Positions 1 through 64,000 of a DNA stretch of 64,000 nucleotides are shown one piece after another. A model generated the notes under the pieces. That model ran no database searches. It was not told where the DNA came from and was given only the letters and a program-made list of their open reading frames with translations. A program made the position numbers and the translations under genes. Origin of the DNA: Rhodoferax sp. (GTDB taxonomy: Bacteria; Pseudomonadota; Gammaproteobacteria; Burkholderiales; Burkholderiaceae_C); NCBI GenBank assembly GCA_031291305.1, contig JARLJH010000021.1, positions 147,287 through 211,286 of the forward strand, in the 5' to 3' direction. Position 1 is the stretch's first letter; each line of letters starts with the position of its first letter.

Positions 1-203
1 TCGGCAAGGGCTGGGGCAGCGCCGAGGGACCCGACTGTTCCGGCTTCACGATTGCCCAACTGCAGAGCATGAATTTTTCTGCAATGGACCTGACCGAGTT
101 CTACGCCTCCATCGTGCCCACGCTGCCCAACCTGAACGCCCTCCAGAGCGGCAACGCGAGTCGGGCCAGCAACTGCTACTACGGTCAGGGGAAATGCCCA
201 TGA
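1..203 (+). CDS. traN: TraN-like mating-pair stabilization protein, C-terminal end only
   Basis: An open frame enters from the left edge and stops with TGA at 201-203, giving about 66 C-terminal residues. Two cysteines near the start of the fragment (DCSGFT) and a pair near the end (CYYGQGKC) fit the cysteine-rich tail of F-type TraN, which sits in the outer membrane and stabilizes mating pairs. The phrase with hydrophobic spacing MNFSAMDLTEFY resembles the tail I recall for TraN. The identity also rests on position: traF, traH and traG follow in F-plasmid order. The stop overlaps the next gene start (ATGA at 200-203), so the two are translationally coupled. The upstream part and the start are outside the window. 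Confidence 0.6.
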   Translation, partial: GKGWGSAEGPDCSGFTIAQLQSMNFSAMDLTEFYASIVPTLPNLNALQSGNASRASNCYYGQGKCP

Positions 204-586
204 AGTCCTCCACGTTCCTGCTTGCCATGGCCGCCTTGGCAGCGCCCGCGTATGCCGAGGAACCGCCCGGCATGTCGCCACGCACGTCCGTCCGGGATGC
301 CCGAGCGTTGCTGCTGGTCGCGATTCAGGCCAGCAACGGCCAAGCGCACGGCGTGCTGACCGGGGAGCTCGCCAATGCGATCACCCAGCGTTTTGGCGCC
401 ATCTCGCCGATCTTCATTGACATCACCACCGAACGCCGCTATCAGCAACCGGGCTGCAGCCGCCTCAAGGTGCTGTTCTGGCAGGATGGCGTGCTGCTGC
501 CCGGCGCTATAGCCCCGCGCAAACAAACCATGGAATTCGGCATCAACTACTGCCGCGACGGTTCGCCGCCGAAGTCGCTGCGGTGA
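200..586 (+). CDS. small secreted protein of an F-type conjugation operon
   Basis: This encodes a 128-residue protein with an N-terminal signal peptide (MKSSTFLLAMAALAAPAYAE) and a mature part that contains two cysteines. I chose ATG 200 over ATG 194 because a GGGGA Shine-Dalgarno sequence lies about 7 nt before it and because it forms an ATGA overlap with the traN stop. The segment around FIDITTERRY and GCSRLKVLFWQDG recalls small proteins seen between traN and traF in conjugative elements of beta- and gammaproteobacteria, but I cannot give it a gene name. It is probably a periplasmic accessory to pilus assembly, judged only from neighbours. In F plasmids the small trbE gene occupies this place; I see no clear similarity to TrbE. 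Confidence 0.65.
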   Translation: MKSSTFLLAMAALAAPAYAEEPPGMSPRTSVRDARALLLVAIQASNGQAHGVLTGELANAITQRFGAISPIFIDITTERRYQQPGCSRLKVLFWQDGVLLPGAIAPRKQTMEFGINYCRDGSPPKSLR

Positions 587-596
587 AGGGACCGTC

Positions 597-1475
597 ATGA
601 GGTACCGGCACACCGACCCAGCCCTGGCCCGGCTGAAGCGGATGACTCTGACGGCCCTGCTCATGCTGGCTACCCTGACCGCCAGCGCCCAGAGCGGCCC
701 GCAAGGCTACTGGTCGGACACCTGGCGGGGCTGGCACTTCTACGAAGACCCGACACCAGACATTGAAGACAAGCCCGCGACGTCACCCCAACCCGCGTCG
801 CGGGCGATACCAACCCCGCCGCCCAAGGCCCCCGAACTGGCAGCGTTCGAACGCCTGCAAAAAGCCGTGGAGGAGACCCGCAACATCGCCATCATGCAGC
901 CGACCGAAGCCAATGTGCGCCGCTACATGGAACTCGAATCCCAGGTGGTCGAACGGGCATCGTATTTTGCGGATGTGGCTCAGCGCGTGGCTTGGGCGAC
1001 GCCCGAACTCGATCCCACCCTGCAAGGTCGGCCAGTGGGCGCCAAGGCGTTGGAGGTGTTCGAGCAGCAGCAGTTGGTGGATCGCTCCCGCTCCATCGCC
1101 GACCTGGGCCGGGACCATGTGCTGTTCTTTTTCTACCGCGCCGATTGCCCGTATTGCCACGCGTTCGCACCCACGCTGCAGGCCTTCCAGGCGCGTCACG
1201 GCATCAAGATCGTGGCCATTGGGGTCGATGGCGGACCGATGCCGAGTTTTCCGGACGCGCGCGCCGACAACGGCATTGCCACGACCTTGAAGGTGACCCA
1301 GGTCCCGGCCGTGTTCCTGGCCCAGCCTTTCACCGGCAAGATCACGCCGATCGGCTTTGGCGTGCTGTCCGAAGCGCAATTGCTGGAGCGCATTGCACTG
1401 GTCGCCACACCACAGGCCGAGGCCATGCTGCCCAGCACTTCCCGCCAAATTGGTAATCAATCTGTCTTCCCATAG
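597..1475 (+). CDS. traF: TraF-like conjugal pilus assembly protein with thioredoxin fold
   Basis: The product is 292 residues long and periplasmic, with a signal-type segment at residues 11-32 followed by the TraF hallmark GYWSDTWRGWHFYE at about 37-50. The C-terminal third is thioredoxin-like, with a CPYC active-site motif at residues 184-187 and a cis-Pro region near TQVPAVF. TraF takes part in pilus assembly and periplasmic disulfide handling of F-type type IV secretion. F-plasmid TraF itself lacks the CXXC pair, which there belongs to TrbB, so this version may combine both roles; that is inference. An AAGGGA ribosome site precedes the ATG. The gene lies 10 nt after the previous gene and 9 nt before traH. 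Confidence 0.85.
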   Translation: MRYRHTDPALARLKRMTLTALLMLATLTASAQSGPQGYWSDTWRGWHFYEDPTPDIEDKPATSPQPASRAIPTPPPKAPELAAFERLQKAVEETRNIAIMQPTEANVRRYMELESQVVERASYFADVAQRVAWATPELDPTLQGRPVGAKALEVFEQQQLVDRSRSIADLGRDHVLFFFYRADCPYCHAFAPTLQAFQARHGIKIVAIGVDGGPMPSFPDARADNGIATTLKVTQVPAVFLAQPFTGKITPIGFGVLSEAQLLERIALVATPQAEAMLPSTSRQIGNQSVFP

Positions 1476-1484
1476 GAGTCCGCC

Positions 1485-2936
1485 ATGACCCGTAGCTTGT
1501 TCCAGAGAACTGGCGCCTCTGCCATCGCCCTCACCCTGGCAGCTGTCACCGCTTTCGTTCCGCATCCACTGCTGGCTGGTGACCTCAACGCCGAAGTGAA
1601 CACCATGTTCAATAACCTCGGGGCCATCGGCAATTACACGGCACCGGGGGCCTTTCGCGGACAGACCTTCAACACTTACACCGGCGGCAACCTGATGATG
1701 CGTTCGCCCAACAAGGTCTACCAGCTGGCTGCTGTCCAGTTCCCAAGTGCCAAGGCCGGCTGCGGCGGCATCGACGTGTTTGGTGGCAGCTTCAGCCACA
1801 TCTCCGCCACCGAGTTCAAGAACATGCTGCGAAACATCACGGCTGCCTTGCCGGGGATTGCCTTCCAGTTGGCACTGGAAGCCGTGTCGCCGCTGCTGGG
1901 CGGGTTGACCAAGTGGGCCAAGGGCCTGGAGACCTGGATCAACAACGCCCGCATCAATTCCTGTGAAACCGCCAAGGCCATCGTCAGCACGGCAGCCGAA
2001 GCGACCGGCTACAGCTCGCAGGAAACCTGTGCTGATCTGGCGATCGAGATGGGCCTGGAGAGTGATCGGGACGCGGCACGCCGACGCTGCGCGACCGACC
2101 GGACCAGCATCCTGGCCTCAGCCCGGGCTTCCGGCGATGCCAATATCCGCAACAAGGCCCCCTTCGTCGGCAACCTGACCTGGAAAGCGCTGCAGTACAC
2201 CGGTGCCTATCTGGACGATCCCGAGCGCGAACTGATCATGAGCCTGGTCGGCACCGTGATCTTCTATCCGGAAGATGCCAACCGGGACCCGGAGCCGATT
2301 GCACCGACCCTCACCTCCATCAGCCAATTGCTTTATGGACAAGCCGCAGGCACCGGCACCGACGTGGTGCAGCACCTGCTGCGCTGCAACGACTACACCA
2401 ACTGCGACGCGGTGACGCTGAACACCGGCTACACCCACACCCCGTTCACAGCGAAGGTGGAAGCCATGATGCGCTCCATTGCCGAGAAGATCGCCACGCG
2501 TACCGCCATCCCCAACAACTCACCCGAGGTCGGCTTTGTCAACCAGACCACCGAGCCGGTCTACAAGATGCTGTCCATCGGTGCCACCATTCCCGGATCG
2601 GGTCTTTCGGACAGCCTGATCGGCCAGTACCGGGATGTGATCGCCGCCGACTACGCCTATGTCTTTCTGGAACGCAATCTGCGGCTCGGTATGGCCGCGC
2701 TGGACAAGGACTACACCTTGCAGCAGACGCAACGCGAGCAAGCCAACCACATCCGTCAGCGGGCCCAAGCCATCCTGCTGCAGCTGTCGCAGGAGAAGAA
2801 TCTGCTGTACCAGAAGGTGGGATCCTTCCGCGCTGTCTCCAGCCATCTGGAGCAATTGGAGCGCCAGTTGCGCTCCAGCATGCCGCAACATGTGATCGAC
2901 ATGCTGGGCCAGCAGGCTGCTTACCTTTCCCGCTGA
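1485..2936 (+). CDS. traH: TraH conjugal transfer pilus assembly protein
   Basis: The product is 483 residues, close to the usual TraH length of about 460. A signal peptide covers residues 1 to about 31. The diagnostic N-terminal block (LNAEVNTMFNNLGAIGNYT, then FRGQTFNTYTGGNLMMR) and the GCGGIDVFGGSFSHI segment are typical of F-type TraH, a periplasmic and outer-membrane protein needed for pilus extension. A predicted coiled region lies near the C-terminus (about residues 395-465, rich in Gln, Glu and Leu). AGGAG precedes the ATG by 6 nt. The gene sits in the canonical traF-traH-traG order, which strengthens all three assignments. Confidence 0.9.
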   Translation: MTRSLFQRTGASAIALTLAAVTAFVPHPLLAGDLNAEVNTMFNNLGAIGNYTAPGAFRGQTFNTYTGGNLMMRSPNKVYQLAAVQFPSAKAGCGGIDVFGGSFSHISATEFKNMLRNITAALPGIAFQLALEAVSPLLGGLTKWAKGLETWINNARINSCETAKAIVSTAAEATGYSSQETCADLAIEMGLESDRDAARRRCATDRTSILASARASGDANIRNKAPFVGNLTWKALQYTGAYLDDPERELIMSLVGTVIFYPEDANRDPEPIAPTLTSISQLLYGQAAGTGTDVVQHLLRCNDYTNCDAVTLNTGYTHTPFTAKVEAMMRSIAEKIATRTAIPNNSPEVGFVNQTTEPVYKMLSIGATIPGSGLSDSLIGQYRDVIAADYAYVFLERNLRLGMAALDKDYTLQQTQREQANHIRQRAQAILLQLSQEKNLLYQKVGSFRAVSSHLEQLERQLRSSMPQHVIDMLGQQAAYLSR

Positions 2937-2956
2937 CGGGTGTCAGGTGAGCCATC

Positions 2957-5734
2957 ATGTGGGAAATTTACGCTTACCAGAACTCGGACAGCTTGTTCGG
3001 TGTCTTCAACGCCGCCGCCGCCATCAATGCCTCCAACGACTACCTCTCTGCCGTGGCCGCCGTTGCGTTCTGCGGCTTCGTCTCCGCCCTGATTGCCTAT
3101 GCCTTCGCGCCGGAGAAGCTGCAGGGCTGGAAGTGGCTGGGCTCGGTCGTGCTGGTGTTCTCCGTGCTGATCGTGCCCAAGGTGACGGTGGGCATCGTGG
3201 ACAAGACCGGGGGCTCGGCGGTCAAGGTCGTCGATAACGTGCCTTTCGGTGTCGCGGTGCTGGGAAGCCTCACCAGTACCATCGGCCACACCTTGACCGG
3301 TCTTTTTGAAACCGCCTTCCAGGTGATCCCGGGCGCTGGTGCCCTCCCGGTGGAGTTGAGTTACCAGCAGAACGGCTTGATGTTCGGCAACCGGCTGATC
3401 CGCGAAACCGGCAATGTGGTGTTCCCCGATCCGGGCTTTCGGACCGACCTGATCAACTTCATCCACAACTGCACCACCTATGACCTGGTCGATGGCACCT
3501 TAGACCCGGCAACTTTCTCCAGTTCCGGCGATGTCTGGCCGTTGATGGCCACACCCAATCCGGCGCGTTTCAGCACGCTGACGGGGGCTGGCGGCATCAG
3601 CATTGATACCTGCCCGAATGTCTACCTGAACCTCAATGCTCGCCTGCCCGCGCAGATTAAACGGATTCAGGGGCGTCTCGCCTTCCAGCTCAACCCGACG
3701 CTGCCAGGGGCTGCGGCAGCAGCAGCCATCGCAGGGCAAGTGCAGCAGGCCTATCTCAAGAACAACATCGCCAACGCAGCGTCCACAGCGGCCGACATCA
3801 TCCGGCAGAACGCCATGCTCAATGCCATTGAGGACACGGACAAGATCGTCGGCCAAAAAGTCAACGACCCGGCCGCCATGGTACTGGCGGTCGGACGGGC
3901 CCAAGCCGTCGCCCAGCAGAATGCGTCCTGGCTCAACTACGGCAAGGTGGCGGAACAGGCACTGCCGGTGTTCCGCAATGTGGTCGAGGCCGTGACCTAC
4001 GCCCTGTTCCCCTTGTTCGTGTTGTTGCTCCTGCTCACCAGCGGCCGCGAGACCATGATGGCATTCAAGGGCTACGCCGCCATCCTGATCTGGATTCAGC
4101 TCTGGCCGCCGTTGTATGCCATCCTGAACTACATGGCGTCGATCTACGCGGCCTACGACCTGGCCGCCGCCGCCGACCTCGGCACCGGCACCAAGGCGCT
4201 GGCCCTGCAAACGGCATCGACCGTCTATTCGCGCACGATATCGGGGGAAGCGGTGGTGGGCTATCTGGCGATCAGCGTTCCCTTCATCGCCTGGGCGGCG
4301 CTCAAACGCATGGAGAACATGGGCACGGCTTTGGTGGGTGGGCTGTCCGGGCTGCAGGGCACCTTGTCCGGTGCCACCAGCAGTGCGGTCGCTGGCAACG
4401 TCAGCCTGGGCAATGTGGGTATGGACCAGCTGCAACTGGCACCCAACCGCACCTCGGCGTTCATGGGGAGCATGCAGAACGACCTGAGCGGGAATACTTT
4501 GACGTCCAATGCCCTGACCGGGCGCACCGCGGCCAGCCTGCTGCGCAACCAGGGCTTTGCCTCACGAGTCGTGTCTATGCGGGTGTCAGAACAGGACGTC
4601 ACCGAGGCCAGCCGCCAGGCGGAGACGGCGCGCAGCGAGGCCGTCTCCGCCGGACAGCAACGCTCGGCCACACTCACGGAAGCGTTCACGCGCGGTGTAG
4701 CCAAGCTGCGCTCAACGCGCAACAGCACGGGCACGACGTCCAGCAGCTTCGAACAGCTGGGCGAAAGCCTCAATAACCTCGATCAGATCGCCCAGAGCGT
4801 GTCGCAGCGTACCGGACTGTCGCAGTCCCAGGTCGCCCACATCGCCTTCGGTGCCAGCGGCTCTCTGGGCCTCTCGACCCCCGCCGCCAGCGCGAAAATC
4901 CAAGGTAACGCCGGAAAGAACTACCAGTCGGGCATCCTGAGCGACGAGCAGAAAGTGCTCAACACCATGACCACCGAACAACTGGCAGCCTTCAAGCAGT
5001 TTGGCGACCGGGTCTCGCGGGACAGCAGCGTGATGACCGTCATCGCGTCCGACAGCAAGGAAGGTCGCGACATGTCGTCCCGCCTGGCCACGGCAACCTC
5101 ACAGGCGGAACGCGCTGAAGCAGTTTTCGCGCAGCGCCAGGGTCTGGTCGAACGCATGAGTGCAGCGCACGAGCGTGGCGAGACCCTGTCCATCGACATC
5201 GCCCAGGACCCGCACAACCTCGACATGTTCATGCGCTACGCCGAGCAGTATGGCGGCACCAGTGCTGCGGCGCACACCATGATGGAATCGGAATTGGCGC
5301 GGCAGGGGTTGCGACCGACACGGGTGTTTTCTGACGGGACAGCCCTGCCCACCTCGTTTGGAAGCATCCGAGAGGCCTACGAACTGGAACGTGCAGAGGG
5401 GGCATTTGCGCCGAACTTAGACGTCGACCGAAAGGCGAACGACACGCGGGTGACCGGACAACGGACCAGCGCCACGCCGGGCAAGACTCCCAACGCCGGG
5501 CCATCGCCGGTCAGGGCGGAGATTCAGCGCGCTCACGAACACCTTCAAGGCCAGGCGACAGGAGCCATTGGCAATTTCGATGCGAAGGCCGAAATCGTCA
5601 AAACGTCCGATGGCACACTCAAGTCCGGGAAATCGCTGTTCGTGCAGACCGAAAAGCAATTAGCTGGCGATGCCGACGTGACGCTGGACGCCACCAAGGA
5701 TGCGGTCAAGAGCCTGCTCAAGCGCGACAAGTAA
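2957..5734 (+). CDS. traG: TraG-like mating-pair stabilization and conjugation inner-membrane protein
   Basis: This is a 925-residue F-type TraG (TraG_N family), not the VirD4 coupling protein. The N-terminal half carries hydrophobic segments, for example around residues 35-55, 65-80, 340-360, 370-395 and 425-440. The C-terminal half is hydrophilic, rich in Ala, Ser, Gln and Arg, and predicted helical, which fits the periplasmic or cytoplasmic tail involved in pilus assembly, mating-pair stabilization and entry exclusion. The opening MWEIYAYQNSDSLFGVFNA matches the family start. It is the last gene of the transfer operon here and converges on the minus-strand gene at 5735 with no spacer. Confidence 0.88.
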   Translation: MWEIYAYQNSDSLFGVFNAAAAINASNDYLSAVAAVAFCGFVSALIAYAFAPEKLQGWKWLGSVVLVFSVLIVPKVTVGIVDKTGGSAVKVVDNVPFGVAVLGSLTSTIGHTLTGLFETAFQVIPGAGALPVELSYQQNGLMFGNRLIRETGNVVFPDPGFRTDLINFIHNCTTYDLVDGTLDPATFSSSGDVWPLMATPNPARFSTLTGAGGISIDTCPNVYLNLNARLPAQIKRIQGRLAFQLNPTLPGAAAAAAIAGQVQQAYLKNNIANAASTAADIIRQNAMLNAIEDTDKIVGQKVNDPAAMVLAVGRAQAVAQQNASWLNYGKVAEQALPVFRNVVEAVTYALFPLFVLLLLLTSGRETMMAFKGYAAILIWIQLWPPLYAILNYMASIYAAYDLAAAADLGTGTKALALQTASTVYSRTISGEAVVGYLAISVPFIAWAALKRMENMGTALVGGLSGLQGTLSGATSSAVAGNVSLGNVGMDQLQLAPNRTSAFMGSMQNDLSGNTLTSNALTGRTAASLLRNQGFASRVVSMRVSEQDVTEASRQAETARSEAVSAGQQRSATLTEAFTRGVAKLRSTRNSTGTTSSSFEQLGESLNNLDQIAQSVSQRTGLSQSQVAHIAFGASGSLGLSTPAASAKIQGNAGKNYQSGILSDEQKVLNTMTTEQLAAFKQFGDRVSRDSSVMTVIASDSKEGRDMSSRLATATSQAERAEAVFAQRQGLVERMSAAHERGETLSIDIAQDPHNLDMFMRYAEQYGGTSAAAHTMMESELARQGLRPTRVFSDGTALPTSFGSIREAYELERAEGAFAPNLDVDRKANDTRVTGQRTSATPGKTPNAGPSPVRAEIQRAHEHLQGQATGAIGNFDAKAEIVKTSDGTLKSGKSLFVQTEKQLAGDADVTLDATKDAVKSLLKRDK

Positions 5735-6049
5735 TCATGGCTCATGGCTATGCGGGTCAATGTCGTCGGGGTGAGGCAAACCGGGCGCTGCTGTCAGCCT
5801 GCCCCGATCCAGCCAATAATTGCGAGCTTGCTCGTCCTGTACAGCGTCAAGCCCATCTGCCTCGTTGAATTGGGCATGGGATCGACAGCGGCGACGACCG
5901 ATTCCTGCGAATGCACCGCCAACTGCTGCACCTACTACGGCACCGATACTGCCCTGGACGATTTTGAAGCCAATGCTTTCATTGAGCGCGGCAAACACGC
6001 CTACCGAAGATCCAAGCAGGATGAAAAGTACAAAGATGGTTTTACGCAT
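5735..6049 (-). CDS. small membrane-associated hypothetical protein
   Basis: This encodes a 104-residue protein with an N-terminal signal-like segment (residues 2-20) and a glycine-rich hydrophobic stretch (about 32-50: VQGSIGAVVGAAVGGAFAG) that could be a glycine-zipper membrane segment. The C-terminal half is hydrophilic. A strong AGGAGG ribosome site lies 5-7 nt before the ATG, which argues for a real gene even though plus-strand frames overlap it. It converges tail to tail with traG. The family is unknown to me. Small glycine-zipper envelope proteins are common near the ends of conjugative transfer operons, but no function can be read from the sequence. Confidence 0.55.
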   Translation of the reverse strand: MRKTIFVLFILLGSSVGVFAALNESIGFKIVQGSIGAVVGAAVGGAFAGIGRRRCRSHAQFNEADGLDAVQDEQARNYWLDRGRLTAAPGLPHPDDIDPHSHEP

Positions 6050-6291
6050 TCGAGCCTCCTAAAAACTCAGGGTACCTGTCATTTATCGGGTTTCAACTGC
6101 GCGGTTGTTGGCGAGTCTGCACAGGGGGAATTACCACTGAAAAGCCACCGGAAATCCTGCCGCTTGCATGACGGTAATTCGAATCAAACTCATCCAATCC
6201 GCTGCTCACTGCGATTTGCCCGACATGACGGAGAAGCAGCGAATGGACTACGTTGCACTTAAGGTGTTGCGCTGGTGAACCGCTAAGTGCT

Positions 6292-6748
6292 TCACAAACG
6301 CCGCCGGATCGCCACAACGAACTCAGCAACGAGACCCTCATCAGTCAACGCAGGAAACTCTTTGAGAAGCTTGTTCGACACCTGGCCACAGTTCGCGCGC
6401 ACCGACCAGATGATGCAGTCGATGTCGCCGTCCGACCCTTCGACGACCTGCTTGGCGCGCTGGTGGGCCAGACGAAGGCTGCACAGATTGCCACTGTCGA
6501 TCCCAGTGGGCGAAGGGGCGAGAGTCCGGCGACGATACCTTGCGCAGCACGTGGTGCATGGCTGCTCCTGCGGTCCGACTTGGATCATCCCATCGAACCG
6601 GAATACGCCACCCTGCGTCACGAACACCACCAACCCTTCCGACATCTGGGCCAACCACAGCTACGGGTGCACCGTTGACCGTGCCGAGCCCGAAGAGTTT
6701 GTGATCAATACGGTCACCTTCCTCAAACTGGAAATTTAAACTACTCAT
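6292..6748 (-). pseudogene. hypothetical element-borne protein, disrupted by one frameshift
   Basis: The start (MSSLNFQFEEGDRIDHK) follows a good AGGAG site and reads a compact N-terminal domain (LFGLGTVNGAPVAVVGPD, WRIPVRWDDPSR, DSRPFAHWDRQWQS). Near 6475-6490 the coherent reading moves to another frame, which continues LRLAHQRAKQVVEGSDGD and ends RRRL at 6292. Without a shift, the first frame runs into Arg-, Gly- and Pro-rich nonsense-like sequence. Joined, the two frames would give about 150 residues with a plausible helical C-terminus. A single-base indel in the genome, or an assembly error, explains this. I recall intact relatives on conjugative elements but know no function. It lies 51 nt downstream of the nuclease gene at 6800, on the same strand. 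Confidence 0.6.
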
Positions 6749-6799
6749 CGAGGATCTCCTAGTTGTATGCAAGCGTCTAAACGGTCGTTTTGCAGCTGT

Positions 6800-8014
6800 T
6801 CAAACCATAAAGGCTGGTTGGGAGATCACGACCGGACTCACCACGTCTCGAATTTCACTAAGTCCCGCAACGAGCAGATCGTACTGTTCGGTCCGCCGCC
6901 CTTGATCCCATATGATCGGCAGCACTTTGCGGTACGGACTGCCACGTTTCAGGTAAAGACTAACGTCTTCACCAATCTGCGAGATCAGATCCTGCGGCGT
7001 GCTCTTCTCCCTCCAATACTTGACCTCTATCACTAGGTGCAGCGACGGGATCACCAGGTCAGCCCGCGGCTTCTTCTGTCCCACCGAGGCAAGCCACTCT
7101 TCGTCGCGCAGGTCTGGCAACACCGGTGCGAGTACCGCGCACAGAAGATTCTGAAAATGGTACTCGTTTTCGACAGCCCACTTCTGCGCTGTCGAATTCG
7201 GCGTCTTCTTCTGATCGTCCCAGGTCCATCGGCGCAATCCAGATGGGAGTCGGCGAAGGAGGAAGCCCACATCTTCCAGACTCGGTGCGCGCAAATCTAT
7301 CTGAGACGCACCCTGCGCGAGAAAGCGAAAGGCCGCCAGATCCATGGCCGCCTGCTCAGGATCGTCGTAGACAACCAACTTCATGCGGCTGAGCAACTGC
7401 GACGCAAAGTCGTTATCGGTCGCTAGCGAAGATCTCGCCAATCCACGTGCAACATAGATAGCCGCACACGCGCTAGCGGGCGCCAGTTGTAACTCATCGT
7501 GCAATCCCAACTCAGATCGCATCTTGATCATGCACAACAGCTCTTGGCGCCATCCAACTTCCGCAGACAGAAGCGGTTGGAGCTTGGCGAGAAGCAATGC
7601 AAACCACGTTCCAAACTTTTGCCAGCGCTCGTCATCATCAATCGTCACCAAACCGACAAGAACGCCGGTGTGTGCCAGCGGTTGCATCAGGCTGGCCATG
7701 GCCGTCTGCGAACCGCCGCTGCGCCCCGTCAGCCAATCCACGCCCTGCGCAAAAGAGTCTCGACATGCATCGATCAACATTGGATCGATGCTCAGTAAGA
7801 ATCCCAAGGTAGCAACAGCATGAATTGACCGGCCGCCGCCCGCGATCTCCCCGCATAGCTCCCGCGCCACTGGCGCGCTTTGTTCAGAGGGTAACTCCTC
7901 GGCGAGTACCCAATGATAGAAAGCTACCGCGAGCGGACCTGCCCCCGTCAAGGTCTGGGCCTGGCCCGCTACGGCCTTCAGGGCCTCGTGCAAGATCGGA
8001 TTGTCAGTGGTCAC
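6800..8014 (-). CDS. Argonaute-associated PD-(D/E)XK nuclease (putative abortive-infection effector)
   Basis: The product is about 404 residues. The N-terminal two thirds are helical and of unknown fold. The C-terminal domain shows a PD-(D/E)XK nuclease core: an acidic helix (VENEYHF), an Asp in RADLVIPSLH at about 319, and IEVKYW with Glu330 and Lys332. GTG at 8014 is the likely start, because GAGG lies 8 nt upstream and GTGA overlaps the argonaute stop; GTG 8023 would sit on top of that site. Long-B prokaryotic Argonautes with a dead PIWI domain are known to pair with such nucleases, which degrade DNA when the Argonaute finds its target and so abort infection. That role is inferred here from pairing and domain type. 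Confidence 0.78.
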   Translation of the reverse strand: MTTDNPILHEALKAVAGQAQTLTGAGPLAVAFYHWVLAEELPSEQSAPVARELCGEIAGGGRSIHAVATLGFLLSIDPMLIDACRDSFAQGVDWLTGRSGGSQTAMASLMQPLAHTGVLVGLVTIDDDERWQKFGTWFALLLAKLQPLLSAEVGWRQELLCMIKMRSELGLHDELQLAPASACAAIYVARGLARSSLATDNDFASQLLSRMKLVVYDDPEQAAMDLAAFRFLAQGASQIDLRAPSLEDVGFLLRRLPSGLRRWTWDDQKKTPNSTAQKWAVENEYHFQNLLCAVLAPVLPDLRDEEWLASVGQKKPRADLVIPSLHLVIEVKYWREKSTPQDLISQIGEDVSLYLKRGSPYRKVLPIIWDQGRRTEQYDLLVAGLSEIRDVVSPVVISQPAFMV

Positions 8015-10266
8015 AGAAACCACCTCGTTGTTCCGATCTTGCCAAGCATCACGCTAGGACTCCATCGACTACCCAGGCGATCCAGTCGACCTAAGAGGCC
8101 CGCGACGAGGTCGGAGTAGTAGATGGTGACGGGCATCGCTGCCGGCAAGAAGCTGCGCCAAGAATGATTCGAAAACCAGTAGACTTGCTTCGTGAGATAG
8201 ATGATGTCCGTGAACGTCGAATCACGATGCAGAGTCAACAGCAATGGCTTGGGCAAACCGTCCGTCGATCGCTTGAGTTGCTGAGGCCCGGTTAGGGTCA
8301 ACAAAGTCTCATTGTCGCCAACCTCAGCGTAGAGGCCCCGTATCGGTGTTTTCTCTCCCCTTCCCTTTGTTCCGACAGAATCGTCGTCGAACAGGAGGTA
8401 GGGATGGTCTTGCTTGACATGCAGGAACGCGAACTGCAGATCGAACTCCGAGAATTCTTTGAGTGCAGCCTTGACAGACTCGATCTCTGTGTTGCGCATA
8501 GGTTTGAATGCGTGCACGATCACCCGAACAGAATCGCCCTTGATCCAGTTCATTTCGCTGCGCACGCGCTGGAGCGTTGCCTGCAACGAATCGGTCAGCG
8601 CCTCACCGTACTTCGCCATCGGCACGGCATTCGACAGGTTGGAGAGCAAATAGCCGCCGTCACCACGGAAGACGCTGGTGATACCGACGATCCTCTCCTT
8701 CTTTAAGAACCGTGACTCGCCGATTGCAGCGCTACCAAGGCCGATGACCACCTCGTGCGCGATCCCCTTATCTGACTTGATCAACCACGGAATTCCGCCG
8801 AGCTTGGCATAGACGGCGAGCGCGAGATTGCTCAATGTATAAGCCAGGTTGCTGGGTGCCATCGCGAAGGTCTCGAAGGCGATGAACTGCGTGGGAATCT
8901 GGTTGGAGAGAAACGCTGCTTTGGCTACCAAATAGGGGTTGCGTTGCGGTGGTAACTGTCGCGAATCTCTCTCGGTCTGCACCAGCGCCAGATGCCACGG
9001 CGTCCCTTCGGCGCCCATACGCACTGCTTTGGAAGCAGCCGCGTGGTACGCGTCTGCTGTGAAGCTGTCAGCCTCCACAAACGTCAGCGTGATGTCCTGC
9101 AGGCCGTAGATTCCGAGAAATCCTCTGCCGAACGGCAGCGACTTGCCGTCGACCGTCAACCCGTCCCGAAACTTCCTGAGGAATAGTTCGAATTGCCCGC
9201 GTCGCGCCCGATCACAGACCACACAGACGTTCGGCCGCGTCGGCGTGAACACATGCCTGCTGTAAGGACCGAACTTTGTCAGTCCTACCGCCGCGCGCGT
9301 CTCTGACTTGAGCGTGCCGGCATCGAACACGTAGGTCGGTGTGCTGGCCTCCGCGAAACGCGGAAACGTCGCGCTATCTTTCTCGTTGATCATGCTATCG
9401 ATACTGACACTCAGCCCTTCTTGCAACTCGATGGCACCTATGCCTCGCACCCAGTCCGAAATCCGGGCGATGTGCTCCATCCTGACACGCCCCCTGCTGT
9501 TCTCGAACACGATCTCATCGATCCTGCCCTGCGTCGTTCCGGAGGCGTTTCGCGTGAAGTGCTGCAATAAGTGCCGAATGTTCTCGGACGAGGCCTCCAG
9601 ATACAACTCGTCCAGGGGCAGAAACTCCTCAACATTCATGAACCGCTCAGACAGTCGTGCCTTGCCGTCTGCGATGCCTCCAACGCGCCCGACAAGCCTG
9701 CGCTGGGGCAGCATGCGCGCATCTTCCACCGGTGTCTCGCGCTCGACCACCAAGCCATCTAGGCGAACGCCCTTTTCGCTCAACACCGCTAGGCTGGTCG
9801 CGCATGTTTTCTGGATTTCGATATCCCACAGCAGTCCAAGCAAGTCGGAACCTTGTAGCTTCAGGGATCGAATGGAGATCAAGACGCGAGACTGCAGGTG
9901 AACATGCTTATCAGCGTCCAGAAAACCCGTCGGCAATGTGCGACCCACCGTCGTGATCGGGTTGTAGCGGGCCACTGGCCGCCTGTTTGCACTCAGCAAT
10001 GACACCAAACGCTGTTCTAGCAACGGCCGGATCAGCGAGGCGTGCTCGACCGCTGAGACATACTTTTCCTTGCCGATGTGCGTCGCGTCGGGCGCAAGTG
10101 GTAACGCCACAATCTGATCTGCCCGACGGGTCACCGCAAACTGCGTTCGGTACTGGTCACGAAGCTCACGCAATTGCTGCGAATCCTTGAATGGCAGGAT
10201 CTGCAGTTGGATGGCGTCGCCATGAACGAGCAACGGTGTGAAATTGAGCTGCAGTTGTCGTCCCAT
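8011..10266 (-). CDS. ago: long prokaryotic Argonaute with inactive PIWI domain
   Basis: The product is 751 residues, the size of a full-length (N-PAZ-MID-PIWI) Argonaute, not a short one. The MID pocket for the guide 5' end is visible as Y445, K449, Q460 and K488, with spacing 4, 11 and 28, which as I recall matches Rhodobacter sphaeroides Argonaute. The PIWI domain begins near residue 505. The position of the first catalytic Asp is glycine (VVIGLGSA, G511), and the later site reads VHAFKP instead of carrying an acidic residue, so slicing is not expected. It should bind a guide, recognise invading nucleic acid and signal to its partner nuclease. AGGAGG sits just before the ATG and overlaps the upstream TAG. 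Family certainty is high; guide type is unknown. Confidence 0.88.
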   Translation of the reverse strand: MGRQLQLNFTPLLVHGDAIQLQILPFKDSQQLRELRDQYRTQFAVTRRADQIVALPLAPDATHIGKEKYVSAVEHASLIRPLLEQRLVSLLSANRRPVARYNPITTVGRTLPTGFLDADKHVHLQSRVLISIRSLKLQGSDLLGLLWDIEIQKTCATSLAVLSEKGVRLDGLVVERETPVEDARMLPQRRLVGRVGGIADGKARLSERFMNVEEFLPLDELYLEASSENIRHLLQHFTRNASGTTQGRIDEIVFENSRGRVRMEHIARISDWVRGIGAIELQEGLSVSIDSMINEKDSATFPRFAEASTPTYVFDAGTLKSETRAAVGLTKFGPYSRHVFTPTRPNVCVVCDRARRGQFELFLRKFRDGLTVDGKSLPFGRGFLGIYGLQDITLTFVEADSFTADAYHAAASKAVRMGAEGTPWHLALVQTERDSRQLPPQRNPYLVAKAAFLSNQIPTQFIAFETFAMAPSNLAYTLSNLALAVYAKLGGIPWLIKSDKGIAHEVVIGLGSAAIGESRFLKKERIVGITSVFRGDGGYLLSNLSNAVPMAKYGEALTDSLQATLQRVRSEMNWIKGDSVRVIVHAFKPMRNTEIESVKAALKEFSEFDLQFAFLHVKQDHPYLLFDDDSVGTKGRGEKTPIRGLYAEVGDNETLLTLTGPQQLKRSTDGLPKPLLLTLHRDSTFTDIIYLTKQVYWFSNHSWRSFLPAAMPVTIYYSDLVAGLLGRLDRLGSRWSPSVMLGKIGTTRWFL

Positions 10267-10274
10267 ACCCCCTC

Positions 10275-11180
10275 CTATTTTTTCTTCAGCATCAGTTGGA
10301 TCATCGCGAACAGACGATGGAAGAGGTAGTCGATATGGTCCACATCGATCACCGGCACTTGGCTCACTTCGGAATGGCGGATCAAGTGGCTATTGCCAAT
10401 CGAGTTCAACTCCTGCGCCTCCGCTTCCAGCCTGGCTCGCAATAGCGGCTCCGTTGCGGTGGCATCTAGGATGATCGTGATCGACCTCTTCTTGTCACGA
10501 GGGTCCGCGAGCGATTTGAGTCGCTCCCATACATCCCACAGCCGCTCCAGCGCTTCTCGTCGAACAAGGGGATTGCGGTCAGAAAACTTCGCTCGACACT
10601 CATCCAGCATGATGTCAAGCATGCGGTCCCCGGTATTGAAGGCTGTTTGCCTCAGTTCATCACCTAATACCAGCGGCAACACTCGAACAATGCGCCCAGT
10701 CGAGCGCATCTCGAAGGCAACGCCATTGCGCGAGAAAATGCGGTTGACGGTCGCTCGAAGCTCGTCCCGCCCCGCTTGCTGATCAAAATTCAGATGGTGG
10801 TGGCTGAAGAAGTCATGGTATTTGCCAGGGATTGGCTTCGCCACGGCATCATGGACGAATTCTATGAAGTCCAAGACCAACAACGTTTCCGGCGCAAGCG
10901 GCTCTCGTTGAGAGAAAAGCCCCTCCTCCACTTCACGAGTGGTTTCAAGCGGCCACGCCAGACCGGGCATCTCCGCAACCACGCCCGCAGCCAGGGAATC
11001 GGAATCGCAACCGCAAACAGCCTGCCCATCTGGGCAACGCTCAGGGAACCGCAGTCCGAAGGCACCATTGTTGATCAGCCCCTGCACTAAGGCGACCACA
11101 CCAGCCCAAACCGTTGGTGAGATCACCTGCTCGGTTCGTGCTCTTGGACCGTTCTCCCGGTCGCTGAAGTAGTCCGGCAT
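10275..11180 (-). CDS. uncharacterized protein between Gabija and Argonaute (Cys motif, possible HEPN-like C-terminus)
   Basis: The product is 301 residues with no signal peptide or membrane segment. Recognisable blocks are YFSDRENGPRARTEQV at the N-terminus, a cysteine cluster FPERCPDGQAVCGCD near residues 45-60 that could bind metal, a histidine run HDFFSHHHLNFD near 122-133, and a C-terminal helix pair with IGNSHLIRHSE and DYLFHRLFAMIQLML. That tail resembles C-terminal regions of AbiJ or HEPN-type defence proteins, but the resemblance is weak. I recall the family as widespread and uncharacterized. It is coupled to the micro-ORF upstream (TGATG at 11182-11178) and lies 8 nt before argonaute, so it is probably a functional partner. 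No function is assigned. Confidence 0.7.
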   Translation of the reverse strand: MPDYFSDRENGPRARTEQVISPTVWAGVVALVQGLINNGAFGLRFPERCPDGQAVCGCDSDSLAAGVVAEMPGLAWPLETTREVEEGLFSQREPLAPETLLVLDFIEFVHDAVAKPIPGKYHDFFSHHHLNFDQQAGRDELRATVNRIFSRNGVAFEMRSTGRIVRVLPLVLGDELRQTAFNTGDRMLDIMLDECRAKFSDRNPLVRREALERLWDVWERLKSLADPRDKKRSITIILDATATEPLLRARLEAEAQELNSIGNSHLIRHSEVSQVPVIDVDHIDYLFHRLFAMIQLMLKKK

Positions 11181-11284
11181 CAGCGCACCGCCTTGTGCTC
11201 GATTGACGCGGCTATTGCCGGGTCGTTGATGAACCGTTCGCCATCGGTTAGTAGCTCATGGACGGATTCTGGTAGCCCGCTCAC
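11180..11284 (-). CDS. 34-residue micro-ORF coupled to both neighbours
   Basis: GTG at 11284-11282 begins directly after the TAG of the helicase gene, and the frame ends with TGA at 11182-11180, which overlaps the next ATG as TGATG. A GGGAGG ribosome site lies about 9-10 nt upstream of the GTG, inside the end of gajB. The peptide starts VSGLPESVHELLTDGERF and is acidic then basic, probably one or two short helices, without a membrane segment. It fills the only space (104 nt) that would otherwise be a gap in the defence block. It may be a small structural or regulatory peptide, or only a translational bridge that carries ribosomes into the next gene. Confidence 0.5.
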   Translation of the reverse strand: MSGLPESVHELLTDGERFINDPAIAASIEHKAVR

Positions 11285-13048
11285 CTAGCCCACCTCCCGA
11301 ATGGACGTGATCAGCGGCGACTCGTCTTCGTCGTAGGTCAGATGAATCTGTGTCTTAGCTCGCGTAACCCCGACATAGAAAAGTCGAGCTGCTTCTTCCA
11401 GTTGCTCGTCAGTCTTGTCGTAGCCGCTTGGGAACACGCCGTTCTCCAGACCGACCATGACTACCGCCTGGAACTCCAGTCCTTTCGAACTGTGCAGTGT
11501 CATCAGATTGACCTGATCCGGACTCTTGCCCTGATTCCCAAATATCTCGACCGTGAATGTCTGCAAGGGCCCGCCTGCTGCCGCGACCGCTATCAGCTCA
11601 TCTAGGTTGTCTTTCTCGTCGGCGAGACTTGGCTCTTGCTGGAACAAGTCATCCAGCACGTCGCGACGCAATGCTGAGAGCCATCGATGCAAGGGCTGCG
11701 CACCGTCCCGTAGTGAGAACAAGGCCGCAATCAACTGCTTGCGTGCGGTCAGCAGCTCGGATTCACGCGTGACGGAGCGGCGTAACCGTCGCCATGCTTT
11801 GAGCAGCTGTGAAAGAGTCACCGTCCCTGTCTGCCAACCGCCGGCACACCATCGCGCTGCATCTGTGAGCCACTCTGTCAGGCGGGTGCGCTTGATCGGC
11901 GAGCCGTTGTCGAGCCGGAAATACCGCAAACCGAGGGCATCCGCCGCCTGCGCAATCGGCGTCCCCTCGTTGAGCGTGCGGTACAGCAACGCAATATCCC
12001 CCGGGGCCCATGACGGATTTTCCACGAGCAGCGCTGGCACCAGTGTCCCAAGCGCGTAGTCCGCCTGCTCGCGGATGTTGCGCTCCAGGCGGTGGATGAG
12101 GACTTCGCCGGTCCGCCCATCATGAGAATGAAATTCAGCTGGTTCCGGCAATAGCGCCATGGAAGCAGCGATGATGCGGTCCGCGCAGCGGTAGTTCAGC
12201 TTGAGTCTGATGGATTCCATCTGCGGAAAATGGGCCAATGCTCGCAACAAGCTTGGCTTAGCACCGGTGAATCCATAAATGGACTGGTCCGGATCCCCCA
12301 CGGCAACTACCCTGGTGCCCGCCCGAAGCAATGCCAACACAATGCGATGCAGGGGCAGACCGAGATCCTGATATTCGTCGATCACGATCACCGGATACTT
12401 GGCTTGAATGGCACGTCTGACCCATTCGTGCTTCTCGACAAGTTGCAGGCCGGCCAGGACCAGTCCATCGAAATCGATCAGGCCGCTTTTTAGAAGCAAT
12501 GCTTCGTAGGCCTCAACCACCGCTGTTTCGCGGGCGTGCCACGCGTGCCATTCGTCACTCCCCTTGTCCGGGATAGTGCGCCGCAGCTTGTCGCAGGCCA
12601 TGCGAAACCAATTCGGCGCATTTCCGCCCAACTGCTCGCGATAGGCATCGGCAAAGAGCTTTCGCACCTGTGCCGGCGAAGCCACGACGAGCGGATCCGG
12701 CACGTCGAGACCTGCCAGTGCGGCGTAGGGCAACACCAGCTCAGTCAGGCAAAAAGAGTGCACAGTCGAGAGCAAGAGACGATCGCCGTCATCCGCACCG
12801 AGCTCGCTCAGCCTTGATCGCAGTTCGCCAACGCAGGCATTGCTATAGGTGATGCACGCCAGCCGCCGTGGACGGTGCACATCTTCAGCGAGCAGCCGGG
12901 CGATCTTGACGGTGATCGTCTTAGTCTTGCCGCTGCCGGGCCCAGCCAGGATGACGCAGTTCCCTGTCGATTGATACGCACGCCATTGATCCTCGTTCCC
13001 ACGCAAATCTTCCGCGGCTTTGAGATATGGGAACGCAGTGGAGATCAT
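11285..13048 (-). CDS. gajB: GajB-like UvrD/PcrA-family helicase
   Basis: The product is 587 residues and shows the superfamily 1A motifs in order: Walker A GPGSGKTKT at about 36-44, motif Ia CITYSNACVGELRSRL, motif II VIVIDEYQDLG, motif III VGDPDQSIYGFTGA, motif IV LNYRC, motif V VNLMTLHSSKGLEF and motif VI FYVGVTRAKTQ. UvrD-like helicases act on DNA ends. Next to an OLD nuclease, such a protein is the GajB subunit of Gabija, thought to sense or process DNA and activate GajA. Its ATG overlaps the gajA stop (ATGA at 13048-13045). It is longer than the founding Bacillus GajB (about 500 residues). UvrD-OLD pairs outside Gabija proper exist, hence the reserve. Confidence 0.85.
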   Translation of the reverse strand: MISTAFPYLKAAEDLRGNEDQWRAYQSTGNCVILAGPGSGKTKTITVKIARLLAEDVHRPRRLACITYSNACVGELRSRLSELGADDGDRLLLSTVHSFCLTELVLPYAALAGLDVPDPLVVASPAQVRKLFADAYREQLGGNAPNWFRMACDKLRRTIPDKGSDEWHAWHARETAVVEAYEALLLKSGLIDFDGLVLAGLQLVEKHEWVRRAIQAKYPVIVIDEYQDLGLPLHRIVLALLRAGTRVVAVGDPDQSIYGFTGAKPSLLRALAHFPQMESIRLKLNYRCADRIIAASMALLPEPAEFHSHDGRTGEVLIHRLERNIREQADYALGTLVPALLVENPSWAPGDIALLYRTLNEGTPIAQAADALGLRYFRLDNGSPIKRTRLTEWLTDAARWCAGGWQTGTVTLSQLLKAWRRLRRSVTRESELLTARKQLIAALFSLRDGAQPLHRWLSALRRDVLDDLFQQEPSLADEKDNLDELIAVAAAGGPLQTFTVEIFGNQGKSPDQVNLMTLHSSKGLEFQAVVMVGLENGVFPSGYDKTDEQLEEAARLFYVGVTRAKTQIHLTYDEDESPLITSIREVG

Positions 13049-14892
13049 CCCAGCTTCGCCCTCAGATAGTCCAGCGCAGATTCGATGTACTCAGGACATA
13101 CATCGACATCCTCCTCTATCAGTACCGACGCCAGCCGTTGCGCCATACGACCCTTGCCAATGGAGTCGATGTCCTTGAGAAATTGCGAGGGATCCAGCGA
13201 CTCAGGATCGGTCGCGAGGCTCGCGAAGCGCGCGTGCATCTTCATGTTGGTGGTGAGGTCCTTGATGGCTGTCAGGAAATGGTCCTCTGCCCCCGTTCGG
13301 AAAACATCGATCTCAAAAGTGAATTCGTTCAAGAATACGCCATGTTTGGGAGCAAGCTCCATCACCTGCGCAAAGTCGCATCCCTTCCAAACGTCGTCAT
13401 CCAAAATGTGCTGCATGATCTGATTGACCACCCGGTTCTCGCCATAGCTGTCCGTAACGCCTGCCTCATCAGGATCAGCGTCTTCCTGGCTCGTCACTTC
13501 ATTCTTCGGGTCGTAATCCGTCAGCACCACAAACGGGATATCGAGCCCCTTTGGCCCCAGCAATTGGACATAAGGCGCGAAGTGGGTGCCGGCAATGGAG
13601 CAGACTGTGATGCCCATCGCATCAAAATCTAGACTCTTGTCATACAGCTTGGCCAGCGTCGGCAGCAGAAACTTCTCCGCATCGCCTTCCACCAGAATGA
13701 CGCCCTTCGAGAAAAACAGTTCACCGCGCGTGACGTCGATATAGCGTTCCAGGTCCTCACGGTCGCTAGTATCGAGTTTGATGCCTTTGAGAGAGCGCCC
13801 AACGGTATGCCCTTCGCCAGCAATCTGGCGCAGGACAACCACATTGGCGAGCGGTGCCACGCTGGCCACGTTCGGCGAATGCGTTGTGAGCAGAATGCTG
13901 CGCGGCCCGGGTCCGGCTTGCTCGTCATCACGCGTTTGCAGATAGTTCCGATAGATGAGCCGCTGTAGATGAGGATGCAGGTGGGCCTCGGGTTCCTCTA
14001 TCGCCAGAAACGTGTGTTGACGCTCCCCCTCGTCCACCAGGTATTGATGTTCCAGATGCTTCAGTGCGAGGTAAAGCACATTGGCGGATCCGAGACTGGC
14101 CTCTGCCACGCCGCGCTTGCCGCCGTCGATCATCATTTGCAGTGCGCGTATCAAGCGGTCCGGCTCCGTGGGCGCGAAACCTAGTGCCGTTTCGACGGCA
14201 TGCTTGTCTCCCACCATGGCGGTAAGCTGATTGTTGACCTGATCCACAACCCCTGCGAGTTCAGGTAACGCAGCAATTTTTGAGGTGGTTTTATGAATCT
14301 CAGTGGCAATCGTGCTGAGTGCTTTCGCATCTATCGTCTTCGCGGCACGATCCAGCAAGGGGCGCAGTGGAGAACGCGCCCAGCGCGCGAGGTCCGATTC
14401 GGCATCGCGCAACGCAGGAAATAAATCTAGCGGCATCCACCGCCTTAGTTCGTAGCCAACCGTGTTGTCGGGGCGATCTCCGCCAAACAGAATGAATTCG
14501 TAGTCTGCCTCGCTGCGCGGCGCACCCTCAAGCCCTGGCACGGGCTGGTAGCGATACGTGATTCGCGCCACCATCGGGGTTGGCCGCACGAGGTGATCCG
14601 CCAACACCGCCAGCAAATTCTCATCATCTTCGAAACCTCGAAACTCGACCGACACCTCAATCACGTCCTCGGCCTTCAACGGCCGCACCAGCCCATCCCA
14701 GAAATCATCCAGGCGAAGTTTGCGCATCGAGTCTGGAAGTGCTGGATCAAGGATCAGTTGCAGTGCAAACAGCAGATTGGTTTTTCCGACTTTGTTTTCG
14801 CCGAGCACGACGGCATGTTCGCCCAGGCGAACATCCAACAACTTGAAGTTGCGGAAATTCTTGATAACGATCCGACTCAGTCGCATGGGCAT
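13045..14892 (-). CDS. gajA: GajA-like OLD-family ATPase-TOPRIM endonuclease
   Basis: The product is 615 residues, or 613 if the second ATG (14886), which gives the family-typical start MRLSRIVIKNFRNF, is used; GGGAA lies upstream. The ABC-type ATPase part has Walker A GENKVGKT at 31-38, a signature-like EASLGSAN near 264-271 and Walker B FLAIEEPEAHLHP near 295-307. The C-terminal TOPRIM nuclease shows VILVEGDAEK (Glu402) and VVLTDYDP (Asp459, Asp461). GajA is a nucleotide-inhibited DNA nuclease that with GajB forms the Gabija anti-phage complex. The gene lies 23 nt after the Mrr-like gene and overlaps gajB by 4 nt. Confidence 0.88.
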   Translation of the reverse strand: MPMRLSRIVIKNFRNFKLLDVRLGEHAVVLGENKVGKTNLLFALQLILDPALPDSMRKLRLDDFWDGLVRPLKAEDVIEVSVEFRGFEDDENLLAVLADHLVRPTPMVARITYRYQPVPGLEGAPRSEADYEFILFGGDRPDNTVGYELRRWMPLDLFPALRDAESDLARWARSPLRPLLDRAAKTIDAKALSTIATEIHKTTSKIAALPELAGVVDQVNNQLTAMVGDKHAVETALGFAPTEPDRLIRALQMMIDGGKRGVAEASLGSANVLYLALKHLEHQYLVDEGERQHTFLAIEEPEAHLHPHLQRLIYRNYLQTRDDEQAGPGPRSILLTTHSPNVASVAPLANVVVLRQIAGEGHTVGRSLKGIKLDTSDREDLERYIDVTRGELFFSKGVILVEGDAEKFLLPTLAKLYDKSLDFDAMGITVCSIAGTHFAPYVQLLGPKGLDIPFVVLTDYDPKNEVTSQEDADPDEAGVTDSYGENRVVNQIMQHILDDDVWKGCDFAQVMELAPKHGVFLNEFTFEIDVFRTGAEDHFLTAIKDLTTNMKMHARFASLATDPESLDPSQFLKDIDSIGKGRMAQRLASVLIEEDVDVCPEYIESALDYLRAKLG

Positions 14893-14915
14893 TTCCCGTT
14901 CTTTTGGCTTTAGGT

Positions 14916-15842
14916 TTACTTCTCCGCACCGGAGATGGGGTGCACGTAAATGAGGCCCTTGGTTTGCGCCGCCTTCACCTTACGGTCGATCAGGTCGCGA
15001 AAATTCAAGTGCCCTTCAAGCACGAGAATCAAATCTTCACCGTCAACGAAGAGCGTCTGAATCTCCTTACCCATGATCAGGCTCCGGACCACTTCGGCGC
15101 TAAAACCGTTGATCGAGACAAACAGGCCGCGTCCGTAGAGCTTGCCGGCCACCTTGCCAGCAAATTGGTACACCGGCTCATTGCTTGCCGATTTTTCCTG
15201 CCATTTAGCCTCTATCAGATAGTGTTCTCCGTCGAACTTCACCGCACCATCGATCTGCTCGCCGTGGACGCGAAATGCTTCTGTCGTCTCCAGGCAAGAG
15301 AGCCTGGCGAGCTCTGCCAAGATGCGTTCCAATGCATAGCCGCGCTGTTGTCTCGTTGTTTTGTTGGCCAGTAGGTCTAGGTATTCGGCACGCAGGTCTT
15401 CCAGGGTAATAGTCGGCTGCTGGCGCTCCGCCTCGTGGGTCGCTCGGCGCTCTCGATCCGACTTGATCCTAGCATCACGGATTTCCTGCAATTGCTTCAG
15501 GTGCTCGAGATTACCGATTGCTACCGCGCGATCCAGCTTGCGCAGCTTGTCAAAGTAATATGGGTCAAAGTGTGACCAAGCCAACAGTGACTGCAGCATG
15601 GCGCGAAACGGTCCAAGCCCGTTGTCAGGACGCACGTTCAGCGTCTCGAAGAGCACGTCGATTATCTCGTGTCGCTTAAGGCCTGTCTCACCATCGATCT
15701 GCAGGCCACCCACTTCGGACTTCGTGCATCCGTGCTTCTCAAAGAAGCCAACGATGTCTTTGCGTGGCCAGAACAAAGACAAGATACAGTCTTTCATGCA
15801 GCCCTTGATGTCGGCAGGAAAAAACGTTTCGTTCCCTTTCAT
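14916..15842 (-). CDS. Mrr-like restriction endonuclease
   Basis: The product is 308 residues from ATG 15842, which overlaps the upstream stop as TGATG; AGGCGGA provides the ribosome site. A TTG one codon earlier is less likely. The C-terminal half carries a PD-(D/E)XK core: RGYALERILAELAR, then EQIDGAVKFDGEHYLIEAKWQ in essence, with the Asp in QIDGAV and the Glu and Lys in IEAKW. A following FSINGF-like strand (LFVSINGFS) is typical of the Mrr_cat family. The N-terminal 130 residues are helical with a charged coil near residues 118-140. Mrr-type enzymes cut modified or foreign DNA; whether this one works alone or with a neighbour is not visible. Confidence 0.72.
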   Translation of the reverse strand: MKGNETFFPADIKGCMKDCILSLFWPRKDIVGFFEKHGCTKSEVGGLQIDGETGLKRHEIIDVLFETLNVRPDNGLGPFRAMLQSLLAWSHFDPYYFDKLRKLDRAVAIGNLEHLKQLQEIRDARIKSDRERRATHEAERQQPTITLEDLRAEYLDLLANKTTRQQRGYALERILAELARLSCLETTEAFRVHGEQIDGAVKFDGEHYLIEAKWQEKSASNEPVYQFAGKVAGKLYGRGLFVSINGFSAEVVRSLIMGKEIQTLFVDGEDLILVLEGHLNFRDLIDRKVKAAQTKGLIYVHPISGAEK

Positions 15843-16738
15843 CAACTGATCCGCCTGAGGAGCCGATCGATAACATCGCTCGCCTGGCGCTGGCGCAACG
15901 CCCTCGCCTCGCGCTGTTCGGCCTCATTGCTTTCGCCAAGTTCGAACTTGGCCACAGACACCGGGCCGTCCTTGCGATAGCCCTCCGTCTTGTCGTCTTG
16001 CACGAAACGACTGCGCAGGATCGCCAACGAAGCCCGAATCACGGCACCGTGCTTGCCATCGCGTTCCTTGCGGAAAGCTTCAGTGACGGCGTCGATGCCT
16101 TCGGGCGCATGTTCGATGCAATAGATCAAGTCGTGCGCGTCCTTGCGTTCGAAGCGTTGGTCGAATGCGAACGCTTTTAGGCAGGTGAAGCTGACCAGAT
16201 TCGCGTGCTTGACCTTCTCGGTTGCCACGCCGTTGCCGCCCAGCAATTCGGCTTGGATCTCGGTAACCTGGTATAGATCGAAGACGATGGACGAATGCGG
16301 AATGTTCAGCGCCGAGATCGTTCCCTCGGTCGGCAACGGCTGCACCTTGCCGCCGGCGATGTGCGGCGCGTCGGCCAACAGCTCGAGCACCATCAGCGCA
16401 CCGTGTTCGGTGCGAGCTTGCCAACGCCAGGAGAGTTTTTTCCCGGCCTCGTTTTCGGCACGCTCAAAGCCCATTTTCTTGAGGTTATCCTCCAGCGTGT
16501 GATATGCCTCGGTGTCTGCTAGGATTTGCAGGTCGATTACGATGTCGACATCGAGGGTACCCGCATGCGCTGGGACCACCGGTGGTCGAGCGGCGACCAG
16601 GTACCTCGGGGTCAGGCCGCCGACCAGGTAGACCGAATCTTTCCATGGCCCCAACCCACGCAGCAGCGTCACGAGGACGCGCTCGCAGTCGAGCGTGTAC
16701 TGGTCGCTGTAGCCGTCAAGCGTTGCGGGTTTGGCCAT
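15842..16738 (-). CDS. AbiEii-like nucleotidyltransferase (putative toxin)
   Basis: The product is 298 residues from ATG 16738, chosen because it overlaps the upstream stop as TGATG. An upstream in-frame start at 16840 would run through the previous gene. The nucleotidyltransferase signature is clear: VYLVGGLTPRYLV supplies the GG motif and LDVDIVIDL supplies the paired aspartates. This is the fold of AbiEii and related toxins that transfer nucleotides to tRNA or other targets. With the AbiEi-like gene just upstream it forms a type IV-style toxin-antitoxin pair. The C-terminal part is helical and Arg-rich. The target is unknown; the toxin role is inferred from family and pairing. Confidence 0.75.
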   Translation of the reverse strand: MAKPATLDGYSDQYTLDCERVLVTLLRGLGPWKDSVYLVGGLTPRYLVAARPPVVPAHAGTLDVDIVIDLQILADTEAYHTLEDNLKKMGFERAENEAGKKLSWRWQARTEHGALMVLELLADAPHIAGGKVQPLPTEGTISALNIPHSSIVFDLYQVTEIQAELLGGNGVATEKVKHANLVSFTCLKAFAFDQRFERKDAHDLIYCIEHAPEGIDAVTEAFRKERDGKHGAVIRASLAILRSRFVQDDKTEGYRKDGPVSVAKFELGESNEAEQREARALRQRQASDVIDRLLRRIS

Positions 16739-17817
16739 CAGAAACCGATCTTTTCTTTGCGCAAGTGCTCGGCCATTTCTTTGGAGCGCCCTTCGCCGCG
16801 CACCAGGTCGAGATAGACCTGAATAGGACTCGCCAGCCAAACACCGCCGACTTGCTGGCGGAACAACAACTCTCCCGCCGACTTCGTCTCGATGATCGCG
16901 AGATTCGCCCCTTCGTTGACGACGCGCGCATCCAACTCAGCCACCGCCGTGTCAGCACCGGCGCTGGACAGCAGCCGAGTCCGCACCTGCGAGATACCGG
17001 ACAGGAATGGACCGTAGCGCTGTGCAGCGGCTTCGTAGCTCACCGCGTAATCAACCTGATTCGCGTCGAAGACTTGGCCAAGCCGCTCGATCAGGGCCTC
17101 TGACTTCACGCTGGGAACGAAATACCGACGCAGCGTTGGTGCGCGCTGTGTAGCAAGGTGTTTGGCCCAGGCGTCGAGCAACGCGCCCGGTTCGCGCAGA
17201 TGGCGCTCCTTGCTCGGCCCCTGCCCGCGGGACACCAACCAGTCGAACCGATCCAACTCACCCAGTACATCCGAGGCAGTGGACGGTGCCACCTGCGCCT
17301 GCTCGGCCACCTCGGTGACGCCAAACCATTCCGTGTAGCTGTCCAGAAGAGCGTGCAGCACTTGGGCGCGCCGTCCGGAAAACAGCGACCGCACCGACCT
17401 TTCCAAGGTCTTCGGAGGCGGCTTGTCGATGTAGATGTAGGCGCCCGAGGCCGGCAGAAACAGGCTTCCGCCGCTGTCGTAGTAGCCGATGCGCTCGGCC
17501 CTGAGCAGTTCCTTCGCACCAGGCGAGAGGGATTCGGCAATGAGCAGGTGCTGTGCGTCGGCATAGCGGCCATGCTGCAGCAACTTGAACTGCCACAATA
17601 CCTGGCGCACATCTCGGGGGAAGACGGTTTTCTTCGCCTCGACCAGTAAGACAATCGATTTGCCGGCAACGCTTAGGTCGATCTTGGCGTCGCGCCGGTC
17701 AGTTGCCGGCGTGGCAGATTCCAGCACGTCCAATTCGGCGTGTACGTCCGGCAGTTCCCGGAGCGACTCCAGGAACTGTTCGATCAGAGCGTGTTCGACG
17801 AGGGGCGACTCGATCAT
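16738..17817 (-). CDS. AbiEi-like regulator/antitoxin with nuclease-like N-terminus and winged helix
   Basis: The product is about 359 residues from ATG 17817, with AGGAAAT 10 nt upstream. The in-frame ATG at 17853 lies upstream of the predicted transcription start, so I rejected it. The N-terminal domain reads KIDLSVAGKSIVLLVEAKK, a PD-(D/E)XK-like Asp...Glu-x-Lys arrangement. A winged helix follows (VTEVAEQAQVAPSTASDVL, near residues 160-185), then an AbiEi-type C-terminal region ending with VWLASPIQVYLDL. AbiEi proteins neutralise the nucleotidyltransferase partner and repress their own promoter by binding inverted repeats. A perfect inverted repeat just upstream (17878-17903) fits that. 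First gene of the defence block. Confidence 0.72.
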   Translation of the reverse strand: MIESPLVEHALIEQFLESLRELPDVHAELDVLESATPATDRRDAKIDLSVAGKSIVLLVEAKKTVFPRDVRQVLWQFKLLQHGRYADAQHLLIAESLSPGAKELLRAERIGYYDSGGSLFLPASGAYIYIDKPPPKTLERSVRSLFSGRRAQVLHALLDSYTEWFGVTEVAEQAQVAPSTASDVLGELDRFDWLVSRGQGPSKERHLREPGALLDAWAKHLATQRAPTLRRYFVPSVKSEALIERLGQVFDANQVDYAVSYEAAAQRYGPFLSGISQVRTRLLSSAGADTAVAELDARVVNEGANLAIIETKSAGELLFRQQVGGVWLASPIQVYLDLVRGEGRSKEMAEHLRKEKIGF

Positions 17818-17843
17818 GACAGCAGTTATTTCCTGAACAGCGA

Positions 17844-17872
17844 ATAATGGCATTATACCGAAAATTTGTCAA
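17844..17872 (-). promoter_or_regulatory. predicted sigma70 promoter of the defence operon
   Basis: On the minus strand TTGACA (17872-17867) is followed after exactly 17 nt by CATTAT (17849-17844). A better-looking TATAAT lies at 17857-17852 but has no good -35 at 17 nt. Either choice starts the RNA near 17837-17845, about 20 nt before the AbiEi-like ATG at 17817. No other convincing promoter was seen inside the block down to 6800. Confidence 0.5.
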
Positions 17873-17877
17873 AGATG

Positions 17878-17903
17878 CGATATTCGCTGGTCAGCGAATA
17901 TCG
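17878..17903. promoter_or_regulatory. perfect inverted repeat, likely operator for the AbiEi-like protein
   Basis: Two 12-bp arms, CGATATTCGCTG and CAGCGAATATCG, are separated by 2 bp. The repeat lies just upstream of the predicted -35. A third half copy, CAGCGAATA, sits at 17838-17846 over the predicted -10 and transcription start. A protein that binds all three could block RNA polymerase, which fits AbiEi-type autorepression. Confidence 0.6.
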
Positions 17904-17935
17904 ACCACTGACCGTGGAAATGCACGCTGCTGTAG

Positions 17936-18080
17936 TATGCCGAACAGCTGCACCGAGGACATGCCGACAAGACCCGCGTGCGCATCATCGACTTCATCGA
18001 TGCTCGCTACACGCCCCCGCTGTGCATGTGAGACGGACACCAGCTCGGCTATCAGGCCATAGGCTACCGCGTTCGGCCAC
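17936..18080 (+). pseudogene. remnant of a helicase C-terminus
   Basis: One frame reads YAEQLHRGHADKTRVRIIDF and then IDAR, followed by an in-frame TGA at 18029-18031 and, beyond it, GHQLGYQAIGYRVR. This resembles the end of DEAD/SNF2-type helicase proteins of restriction-like systems (a G/E-LHR block, a V-x-I-x-D-Y/F-V/I-D block, then GY-x-x-x-GY). The upstream part is missing and a TAG lies directly before the fragment. The fragment runs away from the defence operon, on the plus strand. It is probably debris from an earlier defence cargo. Confidence 0.5.
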
Positions 18081-18398
18081 CTCGGTCAGTGACGATCTGG
18101 GCTTCGACGTGGCGTCGATAGACTAGACGAGGACTGGTATACGCAAAACCGGCGTGAAATGAATTTTGTAGCGAGCAGACCCTCTACTTGCATTTCCACA
18201 GGCGCACGACACCCAGGCGTCGGCTTCGTTTGCGACTCTTGATGGAATGCGGCGGGATAATGTGAAACTCTGTCGGGGTACCGTTGAACTCTTGCTATTT
18301 CTACCCGCAGTCAAATGGGTAGCTAAATGGGTAGCTAGATCGAAAATATCGCCATAAATTTCATATTTATTAATATAGATCAACAACATATAAAAAAC
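18081..18398. other. 318-base non-coding junction between mobile and core DNA
   Basis: No convincing gene is present. An 88-codon minus-strand frame (18123-18389) starts in AT-rich DNA without a ribosome site and matches nothing I recognise. The last 100 bases are strongly AT-rich and contain a tandem 12-base repeat (18313-18336). No tRNA gene is visible. This is the likely zone where the accessory region ends, since xthA and all later genes look chromosomal. Confidence 0.4.
18313..18336. repeat. tandem direct repeat, two 12-bp copies
   Basis: AAATGGGTAGCT occurs twice head to tail, directly before an AT-rich stretch and 60 bases before xthA. It could be a recombination or att-site feature or a regulatory site; the sequence alone does not decide. 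Confidence 0.55.
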
Positions 18399-19235
18399 AT
18401 GAAACTCGCTACCTGGAACGTCAATTCACTCACCGTGCGTCTGCCACAAGTGCTGGACTGGCTGCAGGCCAACCCGGTGGATGTGCTGGCGCTGCAAGAG
18501 CTGAAGATGACGGACGACAAGTTTCCGCATGCAGCCTTTGCCCAGGCGGGCTACAGTGCCCAGTGCTTCGGCCAGAAAACTTACAACGGCGTGGCCCTGC
18601 TGTCGCGCACGCCCGCCACCGACGTGGTGAAGAACATTCCCGGCTTTGACGACGACATGGCGCGGGTCATCAGCGCGACCTTCCCCCTGGGGGACGCAAC
18701 ACATGATCACTCTGTTAGTAATAGCACATTGCCCAGTTCAAATAAGGGCTTGCGGGTGATTTGCGCCTATTTTCCAAATGGCCAAGAGCCCGGTAGCGAC
18801 AAGTTCGAGTACAAGCTGGCCTGGCTCGACGGCCTGCGCGCCTGGTTACGCGCCGAGCTGTTGACCCACCCAAACTTGGTGCTGATGGGTGACTTCAACA
18901 TCACCTTTGACGACGCCGATGTATGGGACCCCGAGGGCATGCGCGACCAGATCCATTGCACCGACGAAGAGCGCTACCACCTGCAGGCGCTGATCGCGCT
19001 GGGCCTGGCGGACGCACACCGCATGTTTGCCCAGCCACCCAAAAGCTACTCCTGGTGGGACTACCGCGACATGGCTTTCCGGCGCAACCGCGGCATGCGC
19101 ATTGACCATATTCTGGTCAGCCAGGCGCTCCAGCCAGCGGTGCGTTCGTGCCTCATCGACAAAGCACCTCGCAAAAATGAGCGCCCCAGCGACCACGCGC
19201 CTGTGGTGGTGGAGCTTGATACAAAAGCAGATTGA
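18399..19235 (+). CDS. xthA: exonuclease III (AP endonuclease)
   Basis: The product is 278 residues of the endonuclease/exonuclease/phosphatase family. Visible motifs are TWNVNSLTVRLPQVLDWL, the catalytic LQELK (metal-binding Glu), LMGDFNI, and RIDHILVS with SDHAPVVVEL at the end (catalytic Asp-His pair). It repairs abasic sites and removes 3' blocks in base excision repair. An insertion of about 20 residues (around DHSVSNSTLPSSNKG) coincides with a copy of a short interspersed repeat (18713-18757). The ATG follows a very AT-rich leader without a Shine-Dalgarno sequence. It is the first clear core gene after the accessory region. Confidence 0.93.
   Translation: MKLATWNVNSLTVRLPQVLDWLQANPVDVLALQELKMTDDKFPHAAFAQAGYSAQCFGQKTYNGVALLSRTPATDVVKNIPGFDDDMARVISATFPLGDATHDHSVSNSTLPSSNKGLRVICAYFPNGQEPGSDKFEYKLAWLDGLRAWLRAELLTHPNLVLMGDFNITFDDADVWDPEGMRDQIHCTDEERYHLQALIALGLADAHRMFAQPPKSYSWWDYRDMAFRRNRGMRIDHILVSQALQPAVRSCLIDKAPRKNERPSDHAPVVVELDTKAD
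18713..18757 (+). repeat. short interspersed repeat copy inside xthA
   Basis: The segment contains GTAATAGCACATTGCCCAG and then CAAATAAGGGCT, resembling the copies at 49639, 51065, 44634 and 45965. It reads through in frame as SVSNSTLPSSNKGLRVI and lies where exonuclease III relatives, as I recall them, have no insertion. Confidence 0.45.
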
Positions 19236-19295
19236 ACGGCTGGACGCAAGGCCATTCGGATTGGCGCAATGCCAAGCTGCGTTATATTAATAACC

Positions 19296-19306
19296 AATGA
19301 GTCATT
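19296..19306. promoter_or_regulatory. palindrome upstream of tetR, candidate repressor operator
   Basis: AATGAGTCATT is a perfect 11-bp palindrome ending 11 bases before the tetR ATG, within AT-rich promoter-like sequence. TetR-type repressors commonly bind such sites at their own promoters. Confidence 0.45.
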
Positions 19307-19317
19307 AATTTATACCC

Positions 19318-20025
19318 ATGCCTTTCGACGCCTTTACTCACCCGACCGATGCTAACGCCCGCCGAGCGCGACGCAAAGATGCGCGGCCTGGCGAATTGCT
19401 AGCTGCCGCGCTTGATCTGTTCGTCGAAAAAGGCTATGCCGCGACCCGCGTTGAAGAGGTTGCCACCCGTGCTGGCGTGTCCAAAGGCACCTTGTTCCTC
19501 TATTTTCCCAGCAAGGAAGAACTCTTCAAGTCCGTGGTGCGAGAGCATATTTCCGGACACTTTGCGACCTGGAGTGAAGAAATTGAACAGTTTGACGGCA
19601 GTTCGCAAGACATGTTGCGCGACTGCCTGCAAAGTTGGTGGGAGCATATCGGCGCCACCAAAGCCTCTGGCATTCCCAAGCTGATGATGAGTGAGGCACG
19701 CAACTTTCCCGAGCTTGGTGCTTTCTACCGGCAAGAGGTGGTGCAGCCTGGCAGCGCGCTGGTGGCGCGCATCCTGCAACGTGGCATAACACGCGGTGAA
19801 TTCCGCCCCATGGACCTCGAGTACGGCGTCTACATGGTGCTGGCTCCCTTGCTGTTTTTGTCCATGTGGATGCACTCGCTGGAAGCCTGCGGTGACCCGA
19901 CAACGCGCATTGAACCTGAAAAATATCTATCCACACAGCTGGACATGCTGCTGTATGGCTTTAGCGCGGGCAGCACCGCCCCTGACGACACACCCCATTT
20001 GAAACTGGAGCAATCAACCCAATGA
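19318..20025 (+). CDS. TetR-family repressor of an RND efflux operon
   Basis: The product is 235 residues. The N-terminal helix-turn-helix is typical: GELLAAALDLFVEKGYAATR, then VEEVATRAGVSKGTLFLYFP and SKEELFKSVV. The C-terminal ligand-binding part resembles the TetR_C domain seen with RND pump regulators, with hydrophobic helices near residues 165-185. The stop overlaps the adaptor start (ATGA at 20022-20025), so all three genes form one operon controlled by their own repressor. The ligand is not readable from the sequence. Confidence 0.88.
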   Translation: MPFDAFTHPTDANARRARRKDARPGELLAAALDLFVEKGYAATRVEEVATRAGVSKGTLFLYFPSKEELFKSVVREHISGHFATWSEEIEQFDGSSQDMLRDCLQSWWEHIGATKASGIPKLMMSEARNFPELGAFYRQEVVQPGSALVARILQRGITRGEFRPMDLEYGVYMVLAPLLFLSMWMHSLEACGDPTTRIEPEKYLSTQLDMLLYGFSAGSTAPDDTPHLKLEQSTQ

Positions 20026-21164
20026 AACCCTGGCTCAAATGGACGGTTGCTGGCCTGGTGATCGCTGCGATGGTGGCCGGCACGCTGCGCACGTTATCGG
20101 CCCGCAAAGACAAGCAGGCGGCGCTGGAGGCGCAGCAGATTGCTCAAAAAACCCAGGTCTCGATTGATCTGTTTCCGGCTGACCTGATTATGGTGACCAC
20201 GCGCAAGCTACCGCTCAACGTGGCCATTTCCGGCACCATCAACGCTGTCAACACCGCCATGGTCAAGGCCCGTGTGGCGGGCGAGCTGCTGGGTCTGAAA
20301 GTGCGTGAGGGTGATCGGGTGCGGGCGGGCCAGGTACTCGGGCAGATCGACCCATCTGACTCCGACGCACGGCTGCGTCAGTCGCGCCAACAGGCGCTGG
20401 CCGCTAAGGCACAGGTTGACATCGCCCAACGCACCCACGACAACAATGTGGCGCTGACGGCCCAAGGCTTTATATCCAATACGGCGCTGGTTTCATCGCT
20501 GGCCAACCTAACAGCGGCACAAGCCAATTACGCTGCAGCTCAATCTGCCGCTGACATATCTGCCAAGGGACTGAGTGACACCCTGCTGCGCACACCGATC
20601 AGCGGCTTTGTGTCGCAACGTCTGGCGCAACCGGGCGAGCGCCTGGCTATCGACACAAAGGTACTGGAAATCGTTGATTTGAGCCAACTGGAGATGCAGG
20701 CAGAGCTCAGCAGTGCCGACGCTCTGCAGGTCAAGGTTGGGCAAAAGGCACAGTTGCATGTCACCGGGCTGGCGCAGGGGGTATCAGCCAGTGTGGCACG
20801 CATCAATCCGAGTACGTCGGTGGGTAGCCGCGCCGTGTTGGTGTACCTGTCCATTGCCCCCGATACCACTTTGCGCGACGGCCTTTTTGCCGAAGGCCTG
20901 CTTGCCATCGGCACACTCAACACCTTAACCGTACCCTTGAACGCCGTACGCACCGACAAACCCCGGCCTTATGTGCAGGTCGTCAAAGGTGATCAGGTAC
21001 AGCATCTGGATGTCACGATGGGCCCGCGCAGCGAGGTGGACGGACAGACGCTGGTCAGCATCAGTGGGGTGCCAGAGGGTGCCACGGTCATTTCCGGCAC
21101 AGTGGGCATTCTGCGTGAAGGCACACTGGTCAAGCTAGCCACCGCAGCACCGGGGGCACCTTGA
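20022..21164 (+). CDS. RND efflux periplasmic adaptor (HlyD/MFP family)
   Basis: The product is 380 residues with one N-terminal membrane anchor (about 7-25). The biotinyl-lipoyl-like half motifs are visible (MVKARVAGELLGLKVREGDR and DTLLRTPISGFVSQRLAQPG), separated by a coiled hairpin rich in Ala and Gln (about 100-170). Beta-barrel and membrane-proximal domains follow. It links the inner-membrane pump encoded next to an outer-membrane TolC-type channel, perhaps the one at 25464. It ends directly before the pump ATG. Confidence 0.9.
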   Translation: MKPWLKWTVAGLVIAAMVAGTLRTLSARKDKQAALEAQQIAQKTQVSIDLFPADLIMVTTRKLPLNVAISGTINAVNTAMVKARVAGELLGLKVREGDRVRAGQVLGQIDPSDSDARLRQSRQQALAAKAQVDIAQRTHDNNVALTAQGFISNTALVSSLANLTAAQANYAAAQSAADISAKGLSDTLLRTPISGFVSQRLAQPGERLAIDTKVLEIVDLSQLEMQAELSSADALQVKVGQKAQLHVTGLAQGVSASVARINPSTSVGSRAVLVYLSIAPDTTLRDGLFAEGLLAIGTLNTLTVPLNAVRTDKPRPYVQVVKGDQVQHLDVTMGPRSEVDGQTLVSISGVPEGATVISGTVGILREGTLVKLATAAPGAP

Positions 21165-24100
21165 ATGTGGTTTACCCGAGTCAGCCTGAACAACCCGGTT
21201 TTTGCCACCATGGTGATGCTGGCCCTGGTGGTGCTGGGCCTGTTTTCCATACAGCGTTTGCAAGTGGACCAGTTTCCCAACATCGACTACCCCATCGTGG
21301 TGGTCAGTACAGATTACCCCGGCGCGTCGCCAGAAATTGTTGAGAGTGAAGTCACCAAGAAAATTGAGGAAGGCGTCAACGCCATTGCCGGCATCAACGC
21401 GCTGACCTCGCGCTCGTATGAAGGTCAGTCGGTCGTGATCATCGAATTTTCTCTGAACATCGACGGTCGCAAAGCCGCCGAAGACGTGCGCGAGAAGGTG
21501 GCTTCGATCCGGCCGCTGTTGCGCACCGAGGTCAAGGAGCCGAGCGTGCTGCGCTTTGATCCGTCAAGCAAGCCCATCTGGTCCGTCGCAGTGCGGCCCG
21601 ACGACAGCGTGCAGGGACAGGCCATGAGCCCGGTGGAACTGACTAACTGGGCCGAACAGGTGTTCAAAAAACGCCTGGAAAACGTACGCGGTGTTGGTTC
21701 TGTGACCTTGGTTGGCGGCAGTGCCCGTGAAATCAACATTTATTTGAACCCGCAGGCACTCGAAGCCTTTGGCATCACGCCGGACCAGGTTGCCAATGCG
21801 GTAGCCAATGAGAATCAGGACTACCCCGCAGGCAACATCCGATCGATGGATCAGGACCGTGTCATCCAGATTGCCGCCCGCATCAAGCGCCCAGAGGACT
21901 TCGGGCGCATCATCATCACACGCAAGAACGGCGCGCCTGTGCGTGTCGATCAGGTCGCCAAAGTCACCGATGGTGCGCAGGAGATCGAAAGCCTGGCGCT
22001 CTACAACGGCAAACGCACCTTGCTGCTCAATGTGCAAAAGGCGCAGGATGAAAACACCATTGCGGTGGTGGATAGCCTGCAGCAAACACTGCAAACCATC
22101 CGGACGCAGCTGCCACCTGGCGTGAAACTGGCCGAGATCACTGATAAGTCCAGACAGATCCGTGTGTCGGTCAACAATGTGCGCGAAACGCTGTTGGAAG
22201 GTGCGGCGCTGACCGTGCTGATCGTCTTCTTGTTTCTCAACTCGTGGCGCTCCACCATCATCACCGGCCTGACGCTGCCGATTGCGCTCATTGGCACGTT
22301 CTTCTTCATGAATCTGCTGGGCTTCACCATCAACATGATCACCATGATGGCGCTGAGTCTGTGTGTTGGCTTGTTGATTGACGACGCCATCGTGGTACGT
22401 GAAAACATCGTTCGCCATGTGCAGATGGGAAAGGGCCCCTTTCAGGCGGCCATGGATGGCACGCAGGAGATTGGTCTGGCGGTGTTTGCCACCACCTTGT
22501 CCATCGTTGCAGTGTTTTTGCCGATCGGCTTCATGGGCGGCATCATTGGCAAGTTTTTCCATGAGTTTGGCCTGACGATTGTGGCGGCGGTGCTGATCTC
22601 GATGTTTGTCAGCTTCACACTGGACCCGATGCTGTCGAGCATCTGGCATGACCCCAGCATTGAAGCGCACGGCAAGCGCCATGCGCCGGTGTCTTTTTAC
22701 GACCGCACCATTGGTCGCATCACCGGCCTGTTTGACCAGGCTACCGACAGTCTGGTCGAACTTTACCAAAGCATTCTGCGCCGGGCGCTCCGATACAAAC
22801 TTGCCACCCTTGGCCTGGCGTTGTTGATCTTTGGTACCAGTATCGCCATGGTGCCCCTGCTAGGCACAGAGTTTGTTCCCAAGTCAGATTTTTCTGAAAC
22901 CAGTCTGACTTTCAACACGCCGGTGGGTTCGTCGCTGGAGGTTACCGAGGAACGTGCGCATGAGGTGGAAGCCATCATTCGCGCCCTCCCCGAGGTGAAT
23001 TACACCTTGACCACCATCAACACAGACGATTCGCGGGGCAAAATTTACGCCAATATCTACATCCGATTGGTGGAGCGCCACTTGCGTACCCGCAGTCTGG
23101 AGGACTTGGGCACCCTGCTGCGCCAACGCCTGCGCCAAGTACCCGGCATCAGCGTCACCCATGTGGGTCTTCTCGACCCGGTGGGCGGGCAAAAACAGGT
23201 CTTGTTTTCTATCCAGGGTGCCGACATGGGCGAGTTGTCGCGATTAAACACTCTGGCACTTGAGAAGATCAAGACAGTGCCGGGTCTGGTGGACCTGGAT
23301 TCAAGCCTCAAGCCCGACAAGCCAACGCTGGACGTGCAGGTCAACCGCGAGGCAGCGTCCGACCTGGGACTCAGCGTGGCTCAGATTGGCAACGCCTTGC
23401 GCACGTTGGTGGCCGGGCAGACTGTGGGCAATTGGCGCGCGCCCGATGACCAGACCTACGACGTGAACGTGCGCCTGTCGCCACAAGCCCGCAATCAGCC
23501 AGCAGACTTGAACAACCTACCCTTTGCGCTGGGCAACAACGCCGACGGCAGCGCACGCGTGGTGCGCCTGAGTCAGGTGGCCCGGGTGGTCGAGTCCACC
23601 GGCTCCAACCAGATCAACCGACGTGACATGACGCACGAAGTGGCCATCTCTGGCAATACCTCCGGCCGCTCGGTCGGTGAAGTGTCTGCCGACATCAAGG
23701 TGGCCATGGACAGCATCGCTATGCCGCCGGGCTACAGCTACAAGTTCAACGGCTCCACCAAAGATATGGCCGAAGCCTTTGGCTACGCGGTGTCAGCGCT
23801 GGCGCTGGCCATCATCTTCATTTACATGATTCTTGCCAGCCAGTTCAAGAGCTTTTTTCAGCCACTGGCGCTGATGACGGCGCTGCCGCTGACCCTGATC
23901 GGCGTGGTGCTGGCGTTGATGATGTTCAACTCTGCGCTATCGCTGTTTTCAGTCATCGGGTTTGTGATGCTGATGGGTCTGGTCACCAAAAACGCCATTC
24001 TGCTGGTGGATTTTGCTATTCGCGCGCGTGAATCCACGATGGATGTTGACGGCAACACCGTGCCCGGCCTGTCACGCGTTGATGCCCTGCTGATGGCAGC

Positions 24101-24338
24101 GCGCGTGCGCCTGCGCCCCATTCTGATGACCACTTTGGCGATGATTTTCGGCATGGTGCCACTGGCGTTTGCCCTGTCAGAAGGCTCGGAGATGCGCGCC
24201 CCCATGGGACAGGCTGTCATTGGCGGGGTCATCACATCCTCTCTGCTGACCCTGGTGGTGGTGCCGGTGATGTACTGCTACATGGACGATCTGGCGCAAT
24301 GGTTGCGCAAAACACTGGGCCCCAAGCGTGCCAGGTAA
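21165..24338 (+). CDS. RND-family efflux pump, inner-membrane transporter
   Basis: The product is 1057 residues, the usual length for AcrB/MexB-type HAE1 pumps. It starts [20 protein letters not shown] with TM1, then a porter domain, then TM2-6 from about residue 345, including the [16 protein letters not shown] segment of TM4 with its proton-relay aspartates. The second half repeats the pattern (TM7 near 535, TM8-12 from about 870). The TM10 Lys is seen in [16 protein letters not shown]. It expels toxic compounds using proton flow. Substrate is unknown. The gene abuts the adaptor gene and a repressor, a standard drug-efflux operon. Confidence 0.93.
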
Positions 24339-24431
24339 ATCCCGGTAAAGCCAACGAACATCACCCGGCCTTGACCTGCTTGCCCGTTAAAATCAACATC
24401 GACAACACATCCATCCCCCACGGAGTACACA

Positions 24432-25094
24432 ATGAATTTGCACAATGTAGAACAAGCTCGTTTTAACATGATCGAGCAACAGGTCCGCCCTTGGGATGTA
24501 GCCGATGCGGTAGTGCTACAACTGCTGTCCGACGTGAAACGTGAAGACTTTGTGCCCTCCAACTACAAAGCCATGGCATTTGCCGACATGGCCATCCCGT
24601 TGCCTGGCCAGCAGGTCATGCTGGCACCACGACTGCAAGCCCGCCTGCTGCAAGACGCAGCCGTGCAGCCCACCGACAAGGTGCTGGAGATTGGCACTGG
24701 CAGTGGCTTTACCACGGCCCTGCTAGCACACCAGGCCCAGCGCGTCATCTCGCTCGAAATCAACCCCGAACTGGCCGATCTGGCGCGCGCCAACCTGCAG
24801 CGCGCCAACATCCAAAATGCCGAAGTACGTTGTACCGACGGCGCCCAAGGCGCCGCTGCCGAAGCGCCTTTTGACGTGATCCTGCTGGGTGGCTCGGTAG
24901 CCGAAGTGCCGCAAACCCTGCTGGCTCAGCTCAAGGTAGGTGGCCGCTTGGTGGCCATTGTGGGTAACGAGCCCATCATGCACGCCACGGTCATCACCCG
25001 CACCAGTGATACAAATTTCAAAAGCAGCGAAAAGTGGGACGACAACGCTCCGCGCCTGCTGAATTTCCCTCAACCTTCTTCTTTCAAATTTTGA
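24432..25094 (+). CDS. pcm: protein-L-isoaspartate O-methyltransferase
   Basis: The product is 220 residues, of normal size. SAM-binding motif I is clear (KVLEIGTGSGFTTALLA), preceded by the family segment around FVPSNYKAMAFADMAIPL and PGQQVMLAPRLQARLLQ, and followed by FDVILLGGSVAEVPQTLL. The enzyme repairs isoaspartyl residues in aged proteins. Many betaproteobacteria carry this gene next to a rhodanese and a TolC-type channel, as here. GGAG precedes the ATG. Confidence 0.88.
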   Translation: MNLHNVEQARFNMIEQQVRPWDVADAVVLQLLSDVKREDFVPSNYKAMAFADMAIPLPGQQVMLAPRLQARLLQDAAVQPTDKVLEIGTGSGFTTALLAHQAQRVISLEINPELADLARANLQRANIQNAEVRCTDGAQGAAAEAPFDVILLGGSVAEVPQTLLAQLKVGGRLVAIVGNEPIMHATVITRTSDTNFKSSEKWDDNAPRLLNFPQPSSFKF

Positions 25095-25096
25095 CG

Positions 25097-25438
25097 ATGA
25101 TTACCCAAATACGTCCCTCACAACTCGCAACCTGGCTGGAGTCTGTCAAAGAGTTTGGCACCCCAGCCGTGCTGGACGTGCGTGAACCCTACGAGCTGAG
25201 CGTGGCCAGCATCAAGGCCAATGGTTTCGAACTGATCACCATTCCCATGGGTGTGATCCCGCCCCGGCTGAACGAACTCAAACCCAGCCAACCGATTGCC
25301 TGCATCTGCCACCACGGCGGACGCAGCATGCAGGTAGCTTCGTTCTTGAAGGCGCGCGGTTTCGAGCACGTGGCCAACATCGCCGGTGGCATCAATGCCT
25401 GGGCAGCCGAACTTGACCCGACGGTGCCGCGTTACTGA
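25097..25438 (+). CDS. rhodanese-like sulfurtransferase domain protein
   Basis: The product is 113 residues from ATG 25097, two bases after the pcm stop; an earlier in-frame start would overlap pcm. It is a single rhodanese domain, with LDVREPYEL at the N-terminal half and the active-site loop CHHGGRSMQVASFL, where Cys is followed by HHGGRS as in GlpE-type proteins. GINAWAAELDPTVPRY closes the domain. It probably transfers sulfur or acts in sulfide or cyanide metabolism; the partner is unknown. Confidence 0.85.
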   Translation: MITQIRPSQLATWLESVKEFGTPAVLDVREPYELSVASIKANGFELITIPMGVIPPRLNELKPSQPIACICHHGGRSMQVASFLKARGFEHVANIAGGINAWAAELDPTVPRY

Positions 25439-25463
25439 TATTCACTCTACAAATCGTCACACC

Positions 25464-26786
25464 ATGAACACTTTGCGCCTGATTCCTATCGCACTGGCCA
25501 TATCCGGCGCACTGGCCCTGCCTGTCGCCCGGGCGCAAAGTCTGCTGGATATGTATCAGTCTGCCAAGGCATTTGATGCCAGCTACCAGTCAGCCAAGTC
25601 GCTTTTTGATGCCAATCTGGCCAAAGGCGAACAAGCCAAGGCGGGTCTGCTGCCTAGCGTCGGCCTGACTGCGGGAGTAAACCGAGTCAACATTGACAGT
25701 AATATCGCTACCTTTGAAACCAGCTATGGCAACCAGTCTGCGACGGTCAGCGCCTCCCAACCCTTGTACCGGCCAGCCAACGTGGCCACTGCTGAACAAG
25801 GTAAGAAGCAGGCTGAGTTGGCACAGGCACAGTTGGATGCAGCGAGCCAGGACCTGATTGTTCGCGTCAGCCAGGCCTACTTTGACGTGCTGGCGGCACA
25901 AGACAGTCTTGACTTTGTCAAAGCACAAAAAGCGGCTGTTTCCGAGCAACTCGCCTCGGCCAAGCGCAACTTTGAGGTTGGAACAGCCACCATCACCGAC
26001 ACCCGCGAAGCACAAGCGCAATATGACTTGGTGGTGGCGCAGGAAATTGCTGCTGAAAACGACTTGCGCGTCAAGACGCTGGCTCTGGACCAGACCACCG
26101 GGCAATCCGGCTCGGCACCCAAACCGCTGCTAGCCCCCATCAGCCTGCCAACCCTAAGCCCCGAGGATGTGACCCCCTGGGTCAACCAGTCGGAGGAACT
26201 CAGTCCAACGGTACGCCAAGCGCAACTTGCTCTGGAAGTGGCACAACTGGAAACACAAAAGGCACAGGCGGGCAACAAGCCCACGTTGGACCTGGTAGGC
26301 GGTTACAGTGTCACGCAAAACAATGGTTCGACCAGCACCACACTGGACTACCGCACCAACGTGACTAGCGTCGGCCTGAGTTTCAACCTGCCCTTGTTTG
26401 CGGGTTACTCCATCCAGAATCGCATTAAAGAAACCGTCGCACTCGAAGAAAAGTCACGCTCTGACCTGGATGCAGCCAGGCGAGGTGTGGCGCTAGGTAC
26501 ACGCAGCGCCTTCTTTGGTGTGCAGTCGGGTCTGAGCCAAGTCAAGGCACTGGAAGCGGCTGAAGCCTCCGGCCAAAGCGCGCTGGATGCTACAAAATTA
26601 GGTTACCAAGTAGGTGTGCGCATCAACATTGATGTGCTCAACGCACAAACCAATCTGTATAGCACCAAGGCCAAGCTGGCTCAAGCTCGCTACAACGTGC
26701 TGGTAGGTGGCCTGAAACTGCGCCAAGCCAATGGCTCGCTCAAGGAAGATGACATCAACGCGGTGAATGCGCTGCTGGCCAAGTAA
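25464..26786 (+). CDS. tolC: TolC-family outer-membrane channel protein
   Basis: The product is 440 residues from ATG 25464, where a signal peptide begins (MNTLRLIPIALAISGALALP, cut near VARAQS). Two outer-membrane efflux repeats are visible, with long helices rich in Ala, Gln and Glu (for example ATAEQGKKQAELAQAQLDAA and KLGYQVGVRINIDVLNAQTN), typical for TolC/CyaE proteins. It would complete tripartite efflux or type I secretion, perhaps with the RND genes at 20022-24338. It is 25 bases downstream of the rhodanese gene. Confidence 0.9.
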   Translation: MNTLRLIPIALAISGALALPVARAQSLLDMYQSAKAFDASYQSAKSLFDANLAKGEQAKAGLLPSVGLTAGVNRVNIDSNIATFETSYGNQSATVSASQPLYRPANVATAEQGKKQAELAQAQLDAASQDLIVRVSQAYFDVLAAQDSLDFVKAQKAAVSEQLASAKRNFEVGTATITDTREAQAQYDLVVAQEIAAENDLRVKTLALDQTTGQSGSAPKPLLAPISLPTLSPEDVTPWVNQSEELSPTVRQAQLALEVAQLETQKAQAGNKPTLDLVGGYSVTQNNGSTSTTLDYRTNVTSVGLSFNLPLFAGYSIQNRIKETVALEEKSRSDLDAARRGVALGTRSAFFGVQSGLSQVKALEAAEASGQSALDATKLGYQVGVRINIDVLNAQTNLYSTKAKLAQARYNVLVGGLKLRQANGSLKEDDINAVNALLAK

Positions 26787-26807
26787 AGCCGCATCCCATC
26801 AATAACA

Positions 26808-26834
26808 CCCCGGCGTCTGGCAAGGTAGTCGGGG
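26808..26834. terminator. weak hairpin between convergent tolC and mtrB
   Basis: CCCCGGC (26808-26814) pairs with GTCGGGG (26828-26834) with one G-U pair. It lies between the ends of two converging genes. No strong T-tract follows in either direction, so support is modest. Confidence 0.3.
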
Positions 26835-26856
26835 GGGCGCTTTGATAGGCCCAGTT

Positions 26857-29037
26857 TCAGAATTTGTAAATGTAGGACACGCCAACATAGTTGACGCTCT
26901 GGTCCTGCTTCTGCGTCACGGTGGTACCGTCAGCATAGGTATACGGCACGCCGTTGTAACCCCATGCCCAGTCGTTGTAACTCACCTTCTGGTGTACGAA
27001 GTCAACCCGTACAGCAGACTTTTTGTCCAACGCATACTTGCCAAACAATTTGAGGGTCGTTTGCCGGTACACAATGTCTGGCAATCCTCCAGCCGCAGCC
27101 AGAGATGCCACACTGTAGGAGTCTGCTGCAATATCCAACGTTTGCTTGTACTTGTTTTGGTCATCCATATACGACAGGTTGGCGCCTAATTCCAATTTGT
27201 CAGTTGGTTTGCTCATGACGCCAACACCCACAGTGGTATTGGTATTCTCAAAAGCCATCACATAACCTGCTGTGCGTGACTGGTCATAGGTCTGGACACC
27301 GTAAGAAACGTAACCATTGAATGCCAGCCTGAACGACACCACGTAGGACGCGTCCAGACTGAACTGATCCATGCGGGTATGACTTAACCCATTGGCACTG
27401 GGGTAGTTGTACTTGTCGGTGCCGCTTTCAGCACTGAGCTGCATCGACAGTTTTTTATTCGGCTCCCAGTCGGCAAACACTTTCACTTTGTCACGCTGGC
27501 GATCAGCCAGGGTTGGCATGAAAATCCCGGTGCTCAAACCGTACGCTGGATCGGCTGGGTTGGCCAACGCAGTCACACCCAGGCCACTGTTATCTTTTAG
27601 CCAGTTGGAGCCATCGCGCCGACTGCTCGATACACTGACAGAGCCACTCAGGTCCTCAGACATGCGGCGCCGCAATTCGGCTCGCAAAGTCGTCTCGTCG
27701 GTCTGTTGGCGCAATGCTGTCAAGCCGACAATCGCACTGGTGGCGGTAAATGTACCTCGGTCGATCGACTCAAAATCTGCACCCACAATGCCCTTGTAAT
27801 CACCATTGAACTGCCAACCCGCTTCCAGCTTTCCATTGGTCTTACGGTTGGGGAGGGCTTGATTGGTATAGGCTGTTGTGCCAGCCAGGTTGTAATAGGC
27901 AATGGGAGTTTGATCGTCCCGATCCTGATATCGAAAATTAGCCAGCAACGACAACTTGGGCATCGGGCGCGATGTCAGCCCCAAGTCCACCAGCGTGGTG
28001 TTGACCTTGGCCCCCAGGCTGGTGCGCCCCGGCAGGCTGGTCGTCACAAAGCTGTCGTCTTGAGTCGCCTGGCTGAAGGCCACTTTGAACGTAGCGAGAG
28101 TCTTTCGGGTAAAGGCGTAGTTGCCCGTCAGGTCTAACTGCTGCATCTGGTTGTCGGGGGACAGCGCTATAGGCTGGTTCAAGTAACCCAGCAACCCTGG
28201 GCTAACGGACAAGGATGTACCTACCGCGTTGTAAAGATTGCCACTGACAACAGGATTGAGAGACGAATTGTTGTTGCGATAGAACGAACCGTAATAGCCC
28301 ACACTGAAACGCAGCTTTTCCAGTGCGTAACTCATGCGCGCTTCAATCTGGCTGTGGTTGGCGTCAATCGGCTCTGGAATCATCAGCGCCGCGCTACCCA
28401 CCTGAATGCCGGTTGTGCCCGAACACGTGGGGTCGTAAACCGTGGGGCAGGTCATGCCAATACCAGAGAGGCGTGAACCTTCCTTATTTTCGGTCTTCAA
28501 ATCCACCATGAATTGCAGCCTGGGAGTGATCTCTTTGGTAAATCCCAATCCGAGCTTGGTACGCTTTGTTTGCAAATCCAGGTTATAGCCGCTACCGGCG
28601 CCGCCTGGCAGTGCCACCACCTGTGGCGTGGTGGTGCCGGCGCCAACTAGTCCGGTATTGACCTGGTTTGGGTCATGGTGCAGCAACTCACTGTAGTCAG
28701 CTGTGAACTTCCAGTCACCAGGTTCCTTCCACACTAGATTCAGTTCACGCATGTCGCCCAGCAACCCACTTCCCTGAAAGTCGACCCAACCCGCCTTTTC
28801 GTCTTTGCGCAAGGTGTAGTCAATATCTAGATTGCCCGCGACTTCGCTGTCCTTGCGCATACCACTGTATTGGTCAAGCAAGCCGCGATCAGCACCCTGA
28901 CCGTCAAACAGCCCCAGCCCCATGGTCACTGTAAGGTCAACAGGAGGCACCTGTGCCTGAACCGGAATCAAGACCACACCAACAGCCAATGCCAGCGTGG
29001 TACGTTGAAAACAAATCTTTGAAGATGTATTAAACAT
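26857..29037 (-). CDS. mtrB: MtrB/PioB-family outer-membrane beta-barrel (module 1)
   Basis: The product is 726 residues with a signal peptide (residues 1-28) and alternating beta-strand pattern throughout, ending with aromatic YVGVSYIYKF as expected for a barrel inserted by BAM. MtrB/PioB proteins sheath a decaheme cytochrome through the outer membrane. The partner MtrA-type gene lies 16 bases upstream on the same strand. I see no N-terminal CxxC pair of the kind described in Shewanella MtrB. GGAG stands before the ATG. A paralog is encoded at 40325. Confidence 0.88.
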   Translation of the reverse strand: MFNTSSKICFQRTTLALAVGVVLIPVQAQVPPVDLTVTMGLGLFDGQGADRGLLDQYSGMRKDSEVAGNLDIDYTLRKDEKAGWVDFQGSGLLGDMRELNLVWKEPGDWKFTADYSELLHHDPNQVNTGLVGAGTTTPQVVALPGGAGSGYNLDLQTKRTKLGLGFTKEITPRLQFMVDLKTENKEGSRLSGIGMTCPTVYDPTCSGTTGIQVGSAALMIPEPIDANHSQIEARMSYALEKLRFSVGYYGSFYRNNNSSLNPVVSGNLYNAVGTSLSVSPGLLGYLNQPIALSPDNQMQQLDLTGNYAFTRKTLATFKVAFSQATQDDSFVTTSLPGRTSLGAKVNTTLVDLGLTSRPMPKLSLLANFRYQDRDDQTPIAYYNLAGTTAYTNQALPNRKTNGKLEAGWQFNGDYKGIVGADFESIDRGTFTATSAIVGLTALRQQTDETTLRAELRRRMSEDLSGSVSVSSSRRDGSNWLKDNSGLGVTALANPADPAYGLSTGIFMPTLADRQRDKVKVFADWEPNKKLSMQLSAESGTDKYNYPSANGLSHTRMDQFSLDASYVVSFRLAFNGYVSYGVQTYDQSRTAGYVMAFENTNTTVGVGVMSKPTDKLELGANLSYMDDQNKYKQTLDIAADSYSVASLAAAGGLPDIVYRQTTLKLFGKYALDKKSAVRVDFVHQKVSYNDWAWGYNGVPYTYADGTTVTQKQDQSVNYVGVSYIYKF

Positions 29038-29053
29038 GGCAAGTCTCCGTGCT

Positions 29054-30100
29054 TCAACGCGTCAACATCAACGGGGTGCCGACCGACGGGCTGTTGGACC
29101 CGTGCACCTGCGAATGGCAATTTAGGCAACTGCGCCCTTGCCACATATTGACCACATTCAAGCCACTGGACATACGCGTGACCTGCGGCACCGCCTGGCC
29201 TGCAGCGGCTGGCGAGAACACACCCGACTGCCCACCCAGTGCACCAACACTGCCTGTGACGTGAGGGGTATGGCACTGCTGGCATAGCATCGGCGCTCTG
29301 ACCTTGAGCATGCCAGCGATGGTGCTTCCGTGCGCGCTGTGACAGTTGGCACAGTCTTCTACCACCGGGGAATGCTGCTGCAAAAACGGCCCGCGCTTTT
29401 CAGCGTGACAGGTGTAGCAGGTGTCATTGAAGTTGTCGCGCTTGGCCAACATCGGGCCTGCCGAGCCGTGAACGTTGTGGCAATCGGAACATGTCATCTT
29501 GCCTTCTGGAACGGGGTGATGCGACGGCTTGTTCATCTGAACACGCTGGGCCTTGTGGCAGGTGTAGCAAACCTCGGCTTCAGAGGTTCTGCGTAACACC
29601 TTGTCACGGTTGGTGTGCACCTGGTGGCAGTTGTCGCAAGCGACATCTGCAGCCTGATGCGGGCTACCTTCCCACAACAGGCGCGTTGGATCGCGGTCAT
29701 GACAACCCTGGCATACCCGACTGCGCTCGTTCGCGTCGTTTGTCGAAAACTTCCCAAAGACTTTGCCAAAAGTCCGATCTGGTTTGATCTCGGTCTTGAC
29801 GTTATCAGGCTTGTGAGAATGCTCCTTGCTTTCGCCGTGGCATGAAATGCAGGTCGGCGCACGCGGGTTGCTGGTATCACCCATCACCCGGCTGGCCAAT
29901 GCCTCTGCAGCAGCTTTCATCGGTGGCGTTTTTCTGAGACTGGGGCCATGCACCATGCCAGTCATGTCCGGCATGTCCTCGGTGTCGTGACAGGTCAAAC
30001 AGAAAGCGGAACCCGTTGGTTCTGGCTCTTCTGCCCATGTATTACCCAACACCCCAAACAGGCAGATGCTGGCTAACGCCGCGGCTATCTTGATTCGCAT
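29054..30100 (-). CDS. mtrA: MtrA/DmsE-type periplasmic decaheme cytochrome c (module 1)
   Basis: The product is 348 residues with a Sec signal peptide (1-23) and ten CXXCH heme sites: CLTCH, CISCH, CQGCH, CDNCH, CYTCH, CSDCH, CYTCH, CANCH, CQQCH and CLNCH. Size and heme number equal those of MtrA, which carries electrons through the MtrB barrel. The ribosome site AAGGGGGA is strong. A terminator-like hairpin (30166-30197) separates it from the mtrC-like gene upstream, so it may have its own promoter or be reached by read-through. Confidence 0.92.
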   Translation of the reverse strand: MRIKIAAALASICLFGVLGNTWAEEPEPTGSAFCLTCHDTEDMPDMTGMVHGPSLRKTPPMKAAAEALASRVMGDTSNPRAPTCISCHGESKEHSHKPDNVKTEIKPDRTFGKVFGKFSTNDANERSRVCQGCHDRDPTRLLWEGSPHQAADVACDNCHQVHTNRDKVLRRTSEAEVCYTCHKAQRVQMNKPSHHPVPEGKMTCSDCHNVHGSAGPMLAKRDNFNDTCYTCHAEKRGPFLQQHSPVVEDCANCHSAHGSTIAGMLKVRAPMLCQQCHTPHVTGSVGALGGQSGVFSPAAAGQAVPQVTRMSSGLNVVNMWQGRSCLNCHSQVHGSNSPSVGTPLMLTR

Positions 30101-30126
30101 TCCAAATCCCCCTTAGAAGTCAGATC

Positions 30127-30148
30127 TTGACAATTCAGAAATTGTCAA
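30127..30148. promoter_or_regulatory. inverted repeat upstream of mtrA
   Basis: TTGACAATT and AATTGTCAA form perfect 9-bp arms with a 4-base spacer, 27 bases before the mtrA start. Each arm also holds a TTGACA -35-like hexamer on its own strand. It may be an operator or promoter part. Its long spacing does not fit an FNR site. Confidence 0.4.
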
Positions 30149-30165
30149 ATAGCCCTTTGGCTCAG

Positions 30166-30197
30166 AAAAAAGGGAGGGTCCAAAAATGAACCCTCCC
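30166..30197 (-). terminator. rho-independent terminator after the mtrC-like gene
   Basis: Read on the minus strand, GGGAGGGT pairs perfectly with ACCCTCCC over a 10-base loop and is followed by six T residues. It starts 22 bases after the stop of the decaheme lipoprotein gene and would end its transcript before mtrA. Confidence 0.8.
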
Positions 30198-30219
30198 GTT
30201 AGAGACATCGCAGTGGCGA

Positions 30220-32739
30220 CTATTGTTGACCGTGAACGATGTCAACACCCTTGAAGCCGCCGCTGGCGTGACAATCATTACAAGTCTCACGTGGCAAAGC
30301 GGTATACCCGGTCAGGCCTGCAACGACTCCTTGGTTATTGTTGCCCCAAGTGGCGCCACCGAACGAAGTAACGTGTGAAATGGCAGTGCTTGAATCATGG
30401 CAGGCCGTGCAACTCGCAGCTTTTGGTGAAATGACCAGCCAATTTCCCGGGTTTGTATCTGCTGTCACGGTCAGGCCACCGCTACCAGACAAAACCGCAG
30501 GGCCTTTCCTGATGACTGAACCGAGTGTGCCTAAATCGTTCTTGTACGAATTGTTAACGTGGCAGGCATTGCAGTTCAGACCAACACCAGGATAGGCTAC
30601 TTCTGCACCGTAGTTCTCTGCACCAACCCCTAAAACCAAACTCGGATCACAAGCAGGTGTCGTAGACAGCGGATTGGCAGGGTTGCAGAAATTGCCAACC
30701 ACTGTGTTGCCATGGGTAAACGGATACATGCGTTTGGAGTTACCGTGGATGCCATGAATCATGCGCTTGAACTGATAGGACTCATTAAACAGAAGTCCGT
30801 TGGTCATCACTGTTGAAGACACCCTGTTGGGGTCATGACAAACCACGCAAGCTTCAACCGTGTTGCGCGCACCACTGTGGAACGCCGTGTCAGCCGTATT
30901 GGAGCCTGACGTGGTACCGAGTGCTCCGTGGCAGGCGTTGCACTTGTCATTGGAAACAATCACGCGACGCGGCTGTAATGTCCCGCTCAAAACCACATCC
31001 TGATAGGTGTGCTGCACAACGGTATCAATCAGAACCTGAGGCACCACTGCTGGGCGAGGTACCAGATTCGACTTAACTTCCAACAGGGGTTCCTTAATCT
31101 GACCGATGCTGACAACTCTAGCCGTACCAGTTGCCACCGACGTGGCGGTGTCCGCTGGCAAGGTAATGGTAGCCGTGTAATGGTTATTGCCGTCGTTGAT
31201 GCCCGCGTAAGCATACGCCTTGGCGCTGCTTCCACCATTGTTATACGACGAGAACTCGGTGACAGAAGCCGACTGACCAACCATGGTTTGGTATGCCAAA
31301 TAGAACTGTAAGTTACCAAACTTGGTCGATGAACCACACGTTGGTATCGTTGTACTTGCGCAATCAGACGTCACCAAGTTGTATGCCGCATTACCGTTGG
31401 TTGGATCAGACAGGAAATACTTCACAGTCACAGTACGAGGCGTACCGGGAACGTAGGTCACACTCTCAATATTCATCTTGTACTTCGCCGCGTCTTCTTC
31501 GTTCTGGTTCCAGTGAACTGTCTCGGAGGCAATATTTGAACCTGGCTTATGACAAGCCGCACACTGTGCGTTGGTCAGGTCGGTAGCTGCTGCTCCAGCG
31601 GCAACCAAGGTACCGGCATAGACTTTGTGTCCAGTTTCCCATTTAGAGCCGACTTGACTCACATGGCATGTCAAACACGCAGACTGGCTAACCACGGTCT
31701 TCCAGTTGTCACCCTGAGGCGTGGAAGGATTCGAAGCCGAATGGCACTTTGTGCAATTGCGCAGGTCTTGCGGAAAACCAACCTCGGCGTAGTCGTTCTT
31801 GGAGTTTCCGTAACCCCAAATGGTGTAATCACCTCCACCATCTGCAGCAATTTTTTTACCCGCATGTATCTTGTGCACCATGGTGACCAAGTTCAAGTTA
31901 TTACCGCTTTCGGGGTCAACCGTACCAGGGTTGTGGCACATCACGCAAAACTGGGTATCCACCCGGCCACCACCATGCAGTGCCAGCTTTTCATGGCAGC
32001 TGTTGCACGATGCCACATTGGTCATCACGCGGGTCTTGCTTGGATCAGTGACAGGGATCGATTTGCCATCGCTGCCAATGGTGAAATCAAAATACGGATT
32101 GACCAGCACATTTGGCGTGATCGTGTTCGTACTGGAATCTGTATTTGGGTAACTAAGTTGTATTGCGATACGGTGTGTCTTAGTGGGATCCCACAAAAGA
32201 TTGCCAGCACTGTCCTTCACCGTCTTGATGTCTTTTGTAAATGTATAGGTGTAATACCCGTCAGGGTTGTAGACCAATTGCGTCGCTGACGCCGTATCAG
32301 TGGTGGCCTGGGTTGCAGAGGCGAGAACAGGCGTCCCGTTCGGTCCGAATCCAGCAGCACCATTAACTGTTTTTGAAATGTAATTCACCCATTGGTCCGG
32401 ATCACCATTGGTACCGGGAACCAATTTGGCGATCGCGAACTTGACATTGCTAGTGGTCAGCCCGGTGACCACTTTGCCGCCAGAAAACACTGTGAAATTT
32501 ACAACCGGCGGGCTGTTGATAGTGACGGCGGGGACCCCGGCCGCTTGCAAAACCGTGAAAGACGCAGAACTGTTAGTGGCTGAGTCATTGCTGGGCAAAG
32601 CGGCGGCGGCAAAAATCGCAGAACTAACCGCAGTCCCCGTCGCCGTGGTTGTACTACCACCACCGCCCCCACCGCCACATCCTGCAATGGCCATAGAGGC
32701 CAGCAACGCCCAACTCCACCTCGTGATTGACTGGTTCAT
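30220..32739 (-). CDS. mtrC: OmcA/MtrC-type surface decaheme cytochrome c, lipoprotein
   Basis: The product is 839 residues from ATG 32739; ATG 32748 is an alternative. A lipobox lies at the end of the signal peptide (MAIAGC followed by a glycine run), so it is probably lipid-anchored in the outer membrane. Ten CXXCH sites are present: CNSCH, CVMCH, CTKCH, CLTCH, CAACH, CNACH, CVVCH, CNACH, CTACH and CNDCH. Beta-rich stretches separate two pentaheme groups, the OmcA/MtrC plan. It is the terminal reductase for metals or electrodes in such systems. Only module 1 has this component. Confidence 0.9.
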   Translation of the reverse strand: MNQSITRWSWALLASMAIAGCGGGGGGGSTTTATGTAVSSAIFAAAALPSNDSATNSSASFTVLQAAGVPAVTINSPPVVNFTVFSGGKVVTGLTTSNVKFAIAKLVPGTNGDPDQWVNYISKTVNGAAGFGPNGTPVLASATQATTDTASATQLVYNPDGYYTYTFTKDIKTVKDSAGNLLWDPTKTHRIAIQLSYPNTDSSTNTITPNVLVNPYFDFTIGSDGKSIPVTDPSKTRVMTNVASCNSCHEKLALHGGGRVDTQFCVMCHNPGTVDPESGNNLNLVTMVHKIHAGKKIAADGGGDYTIWGYGNSKNDYAEVGFPQDLRNCTKCHSASNPSTPQGDNWKTVVSQSACLTCHVSQVGSKWETGHKVYAGTLVAAGAAATDLTNAQCAACHKPGSNIASETVHWNQNEEDAAKYKMNIESVTYVPGTPRTVTVKYFLSDPTNGNAAYNLVTSDCASTTIPTCGSSTKFGNLQFYLAYQTMVGQSASVTEFSSYNNGGSSAKAYAYAGINDGNNHYTATITLPADTATSVATGTARVVSIGQIKEPLLEVKSNLVPRPAVVPQVLIDTVVQHTYQDVVLSGTLQPRRVIVSNDKCNACHGALGTTSGSNTADTAFHSGARNTVEACVVCHDPNRVSSTVMTNGLLFNESYQFKRMIHGIHGNSKRMYPFTHGNTVVGNFCNPANPLSTTPACDPSLVLGVGAENYGAEVAYPGVGLNCNACHVNNSYKNDLGTLGSVIRKGPAVLSGSGGLTVTADTNPGNWLVISPKAASCTACHDSSTAISHVTSFGGATWGNNNQGVVAGLTGYTALPRETCNDCHASGGFKGVDIVHGQQ

Positions 32740-32868
32740 TTTGTCCATCCACTTCGTTGTTACTTGCAAATAACAGGGCTTCAACATTGTCAAAACCACT
32801 AGGGTGAGTTGTATTTATTGACTATCTGCGGCACCCGTTCACCCAAACGAACACCGCCTAAACGAGGT

Positions 32869-33216
32869 TCAGTGCGACAGGTACCACTCGGCCATGTTTT
32901 TCAGCTCCGCCGGATCCTTGGTATCAATGATTTTGTGATCTTCTTCGCTACCGTCGAGCAACTTGACCTTCTTGCCTTCAGTCATGTTCTTGATGGCTTT
33001 CTCGATACCCTCTTCGTGCTTGCCGCGGTATTTGTCGGCAATCTTTTTCATCGAAGGGCCTTTCTTGTCCTTGTCGGCAGAATGGCATTTCAAACAGTCA
33101 TTGCTCTTGGCGAGCGCCTTGGCTGCCTCAACATCAATGGCCGCATGTGCCGGTGCCATGACACTCAGCGCAAACAGCACGGACGCACCAAAAACTGGGA
33201 GTGAAATCTTTATCAT
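32869..33216 (-). CDS. periplasmic monoheme cytochrome c (class I), module 1
   Basis: The product is 115 residues from ATG 33216, which has AAGGAAA 7 bases upstream and begins the signal peptide. One heme site, CLKCH, and a downstream lysine-rich part end in AEWYLSH. It aligns along its whole length with the cytochrome at 38902 (shared AAKxLAxxNxC, GPxxxK, EExHKI). Such small cytochromes shuttle electrons between inner- and outer-membrane complexes. FNR-like boxes lie upstream. Confidence 0.88.
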   Translation of the reverse strand: MIKISLPVFGASVLFALSVMAPAHAAIDVEAAKALAKSNDCLKCHSADKDKKGPSMKKIADKYRGKHEEGIEKAIKNMTEGKKVKLLDGSEEDHKIIDTKDPAELKNMAEWYLSH

Positions 33217-33275
33217 GAACGCTTTCCTTCGACTAAAAAATGATGAGCTTTCCAAGTTTTATTGGATAACTTAGA

Positions 33276-33322
33276 TTGATCCAAGTCAAGCAAAATTTGG
33301 GAACTTTTTTGATAAAAGTCAA
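33276..33322 (-). promoter_or_regulatory. two FNR-like boxes upstream of the monoheme cytochrome gene
   Basis: TTGATCCAAGTCAA (33276-33289) and TTGATAAAAGTCAA (33309-33322) both match TTGAT-N4-ATCAA with one change. They lie 60 and 93 bases before the ATG. A third symmetrical element, TTGATTTATCTCAATCAA (33329-33346), is next to them but has a longer spacer. They suggest control by FNR/Anr in response to oxygen. Confidence 0.6.
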
Positions 33323-33412
33323 TCGCATTGATTTATCTCAATCAAGTGTCATCTCGCACAAATTCATGTTGCTACTTGACTGGCGCTGTGATCCAGCAAC
33401 TATTTGAGGGAC

Positions 33413-34045
33413 TCACCCTCGCTTGTGGTCCGGAATTTCCTCATACCCGGTCAGCATCGCCCTGATGTGAGCAAAACGCGTATGGCCAAGGGTGATTAGG
33501 TACCAGTGCATCAGTAGGAACCCGCAAAAAACGATGAACATCAACACATGCACCGTATCGACCACACGTACGCCACCCAAGAGTGCCACCGCAACGGAAA
33601 AACGATTGACATCCCACAACAGAAGCCCCGAGATGAACTGAAGCGGCACAAACAGCAGCATGATGATCTGGTACATCATGATCTGCAGCGGATTGAACTT
33701 GTGGTACGCGGTGGGATGGTGCGGATTCTCTTCGCCCAGGAAAATGCCGTAGCCGTAAAACTTGATTTGCCGCCAGGAATCTTCAAAATATTTTTTAGCG
33801 TTTAACTCAGGCAGATACACCGAAATCTTGTCGGTGAACATATAGAAACAGAACCATAGGAAGAAATTGGCAATCAGCACAAAACCTGTCCAATTGTGCA
33901 AAACCACAGCGGTTCTGAAAGACATCAACTGAAAGTAGTCCAGGTACCGGATCTGCACACCCGTGGCTATCATCAACAGAAAACCAAGAGCGTTGACCCA
34001 GTGCCAGATGCGCACCGGCAGCGGATGAATATAGATTTTTTTCAT
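33413..34045 (-). CDS. membrane cytochrome b (Ni/Fe-hydrogenase b subunit/formate dehydrogenase gamma-like)
   Basis: The product is 210 residues with four hydrophobic segments (about 17-35, 45-70, 125-145, 165-190). Conserved histidines are near HPLPVRIWHW, VLHNWTG, DTVHVLMF and MHWYLITLGH, as in b-type subunits that bind two hemes and exchange electrons with quinones. It lies 11 bases after a nine-heme cytochrome gene on the same strand, so the pair likely forms a quinol-linked electron module at the inner membrane. Confidence 0.82.
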   Translation of the reverse strand: MKKIYIHPLPVRIWHWVNALGFLLMIATGVQIRYLDYFQLMSFRTAVVLHNWTGFVLIANFFLWFCFYMFTDKISVYLPELNAKKYFEDSWRQIKFYGYGIFLGEENPHHPTAYHKFNPLQIMMYQIIMLLFVPLQFISGLLLWDVNRFSVAVALLGGVRVVDTVHVLMFIVFCGFLLMHWYLITLGHTRFAHIRAMLTGYEEIPDHKRG

Positions 34046-34056
34046 GGTGTCACCTG

Positions 34057-35436
34057 CTATTTCTGAGGGGTGTTACGGTCTGCCTGCGCTGCTGCTCTGG
34101 CACGCTCAGCGTTGAGCTGATCGCGCTTGGTTTTGAACAACCGATGCGCTGTCAAGTGCGCGATGGGGACACACAGTACACCCAGCAGCACCAGCACCAA
34201 CAAGTAGTCCAGCACCGACAAGCGTGAGCTGCCAATGGTGTAGAAGCCACGAATCATGTCCAGCGCTGTCACTGAATTGAGCACTTCCCGATTCACAACA
34301 TGTCGCAAGGGTCGGCCGTCTGATCCGGCCATAGTCAAGATCACGCTCTGGAACGGCATTGCCCCTGATTCATGACACACCTTGCAGTCCTTGAGGGCTT
34401 TTTCCTTCTCGCTGATTTGATGGTTTTCAACACCCTCGCGCACCTCAAGTCTGCCGCTGAGGATTGCCTTGGTACCTGGATTCGCCTGGTTGAATTGTTT
34501 GAGGAAGCTGCGCAACTCGGAACCCGCAAGACCGGACTGACTGGCATCAGCAGCCTTGGTCATCTGCTCAAACTGAGACTCACCTTTCTTCTCCATGATT
34601 TGCTTACCGCTGACGCTGTCGACCAAGCGAAGGTTGACGCGACGTTTCGCAGTCGGGTTATGGCACACCGGGCAGGAAACGACTTCAAAGTGCAGCTTGG
34701 AATTGGGCAACCATGCCAAGTGCTTATCTGCCGCATCCTTATGGCAGGACAAGCAGGCTTCCTTGATGCCGCTGGTTGCCAGAGACGCCGCTTTGATCGA
34801 ATGCGCGCTGTGGCAGTTGGCGCAAAGCGGTGCCTCTTTCCCGTGCGCAACCCGGTCAAGCCCGTGAACGTCTTGCGAATAAGCCTTGAAAATCTCCTTG
34901 TGGCACGCGGCACACGGCACATTGGCAATGGGTTCGATCAATTTAACCGACTTCAATGTATGCGGGTCGTGACAGTCAGAGCAAGTTGGCGCCTTGTCAT
35001 TGCCATCCGCAACCATGGCAGCATGCACACTGTCCTTGAACTGGGCCATGTTTTTCTTGTGACAAACCGTGCAGGAATCCTTGAACGACAGCCGATAGGC
35101 CCTTTTGCTCTTGATAGGCACTGCCACCTTACCGTGGGTTTTCTCGTCCAGATCATCATGGCAATCTGTGCAGCTGGTGTCGTTGTGCATGGACGCCAGA
35201 AAGGCCTGCGTCGAGATCATCATGGACAGAGACTCACCAGCCTCGGTTGTTTTGAGGATCTCTTTCTTGCCGTCGTGGCATTTCTGGCAAGCTTGGTCGT
35301 CTGAGCTCAGCGATGCTTCTTTCGCAACAGCTGGCGGCATGACAAAAAACATGGACAGACAGAATATGCCGGATGTCAACAAACCATTTCTGATCGCCCT
35401 CAGGCTTAATACAGGCTTTTTGAAACTAATTCTCAT
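34057..35436 (-). CDS. nine-heme, membrane-anchored cytochrome c
   Basis: The product is 459 residues from ATG 35436 (GGAG 9 bases upstream). A signal segment is followed by nine CXXCH sites: CQKCH, CTDCH, CTVCH, CSDCH, CAACH, CANCH, CLSCH, CPVCH and CKVCH. After the eighth heme, about 100 residues are heme-free. Near the C-terminus a hydrophobic anchor (VLDYLLVLVLLGVLCVPIAH) is followed by a basic tail. With the adjacent cytochrome b it could take electrons from quinol and hand them to periplasmic cytochromes. I know no standard gene name for it. Confidence 0.85.
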   Translation of the reverse strand: MRISFKKPVLSLRAIRNGLLTSGIFCLSMFFVMPPAVAKEASLSSDDQACQKCHDGKKEILKTTEAGESLSMMISTQAFLASMHNDTSCTDCHDDLDEKTHGKVAVPIKSKRAYRLSFKDSCTVCHKKNMAQFKDSVHAAMVADGNDKAPTCSDCHDPHTLKSVKLIEPIANVPCAACHKEIFKAYSQDVHGLDRVAHGKEAPLCANCHSAHSIKAASLATSGIKEACLSCHKDAADKHLAWLPNSKLHFEVVSCPVCHNPTAKRRVNLRLVDSVSGKQIMEKKGESQFEQMTKAADASQSGLAGSELRSFLKQFNQANPGTKAILSGRLEVREGVENHQISEKEKALKDCKVCHESGAMPFQSVILTMAGSDGRPLRHVVNREVLNSVTALDMIRGFYTIGSSRLSVLDYLLVLVLLGVLCVPIAHLTAHRLFKTKRDQLNAERARAAAQADRNTPQK

Positions 35437-35506
35437 AAGATGTGACTCCACTGATTGCCTTGACATCGCTCTTTAAAACGGCATATCCCAATGACAAGCA
35501 GATGTT

Positions 35507-35701
35507 TTAACGGTGATCAGCAGTTTTTCTGCCCGCGGTGCTGGCCTTCATCTCTTTCATGGCCAGCTGAAACAGCTTGCCTGGCAGAAGCACTGCATAA
35601 ACCAGTCCGATAAAAGGTGATATAAGAAACAAGACCCTGTCATTGAGCCTGTCAGCTATTGACTGACGCCCGGTGTGGGTGTCTTGTTGTGAAGTATGCA
35701 T
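35507..35701 (-). CDS. small membrane protein upstream of the nonaheme cytochrome
   Basis: The product is 64 residues with one hydrophobic segment (about 23-43, VLFLISPFIGLVYAVLLPG) and a basic C-terminus. GGAG stands 5 bases before the ATG. It may be a small subunit or assembly factor of the cytochrome pair downstream. A perfect FNR box begins only 28 bases upstream; activation from there in the usual geometry would start the RNA inside this gene, so either the box represses, serves the opposite strand, or the gene is not translated from this ATG. Confidence 0.55.
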   Translation of the reverse strand: MHTSQQDTHTGRQSIADRLNDRVLFLISPFIGLVYAVLLPGKLFQLAMKEMKASTAGRKTADHR

Positions 35702-35728
35702 GGCAGCTCCGTAGAAGGCCCGAAATAA

Positions 35729-35742
35729 TTGATTTAAATCAA
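35729..35742. promoter_or_regulatory. perfect FNR/Anr box
   Basis: TTGATTTAAATCAA matches the FNR consensus fully. It lies between the minus-strand cytochrome b/nonaheme genes and the plus-strand two-component system, so it may govern either. Confidence 0.7.
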
Positions 35743-36077
35743 TCGATGCGGCAGATTCTAGGTCTTTTGTAGGGATATTTGCAGCGGACTTTGCATTGGC
35801 TCCTTGATTAGGATATCAGCCGTCTCTTAACAAGCAAAAGACAACTGATCAGCCTGCTGAATGCTCCCCAGAAGCCATGTTGTCGTTCCGTAATGTGGTC
35901 TGAAACTGCGTAAAACCGGTGGCTAATTCTCAAGATAAACGACAGAAATGCTGCGATATCGCCAGTCGAAAAAATGCCCCTCTTCTGGAAAGATAGAGCG
36001 TCTCTGCCCGCGAAAAAATCCGGGACTTTTTTTGTCAGCCAGAATAGCCACTATTTTTCGCTCATTAAACCAAGGCT
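35743..36077. other. 335-base intergenic region before the sensor kinase
   Basis: No gene was found. The region is AT-rich compared with its surroundings and probably carries the promoter of the two-component operon. I see no clear -35/-10 pair or hairpin that I would defend. Confidence 0.4.
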
Positions 36078-38108
36078 ATGCCCCCCCAAGTCAAGAAGAT
36101 CCACCCGGTATGGGTTTTAGCGTTGCTCACTATTGCGGCGACCATTCTGTCCGTCGTTTTGCTAATTTTGGGTCTGAGAGAGAGAGAACTCGAGCACGCA
36201 AAACTGGAAATGAAATCGCTCACCGAAATGCTGATGGAGCAGACAGAACAGAACTTTGATTCCGTCGATCTAACGCTCAAAGGTATACAGGAACGATTGG
36301 GGACTGCTTTTGGCAGGCAATTCGAGCTGGACAGCCTGCCGATTCATTTGCTTTTGAGCAGTCGGGCTTCTGGCACGAGACAGTTGCGGGCCATCTTCAT
36401 CGTAGACCCGCAGGGCGTGGTGATCAATTCCTCGACGGAATTCCCATCCAAAAGAGCTTCTGTGGCTGACCGGAACTATTACAGGGCGTTGTTACAAGAC
36501 CATTCCAATACACTTTTCATTGACAAACCCGTTCGCAGCCGGTCGGACAATCGTTGGACCTTGCACCTTTCCCGTGCCTTGCTTGATGGCGATGGCAAGT
36601 TGATCGGCGTGGTGGTGGCCGTGATGGGTATTGAGCAGCTAGAGCAACAGTACACCATTATCAAACTGGACTATTCACGCCCCATCGGCATCTATATGAC
36701 GGACGGCACACTGGTGGCCAGCCTGCCGCATCAGGACGACATGATTGGCGAGAAAGCGCCAGAGCTGACCAATGAACGCTTGCCCACCAAAACAAAAGAA
36801 ATTGTCTCGATTCATCACACCAGTGGTGACGGTGGCCAAGTCAAGTTGTCAATTGGCCGCCTGGAAGACTATCCGATTCTGCTCAGCGTCACCGAAGACG
36901 GCGATTTGGCGCTAGCCTCATGGCGTGAAACGGCCGTTCCCATCGCCATCGGTGGCGTTCTGGTAAGCCTGTTCACCGTCTTCGTCGCCGTTTTCTTGAT
37001 AGGCAAGCTGAAAAGCCGGGCGTTGCTTGCACATGCATTAAAGGATGCAACTGGCTTGTATCAGCAGACCGTTGACTCCGTCATGGATGCCATTGTGGCT
37101 ATCGATGAGGCACAGCATATCGTCTTGCTCAATCCGGCTGCGGAAAAGATGTTTGGATATACGGCCAGTGAGTTAATGGGTCAACATTTCGAACGGCTGA
37201 TGCCTGAACGTGCGCGCAATCTTCATGAAGAACACATCAACCGATTTGCAGATTCGGACGAAAGTTCAAGAACCATGGCCCCGCAAATGGAAATTACCGG
37301 TTTGCGCTCCAACGGGGAAGAGTTTCCCATTGAATCCACGATTTCGAGGTCCATGGTCGGAGGTCGATTGCAAATGACCGCTGTGCTGCGTGACGTGACG
37401 GATCGCCGTCGCGCCCAGCGTGAATTGCAGCAGGTCAACAAGCAACTGCGCCAATTGACGAGCTCTCTGCAATCCGTGCGTGAGCAGGAACGCAAGCGGC
37501 TTTCCAGCGAGTTGCACGATGATCTTGGACAACAACTGACCGGTCTCAAACTGAGCTTGTCCTGGCTGACCAATCGTCTGCGCGACGGGCGCGCAGCCAC
37601 ACTGGACATGGTCGACGACATGCGTGGCCTCGTCGACACAGCGATTGGTTCGGTCAGACGGATCTCCTCAGAACTCAGACCTCTGATTCTTGAGGATCTT
37701 GGGTTCGAAGAAGCCATTGCGTGGCATTGCCAGGATTTCGAAAAGCGAAGCAAGATCAAGGTCATTCTCAACGTATCGGGAACACAGGATATAACTGGTG
37801 ATGACCTGATCACGGCCTTGTTTCGTATCGTGCAGGAGTCGCTGACCAACGTGGTGAAACACGCACAAGCCACACAGGTCAACATAGACGTTGTTGCCCT
37901 GAAGAATGAGCTTGTTCTGACCGTCGCGGACAACGGGCAAGGCCTGGCTTACCCACTGAGAGAGGGTGGCATCGGTCTTGTGAGCATGCGCGAACGTGCT
38001 ATCTCGATTGGCGCCATATTCAAAGTGAGCAGTTCGCCAGGACAGGGCACCATGATTGAACTCATCATTCCCATGGGTGTCTCAACAACAACGGGAGTCG
38101 CTGTATGA
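36078..38108 (+). CDS. sensor histidine kinase, NarX/NreB-like (Cache, PAS, HisKA_3)
   Basis: The product is 676 residues. TM1 (about 11-31) and TM2 (about 290-312) frame a periplasmic Cache-type sensor. A PAS domain (about 325-450) is followed by a HisKA_3 dimerisation helix with the phospho-acceptor His480 in SSELHDDLGQ, then an ATPase domain (ITGDDLITALFRIVQESLTN, VADNGQGL, GGIGLVSMRERA). The stop overlaps the regulator start (ATGA at 38105). Its place between two electron transfer modules suggests it controls them. The signal is unknown. Confidence 0.9.
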   Translation: MPPQVKKIHPVWVLALLTIAATILSVVLLILGLRERELEHAKLEMKSLTEMLMEQTEQNFDSVDLTLKGIQERLGTAFGRQFELDSLPIHLLLSSRASGTRQLRAIFIVDPQGVVINSSTEFPSKRASVADRNYYRALLQDHSNTLFIDKPVRSRSDNRWTLHLSRALLDGDGKLIGVVVAVMGIEQLEQQYTIIKLDYSRPIGIYMTDGTLVASLPHQDDMIGEKAPELTNERLPTKTKEIVSIHHTSGDGGQVKLSIGRLEDYPILLSVTEDGDLALASWRETAVPIAIGGVLVSLFTVFVAVFLIGKLKSRALLAHALKDATGLYQQTVDSVMDAIVAIDEAQHIVLLNPAAEKMFGYTASELMGQHFERLMPERARNLHEEHINRFADSDESSRTMAPQMEITGLRSNGEEFPIESTISRSMVGGRLQMTAVLRDVTDRRRAQRELQQVNKQLRQLTSSLQSVREQERKRLSSELHDDLGQQLTGLKLSLSWLTNRLRDGRAATLDMVDDMRGLVDTAIGSVRRISSELRPLILEDLGFEEAIAWHCQDFEKRSKIKVILNVSGTQDITGDDLITALFRIVQESLTNVVKHAQATQVNIDVVALKNELVLTVADNGQGLAYPLREGGIGLVSMRERAISIGAIFKVSSSPGQGTMIELIIPMGVSTTTGVAV

Positions 38109-38752
38109 CATTCGAAGTATTGGTCGTTGACGATCATTCAATCATCCGGGACGGATTGCGCAAAATTCTGGCGGATACCGACGACTTGATCGTCGCTGGC
38201 GAGGCGGCCAACGGCAACGCAGCGCTTGACAAGGTCAGGGAGAGGGATTGGGACCTACTCATACTTGACATGTCGATGCCTGGGCGCAGCGGCCTGGAGT
38301 TGCTAAAACTCATCAAGATCGAACGACCTCACCTGCCCATACTCGTCTTCAGCATGCATCAAGAAGAACAATACGCGGTGCGTGCCATCCGCGCTGGCGC
38401 TGCGGGCTATCTGTCCAAAGAGGGCGACAGCGAACTGCTGCTACCAGCCATTCGTAAAGTCGTGAACGGCGGTGTCTTCATCAGCACCAGGCTGGCTGAA
38501 CTGCTGGCCACAGACGTGTCGCCCAACGCCCCAGCTCTGCCTCACACCCAACTCAGCAACCGTGAATTTGAAGTGTTCATCCGCATTGTGCGCGGCGTCA
38601 GTCTGACCGCCATCGCGGAGGAATTTTCGCTGAGTATCAAAACGGTCAGCACGCACAAATCACATATCCTGACCAAGATGGACATGAGTTCTCCAGCGGA
38701 CCTGGTTCGCTATGCCGTCGAGCATCATTTGCTCGACTCAGACCACACATAA
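38105..38752 (+). CDS. NarL/LuxR-type response regulator
   Basis: The product is 215 residues. The receiver domain has acidic residues DD at 9-10, phospho-acceptor Asp55 (LLILDMSMPG) and Lys near GYLSKEG. A C-terminal LuxR-type helix-turn-helix (LSNREFEVFIRIVRGVS, then AEEFSLSIKTVSTHK) binds DNA. It is the partner of the kinase with which it overlaps by 4 bases. A strong terminator follows, so the pair is its own unit. Confidence 0.93.
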   Translation: MTFEVLVVDDHSIIRDGLRKILADTDDLIVAGEAANGNAALDKVRERDWDLLILDMSMPGRSGLELLKLIKIERPHLPILVFSMHQEEQYAVRAIRAGAAGYLSKEGDSELLLPAIRKVVNGGVFISTRLAELLATDVSPNAPALPHTQLSNREFEVFIRIVRGVSLTAIAEEFSLSIKTVSTHKSHILTKMDMSSPADLVRYAVEHHLLDSDHT

Positions 38753-38766
38753 GCGTCTGCCGATAT

Positions 38767-38795
38767 GGCATAGGACTATTCCTATGCCCTTTTTC
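38767..38795 (+). terminator. rho-independent terminator after the response regulator
   Basis: GGCATAGGA and TCCTATGCC form a perfect 9-bp stem with a 4-base loop (CTAT), followed by CTTTTTC. It starts 15 bases after the stop codon. Confidence 0.85.
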
Positions 38796-38901
38796 ATCCT
38801 TTGTCTGATATCCATTTTTGGGAGCCCCGAAGAAAATTGGGGCACCCCCTGACAGGCGCGTGCTCGTCAGGATAGTTGATTGGAAATCCTACAAAAGGTG
38901 A

Positions 38902-39264
38902 ATGAAGATGAGCTCAAAGATTCAAAAAGCACTGGGCCTCGTGGCCGTAACCGCCACATTCCTGCTGGCCTCCACAACCAGCAGCGCGGTGGATGCGGAT
39001 GCAGCCAAATCGCTGGCTAGGCAAAACAACTGCTTCCGCTGCCACTCGGTTGAAAAAGAAAAAGACGGCCCCGCCTGGAGCAAGGTCGCCGAAAAGTTCA
39101 AAGGCAAGGCCAATGCGGAGGCCCGCCTGATTGAGCACATCACCTCTGGCGAAAAAGCCAAATTCCCGGATGGTCACGAAGAAGCCCACAAGATTGTCAA
39201 GACCGATCCACCCAAGGATATGGCGCAAATCAAGAATCTCGTTGACTGGATTCTGTCGCTTTAA
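38902..39264 (+). CDS. periplasmic monoheme cytochrome c (class I), module 2
   Basis: The product is 120 residues (118 if ATG 38908, better spaced from AAAGGTGA, is used). A signal peptide ends near SSAVDADA. The heme site is CFRCH. It is a full-length paralog of the cytochrome at 32869 and begins the second electron transfer module, 43 bases before mtrA. The leader (38797-38901) contains two further small hairpins of unclear role. Confidence 0.9.
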   Translation: MKMSSKIQKALGLVAVTATFLLASTTSSAVDADAAKSLARQNNCFRCHSVEKEKDGPAWSKVAEKFKGKANAEARLIEHITSGEKAKFPDGHEEAHKIVKTDPPKDMAQIKNLVDWILSL

Positions 39265-39307
39265 CAGTTCACGGCTTGAAGCCTAAACAACCTAGCTGGG
39301 TAAAAAA

Positions 39308-40309
39308 ATGAAAATCATCCGAAAGTTACTGGCAGCCTGCGTCATGGTCGCAGGCCTCAGCATGACGATCTCCGCGTCGGCCGAAGAAAGCAAGTTACCC
39401 AACCTGGGCGATAGCGCTTCAGCCTCTGCAATTGCCAAAGAATCGCTCAGAAAAGACGCCATTTGCACCAGGTGTCACGACGAAACCGAAATGACGCCGC
39501 TGCTGTCTATCTACCAGACCAAGCATGGCGTCAAGGGCGACCCACGCACCCCCACCTGCCAGTCTTGCCACGGCGAGAGCGAAAAGCACTTGAAGGGTGA
39601 CCCTGCCATCAAAGGCCGCGCCGCTCCGGACATTGTTTACAAGACACGGACTTACCAGGCCTCTGACGCAAGCGTGCGTGCCAATGTCTGCCTGTCCTGT
39701 CATAAGGGTGGATTACGCACACGCTGGGACGGTGGTCAACACCAAGCTAATGACGTGGTGTGCAACAACTGCCACACAGTGCACCAACCGACTGACAAGT
39801 TGCTCAACCGCAAGACACAGACCGAAGTCTGCTTCTCTTGTCATAAAGACCAGCGCGCCGACAGCATGAAGATTTCTCACCACCCGATTGGTGAAGGCAA
39901 GGTCGTTTGCTCGGACTGCCACAACCCGCACGGTTCCGCTGGTCCCAAGCTAATGAAGAAAAACACCGTCACTGAGACCTGCTTCACCTGCCATGCTGAA
40001 AAACGCGGCCCGTTTCTCTGGGAGCATCAGCCTGTCACCGAAGACTGCACCAACTGCCACACCCCTCACGGCTCCAACATCACACCGTTGCTGAAATCGC
40101 GTCCACCATTCCTGTGCCAGGAATGCCACGATGGTCCGCATAACAGTCAAGCTCCCTACGCTGGCGTTGCTGCTGGCATCCAGGGTGGCTTAACCAATGC
40201 AAGCAAATATGTGAACCCCAGCTCAAGTGCTGCAGGCCGTGCGTGCATGAACTGCCACGTCATGGTCCATGGCTCCAACTCTCCGTCAGGCGCATTGCTG
40301 CACCGCTAA
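39308..40309 (+). CDS. mtrA: MtrA/DmsE-type periplasmic decaheme cytochrome c (module 2)
   Basis: The product is 333 residues with a signal peptide (1-25) and ten heme sites: CTRCH, CQSCH, CLSCH, CNNCH, CFSCH, CSDCH, CFTCH, CTNCH, CQECH and CMNCH. It shares the layout and many motifs (SDCHNxHGSAGP, CHAEKRGPFL, MVHGSNSPSG-like end) with the protein at 29054, so the two are paralogs. It lies 15 bases before its MtrB partner gene. Confidence 0.92.
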   Translation: MKIIRKLLAACVMVAGLSMTISASAEESKLPNLGDSASASAIAKESLRKDAICTRCHDETEMTPLLSIYQTKHGVKGDPRTPTCQSCHGESEKHLKGDPAIKGRAAPDIVYKTRTYQASDASVRANVCLSCHKGGLRTRWDGGQHQANDVVCNNCHTVHQPTDKLLNRKTQTEVCFSCHKDQRADSMKISHHPIGEGKVVCSDCHNPHGSAGPKLMKKNTVTETCFTCHAEKRGPFLWEHQPVTEDCTNCHTPHGSNITPLLKSRPPFLCQECHDGPHNSQAPYAGVAAGIQGGLTNASKYVNPSSSAAGRACMNCHVMVHGSNSPSGALLHR

Positions 40310-40324
40310 GTACATGAAAAGGAA

Positions 40325-42655
40325 ATGATTGTGAAAACAAATAATCACCCCCTTGCTACAAGCAAGCTAGCACTGGCGATTCAAGGCGCATTGCTTGCCA
40401 TGGCCGCGATACCGCCGCTCGCCATAGCCGCAAACGACGATCTCACCGCCCTGACCCACCCCACAAATTCCATCGAATTGGGGGTAGGTGGCACGTCCGA
40501 AGATTCGGCCAAATTTGGGGAATACACCGGTTTGGACAAATCCGGTGCCTACGGCATTGGCAACTTTGATATTCGTGGCGGAGACGCTTACGACCAGGAC
40601 GGCGGTACCAGTCGCTGGAACGTCGAGGGCGTTGACTTGGGAACGACGTCTCGCGGGATTCGTGGGTCAGTCAGCAACCAAGGCAAATGGAACCTGGGCA
40701 TCACCTACGATGAGCTGCGCCACAACATCTCCAACACCTATCAGACGCCACTGATTGGCTCCATGGGGGGCAACAGCTTCAGCCTGCCTGCAGACTTTGG
40801 GGTGATCAATACCAACTTCAAAGACTCGGTGAACTTCAAGCAGGGTGCCCAGGCGTTGACAGCCACGCAATTGCAGGGTTTTCACGTTCAGGATGTGCAT
40901 TCAGACCGCAAAAACACCAGCCTGACAGCCGGCTACATGATCGACCGTCAATGGGGTCTCCGGATCGACTACAACCACCTTGACCTGTCCGGTGCCAAGT
41001 TGATGTCGGTCGCGACTGACAAGGCATCAGGTGGCCCCTTGGGCAGCACCTGGGGTGGAGAGAAGATCATGACGATCATGAATCCAACCAAGTCCACGAC
41101 GGATACATTCACTTTCGGAGCGACCTGGACCGGTGACAAAGCTTTCATGACCGCCTCGTACTTTGGATCGTTCTACCGCGACGCCTACAACAGTGTGACG
41201 TTTCCGAACCCCTATGCATCCGGTGGTACTTTGTCGAATATGACAACTTTGGCGACGTTCCCCACGAACACCATCAGCACGCCGCCCAGCAATGATTTCC
41301 ATCAGTTGGAGCTGACGGGCGGTTACGACCTGTCATCCAGCACAAAGCTGGCAGGCGGTTTGTCTTACGGCCGTAACACGCAGAACGAAAGCTACCCATT
41401 CGCCGTCATGCAGGCAGGCGGATTGCCGACGAACTCACTTGATGGATTGGTGAAGACAACACATGCCGACTTGAGGTTGACCAACCAGACAAGCCGAGAC
41501 CTAACGTTAAGCGCAGGTGTGAAGTACAACAAGCGTGACAACCAGACGGCATCCTATGCCTATGATTATCTTGACCTGGGACAAGGCCTCAATACATCGG
41601 TGAATATCCCGATGAGTAACAGCAAGACACAGTTCGACATTGCTGGGGATTACAGAATCAGTTCCAAGAATCGTTTGCATCTGGGCTACGAATATGAAGG
41701 GATAAAGCGTTGGTGTAATAACGCACTGGCCAATTCTGCGCAAGGAGCTAACCCGGCATATGTGTCCAGTTCCTGTGTCCAGATTCCTCAAAGCACCGAA
41801 AACAAACTGGTTGCCAACTATAAGTTGAGAGCCAATGAAGCTGTCAACTTCAATTTGGGTTACAGCTACGCGCAGCGCAATGCAGATGTCAATGCTACTT
41901 TTTACAATCCAATGCAATCGCCAGACAGTTTGGAAGGCTATGAGGCAACCGGATACAGGGCATTTTTTGATGCCTCCCGCAAAGAACAAGTGGTTAAAAC
42001 TGGCGTCAACTGGCAAGCGAATGAGAAATTGGGTTTTGACCTAAGTGCACGCTATGTCGATGATAAATACACCGATTCCCCACTCGGAGTCCAAAATGGT
42101 AATGCATGGAGCACCAATGTTGATGCCAACTACGCATATTCTGAAAATGGTGTTTTGACAGCGTATTTGAGCGTGCAGAAACGACAGCGCGATTTCTCAA
42201 ATCTGAGTGGGCATGCGTTGACAGGTACGAATGTGTGGTCAGATCAACTTAAAGATGAAGACAACGCTCTCGGCATTGCCTTTACTCAAAAAGGTCTGAT
42301 GGCTGGCAAACTTGAAATCACTGGTGACTTGAGTTACTCCAAAGGCACAACGGTCTATACAAACCAGGTACCTTATCAAGCGGCCTCTACCTGTGGTGCG
42401 ACAACTGCGCTTACCTGTGGTAGCACACCAGATATCACAAGTGAAACCATTACATTCAAACTTTCTGGTATTTATCAGCTAAATAAGGTAAGCAAAGTTG
42501 CTCTTGGCTATATTCACAAAAAGTTGAATACCAATGACTATTACTACAACTTCTACCAAACAGGCTATACCGGCACTGGCAATTTGCCAACGAATGAGCA
42601 GGCGCCAAGTTATTCAGTCAATGCCGTTAGTGTTTCGTATATATACAACTTCTGA
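40325..42655 (+). CDS. mtrB: MtrB/PioB-family outer-membrane beta-barrel (module 2)
   Basis: The product is 776 residues (774 if GTG 40331, better spaced from AAGGAA, is the start). A signal peptide ends near LAIAAND. The rest has alternating barrel strands with the aromatic end VSVSYIYNF, matching the paralog at 26857. It pairs with the MtrA-type gene just upstream. No mtrC-like gene accompanies this module. The distal third of the gene looks more AT-rich than the first part. Confidence 0.88.
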   Translation: MIVKTNNHPLATSKLALAIQGALLAMAAIPPLAIAANDDLTALTHPTNSIELGVGGTSEDSAKFGEYTGLDKSGAYGIGNFDIRGGDAYDQDGGTSRWNVEGVDLGTTSRGIRGSVSNQGKWNLGITYDELRHNISNTYQTPLIGSMGGNSFSLPADFGVINTNFKDSVNFKQGAQALTATQLQGFHVQDVHSDRKNTSLTAGYMIDRQWGLRIDYNHLDLSGAKLMSVATDKASGGPLGSTWGGEKIMTIMNPTKSTTDTFTFGATWTGDKAFMTASYFGSFYRDAYNSVTFPNPYASGGTLSNMTTLATFPTNTISTPPSNDFHQLELTGGYDLSSSTKLAGGLSYGRNTQNESYPFAVMQAGGLPTNSLDGLVKTTHADLRLTNQTSRDLTLSAGVKYNKRDNQTASYAYDYLDLGQGLNTSVNIPMSNSKTQFDIAGDYRISSKNRLHLGYEYEGIKRWCNNALANSAQGANPAYVSSSCVQIPQSTENKLVANYKLRANEAVNFNLGYSYAQRNADVNATFYNPMQSPDSLEGYEATGYRAFFDASRKEQVVKTGVNWQANEKLGFDLSARYVDDKYTDSPLGVQNGNAWSTNVDANYAYSENGVLTAYLSVQKRQRDFSNLSGHALTGTNVWSDQLKDEDNALGIAFTQKGLMAGKLEITGDLSYSKGTTVYTNQVPYQAASTCGATTALTCGSTPDITSETITFKLSGIYQLNKVSKVALGYIHKKLNTNDYYYNFYQTGYTGTGNLPTNEQAPSYSVNAVSVSYIYNF

Positions 42656-42684
42656 GACTATCTCTCATACAGTCGAGTAATACA

Positions 42685-42710
42685 TCTGGGGCCGTTCTGA
42701 CGGCCCCAGA
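42685..42710. terminator. strong hairpin between mtrB and the tetraheme gene
   Basis: TCTGGGGCCG pairs perfectly with CGGCCCCAGA around a 6-base loop. No run of T follows, so it may be a leaky terminator, an RNA-stability stem or an attenuator that sets the ratio of cymA-like to mtrAB product. Confidence 0.55.
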
Positions 42711-42741
42711 TTGCATTCAAACAAAAACAGGAAATCAAGTC

Positions 42742-43338
42742 ATGGAAAACAGCAACCCAGGCGCTTTAAAACGCCTATGGAATTTCTTGAAGAAACCCAG
42801 CGCCAAATACTCCATTCTGGCGTTGACATCGGTATCTTTTGTGGTGGGTATCTTGTTCTGGGGTGGCTTCCACACCGCACTGGAAGCCACCAATTCACTG
42901 GAATTCTGTATCACCTGCCATGAAATGCGTGACACCGTTTACCAGGAATACAAGACCACCATTCACTATCAGAACCGTACCGGCGTGCGTGCTGCCTGCC
43001 CGGACTGTCACGTTCCGCGTGCATGGGGTCCGAAGATTTGGCGCAAGATGCAAGCCAGCCTGGAAGTCTGGGGCAAGATCACTGGCGACATCGATACACC
43101 GGCTAAATTTGAAGCCAAGCGGATGCAACTGGCAACGCATGAGTGGGCGCGCATGAAGGCCAGCAACTCACAGGAATGCCGCAATTGCCATAACTGGGAT
43201 GCGATGAGCCCCGAGTTGCAAAAGCAGACACCGTACAAAAAGCACATGAAGGCCAAGGAAGACGGTCAAACCTGTATTGACTGCCACAAAGGCATTGCCC
43301 ACCATCTACCCAAAGAGTACGTTGATCCTGACGAGTAA
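42742..43338 (+). CDS. cymA: NapC/NirT/CymA-type tetraheme quinol dehydrogenase
   Basis: The product is 198 residues with one N-terminal membrane anchor (about 26-47) and four heme sites: CITCHEM, CPDCHVP, CRNCHN and CIDCHKG. The order and the CHEM start match NapC/NrfH/CymA proteins, which oxidise menaquinol or ubiquinol at the inner membrane and feed periplasmic cytochromes. AGGAAA is 7 bases before the ATG. It sits directly after mtrAB module 2, fitting a CymA role. Confidence 0.88.
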   Translation: MENSNPGALKRLWNFLKKPSAKYSILALTSVSFVVGILFWGGFHTALEATNSLEFCITCHEMRDTVYQEYKTTIHYQNRTGVRAACPDCHVPRAWGPKIWRKMQASLEVWGKITGDIDTPAKFEAKRMQLATHEWARMKASNSQECRNCHNWDAMSPELQKQTPYKKHMKAKEDGQTCIDCHKGIAHHLPKEYVDPDE

Positions 43339-43536
43339 TCCAGGGCGTCGGCCGATTCCAGAAGAAGTTGGGATCGGCTAGACCACCAGTGCCTGGCGGG
43401 GACCATCCTGCAGCATTCAAACTGATGCTAGACAAGTTTGGCCAAAAAGCGAATCCGAGTCAGCTCAGGCAAGATAAATGAGATGGCTCGGCGTTGTTTT
43501 TCCAGCCATTTGCAAACATTGACAGGAGTCATCATC

Positions 43537-44061
43537 ATGCGTTTGAGCACCAAATGCCGCTTTGCAGTTTCCGCAATGATCGACATTGCCCTGCGTGAAA
43601 AGTCTGGGCCAGTGCCACTTTCAGAGATAGGCCTGCGCCACCAAATTTCTTTGTCGTATCTTGAACAGATATTCAGTCTGTTGCGCCATAAGGGCCTGGT
43701 CATCAGCAGCCGCGGTCCGGGTGGAGGCTACGAACTGAGTCGTTCGATGGATGTCATCACGGTGGCCGACATCATCAGCGCTGTTGAAGATGAGCCATCA
43801 AAAGCTAAACAGCATGACACTTCTCAAGTTCAAGAGATGATCGAAGACCTATGGGAAGTCATCAACGTCAGGCTGGTTGACTTCATGCGAACAATTACCC
43901 TCAAGAGCCTGGTGCTTGATCAACTGGCCAAAGGCGTTCACGTTGAGCGGAAGTCTTCGTTCAAACGCGGGGTGTACCAGATGCCGGATTGGCGACCCAT
44001 TCAAATTGATATGCCTAACTCAGTGTTTGCACTTGGCACGCCGATGCTGGCACTGAGTTAA
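43537..44061 (+). CDS. Rrf2-family transcriptional regulator without Fe-S cysteines
   Basis: The product is 174 residues from ATG 43537 (AGGAG upstream; it begins the family start MRLSTKCRFAVSAMIDIAL). The winged helix (VPLSEIGLRHQISLSYLEQI, SSRGPGGGYELSR) is typical of IscR/Rrf2. The three cysteines that bind the cluster in IscR are absent; the only cysteine is Cys7. A C-terminal extension of about 40 residues is unusual. It may respond to another signal or act constitutively. Its closeness to the cytochrome genes makes them possible targets. Confidence 0.85.
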   Translation: MRLSTKCRFAVSAMIDIALREKSGPVPLSEIGLRHQISLSYLEQIFSLLRHKGLVISSRGPGGGYELSRSMDVITVADIISAVEDEPSKAKQHDTSQVQEMIEDLWEVINVRLVDFMRTITLKSLVLDQLAKGVHVERKSSFKRGVYQMPDWRPIQIDMPNSVFALGTPMLALS

Positions 44062-44092
44062 GAGCGCCGGGTCATAAACATCAATCGGTCGG

Positions 44093-45442
44093 CTACATCC
44101 CGGTCACCAAGGCCTTCATCACTTGCACGATGGCGCTGGCCAGCTGCTGCGCCGCACCGCGGTGCGCCCGGGCGAAGTCACTGCTGGCTTGGCGGGCGTC
44201 GGCCAAGCGGCGGACATCGGCGATGAGTTCAGCAGCCGTCGTCACAGCCTGAGCCAGATCAGCGACGCGCAGCGCAGCGCCCGCCTTTTGCGCATGTTCA
44301 GCCGCCTCGGCAAAGTTGAACGTATGCGGCCCCATCACCACCGGGCAGCCACAGGCAGCGGCCTCGATCAAGTTTTGCCCGCCCAGCGGCTCAAAACTGC
44401 CGCCCAGTAACGCCACATCAGCCAGACCAAAGTACATAGCCATCTCACCCAGCGAGTCACCCAGCCAGATGGTGGTGGCATCGTTTACCGACGAATCACC
44501 TGGCACAGCTGGCCCGGCTTCACCCCATGCGCTTCGGCGCGACACGGCAAAACCCTGCGACTGGACCAGCTCGGCCACCGCATCGAAGCGCTGTGGATGC
44601 CGCGGCACGATCAGCCACTGAACCTGATTCACTACAACATCTGTAGCATCTCGCCCTTTCAAAACGGGGGCTAGAGGGCTAAATTCCTTAAGGATTTGCA
44701 GCAGAGCCTGCTCCTCACCTTCGCGCGAACTGGCGAACATCACCACCGGTTTACCCGTGTGTACACGCCATTCGCGCCCCTGAGCCACCTGGCTGGCATC
44801 CACCGTGGCATCAAATTTGAGATTGCCCAACACCGCGCGCACCGGCGCACCCAACTGCTGAAAACGCTGGGCATCCTGTAGCGTCTGCGGCCACACGGCA
44901 TGCAGCTCGGCATAGGCCGGGCGCGCCAGCCAGGCCAGTTTCTCAGTCTGGCGCAAGGATTTGTCGCTCAAGCGGGCATTGGCCAGCACCAGCGGCACCT
45001 GCTGTACCTTGCAGCTGTGAACCAGATTCGGCCAGATTTCGGTCTCCATCAGCACACCAATCTGCGGTTTGAAGTGGCTCAAAAACCGCCGCGTGGCACC
45101 CACGGTGTCCCAGGGTTGCCAGGCTTGCAAGTCGCCAGGGCGTAGCAGTTTGGTGCCTTCAGCACGACCGGTGGCGGTGCCGTGGGTCAGCAACAGGCGC
45201 ATGCCGGGCAACTGGCTGCGCAGTGCGGCAATCAGCACCGCAGCGGCGCGTGTTTCGCCCAACGACACCGCGTGAATCCACACGGTAGGACCATCGTGCG
45301 CTGGCACGGAGGTGGCGTAGCGGCCAAAACGCTCGTCGATGGCGAGCAGGTAACCCGGCTCTGCGACACCCCGGCGCTTCAATTTGCGCTTGAGCAGCGG
45401 CTGCGACAGCCACATCGCTATCGAATACAGAGTATGGATCAT
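44093..45442 (-). CDS. waaA: 3-deoxy-D-manno-octulosonic acid (Kdo) transferase
   Basis: The product is 449 residues. It shows the WaaA/KdtA pattern: N-terminal anchor, VWIHAVSLGETRAAAVLIAAL, LLTHGTATGR, MEIWPNLV-like METEIWPNLV, and C-terminal GGSFEPLGGQNLIEAAACG with GPHTFNFAEAAE. The enzyme adds Kdo to lipid A at the inner membrane. It is slightly longer than usual (about 420-430). One extra segment (LKEFSPLAPVLKGRDATDVV) coincides with a copy of the short interspersed repeat. It overlaps waaC by 4 bases. Confidence 0.93.
   Translation of the reverse strand: MIHTLYSIAMWLSQPLLKRKLKRRGVAEPGYLLAIDERFGRYATSVPAHDGPTVWIHAVSLGETRAAAVLIAALRSQLPGMRLLLTHGTATGRAEGTKLLRPGDLQAWQPWDTVGATRRFLSHFKPQIGVLMETEIWPNLVHSCKVQQVPLVLANARLSDKSLRQTEKLAWLARPAYAELHAVWPQTLQDAQRFQQLGAPVRAVLGNLKFDATVDASQVAQGREWRVHTGKPVVMFASSREGEEQALLQILKEFSPLAPVLKGRDATDVVVNQVQWLIVPRHPQRFDAVAELVQSQGFAVSRRSAWGEAGPAVPGDSSVNDATTIWLGDSLGEMAMYFGLADVALLGGSFEPLGGQNLIEAAACGCPVVMGPHTFNFAEAAEHAQKAGAALRVADLAQAVTTAAELIADVRRLADARQASSDFARAHRGAAQQLASAIVQVMKALVTGM
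44634..44687 (-). repeat. short interspersed repeat copy inside waaA
   Basis: On the minus strand the segment reads TTAGCCCTCTAGCCCCCG and then GAAAGGGCGAGATGCTACAG, with the core AGGGCTA/TAGCCCT seen in the other copies. It reads in frame and adds residues around SPLAPVLKGRDATDV. Confidence 0.45.
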
Positions 45443-46530
45443 AAGCTGGCAAAGCCAGAGGGGCGATAGCGCGTGGTACTCGCCTTGAACACCATGGCTG
45501 CCCCTAGCACCGACTCCCAGGCCTGCCAGACGGCCTCGACCGACGGCGTCGGCTGGGCAAACACGCTGACCTGACGCGCCACCGGGCCGCCTGGGGCCGC
45601 TTGTTGTTCGGCCAACGGGCCGGTGCGCCAGGCGGTGTCAAAGTTATAGATCTGCACATGCGCCAGGTCCAGCGCCACGGCAATATGGCTCAGACCGCTG
45701 TCAACACCAATGACGCCGTCGCAGTTGGCCAGTGAATCGGTCAAGGCGTCCAGCGCCAGTCGCGGCCAGACCTGGGCGTGCTGCAAATCCTGCGCAATGG
45801 CCTGGCAAGCCGCTTCTTCAGCGGCGCTGCCGTGCGGCAAGGCAACCATGAAACCAGCGGCATTCAGGCGCGCGCCCAGATCACGCCAATACGCCAGCGG
45901 CCACTCCTTGTCAACGCGTGAGGTGCCGTGCACCAGCGCCACCAAGCCTTTCAGACCAGTTCTGAATGCTACTTTTTTTGTATCCGCCAGCCCTTTATCT
46001 ATCTGGGCTAGAAGCCCAAAACTCATATAGAAAGGCAAGGTGTAGCCGAGCGACTGGGCGCACAACTGGCGCGAACGTGTCACCGCATGGCTGCGCGCGG
46101 GTAGTGTGATGGCCACGTCGGCCACCCAGCGCGCCGGGGCTTCAAAGCTGGAGCCCTCGGTCTGGTTGGCCATGCCGTAACGCTTGCCACCGCTGGTCAG
46201 CCGCGCCAGGCGTGACACCAGCGCCGATTTGCTCAGGCCCTGTAAATCGATCACCGCATCGTAGTCATCCTGCCGCAAATCACTTCTGAAAAGTCGCCAA
46301 GCCTGGCGCGTCTCGGCGCTGAACATGGCCTTGCGCCAGCGTCGCAACTCGCACGGAATCACCCGATGCACACCCTTGCAACGCAACACCAACGGGGCAA
46401 AGGCGCGCTCCACCACCCAGTCAATCTGCGCATACGGGTAGGCCTGACGAATGTCTTGCACTGCGGCCATGGCGTGCACCACATCGCCGAGCGAAGACAG
46501 TTTGACGATCAGTATGCGCACGCCGGGCAC
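45439..46530 (-). CDS. waaC: lipopolysaccharide heptosyltransferase I
   Basis: The product is 363 residues of glycosyltransferase family 9. It starts MPGVRILIVKLSSLGDVVHA, followed by QIDWVVERAFAPLV, VIDLQGLSKSALVSRLA and the C-terminal GVDSGLSHIAVALD. It transfers the first heptose to Kdo in the inner core of LPS. An in-frame segment near LLAQIDKGLADTKKVAF coincides with a short interspersed repeat copy. The gene is coupled to waaA (ATGA), consistent with a core-LPS operon. Confidence 0.92.
   Translation of the reverse strand: MPGVRILIVKLSSLGDVVHAMAAVQDIRQAYPYAQIDWVVERAFAPLVLRCKGVHRVIPCELRRWRKAMFSAETRQAWRLFRSDLRQDDYDAVIDLQGLSKSALVSRLARLTSGGKRYGMANQTEGSSFEAPARWVADVAITLPARSHAVTRSRQLCAQSLGYTLPFYMSFGLLAQIDKGLADTKKVAFRTGLKGLVALVHGTSRVDKEWPLAYWRDLGARLNAAGFMVALPHGSAAEEAACQAIAQDLQHAQVWPRLALDALTDSLANCDGVIGVDSGLSHIAVALDLAHVQIYNFDTAWRTGPLAEQQAAPGGPVARQVSVFAQPTPSVEAVWQAWESVLGAAMVFKASTTRYRPSGFASL
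45965..46021 (-). repeat. short interspersed repeat copy inside waaC
   Basis: The minus strand carries GGGCTTCTAGCCCAGATAG and then TAAAGGGCTGG. The plus strand shows GGGCTAGAAGCCC, nearly the same core as the intergenic copy at 49639. It is read in frame as part of LLAQIDKGLADTKKVAF. Confidence 0.45.
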
Positions 46531-46566
46531 CTCGATAAAGCGGGCTGGGGCGTCACCGAGCCGCCG

Positions 46567-47949
46567 TTAATGCGCGGCCTCGTCAAACTGCGCATCGGGC
46601 TTGACCGTGCGCAGCAGCGCCAGCATGTCGGCCTGGATGCGCGCCAGCGCCTCGGGCGTGTGGCCTTCAAAACGCAGCACCAGCACCGGCGTGGTGTTGC
46701 TGGCGCGAATCAGGCCAAAGCCGTCCGGCCAATCAACCCGCAGGCCGTCAATGGTGGTCACCGTAGCCGGTGCAGGGAAAGCCACCTTGACCACCAGTTG
46801 ATCAACCAGGCCGTGCGGCTCGCCCTCGGCGCATTTCACGTTCAATTCAGGGGTGGAAAAGCTGGTGGGCAGCGCGTTGAGCACCGCATTGCCGTCGGGC
46901 GACTGGCTCAATATCTCCAGCAGGCGGCAACCAGCGTAGGTGCCGTCGTCAAAGCCGTACCAGCGCTCCTTGAAGAAGATGTGGCCGCTCATCTCGCCGC
47001 CCAGCGGCGCGCCAATTTCTTTCATCTTGGCCTTGATCAGCGAGTGGCCGGTCTTGAACATCATCGGCACACCACCAGCGGCTTCAATGGCAGGTGCCAG
47101 GCGCTGCGAACATTTCACGTCAAAAATGATGGTGCCGCCGGGGGCGCGCTTGAGCACATCGCGGGCAAACAGCATCATCTGGCGGTCCGGATAAATGATG
47201 TTGCCGTCCTTGGTAACGATGCCCAACCGGTCGCCGTCGCCATCAAACGCCAGGCCGACTTCGGCGTCGCCAGCTTTCAGCGCGGCCATGACGTCGCGCA
47301 GGTTTTCAGGCTTGCTTGGGTCGGGGTGGTGGTTGGGGAAATTGCCGTCAACATCGCTGAACAGTTCAGTCACCTCGCAGCCAATGGCGCGCAGGATGTC
47401 AGGGGCTGAGGCACCGGCAATGCCGTTGCCGCAATCGACCACGATCTTCATTGGGCGCGACAGCTTGACGCCGCCAACGATGCGCGCTTGATAAGCGGCC
47501 AGCACATCCACGCTGCGCACCGAACCACCATCTCGCAGCACCCAGCTTTCATCTTCCATCATGCGGCGCAGCGCCTGAATCTCGTCGCCGTAGATGGCGC
47601 GGCCATCCATCACCATCTTGAAGCCGTTGTAGTCCTTGGGGTTGTGACTACCGGTAACCTGAATGCCACTGGCACACAGCGTGTTGGCCGCAAAGTACAG
47701 CATCGGCGTGGTCGCCATGCCAATGTCCAGCACTTCAATGCCAACCGAGGCCAAACCACTGATCAGCGCGGCGCTCAGCGACGGGCCGCTCAAGCGTCCA
47801 TCGCGCCCCACTGCCACCACTTTTTGCCCCTCGCGCAGCGCCAGCGTACCAAAAGCCCGGCCCAGCGCCTGCGCCATGTCCACGTTGACCGTGCTGGGCA
47901 CCACGCCACGAATGTCATAAGCTTTGAAGATAGAGGCAGGTAGATGCAT
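46567..47949 (-). CDS. phosphomannomutase/phosphoglucomutase
   Basis: The product is 460 residues from ATG 47949, where the family start (MHLPASIFKAYDIRG) begins; upstream in-frame sequence lacks similarity. The active-site serine loop is GIQVTGSHNPKDYNG, the metal site is AFDGDGDRLGIV, and GEMSGHIFF binds the sugar. It interconverts 1- and 6-phosphates of mannose and glucose for LPS or exopolysaccharide, as AlgC does. It precedes waaC by 36 bases in the same direction, so an LPS operon is likely. Confidence 0.92.
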   Translation of the reverse strand: MHLPASIFKAYDIRGVVPSTVNVDMAQALGRAFGTLALREGQKVVAVGRDGRLSGPSLSAALISGLASVGIEVLDIGMATTPMLYFAANTLCASGIQVTGSHNPKDYNGFKMVMDGRAIYGDEIQALRRMMEDESWVLRDGGSVRSVDVLAAYQARIVGGVKLSRPMKIVVDCGNGIAGASAPDILRAIGCEVTELFSDVDGNFPNHHPDPSKPENLRDVMAALKAGDAEVGLAFDGDGDRLGIVTKDGNIIYPDRQMMLFARDVLKRAPGGTIIFDVKCSQRLAPAIEAAGGVPMMFKTGHSLIKAKMKEIGAPLGGEMSGHIFFKERWYGFDDGTYAGCRLLEILSQSPDGNAVLNALPTSFSTPELNVKCAEGEPHGLVDQLVVKVAFPAPATVTTIDGLRVDWPDGFGLIRASNTTPVLVLRFEGHTPEALARIQADMLALLRTVKPDAQFDEAAH

Positions 47950-48061
47950 GAGGAATCCCTTGTGATTGAGAGAAGCGGTGTTTTCTGGCCTGAATTGTAG
48001 GGTCGGCTCCGGGCGCAGCCACGTGTCCGGAAACGGCCATTCTTCACCCGTGGGCACCCGT

Positions 48062-49633
48062 ATGATCCTGTGCATGCCTGACACCCCCGCCCTGCCCTTT
48101 GACGATGCGTGCTACCTCGCGCTGAAGGCGCACGACGCGCGTTTTGACGGGCATTTCCTCACCGGCGTTACCTCCACCGGCATCTACTGCCGCCCGGTCT
48201 GCCGGGTGCGCACGCCCAAGCGCGAGAACTGCCGGTTTTTTGCCCACGCGGCGCAGGCCGAACTGGCGGGATTTCGCCCTTGCCTGCGCTGCCGCCCGGA
48301 GCTGGCACCCAGCGCTGGCTCGGGGCGCGCCACCCAAGCCTGGTCGATGCAGGATGCGTCAAGCATCCTGGCGTATCAGGCGGCACGCTTGCTGGACTCC
48401 CCCAACGGTTGGGGCCTGGAAGCGCCTAGCGTGGCCGCGTTGGCGCGGCGCCTGGGCATCAGCGACCGACACCTGCGGCGCATCTTCGAGGCACAGTTTG
48501 GCGTGTCGCCACTGCGCTACCTGCAAACCCGCCGCCTGCTGTGTGCCAAGCAACTGCTGACCGACACGCGGCTGCCCGTCGCGCAGGTGGCGCACATGAG
48601 CGGCTTTGCCAGCGTGCGGCGCTTCAACGCCGCGTTCACCGGCCACTATGGCCTGCAACCCACCCAGTTGCGCCGCACCGGCGCGCAGGCCGCCCAGGCC
48701 GATCAACCATCTGGCGTTCACGTCAAGCTGGCTTACCGCCCGCCCTATGACGTATCGGCGATGCTGCAATTTCTGGCCAAACGCCAGATCACCGGCACAG
48801 AAACCGTGTCCCTGCTGGCCAAGCGCCCTGGCATTGCCAAAACCCTGCGTGTTCAACAAGGCGCGCAGACGTTTACCGGCTGGATAGACGCCGTGTTCGA
48901 TGCGCCCCACTGTCGGGTAGAGCTGACGGTGAGCGATTCGCTGGCCGATGTGCTGCCCCAGGTGATGGCCGTCGTGCGCGCCCTGCTCGACCTGGACGCC
49001 GACCCCATCGCCATCAACAGCGTGCTGCACGCGCACTTTCCGCACGGCGACGGCCTGCGCCTGCCCGGTGCGCTGGACGGCTTTGAACTGGCGGTGCGTG
49101 CAGTACTCGGCCAACAGATCACCGTGGCGGCGGCGCGCACGCTATGCACCCGGCTGGTGGAGCGCTTTGGCGAACCCATCGTCACGCCGATGGCCGGGTT
49201 GACCCGACTCTTTCCCACCCCGCAGGTACTGGCAGCGGCAGCTGGCGAGGCGCTGGGGCAACTCGGCATCGTCAAACAGCGGCAGAAAGCCATCACAGCG
49301 CTGGCGCAAGCGGTGGCAGGCGGCAATCTGGCGCTGCACCTGAGTGCGCCTTTGGCCGCCACCCTGGCCAGCTTGCAGGCGCTACCCGGCATTGGCGACT
49401 GGACAGCTCAATACATCGCCATGCGCGCACTGGGCTGGCCCGACGCCTTTCCGGCGGGGGATGTGGCGCTGCACAAGGCGCTAGGCGTGCAAGGCGAGGC
49501 CTCACCCGCCAAGGCAGCGCTGGCGGCATCCAGTGCCTGGCAACCTTGGCGCAGCTATGCCGTCATTCGCGCCTGGGCAAGGCTGGTACCAGTTGATCAA
49601 ACTTCACCCACGCCTTCTGGTAAACCTCATTGA
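48062..49633 (+). CDS. Ada-type regulator fused to AlkA DNA-3-methyladenine glycosylase II
   Basis: The product is 523 residues from ATG 48062 (ATG 48074 also possible). The domain order is: Ada zinc domain (about 10-75, with GIYCRPVCR and PCLRCRPE cysteines), AraC helix-turn-helix (about 110-205, SVAALARRLGISDRHLRRIF), AlkA N-terminal domain (about 220-330), then the HhH-GPD glycosylase (LPGIGDWTAQYIAMRALGW followed by the catalytic Asp in AGDVALHKA). It probably removes alkylated bases and senses methylphosphotriesters to induce repair genes. The gene lies divergent from the phosphomannomutase gene. Confidence 0.92.
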   Translation: MILCMPDTPALPFDDACYLALKAHDARFDGHFLTGVTSTGIYCRPVCRVRTPKRENCRFFAHAAQAELAGFRPCLRCRPELAPSAGSGRATQAWSMQDASSILAYQAARLLDSPNGWGLEAPSVAALARRLGISDRHLRRIFEAQFGVSPLRYLQTRRLLCAKQLLTDTRLPVAQVAHMSGFASVRRFNAAFTGHYGLQPTQLRRTGAQAAQADQPSGVHVKLAYRPPYDVSAMLQFLAKRQITGTETVSLLAKRPGIAKTLRVQQGAQTFTGWIDAVFDAPHCRVELTVSDSLADVLPQVMAVVRALLDLDADPIAINSVLHAHFPHGDGLRLPGALDGFELAVRAVLGQQITVAAARTLCTRLVERFGEPIVTPMAGLTRLFPTPQVLAAAAGEALGQLGIVKQRQKAITALAQAVAGGNLALHLSAPLAATLASLQALPGIGDWTAQYIAMRALGWPDAFPAGDVALHKALGVQGEASPAKAALAASSAWQPWRSYAVIRAWARLVPVDQTSPTPSGKPH

Positions 49634-49638
49634 CTTTA

Positions 49639-49687
49639 ATTTTGATAGCTAATTACCCTCATTTCATAAGGGCTAGAAGGCAAAAAT
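49639..49687 (+). repeat. short interspersed repeat copy, intergenic
   Basis: ATTTTGATAGCTAATTACC and then CATAAGGGCTAGAAGGC lie between the AlkA fusion and ogt. This is the clearest copy of a family with at least four relatives in the window. I recall similar elements across Comamonadaceae genomes. Confidence 0.6.
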
Positions 49688-49690
49688 ACC

Positions 49691-50185
49691 ATGAAGATTC
49701 CTGCACAAACCGTTTTGTCAGACTACGCCAGCCCGCTGGGCCGCATGCTTCTGGCCGCCGTTGGCGACCGCTTGCTGGGCGTCTGGTTTGACGACCAGGC
49801 ACACCTGCCCGATCTGTCCACCTGCGCCAGAGACGCGATACGCCCTGTCTTGCAACGCGCGGCCGAGCAACTGACGCAGTACTTTTCCGGGCAGCGCCGC
49901 ACGTTCGACCTGCCGCTGACCACCGTGGCAGGCACGCCATTCCAGCAGGCCGTTTGGCTGGCGTTGCAAGACATCCCATTTGGCAGCACCCGCAGCTACG
50001 GCGAACTGGCTGCGCGCATTGGCAAGCCCGCCGCCGTGCGCGCTGTGGGTGCCGCCGTGGGTCGCAACCCGCTGAGTATCATCGTGCCCTGCCACCGCGT
50101 GATCGGCGCCAGCGGCAACCTCACCGGCTACGCGGGCGGCCTGCACCGCAAGACCGCACTCCTGAAACTTGAAGGTGCCCTTTGA
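49691..50185 (+). CDS. ogt: methylated-DNA--protein-cysteine methyltransferase
   Basis: The product is 164 residues. The C-terminal domain has the active-site PCHRV (in IIVPCHRVIG) and the DNA-binding helix segment RSYGELAARIGKPAAVRAVG. It removes O6-alkyl groups from guanine by transfer to its own cysteine, once per molecule. Together with the Ada-AlkA fusion just upstream it forms an alkylation-damage repair pair. Its stop overlaps the next start (TTGA). Confidence 0.93.
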   Translation: MKIPAQTVLSDYASPLGRMLLAAVGDRLLGVWFDDQAHLPDLSTCARDAIRPVLQRAAEQLTQYFSGQRRTFDLPLTTVAGTPFQQAVWLALQDIPFGSTRSYGELAARIGKPAAVRAVGAAVGRNPLSIIVPCHRVIGASGNLTGYAGGLHRKTALLKLEGAL

Positions 50186-51078
50186 ATTCGCTCCAAACCA
50201 AACAACCCTGGCTCGTTGAATTTTTCCTGCTCGCCGCTCTGTGGGGGGCATCGTTCATGTTCATGCGCCTGGGCGCCTCGGAATTTGGGGCACTGCCCAC
50301 CGCGGGCATCCGCGTGAGCATTGCCGCGTTGTTTCTGCTGCCGCTGATGCTGGCGCGCGGGCAGTGGCCCACGCTGGCCACGCACTGGAAAAAAATCCTG
50401 TTTCTGGGGATGCTCAATTCGGGCATTCCGTTTGCCTGCTATGCGTTTGCGCTGCTGTCCATCACCACCGGGTTGTCGTCGTTGCTCAACGCCACGGTGC
50501 CGATGTTTGGCGCACTGGTGGCGTGGGTATGGCTGAAGGATCGGCCCAACGGTTTGAAGATCCTCGGCTTATTGATCGGCTTTGTCGGCGTGGCCATGCT
50601 GGCCTGGGGCAAGGCCAGCTCCAAGCCCGATGCATCCGGTCTGTCCAGCGGCTGGGCGGTGGTGGCGTGCCTGACAGCCTGCCTGTGCTACGGCATCGCG
50701 GCCAGTTTCACCAAACGCTACCTGGGCGGCGTGCCCTCACTGGTGGTGGCCACCGGCAGCCAGATCGGCGCGTCTTTGGGTCTGGCGCTGCCCACATGGT
50801 GGCTGTGGCCCGCCACCATGCCCAGCGTCACGGCCTGGCTGGCGCTGCTGGCCGTGGGTGTGCTGTGCACGGGTGTGGCCTATGTGCTGTATTTCAGGCT
50901 GATCGCGAAAATGGGGGCATCCGCCTCGCTCACCGTCACCTTCTTGATTCCGGTGTTTGCCGTGCTCTACGGCGTGCTGTTGCTGGGGGAGTCCGTTACC
51001 TCGTGGATGCTGATCTGCGCTGCCGTCATCCTGAGCGGAACGGCACTGTCGCTGAATCTTCTTAAGCTATCAAAATAA
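50182..51078 (+). CDS. EamA-family (DMT superfamily) transporter
   Basis: The product is 298 residues and starts with TTG 50182, which overlaps the ogt stop (TTGA); the family start LVEFFLLAALWGASFMFMRL follows at once. About ten hydrophobic segments occur in two EamA repeats (first LLNATVPMFGALVAWVWLKD, second LTVTFLIPVFAVLYGVLLL). It is likely an exporter of a small metabolite; the substrate is unknown. Its last residues and stop codon fall within a repeat copy (51065-51119). Confidence 0.88.
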   Translation: MNSLQTKQPWLVEFFLLAALWGASFMFMRLGASEFGALPTAGIRVSIAALFLLPLMLARGQWPTLATHWKKILFLGMLNSGIPFACYAFALLSITTGLSSLLNATVPMFGALVAWVWLKDRPNGLKILGLLIGFVGVAMLAWGKASSKPDASGLSSGWAVVACLTACLCYGIAASFTKRYLGGVPSLVVATGSQIGASLGLALPTWWLWPATMPSVTAWLALLAVGVLCTGVAYVLYFRLIAKMGASASLTVTFLIPVFAVLYGVLLLGESVTSWMLICAAVILSGTALSLNLLKLSK

Positions 51079-51119
51079 TGGCAATATACGCTTACCGCAA
51101 AGGGCTACAGGCTGTTTTC
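51065..51119 (+). repeat. short interspersed repeat copy spanning a gene end
   Basis: AGCTATCAAAATAATGGCAA and then GCAAAGGGCTACAGGC resemble the copy at 49639. The TAA stop of the EamA gene and its last residues lie inside the element, so the insertion probably reshaped the protein end. Confidence 0.5.
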
Positions 51120-51248
51120 TCGGTCTTCAGCCGACACAGGATAGGTGACCGCACGAAGGTGCCCTGGGAACCTAGTGCTCGGTTTTTGCCAGCCGCCTGG
51201 TGAGATTGGTAAAAACTTTGTCCGAACTGGGCATGCCAGGAGGGGCGA

Positions 51249-53705
51249 TCATTTCGACGGGTGCGAACAATCGGCAAAGAAGGTAAACCCATTGCGCCCT
51301 TTGGCCTTGGCCTGGTACATGGCCTGGTCGGCGGCTTTGGTGAGGCTTTCCAAATCCTGCGCATCATTTGGGAAGATGGCGATACCGATGCTGGCAGACA
51401 GGTTGGCGGTTTCCAGATCAACGGAGTAAGGCGCGGCGAGCGCTTCGATCACTTTGCCGGCCACACGCTCGACTGCGGTCTGGCTCTCCAGCCCCTGAAG
51501 CACCACGGTGAATTCATCCCCGCCCATTCGCGCCACGGTGTCAGAGGTGCGGACACAGGAGGTGATGCGTTGAGCGGCTTCAACCAACACCTGATCCCCG
51601 GCGACGTGACCCAAAACGTCGTTCACTTCTTTGAATCGGTCCAGGTCGATGAACAGCAGCGCCAGAGACTGATTGTCCCGGTGACTGTTTTTCAGGGCTT
51701 GCTGCAGGCGGTCGCGAAACAGGCTGCGGTTGGGCAAGTCGGTGAGTGCATCGTGGTGCGCCAAGTGCTCCAGGTGCTGCTCGCTTTCCTTGCGCTCGGT
51801 CACGTCGGTGAAAACGCCAACATAGTGGGTCAATTGGCCTGCGTCGTCTCGAACGGCGCTGATGGTCATCAGCACAACGCTGAGGGCGCCTGCCTTGGTT
51901 CGGTTCCAAATTTCCCCCTGCCAATACTCCCGCAGCGCAACAGTCTCAAACAGGCGCCGGAAGAAGCCCGCGTCATGATGCCCCGAATTGAGCAATTGAG
52001 CGGACTGGCCGATGGCTTCGTCGCGGGCGTACCCGGTCAAGTCACTAAATGCCTTGTTGACGTCCAGAATGGTGCCTTGCACGTCGGTGACGAGAATGCC
52101 ATCATGGCTGCTCTGGAAGACCGTCAGAGCCAGACGGCGCTGCTCTTCGACCCGGTGGCGTTCGGTGACATCCTCCTTAACAGCCAGGTAATGGGTCACT
52201 TGGCCAACCGCGTCGGTGATCGGCAGGATGCGGGCCAGTTCCCAGAATACGTCGCCGTTCTTGCGCCGGTTGCACAGTTCCCCGGTCCATCCCTTGCCGA
52301 CGCTAAGATTGGCCCACAGCTGTTGATAGGTTTCGTCCGCAGTGATGCCAGATTTGAGCAGGCGTGGATTCTGGCCCAGGATCTCATCGCGAGAATAGCC
52401 GGTGATTTCGGTGAATTTCGGATTGACGTACTGAACGCGGGCATCGGTATCGGTCATGATGATCGACACCGGAGACTGTTCCACCGCCCGTTGAAACTGG
52501 CGCAATTCGCACTCGGCACGCTTGCGATCGGTGATGTCGCTGCTTTCCGCGAGGGCCAGGGCCAGCTTGCCGGTGTCGTCAAGGATCGGCTGCAGTTGGA
52601 AGTCCACGAAGTGCAGGCTGCCGTCAGCCGCCGGGTGGGTCGCCTCGAACCGGCTTGAGCGGCCGCTCGCCAGATCGGCGACGGCTTGGCGCAACAGGGC
52701 CTGTTGAGCCGGGTCGTGGGACCACCAGGGGGTGTTCCAAAGGGGCTTGCCGACGACTTCTTCCGTAGAGCAGTTTCCGATCAGGTCCAGGGACGACTTA
52801 TTGATATCCCGCAGGGTGCCATCCAAATCCAGGATGGCCATGTATTCGCTAGCCTGGTTGAACACAGCGTGGCGACGCATTTCGCTGTCCTGCAACTCCT
52901 TGCGGGTGCGGCGACTCTCGCGCAGGGCAAAATCCAGATACTCGGTTTCCAGTTGCCGCACCACGTCGTGCTCGGACAGGATGCCAGCCACCCGGCCGTC
53001 ATCCCCCACCACGACCAAGTGGCGAATATGCTGGGACTGCATGCGCTGCATGGCATCGTGGAGGTGTGTGCCCACGGGTATCGTGGCAACCGGCGAACTC
53101 ATGACGTCGGCCAAGGGCTGCTCCAGAGTGCCGTTGGCGCCCCGATAGAAGCGCACCGCATCCCGTTCGGTAATCATCCCCACCGGCGCGCCGTCTACGG
53201 CGACGACGACGCAGTTCGCATCCCGGGCGGCCATGGCCGCCACGGCTTCACGCAATGGCACGTTGGGATGCAGCACCGGGATGCGAGCGCTCATCACCGT
53301 TCGTACATCCTGCAGGCGGCGGTAGAACTCCAGTCCCAGGTGGAAGCGGAAGTCGCTTTCGCTGACGATGCCCACCGGACGATTGCTCTCGCCGATGACC
53401 AACAGATGGCGTACGCCTTTTTCTGCCATCAGGTGGTAGGCATCGTGGAGGGCCAGATTCTCCCGAGCCGTCACCAGGGGGCGGCCCATCACCGTTGCCA
53501 CCGCTTGCTGCGATGGCACTGCGGTCTCCAGCGCCCGCAGAATGTCCCGTTCGGTAATGATCCCGACCGGCTTGTCCAACTCCACCACCAGGACCGAACT
53601 GATGCGGGCGGTTTCCATGATCTCTGCCGCCCGTGCCAGACTCGCGTCATGCCCCACCGTCACGATATTCCAGGTCATCAGTTGGGAGAGGGAACGTTCA
53701 GACAT
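51249..53705 (-). CDS. diguanylate cyclase with four CBS and three PAS domains
   Basis: The product is 818 residues from ATG 53705 (MSERSLSQL; an ATG six codons earlier is possible). Four CBS motifs run from residue 1 to about 255 (GIITERDILRAL, GIVSESDFRFHL, GMITERDAVRFY, GILSEHDVVRQL). Three PAS/PAC units follow (about 285-410, 415-535, 540-655), then GGDEF with an intact MGGDEF signature and an RTSD inhibitory site 5 residues before it. No EAL domain is present. It should make cyclic di-GMP in response to adenine nucleotides bound by CBS and a PAS signal. There is no membrane segment. Confidence 0.92.
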   Translation of the reverse strand: MSERSLSQLMTWNIVTVGHDASLARAAEIMETARISSVLVVELDKPVGIITERDILRALETAVPSQQAVATVMGRPLVTARENLALHDAYHLMAEKGVRHLLVIGESNRPVGIVSESDFRFHLGLEFYRRLQDVRTVMSARIPVLHPNVPLREAVAAMAARDANCVVVAVDGAPVGMITERDAVRFYRGANGTLEQPLADVMSSPVATIPVGTHLHDAMQRMQSQHIRHLVVVGDDGRVAGILSEHDVVRQLETEYLDFALRESRRTRKELQDSEMRRHAVFNQASEYMAILDLDGTLRDINKSSLDLIGNCSTEEVVGKPLWNTPWWSHDPAQQALLRQAVADLASGRSSRFEATHPAADGSLHFVDFQLQPILDDTGKLALALAESSDITDRKRAECELRQFQRAVEQSPVSIIMTDTDARVQYVNPKFTEITGYSRDEILGQNPRLLKSGITADETYQQLWANLSVGKGWTGELCNRRKNGDVFWELARILPITDAVGQVTHYLAVKEDVTERHRVEEQRRLALTVFQSSHDGILVTDVQGTILDVNKAFSDLTGYARDEAIGQSAQLLNSGHHDAGFFRRLFETVALREYWQGEIWNRTKAGALSVVLMTISAVRDDAGQLTHYVGVFTDVTERKESEQHLEHLAHHDALTDLPNRSLFRDRLQQALKNSHRDNQSLALLFIDLDRFKEVNDVLGHVAGDQVLVEAAQRITSCVRTSDTVARMGGDEFTVVLQGLESQTAVERVAGKVIEALAAPYSVDLETANLSASIGIAIFPNDAQDLESLTKAADQAMYQAKAKGRNGFTFFADCSHPSK

Positions 53706-53894
53706 GGATTCGACGACGACCAATAGTTGAAAGACGGGATCATTCTACGGCGGGGCAGCGCTGGACCTGTTCAAACTGCGACGACCTTAGGTTCTTTATG
53801 TGCGCAGGCGAACAGACCCGCCGCTGGCCAAACCTTACTGTCAGGACCTCGGAGCCTTTGCCGCTCGCGAAAGTTTTAACCCTAAGGAATGACC

Positions 53895-54515
53895 ATGATG
53901 AAACCCCTCAATTTGCTCAGTGGCGCCGCAATGGCTGCCTGTTTGATGTTTGGCACCAGCGCCATGGCGCAAGCGATGTCATCCACCGATTTCAGCGCCA
54001 GCAAGACCCGTATCAAAACTGAGTACAAGGCTGACAAAAAGGGCTGCGCGTCACTGGCCAGCAACGCCAAAGACATTTGCATCGCCGAAGCCAAAGGCAA
54101 GGAAGCCGTGGCCCTGGCCGAACTGGACAACAGCTACAAGCCAACGCTGAAGACCCAGTACAAAGTGAGCGTGGCCAAGGGCGAAGCCGCTTACGACGTG
54201 GCCAAGCAAAAGTGTGATGACCTGTCGGGCAACCCCAAGGATGTCTGCGTGAAAGAAGCCAAGGCCGCCCTGACCACAGCCAAGGCCGATGCCACCGTGC
54301 AGATGAAAACATCGGCGGCCAACACCACCGCCAATGAAACGAAGGCGGATGCCAATGCCAAAGCCAGCAGCGACACCAAAGAAGTTCGAGCCGATGCCAC
54401 CGCCGACAAGCGTGCGGCGCAACTCAAGGTGGCCGAACAAAAATGTGATGCGCTCGCGTCAACCGCCAAAGACACCTGCCTGGCTGCAGCCAAAGCCAAT
54501 TTCGGCAAGTTGTAA
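53895..54515 (+). CDS. secreted Lys/Ala-rich protein with repeated cysteine motif
   Basis: The product is about 206 residues from ATG 53895 (AAGGA 6 bases upstream). After a signal peptide (to about AMAQA) three related units occur: [36 protein letters not shown] and [18 protein letters not shown]. Each has a Cys pair spaced 10-11 residues apart, likely an intra-helix-hairpin disulfide in the periplasm. Long Ala- and Lys-rich stretches between suggest helical coil structure. I recall similar uncharacterized envelope or stress proteins in Comamonadaceae. No function is assigned. Confidence 0.75.
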
Positions 54516-54574
54516 AACCACATGACCGGCGCTTGCCGGTCCGTCAAAACACCTCAACCAACAGGAGATTCACC

Positions 54575-54739
54575 ATGCTGCATTACGCCGTTGTTTTCTT
54601 TGTCATCGCCCTGGTCGCTGCCCTGTTTGGCTTCGGCGGCATTGCCGCAGGTGCCGTGGGCATCGCCAAGATCCTGTTCTTTGTCTTCATCATTCTGGCT
54701 GCCGCCAGTTTTCTGTTCGGATCGATGAAAGGGCGTTAA
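54575..54739 (+). CDS. DUF1328-family small membrane protein
   Basis: The product is 54 residues from ATG 54575 (AGGAG upstream), beginning [20 protein letters not shown] and continuing with [15 protein letters not shown]. It has two membrane segments. This is the YtjA/DUF1328 family, small stress-linked inner-membrane proteins. The gene opens a run of envelope genes in one direction. Confidence 0.9.
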
Positions 54740-54783
54740 GCCCCCTCAGCCAACCAACCCCAATTAATTTCCAAGGAATCCAC

Positions 54784-55164
54784 ATGTCACTCCCCTCTAC
54801 GTCCGACAAATCCAGCCATCTGATCGAACAGGCCTCACACTCTGCTGACCAAGCCATCCGCACCACGCAGCAAGCCGCCACTGGCGTGGTGGACAGCGCC
54901 GCCAATTCATTGCAAGACCTGCGTCACCAGACAACCCCTATGCTGGAACGCGCCAGCGAACAGATCAGCGCCATGGCCCACCGTGGCATGGACAGCGTGC
55001 GTGAAACCTCGCACCAACTGCGCGTCAAGGCCGAACACGCCTCTGACACCACATCCAACTACATCCGGCAAGAACCCGTCAAGGCCGTGCTCATTGCTGC
55101 CGCCACGGGCGCGGCGCTTATGGCGCTGGTGAGTCTGGTGGCACGGTCGCGGGATCGCGGTTAA
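54784..55164 (+). CDS. ElaB/YqjD/DUF883-like membrane-anchored protein
   Basis: The product is 126 residues. The N-terminal 95 residues are Ala-, Gln- and Ser-rich and helical. The C-terminal anchor (VKAVLIAAATGAALMALVSL) is followed by a basic tail, and the EPVKAVLIAAATG junction is typical of the family. In Escherichia coli such proteins attach ribosomes to the membrane in stationary phase; a similar role here is only inferred. The yqjE-like gene follows. Confidence 0.85.
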   Translation: MSLPSTSDKSSHLIEQASHSADQAIRTTQQAATGVVDSAANSLQDLRHQTTPMLERASEQISAMAHRGMDSVRETSHQLRVKAEHASDTTSNYIRQEPVKAVLIAAATGAALMALVSLVARSRDRG

Positions 55165-55185
55165 CACTTTGGCGCGCGGTAGCTG

Positions 55186-55563
55186 ATGCACCCTCTGCTG
55201 GCCCTTTTGGCCACCCGGCCACAACTGCTGGTGGACCACGCGCTGGCGTATGCCGCGCTGTTGGGCGAGGAGTTCGAGTTGGCCAGCGACGAATGGCTGC
55301 GCCGGGCGCTGCTGCAGGTAGCAGCTTTGTGCTTTTTGTGCGTGACCGTCGCTCTGACTGGCGTAGCTCTCATGCTGTGGATGACATTGGGCATCCCCGC
55401 CAACTCGTCTTGGGCGCTGGTGGTCATCCCTCTTTTTCCGCTCTTGATCAGCGTCGTGTGCCTGTTGCTGGCCCGCCAACCTCAGCGCCGCGAACCCTTT
55501 GCCAACTTGAGCCGTCAGGTCAACGCAGACATGGCCCTGTTGCGCGCGGTAGGCAAACCATGA
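55186..55563 (+). CDS. YqjE-like putative holin-superfamily membrane protein
   Basis: The product is 125 residues with two hydrophobic segments (about 43-65 and 73-93) and the family pattern around LASDEWLRRALLQ. It matches the phage_holin_3_6/YqjE group, commonly encoded after YqjD-like genes. Its stop overlaps the next start (ATGA at 55560-55563). Confidence 0.82.
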   Translation: MHPLLALLATRPQLLVDHALAYAALLGEEFELASDEWLRRALLQVAALCFLCVTVALTGVALMLWMTLGIPANSSWALVVIPLFPLLISVVCLLLARQPQRREPFANLSRQVNADMALLRAVGKP

Positions 55564-55976
55564 GTTCACAACCCAGTGCCTGCGAACGGCTGGCGCAGTC
55601 GCGCGAAAGCTTGCACCAGGCGATGCAGCAGATCAGCCGCAACTTGGAGGATGCCGATGGCACCGAAGCGGACAGTCTGTTGAGCGACATACTGTCTGCC
55701 TGGTGGCGCAAGCAGCCCCTGCGCGTGGCCTTGCCATTAGCCATGGAGACCGCCAAAGTGCTGGTGCAGCCCGTTGCCAGGCGTCACCCCTACACCTTGG
55801 TACTTGGGGCTGCCGCTGTTGGCGGTTTGCTGGTGCTGGTGCGACCCTGGCGCTGGATTTCTGTGCCCGCTCTGACTGCCGGGCTGTTGCCACAAATCAT
55901 GTCTATAGCCAAGCAACGCCTGCAACCCAGGTCCCACGTGGCCAGCGCCCGGGATCGACACGATTCACGCCTATGA
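55560..55976 (+). CDS. YqjK-like protein of the YqjD-YqjE-YqjK group
   Basis: The product is 138 residues from ATG 55560. A larger in-frame opening upstream is the reading of the previous gene in another frame, so I used the ATGA overlap. The middle has a hydrophobic segment (YTLVLGAAAVGGLLVLV) and the C-terminus is basic. Its place and layout suggest the YqjK-like third member of this operon. Similarity is by context more than by motif. Confidence 0.7.
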   Translation: MSSQPSACERLAQSRESLHQAMQQISRNLEDADGTEADSLLSDILSAWWRKQPLRVALPLAMETAKVLVQPVARRHPYTLVLGAAAVGGLLVLVRPWRWISVPALTAGLLPQIMSIAKQRLQPRSHVASARDRHDSRL

Positions 55977-57043
55977 CAGCGCCCCTTACGGCGCACCTGC
56001 CGACCACCGTGTTGCGTGAAAGCCGGGCGCTGTCAGCCTTGGTGTTGATAGCCGCCATGGCGCTGATCTACATCCTGCTGCCGTTTTACGGCGCCATCAT
56101 GTGGGGCTCCATCCTGGCGCTGTTGTTTGCACCCATGTTTCGCTGGCTATTGCGCCACGTCGGCCAGCGGTCTACGCTGGCGGCTCTGCTGACGATGCTG
56201 ATCGTGCTGGTGGTCGTGGTGCTGCCGCTGCTACTGGTGGGCGCATCGCTGGTGCGCGAAGCCACCGCGATCAACGAGCGCTTGCAGAGCGGTGAACTCA
56301 AACCGGCACTGTACTTTCGCAGCATGTTTGACGCGCTGCCAGACTGGGTCACCGCTGTGCTGGACCGCTTTGGACTGGTCAGTTTCAACACCCTGCAGCG
56401 CCGCCTGATCGCTGCGCTGACGCAGGGCACCCAACTCATTGCCACACAAACCTTCAGCATTGGTCAAAACATCTTTGAGTTTGTGGCCAGCGTATTCATC
56501 ACCTTGTACCTGGCGTTTTTCCTGATCCGCGATGGCCATGCCGCAGGGCGTGCCATGTGGGACGCGATGCCGCTGGCAAACGCCCACAAGGTGAGCTTGC
56601 GCAACCAATTCACCACCGTGGTACGCGCCACCGTCAAAGGCAATTTGCTGGTGGCCGCTATTCAGGGTGCCCTCGGCGGATTGGGGTTTTGGGCGTTGGG
56701 GGTCAGTGGTGCGGTGCTGTGGGCGGTGCTCATGGCATTTTTGTCGCTGCTTCCCACCGTCGGGGCCTCTTTGGTCTGGCTGCCGGTCGCCATCTATTTT
56801 CTGCTGGCCGGCGAGCTGGGCAAAAGCCTGGTGCTGGCGGCCTACGGTGTGCTGGTGATCGGGCTGGTAGACAACCTGCTGCGCCCGATTCTGGTGGGCA
56901 AAGACACCCGCATGCCTGACTATGTGGTGATGATCACCACGCTGGGAGGAATGACGGCATTTGGCATCAACGGCTTTGTACTGGGGCCGGTGATTGCAGC
57001 CATGTTCATGGCGGTGTGGCATATCCGTATCCAACCCGAATAG
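55973..57043 (+). CDS. AI-2E family transporter (PerM/YdiK-like permease)
   Basis: The product is 356 residues from ATG 55973, which overlaps the previous stop (ATGA). About eight membrane segments are visible, with the family blocks FVASVFITLYLAFFLIRDG, VKGNLLVAAIQGALGGLGF and LLRPILVGKDTRMPDYVVMI, and GINGFVLGPVIAAMFMAVW at the end. Members export varied small molecules; the substrate here is unknown. Confidence 0.9.
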   Translation: MTAPLTAHLPTTVLRESRALSALVLIAAMALIYILLPFYGAIMWGSILALLFAPMFRWLLRHVGQRSTLAALLTMLIVLVVVVLPLLLVGASLVREATAINERLQSGELKPALYFRSMFDALPDWVTAVLDRFGLVSFNTLQRRLIAALTQGTQLIATQTFSIGQNIFEFVASVFITLYLAFFLIRDGHAAGRAMWDAMPLANAHKVSLRNQFTTVVRATVKGNLLVAAIQGALGGLGFWALGVSGAVLWAVLMAFLSLLPTVGASLVWLPVAIYFLLAGELGKSLVLAAYGVLVIGLVDNLLRPILVGKDTRMPDYVVMITTLGGMTAFGINGFVLGPVIAAMFMAVWHIRIQPE

Positions 57044-57145
57044 TGGTCTGGACAGCTATGGGCATTTGAAAGATTCACCAAGCCTGGCCGGATGTAACAT
57101 GCGCGCACTGACTCAAGTGGCTTGCATGACCATCGCGGGGGGGCA

Positions 57146-61096
<3,951 letters not shown>

Positions 61097-61123
61097 CTTT
61101 CAGACCTATTTGAGGAGCTCTTG

Positions 61124-62191
61124 ATGGCCGACCTGCGTCAACGCCAGAAGATACTGATCGCCGATGATGTACCGGAAAACATCGTCCTCCTGGCAGCCAT
61201 TCTGGAGGAGAGTTACGACATCAAGGTCGCCTCCAACGGAGAAAAGGCCATCAAGATCGTCTATTCGGAAGACCCGCCCGACCTGATCCTGCTGGATGTC
61301 ATGATGCCTGGCTTGAGCGGACACGAAGTTTGCAGGCGCATCAAGCTCAACCCGGACCGCCGCAATATCCCGATCATCTTTGTCACCGCCATGAGCACCG
61401 TGGAAGACGAACAACTGGGTCTGGAAATTGGCGCGGTGGACTACATCACCAAGCCGTTCAGTCTGCCAGTCGTCAAGGCCCGGGTACGCACCCATCTGGC
61501 CCTCTACGATCAGGCCCGTGAACTTGAACGCATGGTGGATCAGCGAACCAGTGACCTGCTGATTTCACGGCAGCAAATCATCCGCCGACTCGGTCGGGCT
61601 GCCGAGTTCAAGGACAACGAAACCGGCAACCATGTGATCCGCATGGCGCACTATGCCCAGCTGATTGCCGAGGCGTTCGGAATGGGGTCATCCGCACAGG
61701 AAATATTGCTGCAAACAGCACCCATGCACGACATTGGCAAGATCGGCATTCCTGACCGCGTGCTGCTCAAGCCCGGCAAACTCGATGCCGCCGAGTGGGC
61801 GTTGATGAAACAACATCCTCTGATGGGCGCGGACATCATTGGCAACCATGACGACGAATTACTCAGAACCGCCCGTCTGATTGCCCTGACCCACCACGAA
61901 CGCTGGAACGGAACTGGCTATCCCGGTGGATTGAAGGGCGACGCGATTCCCCTGGTAGGACGCATCGTCGCCGTGGCAGACGTTTTTGATGCGCTTATCT
62001 CGGTTCGTCCATACAAATCGGCATTTTCAATTGAGGACGCTGTCCAGTACATGACCCAAGAAGCGGGCAGTCATTTCGACGCTGAGCTGATTTCAGCTTT
62101 CCAGAAAGTGCTGCCAAACATTCTCAAGATCAAAGATGCTTTCTCCGATGAACTGGGTGCCCAGACCGATGTGGGACTGAGTTCGTATTGA
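61124..62191 (+). CDS. response regulator with HD-GYP phosphodiesterase output
   Basis: The product is 355 residues from ATG 61124 (GAGGAG upstream). The receiver domain has Asp near LILLDVMMPGLSG and Lys in ITKPFS. After a coiled linker the HD-GYP domain shows NHVIRMAHYA, APMHDIGKIGIPD and HHERWNGTGYPGGL, the residues that bind metal and define cyclic di-GMP hydrolysis. It probably lowers cyclic di-GMP when phosphorylated by the hybrid kinase upstream. Confidence 0.93.
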   Translation: MADLRQRQKILIADDVPENIVLLAAILEESYDIKVASNGEKAIKIVYSEDPPDLILLDVMMPGLSGHEVCRRIKLNPDRRNIPIIFVTAMSTVEDEQLGLEIGAVDYITKPFSLPVVKARVRTHLALYDQARELERMVDQRTSDLLISRQQIIRRLGRAAEFKDNETGNHVIRMAHYAQLIAEAFGMGSSAQEILLQTAPMHDIGKIGIPDRVLLKPGKLDAAEWALMKQHPLMGADIIGNHDDELLRTARLIALTHHERWNGTGYPGGLKGDAIPLVGRIVAVADVFDALISVRPYKSAFSIEDAVQYMTQEAGSHFDAELISAFQKVLPNILKIKDAFSDELGAQTDVGLSSY

Positions 62192-62372
62192 TCCCAGCGC
62201 ATCGACTGCGCTACCCAAGCCTGCTTTGTGATTCCGTTGTGACGTCTTGGGTGCGCTAGCGCACTGACACGCCTGGGCGCAACTTCTAAACTGCTCCTGG
62301 CAACTGGGGTGATCCCGGTTTATCGCCCAGAGGTGGTGGGGCTTTCACCATCAAACTGCCCAGGAGTCCCTT

Positions 62373-62687
62373 ATGAATATGAAACTTGCCCTCGCCGCTG
62401 TCATGACCGCTGCCACCTTGCTCACTGCCACGGGCTGCGCTGTCGGCCGCCATCAGGAAACTGCCGGCGCGTATGTCGATGACGCCGGCATCACCACACT
62501 GGTCAAATCACGCATGCTTGAGAGCAAACTGGTCAGCGGCACCTCCATCAGCGTCGAAACGCTCAACGGAGTGGTCATGCTGTCCGGTTTTGCCAAGAGC
62601 TCGGTTGAAAAGGCCGAAGCCGAACGCATCGCCCACGGCGTTGCCAACGTTCGCTCCGTGCGCAATGAAATCGCCGTCCGTCCCTGA
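62373..62687 (+). CDS. BON-domain lipoprotein
   Basis: The product is 104 residues. The signal peptide ends in a lipobox (ATGC), so the mature protein should be lipid-anchored. One BON domain is visible (ITTLVKSRMLESKLVSGTSI, VETLNGVVMLSGFAKS, VANVRSVRNEI). BON proteins bind lipid or peptidoglycan and serve in osmotic or envelope stress. AGGAG stands 6 bases before the ATG. Confidence 0.88.
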   Translation: MNMKLALAAVMTAATLLTATGCAVGRHQETAGAYVDDAGITTLVKSRMLESKLVSGTSISVETLNGVVMLSGFAKSSVEKAEAERIAHGVANVRSVRNEIAVRP

Positions 62688-62706
62688 CGCCTTGCCCAGT
62701 CAAAGA

Positions 62707-62745
62707 AGGGGGACTTCACAAGAACCAGTGAACCACCCTTTTTGT
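62707..62745 (+). terminator. probable terminator after the BON lipoprotein gene
   Basis: AGGGGGACTTCAC and GTGAACCACCCT form an imperfect stem around AAGAACCA, followed by TTTTTG. It starts about 20 bases after the stop codon. Confidence 0.5.
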
Positions 62746-62914
62746 GCTTGAGCAGCCCAATAGCTTGTCGCCCCGGATTCGCCTATCGGATCGCGGGGCG
62801 TCTTCACGTCAGCCAACGATATTGCAAAGATAGCCAACTGTTGGTGCGACAACGCACTGAAGGAAACTATGCGTGCTATTAAGCTGGATCAATACCTTTG
62901 ATAGCTCAATAACC

Positions 62915-64000
62915 ATGTCGCACCTTTTCAGTCAGCATCCCCAAGATGTCGTCCTGCTGGCTCTGTGCGTCTTCAGCTTCACTGGCTGTGCAAGCTTACC
63001 CGACACCGAGGCCATTCTGGCGCGCCATACTGCCCAGGCTGCCCGTTTTGAAACCGCCCGCGGCCCTGTCTCTGCGCGTAAAAGCGCAGCCATCGTGGCC
63101 GCACTCAAACGTCAATCGGGTGACCTCGACATTCTGGACAAGCAGATCGCACTGGAGCAGGCCATCACCGACAGCCCGCTGGTGCTAGGCAACAAAGTTA
63201 CCCTGCTGAAAGACGGTCCAGCCACCTACGCGGCGATGCTAGAGGCCATCTCGGGCGCACAGGACAACATCAACATGGAGTCCTACATCATTGAGGACGA
63301 TGCCACGGGGCAGAAATTTGCGCAGGCGCTTCTCAAACAACAACGCCGTGGCGTGCAGGTGAACCTGATCTATGACAGTGTCGGCAGCCTGAACACCCCC
63401 AAACTGTTTTTTGATGAGCTGGCCCAGGCAGGGGTGGAGGTGCTGGAGTTCAACCCGATCAACCCGCTGGCGTCGCACGGCGGGGCCTGGCTGATCAACA
63501 ACCGCGATCACCGCAAGCTGTTGATCGTCGATGGCCGCACGGCGTTCATTGGCGGCATCAACATCAGCAGCGTGTACTCGTCGGGTTCCATCATCCACAG
63601 CATGGCCAAAGCCGCCACTGGCGATGGGGCCTGGCGCGATACCGATCTGCAGCTTGACGGCCCGGTGGTGGCAGAGTTCCAAAAACTTTTCATGCAGACC
63701 TGGACCAAGCAACACGGAAAGGCCCTTATGGCAAAAAACTACAACCCCGTGCTCGCCCCCATGGGCAAAGACATTGTGCGCGCCATTGGCGGCACGCCGG
63801 ACGACCCCTTCAGCCTGGTTTACCTGACGCTGATCTCGGCCATCGACAACGCCGAAAAACAGGTTTTCCTGACCAATGCCTACTTTGTGCCCGACCCGCA
63901 GCTGATGCAGGCGCTCATTGACGCGGCCGAGCGTGGGGTCGATGTGCGGCTTATCCTGCCGAGCTATAGCGACTCGTCGCTGGTGTTTCATGCCGGGCGA
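62915..64000 (+). CDS. phospholipase D-family cardiolipin synthase-like protein, 3' end outside the window
   Basis: The frame is open from ATG 62915 to the window edge (about 362 codons). The N-terminus looks like a lipoprotein signal with FSFTGCASL. The first HKD motif is HRKLLIVDGRTAFIGG; a substrate-loop region NMESYIIEDD precedes it, and FLTNAYFVPDPQLMQALIDA belongs to the second half, whose HKD motif is beyond the edge. Such proteins join or cleave phospholipid head groups, for example cardiolipin synthase C. No strong ribosome site is seen before the ATG. Confidence 0.85.
   Translation, partial: MSHLFSQHPQDVVLLALCVFSFTGCASLPDTEAILARHTAQAARFETARGPVSARKSAAIVAALKRQSGDLDILDKQIALEQAITDSPLVLGNKVTLLKDGPATYAAMLEAISGAQDNINMESYIIEDDATGQKFAQALLKQQRRGVQVNLIYDSVGSLNTPKLFFDELAQAGVEVLEFNPINPLASHGGAWLINNRDHRKLLIVDGRTAFIGGINISSVYSSGSIIHSMAKAATGDGAWRDTDLQLDGPVVAEFQKLFMQTWTKQHGKALMAKNYNPVLAPMGKDIVRAIGGTPDDPFSLVYLTLISAIDNAEKQVFLTNAYFVPDPQLMQALIDAAERGVDVRLILPSYSDSSLVFHAGR

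What the first reader, a model, noticed from the sequence alone, without database searches (positions are those of the whole stretch)
6800..17872. One 11-kb operon joins an AbiE-like pair, an Mrr-like nuclease, Gabija and an Argonaute-nuclease system
Eight clear genes and one micro-ORF run in one direction with TGATG, TGATG, 23 nt, ATGA, zero gap, TGATG, 8 nt and GTGA junctions. Only one convincing promoter is seen, at the far end. Known defence islands usually hold separate units. Here the coupling suggests co-expression and perhaps joint function. The individual families are known; their linked operon may not be described.
Basis: partly seen in the sequence, partly recalled or inferred. Interest (0 to 1): 0.85.

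Follow-up and report, generated by a model that had tools for sequence, protein, structure and literature searches.

The report
Defence operon led by AbiE-type module
Eight bacterial anti-phage and anti-plasmid genes are stacked behind one promoter that carries a conserved control site, and the same regulator pair and control site head other defence gene sets in other bacteria, which suggests that it is a portable front end for swappable defences.

Summary
In detail: eight co-directional genes with the stated junctions. The micro-ORF is not supported as a gene. Families: AbiEi-like regulator, nucleotidyltransferase, Mrr-like nuclease, Gabija (GajA, GajB), AbiJ_NTD4 protein, long-B Argonaute, PD-(D/E)XK nuclease. 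The last two are a BPAN system.

The whole block recurs in order in one MAG locus at 84-96% protein identity, under purifying selection; a near-identical second locus shows seven genes before its contig ends. A third relative keeps Gabija-[scar of gene 6]-BPAN.

The larger finding lies at the front. The AbiEi-like/nucleotidyltransferase pair, with a two-palindrome operator at 54-55 nt spacing (26 of 27 loci), heads other co-directional defence genes elsewhere: Mrr+Qat+Gabija, Mrr+SIR2-HerA+Qat, Mrr+Gabija (twice), helicase/MmeI genes, a TrlF-like ATPase. In 19 of 28 loci it has no recognised defence cargo. Best reading: a portable AbiE-type, self-repressing front end driving exchangeable defence cassettes. 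Co-transcription and repression are inferred. Modules also occur apart, so a joint biochemical machine is unlikely. My literature searches found no description of this arrangement. New variant of a known kind.

The parts
17883..17898 (-). distal operator palindrome (core TTCGCTGACCAGCGAA, inside a 12+12 nt perfect inverted repeat 17878-17903)
17829..17844 (-). proximal operator palindrome, 54 nt from the distal one
17844..17880 (-). promoter between the palindromes: TTGACA-17-CATTAT (17872-17844), or the conserved -10 TATAAT (17857-17852)
   Evidence: for the first; read by eye for the conserved -10
16738..17817 (-). g1, AbiEi-like: N-terminal segment with an EAK motif, central winged helix, C-terminal AbiEi_2-like domain (longest ORF starts at 17853)
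15842..16738 (-). g2, AbiEii-like nucleotidyltransferase (GG...DxD pattern)
   Evidence: own Pfam match absent, 3 of 10 family members match AbiEii
14916..15842 (-). g3, Mrr_cat restriction endonuclease
   Evidence: (Mrr_cat 2.2e-07)
13045..14892 (-). g4, GajA (ABC ATPase plus OLD TOPRIM)
   Evidence: PDLC00070 3.3e-228
11285..13048 (-). g5, GajB (UvrD-like helicase)
   Evidence: PDLC00117 3.9e-216
11180..11284 (-). micro-ORF: spacer, not supported as a gene
10275..11180 (-). g6, AbiJ_NTD4 protein, PDC-S32 candidate defence protein
8011..10266 (-). g7, long-B prokaryotic Argonaute, related to EcAgo over its length
6800..8014 (-). g8, PD-(D/E)XK nuclease, bAgaN (Aga_Helical-REase / DpnII-MboI)
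6478..6748 (-). truncated remnant of a small gene that follows bAgaN in L002-L005; homology ends here (edge of the block)

Best explanation
The block is one composite defence operon, lying beside conjugation genes, and transcribed from a single promoter in front of g1. g1 (AbiEi-like) most likely binds the two palindromes 54 nt apart that flank that promoter and represses it, so that it sets the level of g2 and of everything downstream. g2 is its AbiEii-like nucleotidyltransferase partner, probably a growth-arresting toxin. The pair, with or without Mrr (g3), is a portable front end; the genes behind it are exchangeable cassettes. Here they are Gabija, an AbiJ_NTD4 protein and BPAN (by analogy with EcBPAN, an inactive Argonaute that recognises invading plasmid DNA and activates a DNA-degrading nuclease). 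Each cassette probably works by its own mechanism; what they share is expression and inheritance. Shown here: gene order, families, operator conservation, purifying selection, cargo turnover. Inferred: co-transcription, repression by g1, toxicity of g2, activity of each cassette.
For: Same order of eight genes in L010 (g1-g7 in the near-identical L006) at 84-96% amino-acid identity, with dN/dS 0.07-0.18 for all eight genes, window versus L010. L008 retains GajA-GajB-[17-codon scar joining the two ends of gene 6]-Argonaute-bAgaN. Operator pair with at most 4 mismatches over 28 specified bases and spacing 54 (22 loci) or 55 (4 loci) in 26 of 27 head loci; one further case seen by eye in L046. 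Controls: no site pair with 5 or fewer mismatches in 259,835 bases of loci held without the pair, and 7 as the minimum in 3000 simulated 520-nt regions. In the 64-kb window one pair has 4 or fewer mismatches, in front of g1; allowing 5 adds only a pairing of the same distal palindrome with a poor site. All 28 loci with g2 also hold g1, adjacent and upstream by their coordinates. 9 of 28 are followed by a co-directional run of defence-type genes within 150 nt (families): window, L006, L010, L013, L015, L016, L030, L031, L042. The 7 loci with a co-directional Mrr-type third gene continue into Gabija, Qat or SIR2-HerA plus Qat. Close g3 relatives: 3 of 399 genomes, all in this head. g7 and g8 match the EcAgo and EcbAgaN chains of PDB entry 23wq at 1.1e-116 and 3.6e-41. 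In AbiE, AbiEi represses its own promoter by binding inverted repeats (PMC7319586, abstract and passages; PMC3985639, passages).
Against: No transcript data. The head pair stands without recognised defence cargo in 19 of 28 loci. Junctions behind the head are looser in other layouts, up to 129 nt. dS along the block is uneven (0.22 for g6 to 1.0 for g2) and part of g2 is closer to heads with other cargo than to L010, so the block is a mosaic, not a fixed unit. g1 and g2 are only weakly AbiE-like by profile (AbiEi_2 below cut-off in the window protein; AbiEii matched by 3 of 10 g2 family members, NTP_transf_8 by 1). More distant g3 relatives occur without the head: no g2 match in L052 (61% identical) or L053 (49%). 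Structure models of g1 and g2 were too poor to use (mean pLDDT 41 and 43). Published AbiE operators have 23-bp repeats 3 or 13 bp apart, a different layout. L006 and L010 are nearly identical, so they are one observation, not two.
Confidence: 0.62

Rival explanations
1. Ordinary defence island: independent systems accumulated in one orientation at a cargo site of a conjugative element. Each keeps its own weak promoter, and the adjacency has no regulatory meaning.
For: Conjugation genes TraF, TraH, TraG lie next to the block. Modules occur apart elsewhere. BPAN has other upstream neighbours: RmrA in L002; RmrA, Shosta-like and trypsin-like genes in L003. Two internal - strand sites have 9 of 12 promoter consensus bases.
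Against: Overlapping stop/start junctions, internal promoter-like sites at chance level, same order kept at 84-96% identity in another lineage, and an operator only at the front.
Confidence: 0.25
2. Joint machine: the modules act as one pathway, for example the Argonaute recruits Gabija, or Gabija products feed the Argonaute.
For: Conserved order Gabija-gene 6-BPAN in window and L010 (to within the Argonaute in L006), and a trace of it in L008.
Against: Gene 6 is lost in L008 and reduced to a tail in L007 while the Argonaute-nuclease pair is kept; BPAN lacks this Gabija in L002 and L003; Gabija-type pairs sit in other operons or alone in L013, L016, L048 and L049.
Confidence: 0.07
3. Addiction reading: the AbiE-like toxin pair mainly stabilises the mobile element, and defence genes ride behind it because its promoter and its linkage protect them from loss.
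For: The pair without defence cargo sits beside replication or partition genes in plasmids L019, L039, L043 and L045. S. agalactiae AbiE stabilises a plasmid in E. coli (PMC3985639, passages).
Against: Toxicity of g2 is untested; cargo carriage is seen in 9 of 28 loci only.
Confidence: 0.25

Closest known systems
BrxR (PMC9122601, abstract and section list seen) and RptR (PMC12255303, abstract and section list seen): repressors of defence islands
   Same: A regulator encoded with the defence genes represses their promoter by binding repeats, and relatives of it accompany varied defence systems (BrxR) or Type I restriction-modification (RptR). The RptR island holds a toxin-antitoxin system inside a restriction-modification locus.
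   Different: Here the regulator is AbiEi-like, is paired with a nucleotidyltransferase, and has an operator of two palindromes 54 nt apart; binding is not tested.
AbiE type IV toxin-antitoxin (PMC3985639, passages; PMC7319586, abstract and passages)
   Same: Regulator gene before nucleotidyltransferase gene, winged helix, inverted repeats over the promoter; found on mobile elements.
   Different: g1 carries an extra N-terminal segment with an EAK motif; profile similarity is weak; AbiE is described as a two-gene operon, whereas this pair leads long defence operons.
BPAN, long-B Argonaute plus nuclease (PMC10620215, abstract and passages)
   Same: Argonaute gene before nuclease gene, near full-length match to EcAgo and C-terminal match to EcbAgaN.
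   Different: In that paper the og_15 nuclease genes are said to lie usually in simple operons of 2 or 3 genes; here the pair is the tail of a larger operon.
Gabija
   Same: Adjacent gajA and gajB, best PADLOC models PDLC00070 and PDLC00117.
   Different: Led by an AbiE-like pair and Mrr, followed by an AbiJ_NTD4 gene and BPAN.
ApsAB (PMC11096173, passages)
   Same: An Argonaute-like protein paired with a nuclease, carried on genomic islands, some of which also encode AbiEi-AbiEii.
   Different: ApsA is a helicase-nuclease and ApsB a distinct Argonaute-like family; no shared operon with AbiE or Gabija is described in the passages seen.

Membership tests
Gabija | GajA: ABC-type ATPase plus OLD TOPRIM domain | tested here: met
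Gabija | GajB: UvrD-like helicase next to gajA | tested here: met
   ATGA junction
Gabija | anti-phage activity | not testable with these tools
   needs phage challenge
BPAN | long-B Argonaute related to EcAgo | tested here: met
   EcAgo chain of 23wq, 1.1e-116 over profile positions 7-751
BPAN | catalytically inactive PIWI | tested here: inconclusive
   aligned to EcAgo, GLGS against GIGS at the motif; that active Argonautes carry D there is recalled, not tested
BPAN | bAgaN PD-(D/E)XK nuclease directly downstream | tested here: met
   GTGA overlap
AbiE type IV toxin-antitoxin | AbiEi with winged helix and AbiEi C-terminal domain | tested here: inconclusive
   9 of 10 g1 family members match AbiEi_2 at E up to 1, best 1.7e-05; the window protein scores 18.7 against a cut-off of 21
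AbiE type IV toxin-antitoxin | AbiEii / DUF1814 nucleotidyltransferase | tested here: inconclusive
   3 of 10 g2 family members match AbiEii at E up to 1, best 2e-4; the window protein matches none
AbiE type IV toxin-antitoxin | inverted repeats over its own promoter | tested here: met
   layout differs from S. agalactiae AbiE
AbiE type IV toxin-antitoxin | bacteriostatic toxin neutralised by the antitoxin | not testable with these tools
   needs expression assay

The most novel reading that the evidence does not exclude
The AbiE-type pair with its two-palindrome operator is a general, transferable control cassette for defence: any system inserted behind it comes under one repressor that phage or plasmid attack relieves, and its nucleotidyltransferase toxin both punishes loss of the block and acts as last-line arrest, so that many defences are switched together and exchanged by recombination in the shared head.
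Probability: 0.3. Interest if true: 0.8.

Novelty: new variant of a known kind. Interest (0 to 1): 0.62.

Why it matters
How bacteria co-ordinate many defence systems, and how islands assemble, is largely open. A recognisable head (two genes plus an operator with 54-55 nt spacing) gives a searchable tag for co-regulated defence operons, predicts which genes are switched together, and points to unannotated genes behind such heads as candidate defences. It also makes the question of joint induction testable with one reporter.

Tried and rejected
Micro-ORF as a gene: rejected. Joint biochemical machine: judged unlikely (see rivals). Argonaute in viral contigs: 64 stretches matched a pattern, none encoded a relative; the head pair is in L046, and part of g1 at a contig end in L047. 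Argonaute in 100 related genomes: only the window's own; in 399 genomes of the order: the window's own and one distant relative. Pair followed by genes that are not recognised defence: L033 (integrase-like 1855 aa) and L035 (RTX-repeat proteins); L034 unidentified. P. aeruginosa plasmid L012 with a gene-6 relative: no g2 match at 1e-20 and no operator seen by eye in the upstream stretch printed; not this head. Structure prediction of g1 and g2 gave mean pLDDT 41 and 43, and no fold search was run. Only 17 of 82 plasmid records with a g2 match were opened, chosen by hand from the 30 best listed, so cargo counts come from a sample biased to the best matches. The first background control for the operator drew regions from all loci, heads included, and is not a clean null: 53 of 2000 regions had 3 or fewer mismatches, none 4 or 5, 3 had 6; one search leaves the heads out. 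In one search the best pair near each called start was taken, and the region was widened for L034, whose longest ORF overshoots the start.
Full report
What is there. Pfam and PADLOC name them: g1 AbiEi_2-like with a winged helix, g2 without a Pfam match of its own, g3 Mrr_cat, g4 GajA, g5 GajB, g6 AbiJ_NTD4 (PADLOC candidate PDC-S32), g7 long Argonaute (pAgo_II), g8 Aga_Helical-REase / DpnII-MboI nuclease. g7 and g8 match the EcAgo and EcbAgaN chains of PDB entry 23wq, g8 over its C-terminal 234 residues, so this pair is a BPAN system as described in PMC10620215 (abstract and passages read). The 34-codon ORF between gajB and g6 shows no coding constraint and is missing in a relative.

Is the block more than chance neighbours? 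A scan of genome contigs with g7 gave nine loci. The nuclease gene follows the Argonaute in 8 of 9; the ninth, L006, ends inside the Argonaute. The whole block, in order, is in L010 (Dechloromonas sp. UBA6271 MAG); L006 (Zoogloeaceae MAG) shows g1 to g7. Identity to the window is 84-96% for the eight genes. L006 and L010 are nearly identical to each other, so they count once. L008 (Paenalcaligenes) has gajA, gajB, Argonaute and nuclease at 76-93% identity; between gajB and the Argonaute is a 17-codon stretch that joins the first 13 and the last few codons of g6, a deletion scar. Its Argonaute is split over two ORFs as deposited. L007 keeps only the tail of g6 before the Argonaute; another type of Gabija lies 3.8 kb upstream, with DUF932, YqaJ and Gp3-like genes between. 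L002 has RmrA, and L003 has RmrA, Shosta-like genes and a trypsin-like gene upstream of BPAN, with no relative of this Gabija. L004, L005 and L009 hold too little upstream DNA to judge; the nearest upstream gene in L005 is actin-like. So BPAN is kept while its upstream partners change.

Selection. Window versus L010, dN/dS is 0.07-0.18 for the eight genes and 0.74 for the micro-ORF. dS varies from 0.22 (g6) to 1.0 (g2) along the block. In sliding windows, part of g2 is closer to heads with other cargo than to L010. The block is maintained but mosaic.

The front end. tblastn with g1, g2 and g3 on 72,556 plasmid records found 76, 82 and 1382 records; for g3 only 10 of the 1382 have a place covering 80% of it. 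I opened 17 of the 82 g2 records. Searches with a g2 profile found 6 genomes other than the window's own among 399 of the order and 1 among 398 of the phylum; all seven places were fetched. With L006, L010, L046 and the window this makes 28 loci. All 28 hold g1, adjacent to g2 by their coordinates. In 9 of 28 a co-directional run of defence-type genes starts within 150 nt of g2: window, L006, L010 (Mrr, Gabija, AbiJ_NTD4, BPAN); L013 Delftia (Mrr, a hydrolase, QatABCD, another Gabija type); L030 (Mrr, SIR2-HerA, hydrolase, QatABCD); L031 (Mrr, short GajA-GajB); L016 Rhizobium tropici (Mrr-like nuclease 28% identical to g3, GajA-GajB with the same best PADLOC models as the window); L015 Caballeronia (helicases resembling DruE and DpdE/DrmD, then MmeI); L042 Sphingomonas (TrlF-like ATPase; its PADLOC match to Ppl has a best stretch of only 119 residues). 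The other 19 have no recognised defence run; four of them (L019, L039, L043, L045) sit beside plasmid replication or partition genes. L014 carries short hypothetical genes, L033 an integrase-like gene, L034 unknown genes, and L035 a broken g2 with RTX-repeat genes beyond. The 7 loci with a co-directional Mrr-type third gene continue into Gabija, Qat or SIR2-HerA plus Qat; in L041 a nuclease gene near the pair lies on the other strand. A g3 profile search of 399 genomes found 3 genomes, all in this head, but more distant g3 relatives (L052, L053) have no g2 match.

The operator. Upstream of g1 lie two palindromes of the form TTYRCTGnnCAGYRAA. Of 27 loci tested, 26 have both with at most 4 mismatches in all and a spacing of 54 (22 loci) or 55 (4 loci); the exception, L035, has a decayed distal site and also the broken g2. 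Between them is, in many loci, a -10-like TAnAAT element, and a TTG-starting element just after the distal palindrome (read by eye). In 259,835 bases of loci held without the pair no such site pair reached 5 mismatches or fewer, and 3000 simulated regions gave 7 as the minimum. The 64-kb window has one pair with 4 or fewer mismatches, in front of g1; allowing 5 adds one pairing that re-uses the distal palindrome. The proximal palindrome overlaps the expected transcription start, which fits repression. AbiEi of S. agalactiae and Rv2827c bind inverted repeats in their own promoters, there 23-bp repeats 3 or 13 bp apart (PMC7319586, passages).

Most likely mechanism. g1 represses the shared promoter; g2 is its nucleotidyltransferase partner, likely toxic; the rest is cargo. 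[quoted passage not shown] That Gabija cuts phage DNA when nucleotides fall is recalled, not tested. Regulation and toxicity are inferences. Cargo turnover by deletion (L008, L007) and a mosaic head suggest exchange by recombination.

Comparison. BrxR and RptR are known repressors of defence islands (PMC9122601 and PMC12255303, abstracts and section lists). The AbiE-like pair in that role, with a conserved operator and Mrr-Gabija-Argonaute or Qat cargo, did not appear in searches. These cover open-access full text only; two searches listed 20 of 49 and 15 of 18 papers; I judged most by title and start of abstract and opened six papers in all. PMC3985639 (passages) notes that COG5340-DUF1814 pairs abound in defence islands, and PMC11096173 (passages) that AbiEi-AbiEii lie in some Argonaute-like islands, so the association of AbiE with defence is itself known.

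Limits. MAG contigs can be mis-assembled; the head with other cargo is also seen in named plasmid records. The plasmid gene tables are incomplete, so runs were also called from ORFs. No expression data exist here.

Noticed in passing
window 26857-42655: Two MtrAB-like porin-cytochrome sets (MtrB/PioB porins at 26857-29037 and 40325-42655, CXXCH cytochromes at 29054-30100 and 39308-40309, an MtrC/MtrF-like cytochrome at 30220-32799) flank a sensor kinase at 36078-38108: likely extracellular electron transfer genes in a lower-GC stretch.
   Followed up: partly
window 6748-6478 (-): Truncated copy of a small gene that follows bAgaN in L002, L003, L004 and L005; homology stops at about 6478, which marks the edge of the block.
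   Followed up: partly
window 597-5734 (+) and L041:1-10882: TraF, TraH and TraG lie beside the block; in a Sphingomonas plasmid the same head pair lies 5.6 kb after TraG, behind another AbiEii-type gene: the end of TraG may be a cargo site.
   Followed up: no
L054:1487-9497: In a Fibrella plasmid a methyltransferase, a small gene and a DEAD/DEAH helicase run co-directionally into a Piwi protein (43 nt) and a further gene: another restriction-type run ending in a long Argonaute.
   Followed up: no
L019:9080-9976, L043:8974-9870: In two marine alphaproteobacterial plasmids the head pair is followed by a zincin-like metallopeptidase gene on the same strand, perhaps an anti-restriction protein (recalled).
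   Followed up: no
L002:9845-10000 and L003:8912-9994: Before the Argonaute, L002 and L003 share a similar peptide end (...NKGM / ...NKRM stop, read by eye), as if L002 keeps the tail of the L003 trypsin-like gene.
   Followed up: no
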